Origin: a virus
Virus record (IMG/VR): IMGVR_UViG_3300029309_000410
Location: 1 to 21,046 of that record
Strand: one strand, 5' to 3'
Length of the DNA stretch: 21,046 bases
Of this stretch, positions 1 through 21,046 are shown in pieces (the first letter of the stretch is position 1; each line of letters opens with the position of its first letter). Under the pieces are notes generated by a model that had not been told where the DNA came from, did no database searches, and was given only the letters and a program-made list of their open reading frames with translations. Made by a program: the position numbers and the translations under genes.

Positions 1-165
1 GCAGGATATGAGCAGTATGGTATGAAAATGAAAAATGGTCAAAAAGTTCCTAATTGTGTACCTATACAAAACTCTTACGATTTAGTAGATGGTAAATGTC
101 CACAGGGGTTTGTAAAAAAGAATGGTAAATGTGTAAAAAAATCAAGTTATGATAAACAAGACTAA
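1..165 (+). CDS. C-terminal fragment of a phage head protein, possibly an XkdF-like prohead protease
   Basis: The 5' end is cut by the window edge; 54 residues remain, in frame from base 1. The visible tail is rich in Gly, Lys and Cys and carries MKMKNGQKVPNCVP at residues 8-21, then a second short segment with CPQGFVKKNGKC. From memory, the KMKNGxKVPNCVP signature ends several marine and Bacteroidetes phage head proteins, notably proteins with an XkdF-like protease domain. No catalytic region is present, so the protease assignment rests only on this tail and on its place just before the scaffold and capsid genes. It overlaps the next gene by 17 nt in another frame. Confidence 0.5.
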   Translation, partial: AGYEQYGMKMKNGQKVPNCVPIQNSYDLVDGKCPQGFVKKNGKCVKKSSYDKQD

Positions 166-586
166 TATAAACAAAGTATTAAACAAACTCCCTAAAGATA
201 AGGTAGAGTTAGAGAAAGTTCAATTATCTGTTGCTTCTAATATTAAAAAAGCAGAAGCACAATTAGATAAATTAGTAGTAGCTGAGGAAAATATTTATAA
301 AGAAGCAGCAGCTATGGATAAAGAAATGGCAAAAATTGTCAAAGAAATACAAAAGGTAGAAACTAAAAGAAATAAATTATTAGACAAAGCAGAAGCAGTA
401 GAAAAGAAATATGATGATGTATATGATTTTGCAGATGAAAATTTAGAAAAAGCTGAAAGAGCTGCAAAAGAGTTAGAAATTAAACCAAGTGCAATAGCAG
501 GATATGATCGTGCAAAAGCATTATTGACCAATATTGGTACTGTTTCTGCTAGTAGAATATTTGAATTTGACAATCCATACTTTTAA
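149..586 (+). CDS. Coiled-coil phage protein, head-module hypothetical
   Basis: A 145-residue protein dominated by Lys, Glu and Ala in heptad-like spacing over about residues 15-115. It is probably one long alpha-helical coiled coil, with a short non-helical tail ending in NPYF. There is no signal peptide or membrane segment. It starts at the ATG inside the end of the preceding gene (17-nt overlap), which implies translational coupling. Its place before the scaffold and capsid genes suggests a minor structural or assembly role, for example an internal or scaffold-associated protein. No specific family is recognised and the function is inferred from position only. Confidence 0.7.
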   Translation: MINKTNINKVLNKLPKDKVELEKVQLSVASNIKKAEAQLDKLVVAEENIYKEAAAMDKEMAKIVKEIQKVETKRNKLLDKAEAVEKKYDDVYDFADENLEKAERAAKELEIKPSAIAGYDRAKALLTNIGTVSASRIFEFDNPYF

Positions 587-591
587 TATAA

Positions 592-744
592 ATGTCTAAA
601 GAAACATATATACCAAGTAGAACAAGTCCTAAGGGAAGCACAAGGGGTTGTCTATGTAAAGATAAAGATACTTACTCTAGGGAGTGCTGTGATGGCTCAT
701 TATGGGCGCAGGGCATAGGAGTAATAAGCAGAGTTGCAAGTTAA
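592..744 (+). CDS. Small cysteine-rich phage protein (50 aa)
   Basis: A 50-residue ORF starting six bases after the preceding stop. It has a basic N-terminus (ETYIPSRTSPKGSTRG), then CLCKDKDTYSRECCDGSLWA and a C-terminus with QGIG. Four cysteines (C20, C22, C32, C33) sit in a CxC...CC arrangement that could bind a metal or form a small knot. I recall similar tiny proteins with CLCKDGTYSxxCCDGxxxAQGIG in many Bacteroidetes phage head modules. Function is unknown; a small virion or metal-binding protein is possible. It fills the gap before the scaffold gene, and its strong residue pattern argues against a chance ORF. Confidence 0.68.
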   Translation: MSKETYIPSRTSPKGSTRGCLCKDKDTYSRECCDGSLWAQGIGVISRVAS

Positions 745-767
745 AAATGCAAAATTAATTTTTAAAA

Positions 768-777
768 TCGTTAAATA
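768..777 (+). promoter_or_regulatory. Candidate promoter motif, class A, copy 1
   Basis: TCGTTAAATA lies 7 bases before the scaffold ATG, after a T/A-rich run. It differs by one base from TCGTTATATA, which is found exactly at 3034-3043 and 19634-19643, each time just upstream of a structural or packaging unit. The role is inferred from this recurrence only. Confidence 0.35.
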
Positions 778-784
778 AGTAATT

Positions 785-1447
785 ATGAAAAGTAGTGAAA
801 TGATAAACAAAATTCGTACACTTTTAAATATTCAAGTAGAACTTGAAAAAAGAAAGTTAGAAAATGGTACTGTTGTAGAAGCAGAATCATTTGCAAAAGG
901 GCAAGAAATCTTTATCGTAACAGATGATGAAAAGGTTGCTATGCCAGTTGGCGAATACATCTTAGAATCAGGCGAGTTAGTCGTTGTTGAAGAAGAAGGT
1001 GTAATTGCTGATGTTAGAGAAGTTTCTGATGAAGCACCTGAAAAAGAGGAAGTGGAAGCAGAAGATAAGTCTGAGGAAGAAAAAGAGGACTTATACAAAT
1101 TCTATGAAGAATTAAAAGACAGAGTTTCTGACTTAGAAAAGGCAGTTGAAGAAATGATGATGCCTAAAGATAAAGAAGAAGTTGAAGCAGAAGCAGAAGA
1201 TGCTACTCCTAGACAACCAAAGTCGAGAACTATAAAAGAAGAATTTACTGAAAACGAAACTGATGAAGAAGTAGTTGAAGAAGTAAAAGAAGAAGTAAAA
1301 GAGGAAGTTAAAGAAGAACTATCTGCACCTGCTGCTGAACCTATTAAACATAGTCCAGAAGCAAAGGTAAAGGTAGATCAAGTACAATTTTCTAAAAGAA
1401 GAAAACTATCAACATTAGATAGAGTTTTAAGTAAAATAAATAAATAA
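785..1447 (+). CDS. Putative capsid scaffolding or assembly protein
   Basis: A 220-residue, strongly acidic protein immediately before the major capsid gene. Residues about 15-80 form a small beta-rich unit (LENGTVVEAESFAKGQEIFI, then MPVGEYILESGELVVVEEEG) known to me from Bacteroidetes phage head modules. It is followed by a Glu/Lys-rich coiled coil around residues 95-125, low-complexity EEVKEEVKEEVKEE repeats, and a short basic tail (SKRRKLSTLDRVLSKINK). An acidic coiled-coil body with a basic C-terminal segment is the usual build of a phage scaffold, whose basic tail binds the coat protein. Only 11 bases separate it from the capsid gene. The scaffold role is inferred from composition and position. 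Confidence 0.62.
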   Translation: MKSSEMINKIRTLLNIQVELEKRKLENGTVVEAESFAKGQEIFIVTDDEKVAMPVGEYILESGELVVVEEEGVIADVREVSDEAPEKEEVEAEDKSEEEKEDLYKFYEELKDRVSDLEKAVEEMMMPKDKEEVEAEAEDATPRQPKSRTIKEEFTENETDEEVVEEVKEEVKEEVKEELSAPAAEPIKHSPEAKVKVDQVQFSKRRKLSTLDRVLSKINK

Positions 1448-1458
1448 ATTAAATAAAA

Positions 1459-2373
1459 ATGGCGTTAAATATTACATCAACTTATGCAGGTGAGTTCGCA
1501 GGGAAATATATTGCTGCTGCTCTCCTTTCTTCAAACACTATCGAAAAAGGTGGTGTAGAAGTAAAACCTAACATTAAACTTAAAGAAGTTATTAAAAAAG
1601 TCGCTACAAGTGGCTTAATTGCTAATGCAAGTTGTGATTTTACTAATGCAGGAGATGTTACTCTTACAGAAAGAATCATACAACCTGAGGAATTTCAAGT
1701 AAACCTAGAATTATGTAAAACTCCTTTTGTCTCTGACTGGGAAGCTGCACAAATGGGTTATTCAGCATTTGAAAATATGCCACCTAAGTTTTCAGACTTT
1801 TTAATTGGTCATATTTCCGCAGAAATTGCTGCAAAAAATGAAACAAACATTTGGGTAGGAGTAAACTCAAATGCAGGAGAATATGATGGTCTAGTTACAC
1901 TAGCAAAAGCAGATTCAGATGTTTCTGATATTACAGGAACAACTGTAACATCATCAAATGTAATTGCAGAAATGGGTAAAGTAGTAGATGCTTGTCCTAA
2001 TGCAATTTATGGAAAAGAAGATTTACACCTATATGTGTCTAAAAATGTAGCAAAAGCGTATGTAAGAGCTTTAGCAGCACAAGGTGGTGGTTATGAAAAC
2101 AGAGTTAATATGTGGTACAATATGGACACACCATTAACTTTTGATGGCGTTAGCATTTTCTTAGCTAATGGTCTTTCTAACAACCAAATGATGTTGGCAC
2201 AAAAATCTAACCTATACTTTGGTACTGGTATCTTAAATGATATGAATTTAGTTAAAACCTTAGATATGGCAGATTTAGATGGATCACAAAATTTTAGATT
2301 TATCTGTCGTTACACAGCAGGTGTTCAATATGGAATCGGAAGTGAAATTGTACTTTACGATCCAACAGTATAA
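1459..2373 (+). CDS. Major capsid protein
   Basis: A 304-residue protein beginning MALNITSTYAGEFAGKYI, with conserved stretches typical of the Bacteroidetes phage coat family: KEVIKKVATSGLIANASCDF (45-64), an EEFQVNLELCKTPF segment near 77-90, ISAEIAAKNETNIWVG near 119-134, and a C-terminal half with LHLYVSKNVAKAYVRA and FICRYTAGVQYGIGSEIVLY. The fold is expected to be HK97-like, self-assembling into the icosahedral shell. There is no N-terminal delta domain, which agrees with a separate scaffold gene upstream. Hydrophilic residues are fewer than in neighbouring proteins, as expected for a coat subunit. The gene ends just before a strong intrinsic terminator, consistent with a highly expressed unit. 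Confidence 0.88.
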   Translation: MALNITSTYAGEFAGKYIAAALLSSNTIEKGGVEVKPNIKLKEVIKKVATSGLIANASCDFTNAGDVTLTERIIQPEEFQVNLELCKTPFVSDWEAAQMGYSAFENMPPKFSDFLIGHISAEIAAKNETNIWVGVNSNAGEYDGLVTLAKADSDVSDITGTTVTSSNVIAEMGKVVDACPNAIYGKEDLHLYVSKNVAKAYVRALAAQGGGYENRVNMWYNMDTPLTFDGVSIFLANGLSNNQMMLAQKSNLYFGTGILNDMNLVKTLDMADLDGSQNFRFICRYTAGVQYGIGSEIVLYDPTV

Positions 2374-2388
2374 ATAATTTACAAAAGG

Positions 2389-2415
2389 GGTAGGGTTTTA
2401 CTCTACCTTTTTTTT
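2389..2415 (+). terminator. Intrinsic terminator after the capsid gene
   Basis: GGTAGGG (2389-2395) pairs with CTCTACC (2401-2407), giving seven pairs including one G-U, around a TTTTA loop. Eight T residues follow at 2408-2415. It starts 15 bases after the capsid stop codon and fits rho-independent termination. Confidence 0.8.
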
Positions 2416-2437
2416 AACCTTTTAAAAATATAATAAT

Positions 2438-2959
2438 ATGGCTTGTACATTAACAACAGGAAGAAAGTTACCTTGTAAAACAGGTTTTGGTGGCGTAAAA
2501 AAGGTTTATTTTGCTGATTTTGGAACTTTAGGAACTGTAACAGTAGATGCAGATGGTACTATATCAGCATTTTCAGGCAGTCCTGCTTGGTTTCAATTTG
2601 ATGTTAAAGGAAATTCATCTTTAGAATCAACAATAAATAGTAGTAGAGAAAATGGAACGACATTTTTTGCTCAGACATTAAATTTAACTTTACCATTTTT
2701 AGATAATGCAACACAGCAAGAATTACAATTACTTGCAGTAAGCAGACCACATCTAGTAGTAGAAGATTATTTAGGTAATCAATTTTTATGTGGACTAGAA
2801 AATGGAGTAGAATGTACTGGGGGAACTGTGGTTACTGGTGCTGCTGCTGCTGATCTTTATGGGTTCACTATTGTGTTCGAGGGTCAAGAAGAAAAAGCAC
2901 CTGCCTTTGTAGATGCAGGAGTAATTTCAGCAAGTGCGACACAAATCACACCAAACTAA
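2438..2959 (+). CDS. Virion structural protein, possibly tail-tube-like
   Basis: A 173-residue protein starting MACTLTTGRKLPCKTGFGGV, with KVYFADFG near 22-29 and a conserved centre, GNSSLESTINSSRENGTTFF, followed by QTLNLTLPFLD. It then has a RPHLVVEDYLGNQFLCGLEN segment and a C-terminal GGTVVTGAAAADLYGFTIVF. I recognise this set from conserved Bacteroidetes phage structural genes next to the capsid gene. The beta-rich pattern ending in a GxTIxFxGQE strand resembles small tail-tube proteins, but a head decoration protein is not excluded. It stands alone between two terminators, as expected for an independently controlled, abundant virion protein. Confidence 0.65.
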   Translation: MACTLTTGRKLPCKTGFGGVKKVYFADFGTLGTVTVDADGTISAFSGSPAWFQFDVKGNSSLESTINSSRENGTTFFAQTLNLTLPFLDNATQQELQLLAVSRPHLVVEDYLGNQFLCGLENGVECTGGTVVTGAAAADLYGFTIVFEGQEEKAPAFVDAGVISASATQITPN

Positions 2960-2982
2960 TAAACTCTTAATATTAGTATAAT

Positions 2983-3009
2983 AAAGCACTCTTTTCAGGG
3001 TGCTTTTTT
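2983..3009 (+). terminator. Intrinsic terminator
   Basis: AAAGCACTC (2983-2991) pairs with GGGTGCTTT (2998-3006), with one T-G wobble, around the loop TTTTCA. The T run continues to 3009. It closes the single-gene unit at 2438-2959. Confidence 0.85.
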
Positions 3010-3033
3010 ATTTTACAAATTGACTTATTTTAA

Positions 3034-3043
3034 TCGTTATATA
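3034..3043 (+). promoter_or_regulatory. Candidate promoter motif, class A, copy 2
   Basis: TCGTTATATA stands between the terminator at 2983 and the ATG at 3048, a place where a new transcript must start if the terminator works. The same ten bases occur at 19634-19643, and a 9/10 match occurs at 768-777. A TTGAC lies at 3020-3024, but its spacing to the TATATA is too short for an ordinary sigma-70 pair. Confidence 0.42.
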
Positions 3044-3047
3044 CATA

Positions 3048-3491
3048 ATGATAGTATTAACCACAAGCTCATCCCAAACACTTAATGTAATACCTAGAGA
3101 GTATCTAGGGTCTTTTACTATTGATGTTAGAGATAGTTCTTTAAATAAACATTTTACTTATTTTGAGGATACTGTTACTACAAGTGGAGACTATATGCAG
3201 TTTACAAACAACTATATAGATTCATTAGGCAATACTATTTTTAAAGAATCAAGATTTTATGACTTAGATTTATATGCTGATTTTAACTTTTGGAATACAA
3301 ATTTAAGTCTATGGCAAATGTATGATGAAATATGGCAAACAGATAGTAACCAAAAAGAGAGAGTTTATAAAGATAGAATATTTGTAACTGACCAAGACAT
3401 TGACCAAAAAAATGACAATGACCATTATATTGTTAATAAGGATCAGTATGTAACAAATAATTCATTTGATAATGAGTATATTGTAATATGA
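3048..3491 (+). CDS. Conserved phage structural protein, unknown role (147 aa)
   Basis: A 147-residue protein opening MIVLTTSSSQTLNVIPREYL, then a beta-rich half (FTIDVRDSSLNKHFTYFEDT). An aromatic stretch LYADFNFWNTNLSLWQMYDE lies in the middle and an Asp/Asn-rich C-terminal third follows. I recall the MxxLTTSxxxxxxVIPRE start from Bacteroidetes phage genomes, where the gene sits among head and connector genes and is listed as hypothetical. No transmembrane segment or catalytic motif is visible. It is the first gene after a terminator, and its stop overlaps the portal ATG as ATGA, so the two are probably co-translated. A head-tail joining or baseplate-associated role is possible but unproven. 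Confidence 0.65.
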   Translation: MIVLTTSSSQTLNVIPREYLGSFTIDVRDSSLNKHFTYFEDTVTTSGDYMQFTNNYIDSLGNTIFKESRFYDLDLYADFNFWNTNLSLWQMYDEIWQTDSNQKERVYKDRIFVTDQDIDQKNDNDHYIVNKDQYVTNNSFDNEYIVI

Positions 3492-5380
3492 AAACACGAA
3501 AAAGAAATAGTTTAGGACAGTTTGTAAAAAATTCAAAGTCTGAAATCAGTTTAGTTAATTTAAGCAGTTATACTACACCTATAATGAAAGAGCAACCCAA
3601 CAGAGAATGGGTGTCTTTTGGAGAAGATAATAATTATTTTCAATTTATTTTAGATAGATTTAATGGTTCTGCGACAAATAATGCTGCTGTAAATGGCATT
3701 GCACAACAAATATTTGGTAAAGGTCTAAATGCTTTAAATGCTAACAAGAAACCTGACCAATATGCTAAGATGGTATCTTTATTTAAGAAAGACTGTGTTA
3801 GAAAATTATGTTATGATTTTTATTTATTTGGACAAGCTGCATTACAAGTAGTTTATTCTAAAGACAGAAAGACAATAGCACAAGTAGAGCATTTTCCAGT
3901 AGAAACATTACGAGCTGAAAAGGCAAATGACAAAGGAGAAATAGAAGCATATTATTATTTTAAGGACTGGTCTAAAATAAAACCTAACGAAGAACCACAA
4001 AGAATTGGTGCATTTGGTAAAACTAATGAATCAATAGAAATACTATATATCAAACCTTATAAATCAGGTTTATATTATTACTGTACACCATCTTGGAATG
4101 GTTGTATTCAGTATTGTGAGCTAGAAGAAGAAATAAGCAATTACCATATTAACAATATACAACAAGGTCTTAGTCCTACAATGTTAATTTCGATGCACAA
4201 TGGAGTACCGAACCCTGAGGAAAGAAGATTATTAGAAAGCAAAATAGCACAAAAATTTTCAGGGAGTAGCAATGCAGGGAAGTTTATACTCAGTTTTTCA
4301 GATTCTAAAGAACAAGAACCTAGTTTGACACCTGTACAATTATCTGATGCACACCAACAATATGAATTTTTAAGTAATGAGTGTTCTAGAAAAATTATGA
4401 TCGGTCATAGAATAGTTAGTCCTTTCCTTTTAGGTATTAGAGAAAATGGTGGTTTTGGTTCTAATGCAGATGAAATAAAAACTGCAAGTTTACTGTTTGA
4501 CAATACTGTTATTAGACCTCTACAAGATGTTTTAATAGATTGTTTTGACAAAATATTAGCTTATAATGATATAAGTCTAAAACTTTATTTTGTAACCTTA
4601 CAACCTCTTGAATTTACTGAGATAGACACAGACTTACAAGATGATGAAGATATAGAAGAAGAAACTGGAATACAGATGAGCAAAGAAACACCTGAATTAG
4701 ATGATGATTTAGGTAGTGAAATAGCTGATGACTTAATAAACTTAGGGCAAACAGAAGAAGAACTATTAAAAGAATATGATTTGGTAGATGAAAGACCAGT
4801 AGATTATGAGCAGGATGAAGAACTAGATGGTGTTATTGCTGAGTTGAATAAAGAAAAAAAATCTACACTATCAAAAATATATGAATTTGTGAGTACAGGT
4901 ATAGCTAGAAAAACAAAAGATAGTGAACAAGATGGTACAAGTAAACAATCAATAGAAAAACTAAGTAAATTTTTAGTTAGGTATGTTTACAACCCTACAA
5001 AGACAGGTAGCAACTCACGAGACTTTTGCAAAAAAATGGTAAGTGCAAAAAAGGTATATAGAAAAGAGGACATTTTAGAAATGACAAGAAAAAGAGTAAA
5101 CCCTAAGTTTGCAAAAAGTGGTAGTACAACTGGCACATATAGTGTTTGGCTTTATAAAGGTGGTGCAAGATGTAAACATAGATGGTATAGACAGACATAT
5201 TTAAAAAGATATGACAATGCAGGAATGGGAAAACAAATAACATCAGGACAAGCTAAAAGTTTAGGTTTTAAGTTTCCTAAAAATGCACAAAAAGTACCAG
5301 TTGCACCTAAAGATATGAGATACAAAGGGTACACAAAGGCGTACTATGATAAAATGTTTGGTAAGAAGAAAAAGAAATAA
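3488..5380 (+). CDS. Portal protein with a C-terminal minor-head-like domain
   Basis: A 630-residue protein. Residues about 25-380 match the portal family: EWVSFGEDNNYFQFILDRFN near 40-59, a NNAAVNGIAQQIFGKGL helix, a wing region with FYLFGQAALQVVY, and a C-terminal stem with SPFLLGIRENGGFGSNADEI near 311-330. Portals form the dodecameric vertex through which DNA is packaged. An acidic linker follows (about 380-455), then an extra domain at about 495-570 with NSRDFCKKM, YRKEDI and GGARCKHRWYR. Similar Cys/His patterns occur as separate minor-head (MuF-type) proteins in related phages, so this looks like a fusion. The end is very basic (KKKKK). The ATGA overlap with the preceding gene fixes the start. 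Confidence 0.85.
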   Translation: MKTRKRNSLGQFVKNSKSEISLVNLSSYTTPIMKEQPNREWVSFGEDNNYFQFILDRFNGSATNNAAVNGIAQQIFGKGLNALNANKKPDQYAKMVSLFKKDCVRKLCYDFYLFGQAALQVVYSKDRKTIAQVEHFPVETLRAEKANDKGEIEAYYYFKDWSKIKPNEEPQRIGAFGKTNESIEILYIKPYKSGLYYYCTPSWNGCIQYCELEEEISNYHINNIQQGLSPTMLISMHNGVPNPEERRLLESKIAQKFSGSSNAGKFILSFSDSKEQEPSLTPVQLSDAHQQYEFLSNECSRKIMIGHRIVSPFLLGIRENGGFGSNADEIKTASLLFDNTVIRPLQDVLIDCFDKILAYNDISLKLYFVTLQPLEFTEIDTDLQDDEDIEEETGIQMSKETPELDDDLGSEIADDLINLGQTEEELLKEYDLVDERPVDYEQDEELDGVIAELNKEKKSTLSKIYEFVSTGIARKTKDSEQDGTSKQSIEKLSKFLVRYVYNPTKTGSNSRDFCKKMVSAKKVYRKEDILEMTRKRVNPKFAKSGSTTGTYSVWLYKGGARCKHRWYRQTYLKRYDNAGMGKQITSGQAKSLGFKFPKNAQKVPVAPKDMRYKGYTKAYYDKMFGKKKKK

Positions 5381-5382
5381 TT

Positions 5383-5895
5383 ATGGCACAAGCACTTTTT
5401 ATAAATAGAACAGACTTAATTAGAAATTCTAATATGGATGGCAATATTGATACAGATAAAATTTTGCCTTTTATTAAATTAAGTCAGGAATTAGAAATAA
5501 AAAATATAACAGGATCAGCGTTATATGATAAGATAAGTTCTTTGATTACAAGTGGAGACATTGACTTAGTTGCTAACGCTAAATATAAGACATTGTTAAA
5601 TGATTATATAGTACCTGCTTTGATATGGTATGCACAAGCAGCTTTTTATCCATTTCATTATATACAAATTAGAAATGGTGGCGTATTTAAGCACAGTAGC
5701 GAAACAGCAGAGACAGTCTCTAAAGATGAACTTGACTATATAGTAAAAAAGGCAAGAGATAATGGAGAGTATTATGGTAGAAGATTTGTAGATTTTATGA
5801 GTTTTAATCAATCTGACTACCCTGAATATACAAGTAATACAAATGACCAAATTAACCCTAGTCAAGATCAAACATTTAATGGATGGGTATTATGA
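5383..5895 (+). CDS. DUF6712-like head-tail connector protein
   Basis: A 170-residue protein with the layout I associate with the DUF6712 phage family. It has an N-terminal LFINRTDLIRNSNMDGNIDT, then IKLSQELEIKNITGSALYDK, a central LLNDYIVPALIWYAQAAFYP helix, and GGVFKHSSETAETVSKDELD. It ends with RRFVDFMSFN, YPEY and the terminal FNGWVL. Mostly helical proteins of this size next to a portal gene are usually head completion or adaptor proteins that bind under the portal ring. The gene begins two bases after the portal stop, so it shares its transcript. The family assignment is from memory of the motif set; the connector role is inferred from position. Confidence 0.72.
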   Translation: MAQALFINRTDLIRNSNMDGNIDTDKILPFIKLSQELEIKNITGSALYDKISSLITSGDIDLVANAKYKTLLNDYIVPALIWYAQAAFYPFHYIQIRNGGVFKHSSETAETVSKDELDYIVKKARDNGEYYGRRFVDFMSFNQSDYPEYTSNTNDQINPSQDQTFNGWVL

Positions 5896-5990
5896 GATAC
5901 AAACCAAAAAAAAATAATGTAGAAAAATTAAAAACTTTTTTAAAAAGGAAAAAGAATAAACAAAAGATAAATTATGGCAAGTCTATTTAA
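5892..5990 (+). CDS. Very small basic protein (32 aa)
   Basis: An ORF of 32 codons starting at the ATG that overlaps the stop of the connector gene as ATGA, and ending 17 nt inside the fiber gene. The product is extremely basic, MRYKPKKNNVEKLKTFLKRK and onward, with no acidic patch. The coupling geometry favours translation, but the ORF is short, A-rich and without a recognised relative. It may serve only to carry ribosomes across the gap to the fiber start. Confidence 0.4.
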   Translation: MRYKPKKNNVEKLKTFLKRKKNKQKINYGKSI

Positions 5991-8900
5991 CACTAAAATA
6001 TCAAACACTTATGTAGGACTTATCAAGACTATTGATAATGCAGTTATTAGTGCATCATTAAGAGAGCTAACAGATGGTTCAGGTAATCAAACAGGTGTTT
6101 TTTTAAATAATGCAGGAGATTTTAAGGTAACAAATATTTTAGAATTTGGATCATTAAAAGATACAGGAGAAAGTATAACCATAACTAAGTTTGTAGATGA
6201 AGCAGATGGCATAGCAAATAATGATAATGACACATCTATTCCCACAAGTGCAGCAGTAAAAGATTTTGTTACCTCACAAATAACATTAGAGGACTTAGAT
6301 TTTAGTGGCGATAGTGGTACAGGTTCAGTAGATTTAGATAGTCAAGTATTTGCAATCGTAGGTACTGCAAACGAAATAGAAACATCAGCAGGTAGTCAGC
6401 AATTACAAATTGGAATACCATCAAATCCTGTATTTACAGGCGTTGTTACAGCAGATGGTTTAGATTTAGGCGATGATGAAAAAATAAGATTAGGTTCAGG
6501 TCAAGATTTTGAAATATACAATGACAGTAGTGGCAATATAATAGATAGTAAAGTTGCAGACCTTATAATACAAAACACTCACGATAACAAAGATATTATT
6601 TTTAAAAGTGATGATGGTTCAGGTGGAACTGCTACATATTTTAAATTAGATGGTAGTGCTTCTGTTACTGAATTTTCTTTAGATGTAAGAGTTGTTGATA
6701 ATAAAGGTGTTTTATTTGGCTCAGGTGGTGATTCATTTATAAAACATACAGGTAGCAATATGATATTACTTAATGATACAGGTGATATTACATTTACTAA
6801 CAGGGCAGATGATAAAGATATAATATTCCAATCAGATAATGGTTCTGGGGGGGTTGAAAATTATATACAAATAGATGGAAGCGAGGGAAGAACTACATTT
6901 AATAAAACAATAAGGTTAAATGATAATGTCCAATTACAAGTTGGTTCAAGTGCAGATTTGCAGATATTCCATACAGGTAGTTTAAGTCATATAAGAAATA
7001 ATACTGGTAATTTAGAAATAAGAAATCAAACAACAGGTTCTTCTAATATAGTTTTTAAAACCACTACTAGCAATGGTCTTGAAACTCTATTCAGTATGAT
7101 TGGTGCTGACTCAGAAGTTTTGTTTGAAAAAACAACACATCATAATGACAATGTACAAGCAAGATTTGGTAATGCAGGAGATTTAAGAATATTTCACAAT
7201 GGTAGTAACTCAGCTATTCAAGATTTAGGTACAGGTAATTTATTAATTGCAGGTACACAAGTAGATATAATGAATCCTGATTTTAGTGAATATAAAGCAA
7301 GATTTTTAACTGATGGAGCAGTAGAACTTTACCACAATAATTCAAAAAAGTTTGAAACAACAGCAGGTGGTGTTTCAATAACAGGTACAACAGATTCAAC
7401 AGGCACAATAACAGTAACAGGTGCAAGTAGCAATATTAGAGTTGGTACTGATACAGGTAAATTTTTAGCAGGTGCTTCAAATGACTTGCAAATTTATCAC
7501 GATGGCACAAATAGTTACATACAAGATGCAGGTACAGGAAGTTTAATTATTGAAGGTACTACATCAACACAAATTAAAGGCAGCAGTTTTGTTATTTTAA
7601 GGTCTTTAGCAGGAGAGAATATGCTTGTATGTAATGCTGATGATAGTGTTGATATATATTATGATGGTAGCAAAAAATTTGAAACTACATCTACAGGTGT
7701 TAGTGTTACAGGTAATATTGTTGGAAGTGGAAATTTAACACTTGATAATACAGGCGATGGTGCTTCAAGTGCAATAATTTTAGGTGGAGATGATTTAGGC
7801 AATAAAACTAATAGTATTTTATTTTCAGAAAATAGAAGTTCTGGCTCTATGACTTTTGGTTTTACTTTAACCAATGAGGGCAATACAAGTAATAACTTTA
7901 TAATTAAAAACCATAATAATGCTTCTACAGGCAACAATGCTTTAACAATAGCTAGAGATGATGGTGCTATTACCACAGGTGGAAATTTAACAGTAGCAGG
8001 AGATTTAACAGTTAATGGTACAACTACAACAGTAAATACAGATACACTAGCAGTTGAAGATCCTTTAATCTCAATGGCAAAAGACAATTCAGCTAATTCA
8101 GTTGATATTGGTTTTTATGGTAGATATAATGATGGTACAAATAGATATTTAGGTTTATTTGCAGATGCTTCAAATAGTAATAATTTCAAATTATTTAAAG
8201 GTTTAGAAACAGAGCCAACTACAACAGTTGATATAACTGCAACAGGATATTCAGCAGCAAGTTTAACTTTAGATAATTTAGAAACTTTAGGTTTTGTAGA
8301 TGCAAATTCAACTATAAGCTATGGTAACTCAATAGGTGTTTTAACTTTTGGTTCAGATAGAGCAATACTAAGAAGTGCATCAGGAAAATTATTAGAATTA
8401 CAAACTGATGGAGGAAGCACTACATTAACCTTAGACAACTCTCAAAACTCAAACTTTGCAGGTAATGTAAGTTTACCAGATAGTAAAACTTTAAATATAG
8501 GTACAGGAAATGATTTAAAAATATTGCACGATGGGACTAATTCTGTAATAAGTAATGAAACAGGAGATTTACAAATAATTAATAATGAAAATGATAAGGA
8601 TATTGTATTCTTTTCTGATAATGGTTCTGGAGGTATTGCTGAATATTTAAGACTTGATGGCTCAGATGCAAGAACTATTGCAAGTAGAGAAATAAGAACA
8701 GTTGATGGTGTTGCTTTTAAAGCAGGTAATAGTGGAGATTTATCTATTTTTCACGATGGAGGAGATAGTTCGATAGATAATTTAACAGGCGACTTAAATA
8801 TAAAAAACCAACAAAATAGTGGAGATATTATTTTTAGATGTGATAATGGGAATGGTGGTTTAATTGATTATTTTAGGTTAGATGGAAGTGAAGTCATAAC

Positions 8901-11037
8901 TTCATTTAATAAAGATATAAAGTTGTCAGATAATGTAAAAGCTAAATTTGGCTCTTCATCTGATTTAGAAATCTATCACGATGGTAGTCATAGTTATGTA
9001 GACCATTCTGGAACAGGCGATTTAAGAATTAAATCAAGTGCTGCACTAGCTTTACTATCTTCTACAAACGAGGATATGATTTTAGCTATTCCAAATGATT
9101 CAGTTAGTTTATATTTTAATAATTCTAAAAAGTTGGAAACTACAAGTGCAGGTGTTACTGTAACAGGTTCAGGTATAATCGAAAACACAAGTGCAACGAC
9201 AAATGATTCTGTTAATGTTTTAGATTTAAAAAGTTTATCATCAGGAACAACTGCAAATGGATTTGGCGTAGGTGTTGGTTTTTTTGCCGAGAACTCAACA
9301 TATTCGACAGTTAATGAAATTGGTAGAATAGAGGTGGTTGAAACAGCTGAAGCAAACCTAAATGATAAGATGATTTTTTATGTTAAGGATAATAATGTAC
9401 TTGCTGAAAGATTAAATATAACAGGTTCAGGTGCAACTTTTGCAGGTGATGTAAGTTTATCAACAGCTAACTCAGATACTATCTTAACACTTGCAAATAC
9501 AGCTAGTGGTGGTTCAACTTGGAAAATTCAAAGTGCAAGTAGTAATTCAGCATCAGCAGTAGCATCTGGAGATTTTCTTATTAGAAATGGGTCTACAAAT
9601 GTTTTGAGATTAGATACAAGTAGTAGGGCAACTTTTTCAGGCAGAATAAGACAACACGGCTCTGATACCCAAACAGGCATAACTGTTAGTTCTGATTTAG
9701 GGATAGAGTTAAAAAATACAAGTAATACAGATGGCAACTTTATACCTATTGACTTCTTTAATTCAACAGGTTTTGTTACTGCAAGAATTGGTGCTGAATT
9801 TGTAGATGCAGGAGATAGAGATACAGATATATATTTTTGTACTAGGTCAAATGGTGGCTCACTACAAGAGAGAATGAGAATTGCAGATGATGGAATAGTA
9901 AGCCTACAGAAAAGCATTGTAGTAAATGATAAAAATAATTCAATAGCAACAGGAAATTCAGGAACTTTTGTAACAAATGATGCAAATGATTATCCAAGAA
10001 TAACAACACAAAATGCTAATGCTCAAATAGGTTTATTTAGGTCAGGAAATGCAGCAGGTGGTATGTACATAGGTGCAAATGCAAATGGGTTCTTTTTTAT
10101 GAATGATGCTTTTTCCACTAAAGTAGAAATTTCACAATCAGGTTCTATCACTTGTGATGGAGATGTAATTGTAACAGATGCAGGTCAATCATCTAAATTT
10201 GAAACAAGTGGAAATGATTTAGTTTTAACTGCAAATTCAGGTCAAACAAATGTTAGTTCTAATATTATATTTAAAAGTTCTCAAAGTGGTGGTGCATTAA
10301 ATGAAAAAATGCGTATTGATTCTAATGGAGTATTGCAATTAACTACATCAAGTTCGAGTGGTTTTGTAAATGCTAATGGAACAGCATTAGAGTTAGATGT
10401 GAATAGAAATTCTGAAACAGGTGTTTTTGGAGATACTAATAAATCACACGCTAGAATATCATTAATTGGTAATAATGGTGGTTCAACAATACAATTCAAT
10501 ACTGCTGCTGCAAATAATACAGTAGCAACAACAAGAATGACAATTAATAAAGATGGGCATTTGTTATTTAATTTAACTGATTATAGTAGTGAGCCAACAA
10601 ACGAAAATTTCTTTATTGCAGATTCTGCAAGTGGAGCATCAGTTACTATTGGAGGTCATAGTGGAACTCATACAGCAGTTTTATTTAGACATAATGGAGC
10701 AACAACTCCTGGCTCAATAAGTATAACAACAAATTCAACTGCCTATAACACATCTTCTGATTATAGATTAAAAGAAGATTTACAAGATTTTAATGGTTTA
10801 GAAAAAGTTTCTGACATTAAAGTTTATGACTTTAAATGGAAAGTAGATGAAAGCAGAAGTTATGGTGTAATGGCTCACGAATTGGAAGAAGTTTTGCCTC
10901 AAGCAGTTAATGGAGAAAAAGATGCAGAAGAAATGCAATCTGTTGATTATTCTAAAATAGTTCCTTTATTAGTGAAGTCAGTACAAGAACTAAAAGCAGA
11001 AGTTGATTTATTAAAGAAACAATGTAATTGTAAATAA
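5974..11037 (+). CDS. Large repetitive tail fiber or spike with C-terminal S74 chaperone domain
   Basis: A 1687-residue protein, the largest here. Residues about 72-150 hold a marine-phage fiber module (IPTSAAVKDFV, then DLDFSGDSGTGSVDLDSQ). Residues about 172-1065 are mainly repeats of a GxxxDLxIxHDGSxSxIxxxTGxLxI unit, with copies of KKFETTxxGVSxTG. A second module, DLTVNGTTTTVNTDTLAVED, lies at 677-696. Later parts carry RMRI-type fiber repeats. The last 93 residues are an intramolecular chaperone of the peptidase S74 type: SDYRLK at 1595-1600, YGVMAHELEEVLPQAV, and a final coiled coil. Family knowledge says this domain trimerises the fiber, then cuts itself off at the Ser of SDxRLK. The likely role is host-receptor binding. 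Confidence 0.9.
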   Translation: MASLFNTKISNTYVGLIKTIDNAVISASLRELTDGSGNQTGVFLNNAGDFKVTNILEFGSLKDTGESITITKFVDEADGIANNDNDTSIPTSAAVKDFVTSQITLEDLDFSGDSGTGSVDLDSQVFAIVGTANEIETSAGSQQLQIGIPSNPVFTGVVTADGLDLGDDEKIRLGSGQDFEIYNDSSGNIIDSKVADLIIQNTHDNKDIIFKSDDGSGGTATYFKLDGSASVTEFSLDVRVVDNKGVLFGSGGDSFIKHTGSNMILLNDTGDITFTNRADDKDIIFQSDNGSGGVENYIQIDGSEGRTTFNKTIRLNDNVQLQVGSSADLQIFHTGSLSHIRNNTGNLEIRNQTTGSSNIVFKTTTSNGLETLFSMIGADSEVLFEKTTHHNDNVQARFGNAGDLRIFHNGSNSAIQDLGTGNLLIAGTQVDIMNPDFSEYKARFLTDGAVELYHNNSKKFETTAGGVSITGTTDSTGTITVTGASSNIRVGTDTGKFLAGASNDLQIYHDGTNSYIQDAGTGSLIIEGTTSTQIKGSSFVILRSLAGENMLVCNADDSVDIYYDGSKKFETTSTGVSVTGNIVGSGNLTLDNTGDGASSAIILGGDDLGNKTNSILFSENRSSGSMTFGFTLTNEGNTSNNFIIKNHNNASTGNNALTIARDDGAITTGGNLTVAGDLTVNGTTTTVNTDTLAVEDPLISMAKDNSANSVDIGFYGRYNDGTNRYLGLFADASNSNNFKLFKGLETEPTTTVDITATGYSAASLTLDNLETLGFVDANSTISYGNSIGVLTFGSDRAILRSASGKLLELQTDGGSTTLTLDNSQNSNFAGNVSLPDSKTLNIGTGNDLKILHDGTNSVISNETGDLQIINNENDKDIVFFSDNGSGGIAEYLRLDGSDARTIASREIRTVDGVAFKAGNSGDLSIFHDGGDSSIDNLTGDLNIKNQQNSGDIIFRCDNGNGGLIDYFRLDGSEVITSFNKDIKLSDNVKAKFGSSSDLEIYHDGSHSYVDHSGTGDLRIKSSAALALLSSTNEDMILAIPNDSVSLYFNNSKKLETTSAGVTVTGSGIIENTSATTNDSVNVLDLKSLSSGTTANGFGVGVGFFAENSTYSTVNEIGRIEVVETAEANLNDKMIFYVKDNNVLAERLNITGSGATFAGDVSLSTANSDTILTLANTASGGSTWKIQSASSNSASAVASGDFLIRNGSTNVLRLDTSSRATFSGRIRQHGSDTQTGITVSSDLGIELKNTSNTDGNFIPIDFFNSTGFVTARIGAEFVDAGDRDTDIYFCTRSNGGSLQERMRIADDGIVSLQKSIVVNDKNNSIATGNSGTFVTNDANDYPRITTQNANAQIGLFRSGNAAGGMYIGANANGFFFMNDAFSTKVEISQSGSITCDGDVIVTDAGQSSKFETSGNDLVLTANSGQTNVSSNIIFKSSQSGGALNEKMRIDSNGVLQLTTSSSSGFVNANGTALELDVNRNSETGVFGDTNKSHARISLIGNNGGSTIQFNTAAANNTVATTRMTINKDGHLLFNLTDYSSEPTNENFFIADSASGASVTIGGHSGTHTAVLFRHNGATTPGSISITTNSTAYNTSSDYRLKEDLQDFNGLEKVSDIKVYDFKWKVDESRSYGVMAHELEEVLPQAVNGEKDAEEMQSVDYSKIVPLLVKSVQELKAEVDLLKKQCNCK
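6490..9168 (+). repeat. Degenerate protein-level repeat array in the fiber
   Basis: About seven or eight diverged copies encode GxxxDL[QREKS]I[FY]H[DN]GSxSxIxxxTGxLxI. Clear units begin near codons 173, 325, 399, 499, 843, 918 and 995. Several are followed by a KDIIFxSDxGSGG..YxxLDGS companion segment. Three copies of a KKxETTxxGVxxTG closing strand occur (residues 458-471, 567-580 and 1052-1065). This suggests an extended beta-structured shaft. Confidence 0.8.
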
Positions 11038-11038
11038 T

Positions 11039-11046
11039 TATATTTG
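11039..11046 (+). promoter_or_regulatory. Possible host-type -7 element (TAnnTTTG)
   Basis: TATATTTG matches the Bacteroidetes -7 consensus TAnnTTTG and lies in the 36-base gap between the fiber stop and the next ATG. No clear TTTG or TTG box is found about 20 bases upstream, so it is only a weak candidate for a lysis-region promoter. Confidence 0.25.
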
Positions 11047-11073
11047 AATATTATTAATTTAAATTTTTAAAAA

Positions 11074-11325
11074 ATGAGTAAAATAAGTAAAGAAGAACTA
11101 AAGCAATTACAAGAACAAGAACAAAAGAAAAGTGCAATATATCACGATCTAGGTGTACTAGAAACACAAAAACACAGTCTTAACCATTTATATACACAAG
11201 TTATGACTGAACAAAATGATTCTAAGAAAGAATTAGAAGAAAAGTATGGCAAAGTTAATATAGATTTAAAAGATGGAAGCTATACAGTAATAGAAGAAGA
11301 TGAAGAAAAAGGAGAAAATAAGTAA
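11074..11325 (+). CDS. Small coiled-coil phage protein (83 aa)
   Basis: An 83-residue protein with ISKEELKQLQEQEQKKSAIY, then LGVLETQKHSLNHLY, KKELEEKYGKVNIDLKDGSY and an acidic end. The first 60 residues are a probable coiled coil; the KKELEEKYGKVNIDLKDGSY turn-strand motif is one I recall from many marine phage hypothetical proteins next to fiber or lysis genes. There is no signal peptide or membrane segment. The function is unknown; a fiber-assembly chaperone or small virion component would fit the position. Its 3' end overlaps the endolysin gene by 26 nt. Confidence 0.72.
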   Translation: MSKISKEELKQLQEQEQKKSAIYHDLGVLETQKHSLNHLYTQVMTEQNDSKKELEEKYGKVNIDLKDGSYTVIEEDEEKGENK

Positions 11326-11788
11326 AAATATAAGCTATAAAGAAGCTACATATTCTGCTACTGCTACAAAGCATAAAATTAAGAATGTGCCAACAGAAGC
11401 ACACCTTAAAAATATGAAAACAATAGCAGAAAAAGTTTTTCAACCATTACGAGAGTGGTGTGAACATCCTATTCGTATTAATAGTTTTTATAGAAGTCCT
11501 GAATTATGTGATGCAATCGGATCAAATGGAAGAACCTCGCAACATACAAAAGGACAAGCAATAGATATGACTACTATGGGAGATAAAACTAATAGAGAGT
11601 TATTTGAATGGATAAAAGAAAACTTAGACTACGATCAAATGATATGGGAACTAGGTGGAGACCCTAATAAAGAGGGAACAAGTCCAAGATGGATTCATAT
11701 TTCTTATGTTAGTAAAAAAGCAAATAGAAATAGAACATTACAAGCAAAAGCAAAAGGTTCACAAATAACTTATTATGTGATGTCGTGA
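11300..11788 (+). CDS. M15-family peptidase endolysin
   Basis: A 162-residue zinc peptidase of the M15 (VanY or D-Ala-D-Ala carboxypeptidase/endolysin) type, which cuts peptide bonds in the peptidoglycan stem to open the host wall. The core is complete: PIRINSFYRSPELCDAIG at 57-74, SQHTKGQAIDM at 80-90 with zinc ligands H82 and D89, and the terminal WIHISY with ligand H133. There is no signal peptide or wall-binding domain, so export should depend on the holin encoded at 12367. The start at 11300 overlaps the preceding gene by 26 nt; no better downstream Met precedes the conserved core except M39, which would remove an N-terminal helix. Confidence 0.85.
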   Translation: MKKKEKISKNISYKEATYSATATKHKIKNVPTEAHLKNMKTIAEKVFQPLREWCEHPIRINSFYRSPELCDAIGSNGRTSQHTKGQAIDMTTMGDKTNRELFEWIKENLDYDQMIWELGGDPNKEGTSPRWIHISYVSKKANRNRTLQAKAKGSQITYYVMS

Positions 11789-11934
11789 GATACGAGGTTG
11801 CATTAATTGATAGATCAATAAGTGGTTTTACTTTTATAGTAGGGGTTTCAATACACCCAAAAGATAATGAAAATGATTTTTTAGAAATTAATCTATATTT
11901 TCTTTTTTTAGTATTACATATTAAAATATATTAA
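11785..11934 (+). CDS. Small hydrophobic phage protein, GTG start (49 aa)
   Basis: A 49-residue ORF that starts with GTG in a GTGA overlap with the endolysin stop and ends one base before the next ATG. It reads RYEVALIDRSISGFTFIVGV, then a short polar segment, FLEINLYFLFLVLHIKIY and stop. The C-terminal FLEINLYFLFLVLHIKI segment is strongly hydrophobic with a basic end. It resembles small phage proteins I recall near lysis genes, ending in xINLYFLFxxxxI. A membrane-associated accessory lysis protein is possible. The exact fit between its neighbours supports it despite the alternative start codon. Confidence 0.6.
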   Translation: MRYEVALIDRSISGFTFIVGVSIHPKDNENDFLEINLYFLFLVLHIKIY

Positions 11935-11935
11935 A

Positions 11936-12370
11936 ATGCCAATACCTAAACCACAAAAGAACGAGAAGCAAAAAGACTTTATGATGAGGTGTGTGCCTGA
12001 ACTTTCTAAATATCACAAGAAAGATCAAGCAATAGCTATGTGTTACGATGCTTATAAAAAGGTAGAATTAGAATCGTATAATGACTACCCTAAAGGTGCA
12101 TCAAACAACGCTAAAAGAGCAATAGAGTGGAAAGAAAAAAATGGTAGTTCTTGTGGTACACAGGTAGGATGGACTAGAGCTAGACAACTAGCAGACAGAA
12201 AAAATATAACAAGAGACACGATAGCTAGAATGGCATCATTTAAGAGACATCAAAAAAATAAAGATGTGCCTTATTCAGAGGGTTGTGGTGGTATAATGTG
12301 GGATGCTTGGGGTGGTTCAGCAGGTATTAACTGGGCAATAAATAAACTTAAAGAAATAGATAAAAAATGA
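11936..12370 (+). CDS. Stand-alone marine-phage domain protein (YNDYP/GWTRARQLA type)
   Basis: A 144-residue protein of two parts. Residues 1-45 begin MPIPKPQKNEKQKDFMMRCV and include AIAMCYDAY, a short unit common at the start of marine phage head-associated proteins. Residues 48-143 contain YNDYPKGASNNAKRAIEWKE, SCGTQVGWTRARQLA, RDTIARMASFKRH, DVPYSEGCGGIMWDAWGG and INWAINKLK. I recall this second domain as a C-terminal extension of phage head proteases and as free proteins; its function is not known to me. Conserved Cys, His and Trp residues suggest a compact fold that might bind metal or nucleic acid. Here it is free, placed between lysis genes, and overlaps the holin as ATGA. Confidence 0.75.
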   Translation: MPIPKPQKNEKQKDFMMRCVPELSKYHKKDQAIAMCYDAYKKVELESYNDYPKGASNNAKRAIEWKEKNGSSCGTQVGWTRARQLADRKNITRDTIARMASFKRHQKNKDVPYSEGCGGIMWDAWGGSAGINWAINKLKEIDKK

Positions 12371-12774
12371 AACAAATACTAGCAAAAATATTTGGTGGTG
12401 CAGGTAGTAGCATAGCTGATAAAATTTCAGGAGTAGTAGATAAATTTGTACAGACAAAAGATGAGAAAGCTGAATTTGAAAAAGAAATGACAGAAATATT
12501 TATGTCTCACGAATTATCTTTAGAAAAAGAAATTACATCAAGACACGCTTCTGATATGCAAAGTGATAGTTGGCTTTCTAAAAACATAAGACCTCTACTA
12601 ACTATTTTTAGTTTAGTTTTATATACACTATTTGCTATTACTGATGGCAATATAGGAGAGTTTAATATTGCAAATCAATATGTAGATTTATTAGGTCAGA
12701 TAGTAATTATGAGTTTAGGTTTTTATTTCACATCTAGGGGTATAGAAAAGACTGCAAAAATACTTAGAAAATAA
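12367..12774 (+). CDS. Holin, 3TM/GTA-holin-like
   Basis: A 135-residue protein with an N-terminal amphipathic helix (MKQILAKIFGGAGSSIADKI), a charged helix (about 25-60), and the family-like stretch RHASDMQSDSWLSKNIRPLL at 59-78. Two clear membrane segments follow, about 77-92 (LTIFSLVLYTLFAIT) and 107-122 (DLLGQIVIMSLGFYFT), with a basic C-terminus. The RPLL-plus-TM layout is typical of the holin family named for gene-transfer-agent release (3TM holins). Holins form the timed inner-membrane lesion that releases the endolysin, here the M15 enzyme two genes upstream. Its start overlaps the preceding stop as ATGA. Confidence 0.78.
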   Translation: MKQILAKIFGGAGSSIADKISGVVDKFVQTKDEKAEFEKEMTEIFMSHELSLEKEITSRHASDMQSDSWLSKNIRPLLTIFSLVLYTLFAITDGNIGEFNIANQYVDLLGQIVIMSLGFYFTSRGIEKTAKILRK

Positions 12775-12899
12775 TGCCAAAAAAAATAATATCTACTTAT
12801 AGAAAGAGGAAAAGAACCTCACACCCACACAGCAAAAATGCAAGTAGATTAAAGACATCAAAACAATACAAGAAAAAATATAGAGGTCAAGGTAGATAA
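12774..12899 (+). CDS. Tiny basic phage protein ending KQYKKKYRGQGR (41 aa)
   Basis: A 41-residue ORF in a TAATG overlap with the holin stop. It is almost entirely Lys, Arg, Ser, His and Asn: PKKIISTYRKRKRTSHPHSK, a middle segment, and KQYKKKYRGQGR at the end. I recall this C-terminal KxYRGQGR motif from many marine and Bacteroidetes phage small proteins, which supports it as a real gene. A net charge this high suggests nucleic-acid or membrane binding; the function is unknown. Confidence 0.65.
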   Translation: MPKKIISTYRKRKRTSHPHSKNASRLKTSKQYKKKYRGQGR

Positions 12900-12900
12900 T

Positions 12901-13023
12901 ATGGAAACATTAAAACACTTACTAGGAATGTGTGGAGAACCACACTTAAACATTTGGAGTATTATACTATTATTTTTAGTAATTAAACTTTTTTATAAAT
13001 ACAGAAAGTTTTATTTAAAATAA
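12901..13023 (+). CDS. Single-span membrane miniprotein with LGMCGEPH motif (40 aa)
   Basis: A 40-residue ORF starting one base after the preceding stop. The short N-terminal part has LLGMCGEPHLNIW, followed by a hydrophobic segment IWSIILLFLVIKLFY (about 18-32) and a basic tail YKYRKFYLK. This predicts one membrane helix with the C-terminus inside. Similar CGEPH-x-N-x-W miniproteins are, as I recall, common in Bacteroidetes phages, in or near lysis cassettes. It could assist the holin or act as an accessory membrane protein. It is the last gene before the main intergenic gap. Confidence 0.65.
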   Translation: METLKHLLGMCGEPHLNIWSIILLFLVIKLFYKYRKFYLK

Positions 13024-13030
13024 TTTTATA

Positions 13031-13038
13031 TATATTTG
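13031..13038 (+). promoter_or_regulatory. Possible host-type -7 element (TAnnTTTG)
   Basis: TATATTTG fits the Bacteroidetes -7 consensus. It would start a transcript about 155 bases before the NinG-like gene, placing the hairpin and T/C tract in the leader. No convincing -33 box is visible, so support is weak. Confidence 0.28.
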
Positions 13039-13058
13039 TCATCCTGTCGCAAATCAGT

Positions 13059-13077
13059 CTAAGTTGCAAAACTTTAG
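13059..13077 (+). other. Small hairpin with GCAA loop
   Basis: CTAAGTT (13059-13065) pairs with AACTTTAG (13070-13077) with one bulged T, closing a GCAA loop of the stable GNRA type. No T run follows directly, so a leader-RNA or protein-binding element is more likely than a terminator. The stem is short and could be chance. Confidence 0.3.
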
Positions 13078-13178
13078 GTAACCACTCCTATTGGATCGTG
13101 TAAATAAAATTGTTTTTTTTTTAGGGGGGTATTTTTCTTTTCTTTTTTCTTTTTGTTTACTTTTTCTTTTTTCTTTTC

Positions 13179-13192
13179 TTTGTTTATAATTA
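13179..13192 (+). promoter_or_regulatory. Candidate promoter motif, class B, copy 1
   Basis: TTTGTTTATAATTA lies 7 bases before the NinG-like ATG and contains a perfect TATAAT. A 13/14 copy is at 13664-13677 and a 12/14 copy at 17498-17511, each in a noncoding gap before replication-type genes. Confidence 0.42.
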
Positions 13193-13199
13193 TAATAAT

Positions 13200-13598
13200 A
13201 TGCCTAGAAAGGTTACTAGAAAATCATTAATAAAAAGATTAGATACAATATTTAGTCTATATATAAGACTAAGAGATGCAGATAAAAATGGTTTTTGTAC
13301 TTGTATAACTTGCAAGAAAAAGTATCATTACAAAGAATTAGATGCAGGTCATTTTTTAAGTCGCAGACATTTCTCTGTGCGATATGATACAGAGAATGTA
13401 TATAGCCAGTGCCGATATTGTAATAGATATAATGCAGGACAGCAGTATATTTATAGTATAGAATTAGAAAAAAAAGAAAGTGGATTACCTAAAAGACTAC
13501 TAGAAAAATCAAAAAAAACAGTAAAATTATCAAATGATGATCTTATTTCGTTAATAAATAGGTATAAAGAATTTGTCAAGTTAATGGAAAATAATTAA
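13200..13598 (+). CDS. NinG/Rap-like recombination nuclease
   Basis: A 132-residue protein. Residues 1-30 form a basic helix (KSLIKRLDTIFSLYIRLRDA). A zinc and HNH-like core follows: CTCITC at 33-38, ELDAGHFLSRRHFSVRYDTE at 46-65, then NVYSQCRYCNRYNAG at 66-80. This matches the lambda NinG (Rap) family, which cuts recombination intermediates such as D-loops and Holliday junctions. The spacing CxxC...H...H...N...CxxCN is complete. The C-terminal part is helical and basic. It stands alone between two promoter-like gaps, just ahead of an ERF/SSB module, so a role in phage recombination is likely. A general HNH endonuclease is the alternative. Confidence 0.8.
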   Translation: MPRKVTRKSLIKRLDTIFSLYIRLRDADKNGFCTCITCKKKYHYKELDAGHFLSRRHFSVRYDTENVYSQCRYCNRYNAGQQYIYSIELEKKESGLPKRLLEKSKKTVKLSNDDLISLINRYKEFVKLMENN

Positions 13599-13663
13599 TT
13601 TTGATAAGTTCTGTTCATTTTGTCTTTGGGGAAAAGGGGGTAAATTTAGGTTTATCTCTTTTT

Positions 13664-13677
13664 TTTGTCTATAATTA
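13664..13677 (+). promoter_or_regulatory. Candidate promoter motif, class B, copy 2
   Basis: TTTGTCTATAATTA differs by one base from the copy at 13179-13192 and includes a TATAAT-type box. It lies 54 bases before the ATG at 13732, so transcription could start within or after the inverted repeat that begins at its last base. Confidence 0.42.
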
Positions 13678-13704
13678 GGTTATTAAATATTTTTTTAATA
13701 ACTT
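13677..13704 (+). promoter_or_regulatory. Inverted repeat, possible operator or leader hairpin
   Basis: AGGTTATTAAA (13677-13687) pairs with TTTAATAACTT (13694-13704): nine perfect pairs, then a G-T and an A-T, around a six-base loop. It directly follows the class B motif, and no T run comes after it. This position suits a repressor operator or a 5'-leader hairpin better than a terminator. Confidence 0.4.
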
Positions 13705-13731
13705 AGATGTAAGTTTAATTAAAAATTTATT

Positions 13732-13929
13732 ATGACAGAACCAATAGTTGAAGAACTTAAAACTAAAGATCAAATAAACTTAGAGGAAACAATAAGGGAA
13801 TGTGAGTTTGATATTACATATCACACTAAAGAAAGAGATAGACATAACAGACATCTCGATATTCGCAAAAGAGCATTAGAGGACTTAAAGGATGAACACC
13901 AACGAAAGTATGGAGAAACACAATTATAG
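13732..13929 (+). CDS. Small charged helical protein (65 aa)
   Basis: A 65-residue protein, first of the replication operon. It opens MTEPIVEELKTKDQINLEET and continues with alternating Lys, Arg, Glu and Asp residues (DITYHTKERDRHNRHLDIRK), consistent with one long amphipathic helix. It has no Cys pair, membrane segment or catalytic motif. No family is recognised. The strong leader features upstream and the overlap with the next gene indicate a true, early-expressed protein; a small regulator or partner protein is possible. Confidence 0.6.
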   Translation: MTEPIVEELKTKDQINLEETIRECEFDITYHTKERDRHNRHLDIRKRALEDLKDEHQRKYGETQL

Positions 13930-14083
13930 TTCCTTAATGGTCAAGTATCTAAGTCATAGAGTAGAAGCATTAGAAAAAGCTCTTGATAAAGAGAAAGAGA
14001 AAACTAAGACACTAACTGGTGTTTTAGAATTTAAACAAATACAAATTGAAAAGTTAATTGATGAAAAAAGAACCCACATTTAA
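13892..14083 (+). CDS. Small coiled-coil protein (63 aa)
   Basis: A 63-residue protein with SHRVEALEKALDKEKEKTKT followed by a further helical stretch; residues about 15-60 form a likely coiled coil. The ATG at 13892 gives a 38-nt overlap with the preceding gene; a second ATG at 13910 (MEKHNYSS) would shorten the overlap to 20 nt and is a reasonable alternative. It overlaps the ERF gene by 23 nt. No family is recognised. Confidence 0.52.
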   Translation: MNTNESMEKHNYSSLMVKYLSHRVEALEKALDKEKEKTKTLTGVLEFKQIQIEKLIDEKRTHI

Positions 14084-14594
14084 TGAAAAAATTGCTAAGG
14101 TTCAAACAGAACTAAAAGCAAAAAAAACCAAGTTTAATAAATTTGGCAAGTATTATTACAGGTCAGCAGAAGATATACTAGAAGCTATAAAACCTTTTTT
14201 AATACCACTAGGACTAACAGTAAGAATTAATGAAAAACTTATTGATAGTCATACCATAAAATCAACAGCAATAATTACTGATGGTTTAATGCGAATGAAA
14301 GCAAGTGCAATAGTAGGTGTAGAACTAGATCAAAAGGGTATGCAAATGCCACAAAAATTTGGAACTGCTAGTAGCTATGGTAAAAAATATGCACTTGGTA
14401 ATTTGTTTCTGATAGATGACACACAAGATGCAGATGCCACACACAACCATAATAACAAACCTAAAATCACTAAAGGTACAAAAGACTGGTTTGATGTTAT
14501 AAAAGTTTTAAAGGCAGGTAAATCTATGAGTTATGTAGAAGAAAAATACAAAGTAACACAAGATCAAAAAACAGAACTAGAATCTTTAATTTAA
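14061..14594 (+). CDS. erf: ERF-family single-strand annealing protein
   Basis: A 177-residue protein of the ERF recombinase family, which coats single-stranded DNA and anneals complementary strands during phage recombination. Key segments are NKFGKYYYRSAEDILEAIKP (about 26-45), a middle beta region with VRINEK and IKSTAIITDG, and the hallmark GTASSYGKKYALGNLFLIDD (101-120) followed by the DADATH acidic stretch. The last 50 residues form a separate small helical part. I choose the ATG at 14061 over the TTG one codon upstream. It is followed at once by an SSB-like gene, a common pairing because annealing proteins often act through SSB. Confidence 0.82.
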   Translation: MKKEPTFNEKIAKVQTELKAKKTKFNKFGKYYYRSAEDILEAIKPFLIPLGLTVRINEKLIDSHTIKSTAIITDGLMRMKASAIVGVELDQKGMQMPQKFGTASSYGKKYALGNLFLIDDTQDADATHNHNNKPKITKGTKDWFDVIKVLKAGKSMSYVEEKYKVTQDQKTELESLI

Positions 14595-14604
14595 AAATTA
14601 TATT

Positions 14605-14919
14605 ATGAGTTTATTAATTAGTACGAGTATTAGGGTAGATAAACTACCTAAAGAAAAATTTGTTAAAGGCAAAGATGGTGCAGTTTATTACAACTTTACT
14701 ATTTCTGTAAATGACCAAACTAGATTTGGTAATAATGTATGGCTTTATGATTCTCAAAGTAAAGAAGAAAGAGAAGCAAAAAAGAAAAAACATACACTAG
14801 GAAATGGAAAAGTAATATGGACTGATGGTAATGTTCAACTTGCAGAAAAGCAACAAAACACAGAACATATAATTGCAGGTACAGAAGATGCCTACAAGAA
14901 AGAAGATTTACCATTTTAA
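14605..14919 (+). CDS. ssb: Single-stranded DNA-binding protein, short OB-fold type
   Basis: A 104-residue protein with an OB-like beta pattern: SIRVDKLPKEKFVKGKDGAV, YYNFTISVNDQ, FGNNVWLYDSQSKEER and TLGNGKVIWTDG. Its C-terminal tip, KKEDLPF, mimics the acidic DDDIPF-type end with which SSB recruits partner enzymes. It lacks the long glycine-rich linker of host SSB and is shorter than the usual 150-180 residues, as in several marine phages. It follows the ERF gene by ten bases and is closed by a terminator, so ERF and SSB form the end of one unit. Confidence 0.75.
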   Translation: MSLLISTSIRVDKLPKEKFVKGKDGAVYYNFTISVNDQTRFGNNVWLYDSQSKEEREAKKKKHTLGNGKVIWTDGNVQLAEKQQNTEHIIAGTEDAYKKEDLPF

Positions 14920-14945
14920 GAAATTGTTTTTTAATTTTTCTAATT

Positions 14946-14984
14946 AGAGGGTAGAGTGTTATTATTTTACCCTCTTTTTTTTTT
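14946..14984 (+). terminator. Intrinsic terminator after the SSB-like gene
   Basis: AGAGGGTA (14946-14953) pairs perfectly with TACCCTCT (14968-14975), closing a 14-base loop. A run of ten T residues (14975-14984) follows. It lies only 12 bases before the next ATG, so downstream genes need read-through or an internal promoter. Confidence 0.82.
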
Positions 14985-14995
14985 ATATTTAGATA

Positions 14996-15814
14996 ATGAC
15001 AAACCACCAAGACTTAATGAGACAGATAGAGCAGACCTGTTTCATAGACACAAACAAAGAACTATCATACCCACCAGTTGCAATCTCAATGGGAGAGAAG
15101 CTAATAAAATCTAGCACAGGAGACCAACTGCTACCAGTACCAATAGGAACTTATGGATCATTTAGCTTTGTACAAGCAGCACCAAAAACTAAAAAAACTT
15201 TTTTTATATCTTTGTTAGCGAGTGTATATTTGTCAGGGGGTAATACTTTTGGTGGAAACATTAAAGGTCATAGAAATGGCAGATGCCTTTTACACTTTGA
15301 CACAGAGCAAGGTTCTTGGCATTGTGGTAGAGTTTTTAAAAGAGTTCTATCAATGAACAAATACAATGAACAAGGGTGCTATCATACTTATAGTTTGAGA
15401 ACACTTATGCCAAAAACAAGAGTAGAATTTATAGAGCATTGTTTTAAGACAAAAGAAAACATAGGATGCTGTATTATTGATGGGGTTGCAGATTTATGTA
15501 ATGATGTAAATAATATACAAGAAGCAAATGATGTTGTACAGAAAATAATGGAGTGGAGTGAAGTTTACAATATACATATTATATTAGTAATACACAGTAA
15601 TTTCGGCTCAGACAAACCAACAGGACATCTAGGAAGTTTCCTAGAAAAGAAAACAGAAACACAAATACAACTTGAACAAAACAGCGTACACAAAGAACGA
15701 ATTACAGTTAAGTGTAAAAGAAGCAGAGGTTACGCTTTTGATACTTTTAGCTTTGAGGTTAATGAGTTAGGACTACCAATAATAGTTGGGGATTTATATG
15801 ATCCTCTTGACTAA
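14996..15814 (+). CDS. RecA-fold ATPase, RepA/AAA_25-like, with unusual P-loop
   Basis: A 272-residue ATPase of the RecA-like group, related to RepA-type hexameric helicases and AAA_25 proteins. The P-loop is at 61-68, AAPKTKKT, where the canonical GxxxxGK[ST] has lost both glycines (A61 and K66 instead), while K67 and T68 are kept. LLHFDTEQG (98-106) and the Walker B strand GCCIIDGVADL (157-167) follow, then a sensor-like LVIHSNFGS near 197-205. The C-terminal part contains KRSRGYAFDTFSFEV. It probably moves along or loads on DNA in phage replication or repair. It lies downstream of ERF and SSB. A non-helicase KaiC/RadA-type role cannot be excluded. Confidence 0.72.
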   Translation: MTNHQDLMRQIEQTCFIDTNKELSYPPVAISMGEKLIKSSTGDQLLPVPIGTYGSFSFVQAAPKTKKTFFISLLASVYLSGGNTFGGNIKGHRNGRCLLHFDTEQGSWHCGRVFKRVLSMNKYNEQGCYHTYSLRTLMPKTRVEFIEHCFKTKENIGCCIIDGVADLCNDVNNIQEANDVVQKIMEWSEVYNIHIILVIHSNFGSDKPTGHLGSFLEKKTETQIQLEQNSVHKERITVKCKRSRGYAFDTFSFEVNELGLPIIVGDLYDPLD

Positions 15815-15822
15815 GAGTAGTT

Positions 15823-16302
15823 ATGATAAAAAAAAGTATGAAGTTGTTGTTCGCAAAGAATAATGACTGGATAGAAATTTGTAGGTCGTTTGGTTTAGAT
15901 TATGAGACATCTTGTGATTTAGTACAAGAAATGTATATCAAAATACAACTAAAACTAGAAAAAGGTTTAGACATTAGCTATGGTAAACACGAAATAAATT
16001 ATTATTATATCTACTTAACATTAAGAACAATGTTTATTGATCTAAAGAGAAAGGGTAAAAATATAAAAAGAGTAGGTACAGAAAAGTTAAGAGCAGCACA
16101 GACAGACATTGACTATGAGGGAAAGTATAAAATAATATTAGAAGCATTAGACAATATGTACTGGTATGATAAAAAAGTCTTTTTGATGCTAAACCAAGAA
16201 GATGAAAGCGTAGCATCACTATCACGAAAAACAGGAATACCATACTACTCACTATATAACACATACAATAAAGTAAAAGAAAAGTTAAAAAAATTACTAT
16301 GA
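15823..16302 (+). CDS. Sigma-70-like (ECF-type) transcription factor
   Basis: A 159-residue protein with two sigma-like regions. Residues about 14-80 resemble region 2: NDWIEICRSFGLDY, CDLVQEMYIKIQLKL and YIYLTLRTMFIDLKRKGKN, the last being the promoter-melting type of helix with basic residues. Residues about 110-159 resemble region 4: WYDKKVFLMLNQEDESVASL followed by SRKTGIPYYSLYNTYNKVKE, a helix-turn-helix that would read a -35 box. The size and layout match small extracytoplasmic-function sigma factors. I recall related genes in Bacteroidetes phages. It would redirect host RNA polymerase to phage promoters. A plain helix-turn-helix regulator is the alternative. Confidence 0.68.
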   Translation: MIKKSMKLLFAKNNDWIEICRSFGLDYETSCDLVQEMYIKIQLKLEKGLDISYGKHEINYYYIYLTLRTMFIDLKRKGKNIKRVGTEKLRAAQTDIDYEGKYKIILEALDNMYWYDKKVFLMLNQEDESVASLSRKTGIPYYSLYNTYNKVKEKLKKLL

Positions 16303-16724
16303 ATGATGTTTTTCAATCTGATTTGAAAGTAGGAAAAATATATGAAAACATTGTATTAGAAAAAATACAAGAAAAATACCCAAAAGCATATATACAAAAA
16401 GGATATTGTAAAGACTGGGATATATATATACCTGAATTAGAAATAGGAGTAGAGGTCAAGTCTGATAAAAAAAGTATGCACACAGGCAATATAGTAATAG
16501 AAATAGAATTTAATAATAAACCCTCAGCATTAAGTACAACAAAAGCTAAGTGGTGGGTAATATATGATGGCTTACAATATAATTGGTTTATGGTAAACAA
16601 CATAAAAAAATGTATAACAGAAAACAATTTGACATATAAAAAGTTTGTAGGTAGAGGAGATACTAAACAAAAAAAAGCATATCTTATAAAAAAAGAATTA
16701 CTATATAAATATAAAAAAATATGA
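16299..16724 (+). CDS. PD-(D/E)XK nuclease-like protein, first copy
   Basis: A 141-residue protein with the core of a PD-(D/E)XK nuclease: an N-terminal helix with E16, then CKDWDIYIPELEIGVEVKSD at 37-56. D41 and the E52-V-K54 triad would bind the catalytic metal. A conserved STTKAKWWVIYDG segment (79-91) follows, and the C-terminus is basic. The compact size resembles phage Holliday-junction or VRR-type nucleases. It begins in an ATGA overlap with the sigma-like gene. Processing of recombination or replication intermediates is likely. The fold call is from motif spacing; the substrate is unknown. Confidence 0.68.
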   Translation: MNDVFQSDLKVGKIYENIVLEKIQEKYPKAYIQKGYCKDWDIYIPELEIGVEVKSDKKSMHTGNIVIEIEFNNKPSALSTTKAKWWVIYDGLQYNWFMVNNIKKCITENNLTYKKFVGRGDTKQKKAYLIKKELLYKYKKI

Positions 16725-16879
16725 AATTAGGAGACATAGTAGAAAAAGTAATAAACATAATCACATTAGGACAAGGAAAAAAGATAGCTACTTGGATAGC
16801 TAAAAAATTAGGTTATGATTCTTGTGGTTGTGATGAAAGAAAAGAATCACTAAACAATATTAAAATAAAAAGATGGTAA
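16721..16879 (+). CDS. Small phage protein with CGCDERKESLN motif (52 aa)
   Basis: A 52-residue ORF in an ATGA overlap with the preceding gene. It opens MKLGDIVEKVINIITLGQGK, then WIAKKLGYDSCGCDERKESL. The GDxVEKV start and the CGCxERKxxLN motif are shared, as I recall, with a widespread small phage protein family that usually continues to an FPY-type end; this one stops early at KIKRW. Two close cysteines might hold a metal. It overlaps the next gene by seven bases. The function is unknown, but the motif makes it a real gene. Confidence 0.68.
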   Translation: MKLGDIVEKVINIITLGQGKKIATWIAKKLGYDSCGCDERKESLNNIKIKRW

Positions 16880-17085
16880 TTAAATTTAATAAAGATGACC
16901 GACAAAAATGGAAGAAATTTCGTATGGCAAAAAAATCAGTCATATCAAGAAAAGAATTTGAATTGGTATGCGACTTGCACCGATTCTACTATAAGCATAA
17001 ACTACCAAACCCTTGCACCTGTTCCCCAAAGCAGATAAATCAATGGATAGCTGATTTAAATAAGATTTGGGATAATGGGAATTAG
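16873..17085 (+). CDS. Small phage protein with LHRFYYKHKLPNPCTCSP motif (70 aa)
   Basis: A 70-residue, basic protein. It starts VIKFNKDDRQKWKKFRMAKK and has a conserved-looking second half: LVCDLHRFYYKHKLPNPCTC, then SPKQINQWIADLNKIW. The LHxxYYxH...PCxC...WIxDLNxxY pattern is known to me from phage proteins of unknown role, often next to the CGCxERK family seen directly upstream. The Cys and His residues could bind zinc. It overlaps the next gene by 11 nt. No enzymatic motif is visible. Confidence 0.68.
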   Translation: MVIKFNKDDRQKWKKFRMAKKSVISRKEFELVCDLHRFYYKHKLPNPCTCSPKQINQWIADLNKIWDNGN

Positions 17086-17494
17086 TAAAATACATAAGTG
17101 GGAAAGAGCTGTAACTATGATTCTAAATGTAATAGGTTGGGATTTAGAATGGACTGGTGGTAAATATGAATCGTTTGATGCTCGTGGATATACACCAAAA
17201 AACAAATCTTGCATAATAGAATATAAGTTTCGTGATAAATACTATGAAGAAAAATTATTAGAAGTAAAAAAATATAAAGCATTAATGGAAACACCTGATG
17301 TCGAAGTAAGGTTGTATTTTGTTAATGATCCTAAAGGAAATTATATGTATTGGCTAGACAATCTACAAATGCCAAATGCTATAAAATTATATTGTCCTGA
17401 CACATCTTTTTGGACTAAGAAAAGACTAAAGAAAGAGGTGTATTTACTAAAAGAAAATGATGCCAGTATAATAAATCTTAATAATACTTATTGA
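17075..17494 (+). CDS. PD-(D/E)XK nuclease-like protein, second copy
   Basis: A 139-residue protein with a short restriction-endonuclease-like core: WERAVTMILNVIGWDLEWTG at 9-28 (E10), then YESFDARGYTPKNKSCIIEY at 31-50, where D35 and E49-x-K51 form the expected triad. It continues with a beta-alpha tail including VRLYFVNDPKG and YMYWLDNLQ. It shares only the catalytic layout with the gene at 16299, so the two are not recent duplicates. It begins in an 11-nt overlap with the preceding gene. A nuclease acting on host or recombining DNA is likely; the substrate is unknown. Confidence 0.65.
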   Translation: MGISKIHKWERAVTMILNVIGWDLEWTGGKYESFDARGYTPKNKSCIIEYKFRDKYYEEKLLEVKKYKALMETPDVEVRLYFVNDPKGNYMYWLDNLQMPNAIKLYCPDTSFWTKKRLKKEVYLLKENDASIINLNNTY

Positions 17495-17497
17495 ATA

Positions 17498-17511
17498 TTT
17501 GTTAATAATTT
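17498..17511 (+). promoter_or_regulatory. Candidate promoter motif, class B, copy 3
   Basis: TTTGTTAATAATTT matches 12 of 14 positions of the copy at 13179-13192. It lies in the 30-base gap between the nuclease stop and the small ORF at 17525, followed by TATATT. It is the weakest of the three copies. Confidence 0.32.
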
Positions 17512-17524
17512 GTATATTGCAGGT

Positions 17525-17659
17525 ATGTCATTCTTAACTAACAATGAAATAAAAACAATTAGAACCTCGCAACTTAAAGGAGAGCTTACATCCTGCATTA
17601 AGTTAGCAAATAGAATATTAGAGGAACTAAGTGTAAGAGAACAAGAGGAAGAACAGTAA
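17525..17659 (+). CDS. Small acidic helical protein (44 aa)
   Basis: A 44-residue ORF: MSFLTNNEIKTIRTSQLKGE, then a helical segment LANRILEELSVREQEEEQ. It is mostly one amphipathic helix with an acidic end. No family is recognised. It lies between a candidate promoter and a strong hairpin, which would make it a single-gene unit, so it might be a small regulator. Its support is codon pattern and position only. Confidence 0.5.
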   Translation: MSFLTNNEIKTIRTSQLKGELTSCIKLANRILEELSVREQEEEQ

Positions 17660-17676
17660 TCTTGTTTAGACAAAAT

Positions 17677-17715
17677 GGGTGGGTTTTAGTCGCATGAAGC
17701 GACAAAACCACACCC
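17677..17715 (+). other. Strong G+C-rich hairpin
   Basis: GGGTGGGTTTTAGTCGC (17677-17693) and GCGACAAAACCACACCC (17699-17715) form about 16 pairs with one bulged base on each side, around the loop ATGAA. It is the most stable hairpin I find in this A/T-rich window. The bases after it, TTATTAAG, are a poor T run, so it could be a weak terminator, an RNA processing or stability element, or a protein-binding site. Confidence 0.7.
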
Positions 17716-17740
17716 TTATTAAGAACTTAAAAATAAAATT

Positions 17741-17971
17741 ATGCCAATAACAAACGAAATATTTGAATCATACAGAATAGAAGAAAGAGTAAAAGAACAA
17801 TTATCTGCAATAAAATTATTAGTAGCACAAGGATATACCATACTAGATTTAGAGGGTAATATATTAAATAAACATACTATAAATTTAAAACAAGACACAT
17901 ATCATAAAGCAAGACCTAGATATGATTATAAAAGAGTTATAGAAAAAAAATTAGAAGATGAGACAGTATAG
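17741..17971 (+). CDS. Hypothetical early phage protein (76 aa)
   Basis: A 76-residue protein: ITNEIFESYRIEERVKEQLS, a short hydrophobic turn with LLVAQGYTILDLEGNIL, and a basic end with RPRYDYKRVIEKKLEDE. The middle VAQGYTILDLEGNIL looks like a helix followed by a beta-hairpin. No family is recognised. It starts 25 bases after the G+C-rich hairpin and overlaps the following small membrane ORF by 14 nt. It is a credible gene of unknown function. Confidence 0.6.
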   Translation: MPITNEIFESYRIEERVKEQLSAIKLLVAQGYTILDLEGNILNKHTINLKQDTYHKARPRYDYKRVIEKKLEDETV

Positions 17972-18086
17972 ATCAAGACAAGGCAGGAGTGATGAGAAAT
18001 ATACAGAAAGTGCAAAAGCTACACTTATATCTATATTAGGTTTGATAATAACATTTTTATACATATTATATGATAGTATTGTTTGA
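17958..18086 (+). CDS. Single-span membrane miniprotein (42 aa)
   Basis: A 42-residue ORF bridging two larger genes, overlapping the first by 14 nt and the exonuclease by 17 nt. The N-terminal half is polar and basic (MRQYRSRQGRSDEKYTESAK); the second half, ATLISILGLIITFLYILY, is a clear membrane helix. Topology rules favour an N-in arrangement. The function is unknown; it may modify the host membrane or anchor a complex. The neat bridging of the gap supports translation. Confidence 0.55.
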   Translation: MRQYRSRQGRSDEKYTESAKATLISILGLIITFLYILYDSIV

Positions 18087-18783
18087 TGCAGACAGCTTAG
18101 TATTTGCAAGTTGTTATAGGACTAGAAAAAAAGATGAGGAACTAGAAGATATATATTATAGAGACATTAAAGATGCAGCAGGTAAATTTGATGAGCAGTT
18201 TATGAAAATAATAAACGAGATAGATGAGGTATATGATGTGCAGAATGTCATAACATTTAATGGAAGCAAAGGAAACTTTAGGAAAAAGATTACACCAGTA
18301 TATAAAGCAAACAGAAAAAACCAAGAGTTACCACCACTATTACACGAGCTGCACGATTATGTAAAACAAAATTACAGTAGTGTGTATGGGTATGGCGTAG
18401 AAACAGATGATCTAGTGGCAAAACATTGGTACGAAATACAAAAAGAAGCAGGTAGAGAACAAGTAATAATATGTGCAATAGACAAAGACTATAAACAGTT
18501 TAATTGTTTAATGTGGAATTATCATAAAAAAGAAGTTATAGACATAACAGAACAAGAAGCTCTATACAACTTTTACGAACAAATGATAGCAGGAGATAGT
18601 GCAGACAATGTAAACTACTTTAGAGGTAAAGGAAAAAAGTTTTCACAGAAATACTATAAAGGATGCAAAACAAAATACCAATACACTAAAAAACTATACG
18701 AATTATTTAGAAAAGAATACAAAGGCAAGGCAAGACAGAAATATGTAGAATGTTATAATTTATTAAAATTACGAAATGACTAA
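18070..18783 (+). CDS. 5'-3' exonuclease / flap endonuclease (T4 RNase H-like)
   Basis: A 237-residue nuclease with the acidic metal-binding set of the FEN/5'-3' exonuclease family: LFDADSLVF (D6, D8), YKANRK (78-83), the VETDDLVAK loop (E111, D113, D114), IDKDYKQF (D138, D140) and the helix-hairpin region IAGDSADN (D176, D179). These residues match those used for two-metal cleavage of 5' flaps and RNA primers. It is shorter than many relatives, so the C-terminal helical part is reduced. It would remove primers or make the single-stranded ends used by the ERF protein. The 8-nt overlap with the next gene suggests co-expression. Confidence 0.82.
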   Translation: MIVLFDADSLVFASCYRTRKKDEELEDIYYRDIKDAAGKFDEQFMKIINEIDEVYDVQNVITFNGSKGNFRKKITPVYKANRKNQELPPLLHELHDYVKQNYSSVYGYGVETDDLVAKHWYEIQKEAGREQVIICAIDKDYKQFNCLMWNYHKKEVIDITEQEALYNFYEQMIAGDSADNVNYFRGKGKKFSQKYYKGCKTKYQYTKKLYELFRKEYKGKARQKYVECYNLLKLRND

Positions 18784-19243
18784 TTTAAAACCTTTAGAAA
18801 TAGCAAACAAGATAATAGAACTATCAGGAATAAATATATTTGAAGATAGTAGAAAAAAACACATAGTAGAAATGAGATCACTACTTATACACATACTAAG
18901 AGAAAAACTAGGTATGAGATGGGTAAACATAGCACTATTCTTAAAAGCAAATAATAAACCAGTAAATCACGCTACACTTATACACAGCGTAAAGAACTTT
19001 GAAATGTATAAAAAAGACAACAAAAAAATACAAGAGATATACAACATATTTTCTTTTAGAAGCAATTTAGGTATAGATGAGATAGACAGAATACACTACC
19101 TAGAAAACAAGTGCAGCACATTACAAAAAAAACTAGAAAACCCATTAGTAAAATTAGTAATAGAAGTTCCTAACGATAGAGACAAAATAGAAAGCATAGA
19201 GAGAGTAGTTAAGAGTTGGAAATGGAAAGAAAAAGTATTATAA
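18776..19243 (+). CDS. DnaA domain IV-like DNA-binding protein
   Basis: A 155-residue protein whose residues about 20-78 resemble the DNA-binding domain IV of DnaA: SRKKHIVEMRSLLIHILREK, a following helix GMRWVNIALFL, and VNHATLIHSVKNF (63-75). The last fits the DnaA signature around the KHST helix that contacts the DnaA box. No AAA+ domain is present, so it is not a full initiator. The remaining part is a coiled coil (about 100-125) and a basic tail. It could mark the phage origin, recruit a helicase, or interfere with host DnaA. It sits between the exonuclease and a nucleotide-pool enzyme. Confidence 0.7.
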   Translation: MTNLKPLEIANKIIELSGINIFEDSRKKHIVEMRSLLIHILREKLGMRWVNIALFLKANNKPVNHATLIHSVKNFEMYKKDNKKIQEIYNIFSFRSNLGIDEIDRIHYLENKCSTLQKKLENPLVKLVIEVPNDRDKIESIERVVKSWKWKEKVL

Positions 19244-19626
19244 TGGAAACAGACAAAAAGAAAAGAAAACAAATACCTATATATACAGGACTAATTAAAT
19301 ATTTTCCTAAGGCACTAGCTGAGGTTGCTAAAGTGTCTTATGTAGGAAATCAACAGCACCATCCTGACAAACCTTTACATTGGGATAGAGCAAAAAGCAC
19401 AGATGAATTAGATGCACTTACTAGACATTTATTTGAAGCAGGTAAAGTTGATACTGATGGTCAGCTTCACTCAGCAAAGGTAGCTTGGAGAGCATTAGCG
19501 AACCTAGAAAAAGAACTAGAGAACAAAAGAGATGAAAAATGGTACAAGGATCAATACAATAGAAACAGAGAACCTAAAGACCAAATAGGATATGATGAAC
19601 AATTTGGAGACTATATAAAACGATAA
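19243..19626 (+). CDS. dATP/dGTP diphosphohydrolase-like protein (DUF5664 / MazZ-type N-domain)
   Basis: A 127-residue protein with the stretch IPIYTGLIKYFPKALAEVAK (11-30), then VSYVGNQQHHPDKPLHWDRA (31-50), DELDALTRHLFEAG (54-67) and HSAKVAWRALANLEKEL (76-92). This matches my memory of the phage DUF5664 family, annotated as the N-terminal domain of a dATP/dGTP diphosphohydrolase (all-alpha, MazG-like). The E and D residues of EVAK and DELDA are the likely metal ligands. Related enzymes help build 2-aminoadenine genomes. The ATG at 19243 is chosen because it overlaps the preceding stop as TAATG; an ATG nine codons earlier would add MEMERKSII. Confidence 0.72.
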   Translation: METDKKKRKQIPIYTGLIKYFPKALAEVAKVSYVGNQQHHPDKPLHWDRAKSTDELDALTRHLFEAGKVDTDGQLHSAKVAWRALANLEKELENKRDEKWYKDQYNRNREPKDQIGYDEQFGDYIKR

Positions 19627-19633
19627 ATTTTTT

Positions 19634-19643
19634 TCGTTATATA
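19634..19643 (+). promoter_or_regulatory. Candidate promoter motif, class A, copy 3
   Basis: TCGTTATATA, identical to 3034-3043, follows a run of seven T residues in the 43-base gap before the small terminase gene. It is followed by an AATTAATTAATTAATA palindromic run. The position fits a promoter for the packaging genes. Confidence 0.42.
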
Positions 19644-19669
19644 ATTAATTAATTAATATTTTATTAATA

Positions 19670-19942
19670 ATGGATAAAAGAAAAAATAATGGTGGACACT
19701 CTACAAAAGGTTTTGCAGGGAGACCAAAAAAAGCTGATGAGGAAAGGTTAATAGAAAAGCTAGATAATCTTATAGACAATGATGAGGTTATTAAAACATT
19801 AGGTAAAAAAATTAAAGAGGGTTCAGATAGAGCTATGAGCTTGTACTTTGGGTATAGATATGGTAAACCAAAAGAATCAGTAGATATTAATTCTAGTGAG
19901 GGTTTTAATATCAATTTTAAAGACCTGATAAACTTTAAATGA
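19670..19942 (+). CDS. terS: Terminase small subunit
   Basis: A 90-residue protein with NGGHSTKGFAGRPKKADEER, a helical LIEKLDNLIDNDEVIKTLGK, and GSDRAMSLYFGYRYGKPKES in the middle, then a short acidic end. The GRPKKADE and YxxYRYGKPKE features are typical of small terminase proteins in this phage group. They bind the packaging start site and regulate the large subunit. It is shorter than many (about 120-180 residues). The gene lies directly before the large terminase and overlaps it as ATGA, which is the main support for the call. Confidence 0.75.
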   Translation: MDKRKNNGGHSTKGFAGRPKKADEERLIEKLDNLIDNDEVIKTLGKKIKEGSDRAMSLYFGYRYGKPKESVDINSSEGFNINFKDLINFK

Positions 19943-21046
19943 TAGACATAAACAAAAAGTATGCACCTATCACACAAACAGATTCACGCTACTTTATAAT
20001 AACTGGGGGTAGAGGGTCAGGAAAATCTTTTAGCATAAACCTCTTATTAGTCTTGCTTACATACGAGAAAGGTCATACAATACTTTTTACAAGATATACA
20101 CTAGCATCAGCTTATGTGTCTATTATTCCTGAATTTATAGAGAAGCTAGAACTGCTTAATATATTTGATGACTTTTATATAACAAAAGATGAGATCAAAA
20201 ATAAGCGTTCAGGAAGCAAGATAATCTTTAAGGGTATTAAGACATCAAGTGGAGATCAAACAGCTAATCTAAAGTCATTACAGGGCGTTACAACCTTTGT
20301 TTTAGATGAAGCAGAGGAATTGACCTCAGAGGACACATTTGACAAAATAGACCTATCTGTTAGACAGCAGGGAAGTCATAATAGAGTGATCTTAATACTA
20401 AACCCTACTAGCAAAGAACATTGGATATATAGAAGATACTTTGAGGACAAGGGAATACAAGAGGGGTCTAATACAACCAAAGACAATATTACATATATAC
20501 ATACAACCTACATAGACAACAAAGAAAACCTATCAGAAAGCTATTTACAACAAATAGAGAATATAAAGAAAAGGAGACCTGAGAAATACAAGCATCAAAT
20601 GTTAGGTGGGTGGTTAAGTGCAGCAGAGGGTGTTATATTTACTAATTGGAATATAGGTAAATTCAAAGAAGTAGGTAAAACTGTATATGGGCAAGACTAT
20701 GGCTTTGCATCAGACCCAAGCACATTAGTTGCAACCAGTATAGACATATCTAACAAAAAGATATATTTAAAAGAATGTTTTTATAAACCTAGACTGGTTA
20801 CCAGTCAGCTAGTTTCTTTAAACAAACAGTTTGCAGGGGATTCTTTAATAGTAGCAGATTCAGCAGAACCTAGACTAATTTCAGAAATAAGAGCAGCAGG
20901 ATGTAATATAGTTCCAAGTATAAAAGGGCAAGGATCAATAACTTTTGGTATTAGCTTATTGCAAGACTATGATTTAATAGTAGATGAGGACAGTATTAAC
21001 CTCATCAAAGAGCTAAACAATTATGCTTGGTTAGAACGAAAATCTA
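19939..21046 (+). CDS. terL: Terminase large subunit, 5' part (369 codons, runs off the window)
   Basis: The ORF is open from the ATGA overlap to the window end without a stop. The N-terminal ATPase has Walker A GGRGSGKS (23-30), Walker B FVLDEAEEL (120-128, D123 and E124) and the coupling motif LNPTSKEHW. It is the DNA-packaging motor. The nuclease domain begins with GQDYGFASDPSTL, where D253 is the first metal ligand, and continues with VADSAEP, where D307 is the second. The third acidic residue lies beyond the window. The pattern fits the PBSX-type (Terminase_3) family. It belongs with the small subunit upstream; portal and head genes would be expected next in a circular or permuted map. 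Confidence 0.93.
   Translation, partial: MIDINKKYAPITQTDSRYFIITGGRGSGKSFSINLLLVLLTYEKGHTILFTRYTLASAYVSIIPEFIEKLELLNIFDDFYITKDEIKNKRSGSKIIFKGIKTSSGDQTANLKSLQGVTTFVLDEAEELTSEDTFDKIDLSVRQQGSHNRVILILNPTSKEHWIYRRYFEDKGIQEGSNTTKDNITYIHTTYIDNKENLSESYLQQIENIKKRRPEKYKHQMLGGWLSAAEGVIFTNWNIGKFKEVGKTVYGQDYGFASDPSTLVATSIDISNKKIYLKECFYKPRLVTSQLVSLNKQFAGDSLIVADSAEPRLISEIRAAGCNIVPSIKGQGSITFGISLLQDYDLIVDEDSINLIKELNNYAWLERKS

Follow-up and report, generated by a model that had tools for sequence, protein, structure and literature searches.

We believe that a sigma factor of ECF architecture, encoded by this marine phage and made early, very probably directs the host RNA polymerase to late promoters with leaderless or near-leaderless starts. 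The fold, the conservation of the gene, the promoter consensus, and the placement, polarity and co-occurrence of the sites were computed; from these we infer polymerase binding, promoter recognition, timing and the start site. Phage late sigma factors are already known, but an ECF-type one with leaderless geometry in a large lineage of flavobacterial phages looks new. The lineage is common, with hundreds of viral contigs, and its closest cultured relatives infect a marine flavobacterium.

The sigma gene and its predicted fold

The window is the whole stretch of DNA that was analysed, a 21,046-base virus record that is a piece of a tailed phage genome. Nearly all of its genes lie on the plus strand, and the main features are these:

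About 785-12,800: virion genes, including a major capsid-like gene at 1459, the portal gene at 3488 and an endolysin-like gene at 11300
13200..19626, plus strand: early/replication block that holds the sigma gene
15823..16302, plus strand: predicted phage ECF-type sigma factor (from its AlphaFold2 fold and conservation), 159 aa, ATG start; sigma2 at about residues 1-80, linker at 81-95, sigma4 at 96-159
19670..21046, plus strand: terminase pair, made up of terS (terminase small subunit, 19670-19942, downstream of late promoter 3) and the start of the large subunit, which runs off the contig end

The earlier note had reported a 159-aa protein encoded in the replication operon, with segments resembling sigma regions 2 and 4. 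The open reading frame is there, on the plus strand with an ATG start, and conserved counterparts occur in hundreds of viral contigs. It is not a chance reading frame, because relatives are encoded in 362 matched stretches of IMG/VR and 40 columns are invariant across 35 aligned members. Contigs carrying a sigma 96-98% identical to that of the window are up to 32 kb long. The gene sits inside the early/replication block among genes for NinG/Rap-like, ERF, AAA ATPase, nuclease-like, 5'-3' exonuclease and DnaA-C-like proteins. Its immediate neighbours are the AAA ATPase and the nuclease-like protein, and no linked anti-sigma was recognised among them.

Sequence searches with generic models say little about this protein. 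The window protein itself has no match in Pfam and none in a sequence search of the PDB; its best PHROG match has no known function, and its match to the PHROG "RNA polymerase sigma factor" is insignificant. Its relatives fare better. Sigma70_r2 is weakly matched by 27 of the 35 (best E 5e-4), and the P12024L-type relatives pass the Pfam curated cut-off with 25-35 bits against a required 24. A scan of sequenced bacteria and archaea returned no relatives, and therefore no prophage host can be named.

The structure is more informative. The earlier note had proposed comparing an AlphaFold model with ECF sigma factors, the lack of sigma 2/4 folds being what would speak against it; that comparison was run, and the model and its PDB superpositions show sigma2 and sigma4. 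The AlphaFold2 model, built from the 35-relative alignment, has a mean pLDDT of 84 and eight helices in two bundles, at about residues 1-80 and 96-159. Foldseek places sigma factors at the head of its PDB ranking, with ECF sigmas first among them and a single match at E<=0.001. Superposed as a whole chain the model fits poorly, with a large rmsd, and only the separate domains fit well: by VIA-align, sigma4 (96-159) fits region 4 of E. coli sigmaE bound to -35 DNA with an rmsd of 1.6 A over 64 residues, and sigma2 (1-76) fits SigR at 2.1 A over 71 residues. There is no sigma1.1 or sigma3 domain, the size is under about 200 aa, and only a short low-confidence linker lies between the bundles. On the strength of this model we read the product as a sigma factor of ECF architecture, sigma2 plus sigma4. 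Among the stretches with little or no variation are QEMY, FxDLKRK and, in the last helix, SLYNTY; by analogy with other sigmas these would contact core polymerase and DNA.

Several other elements of the early block deserve mention. A terminator-like hairpin (14946-14975, 13 pairs and a T run) lies just 5' of the AAA ATPase and sigma genes and might delay or tune expression of the sigma. The gene at 16299-16724 overlaps the sigma stop codon and encodes a restriction-endonuclease-like product (weak ScaI/DpnII match); in P12024L a VRR-NUC gene likewise abuts the sigma gene, but on the other side. The protein encoded at 18776-19243, present in 18 of 21 genomes, has a weak match to the DnaA C-terminal helix-turn-helix and is possibly a replication protein. 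Rfam and tRNA scans of the window gave no matches.

Predicted late promoters and the geometry of their starts

The sites of the TCGTTATATA motif described in the earlier note are real, at 3034-3043 and 19634-19643, and TCGTTAAATA at 768-777 joins them. In the collected loci, A/T runs aside, CGTTATATA is the top 9-mer for intergenic bias (120 intergenic occurrences and 28 coding; 11% expected). It occurs about five times per genome, on the gene strand, at the heads of late operons. From 34-37 dereplicated sites the late promoter consensus is TACAAA(A/T)T, about 13 nt, and then CGTTATATA. The TACAAA(A/T)T block spans -21 to -14 relative to the C of CGTT, and its spacing is fixed, with A at -18 to -16 in 33/37, 35/37 and 34/37 sites. 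The -35 is weak at the terS promoters; upstream of terS the motif block is almost invariant in about 70 loci despite differing upstream sequence.

With the window's own clade left out of its training set, a promoter matrix picks up three sites in the window and no more. Their C of CGTT is at 769, 3035 and 19635, and each of them heads a structural or packaging operon. These score 27.6-28.1 bits; the next best position scores 7.0 and the best in 40 shuffles 13.5. They are listed here with the other control elements of the window:

748..784, plus strand: predicted late promoter 1, 27.6 bits; -35 TGCAAAAT at 748-755, -10 CGTTAAATA at 769-777; predicted start A781, 4-nt leader, ATG at 785; operon of the 785 gene, the major capsid-like gene at 1459 and the gene at 2438
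2983..3006, plus strand: intrinsic terminator, 10-pair stem and T run, immediately 5' of late promoter 2
3014..3047, plus strand: predicted late promoter 2, 28.0 bits; -35 TACAAATT at 3014-3021, -10 CGTTATATA at 3035-3043; predicted start A3047, 1-nt leader, ATG at 3048; operon of the 3048 gene and the portal gene at 3488
13031..13038, plus strand: host-type TATATTTG (-7 element), 5' of the early block containing the sigma gene
19614..19669, plus strand: predicted late promoter 3, 28.1 bits; weak -35 TATAAAAC at 19614-19621, -10 CGTTATATA at 19635-19643; predicted start A19647, 23-nt leader with the palindrome TTAATTAATTAA, terS ATG at 19670

The terminator at 2983..3006 is an operon boundary.

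Across 21 near-whole genomes the same late operon heads carry the motif, for the most part 3-7 nt 5' of their ATG; at terS the distance is at least 24 nt. For the 117 CGTTA sites that have a start codon no more than 60 nt away, the distance from the C to the ATG peaks sharply at 12 (42 sites), with further peaks at 13 (15) and 16 (12), and hardly any distances are shorter than 12; gene starts come from a simple ATG-first caller, and individual distances can be wrong. Control words show no peak in their distance to the start codon. Sites with a more distant ATG retain T at +11 and a purine at +12 all the same, in 28/36 and 35/36 sites and also in 13/17 and 16/17. Since these two positions are kept wherever the ATG lies, the start site would be at C+12 regardless of where the ATG is, which points to the purine at that position as the first transcribed base. 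For late mRNAs the prediction is accordingly that many have the AUG at their very 5' end (37 distinct sites) and most others a leader of 1-5 nt. Strictly leaderless starts are predicted in relatives and not in the window, whose predicted leaders are 4, 1 and 23 nt.

The longest of these leaders has features of its own. The terS leader (19647-19669), like 37 distinct leaders of relatives, contains a palindrome that reads TTGATTAATCAA, TTAATTAATTAA or TTAGTTAACTAA or takes a less strict form, and the 3' arm of which is repeated just before the ATG; the first arm and the distal arm stay complementary in 33 of 37 variants. This is perhaps a hairpin or an operator controlling terS. Elsewhere, near the early region of relatives (for example G002:863, G004:5905 and G011:1963), there is a CGTTATATT variant preceded by GTTAATAA-type sequence, which may be a second promoter or operator class. 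A further intergenic word, TTTTGTTTATA, was examined as a possible promoter class.

Sigma and promoter across the lineage

The promoter and the sigma gene travel together. CGTTATATA is present in all 32 records tested, often in about five copies and mostly on one strand, and a reversed control word is rare; either the sigma or the linked terS gene had been the basis for selecting these records. Picking contigs by promoter pattern alone recovers the sigma in 10/10 of those that are 20 kb or longer. When the length limit is lowered to 15 kb, 11 of the 16 contigs tested have it, and the five without it are all fragments under 19 kb. Records picked by terS contain the sigma in 16 of 27 cases. We considered whether the other 11 contradict the link and rejected this. 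They extend no more than about 4 kb upstream of terS, and the two genes are 2.7-5.9 kb apart in genomes that have both, so these records are uninformative because their sequence ends roughly where the sigma gene lies.

It is important to realize that such co-occurrence is in part the result of shared ancestry within a single phage lineage, and that the counts are inflated by relatedness. What speaks most strongly against descent alone is the fixed geometry of the start site, together with the sigma-less controls and the distant lineages. In five flavophages that lack the sigma (11b, phi10:1, 6H, P12002L and P2559S) CGTTATATA is at background, and among 362 starts in the five sigma-less cultured flavobacterial phages none has CGTTA at 12. 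Identity falls to 27% for the sigma of the nearest cultured relatives, the Nonlabens phages P12024L and P12024S (profile E 1.5e-10). These phages carry CGTTA just before the ATG at seven operon heads, with AAAACAAA 13-14 nt upstream in six of the seven. Two further lineages that are also distant, with sigmas at 36% and 27.5% identity, have CGTTAT 12 nt before late genes. At 27-36% identity, then, the sigmas go with the same CGTTA core and the same geometry, about 12 nt before the ATG at late genes. The P12024L proteins present in most of the 21 genomes are virion/packaging-region proteins (the large terminases of the window and P12024L are 56% identical), and the sole recognisable transcription factor common to both lineages is the sigma. 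The earlier note had inferred a link between this gene and the TCGTTATATA motif; intergenic bias, co-occurrence, the sigma-less controls and the distant lineages, all of them computed from sequence, support it.

The proposed switch, its rivals and known systems

The flavobacterial housekeeping consensus is TTTG/TANNTTTG, with TANNTTTG as the -7 element (PMC6847099). The span of late promoters takes up about half of each genome, yet 22 of 25 intergenic TATATTTG sites fall outside it (binomial about 1e-4, related genomes not being independent). The simplest reading is a two-step switch, with the host sigma serving the early block and the phage sigma the late operons. The host housekeeping sigma would transcribe the early block, including the sigma gene, from the TATATTTG promoter. 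The phage sigma would then bind host core RNA polymerase and send it to TACAAA(A/T)T - 13 nt - CGTTATATA promoters heading the packaging and virion operons. Initiation would fall on the purine 12 nt past the C of CGTT, at the AUG or 1-5 nt before it in most late operons, so that late mRNAs would be leaderless or nearly so. Directly 3' of the host-type TATATTTG in the window, at 13039-13200, lies GTCGCAAATCAGTCTAAGTTGCAAAACTTTAGG, which contains the word GTCGCAAAT; in relatives this word favours intergenic DNA (18 to 2). The stretch has no Rfam match and is a possible leader or small RNA.

Three other explanations of the motif have to be weighed. We consider it unlikely that a host sigma, housekeeping or ECF, serves the CGTTATATA promoters and that the phage protein has another role, for example as an anti-host decoy. 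Bacteria do have ECF-type -10 elements containing CGT, and a sigma-70-like scan flags 3020-3049 too. However, the flavobacterial consensus (PMC6847099) is unlike CGTTATATA and the host-type sites are mostly in the other half of these genomes. A host sigma would also have to be squared with the disuse of the motif in the five flavophages without the phage sigma and with the sigma's presence in every long promoter-picked contig tested.

We give still less weight to the idea that the motif is an activator site for another conserved phage DNA-binding protein. The DnaA-C-like protein is one candidate, with its weak helix-turn-helix match and wide distribution, but it was not found in some genomes, nor was a match to it in P12024L, although that phage retains the geometry of the promoters and shares only the sigma as a recognisable transcription factor. 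A pair of blocks spaced like a -35 and a -10, with a start site at a fixed distance, resembles a sigma promoter and not an operator. Least credible, in our opinion, is that the motif is a translation-initiation element in the mRNA. Its position 3-7 nt before the ATG at most sites would suit such an element, but the same core stands far upstream of the ATG at terS, and the -35 block and the T/purine start hold their spacing to CGTT, the T/purine start not holding it to the ATG. We therefore prefer a phage sigma acting on host polymerase.

A further suggestion is that the phage sigma couples late transcription to leaderless translation, the promoters putting the start site on the AUG. We hold this only tentatively, and are equally hesitant about its corollary that at the late switch the virion programme shifts to another mode of translation initiation in hosts without Shine-Dalgarno signals (flavobacteria). 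In F. johnsoniae 87% of transcripts with probable promoters have leaders of more than 10 nt (PMC6847099), and phage transcripts are said often to be leaderless (PMC5312081). The leaderless geometry, if true, bears on translation start in Bacteroidetes, where most mRNAs have leaders and no Shine-Dalgarno signal.

In a partial literature search we found no paper on how phages of this lineage turn on their late genes, nor one on ECF-type phage late sigmas or Bacteroidetes phage late promoters. The early-to-late switch proposed here is complete and checkable, with a reader gene, a promoter sequence and predicted start sites, and P12024L with its Nonlabens/Persicivirga host is a cultured test pair. 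P12024L and P12024S have a homologous sigma-like gene (record note "containing Sigma-70 region 2"), related virion genes and the same promoter geometry, AAAACAAA - 13/14 nt - CGTTAATA - ATG. They differ in having CGTTAATA as the -10 instead of CGTTATATA and a spacer about one nt shorter; their record labels the sigma product a hypothetical protein and annotates no promoters.

Group 4 (ECF) sigmas such as E. coli sigmaE (1or7, 2h27) and M. tuberculosis SigL (6dv9) are likewise small and built of sigma2 and sigma4. A CGT-type -10 element occurs in ECF promoters and in the late promoters that the phage sigma would recognise. The phage -35 is TACAAAWT and not of the GGAAC type known from ECF sigmas. 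A linked anti-sigma factor is common, though not universal, for ECF sigmas; the phage sigma differs in having none recognised among its neighbours and in being phage-encoded in an early block. Unlike ECF sigmas, most members of the phage family are missed by generic Pfam models at the curated cut-off.

The late promoters of the phiKZ nvRNAP are given as TATG with the start at G (cited in PMC5312081), and on that citation they come close to the ATG-at-start geometry here, but phiKZ uses a phage multisubunit polymerase and our proposal is a sigma on host polymerase. Among phage middle and late sigma factors, T4 gp55 and SPO1 gp28 and gp34 are known (PMC9429907). In the literature searched, leaderless geometry is not among the features described for them, unlike what we predict. 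T4 gp55 also has no typical sigma4 domain and acts together with gp33/gp45, and in both respects it differs from the sigma here. Two marks of a late sigma are a gene outside the late region and a distinct promoter class ahead of the late operons, and both are present in this lineage. These phage-made sigmas redirect host polymerase to later phage promoters, and we propose that the phage sigma described here does the same.
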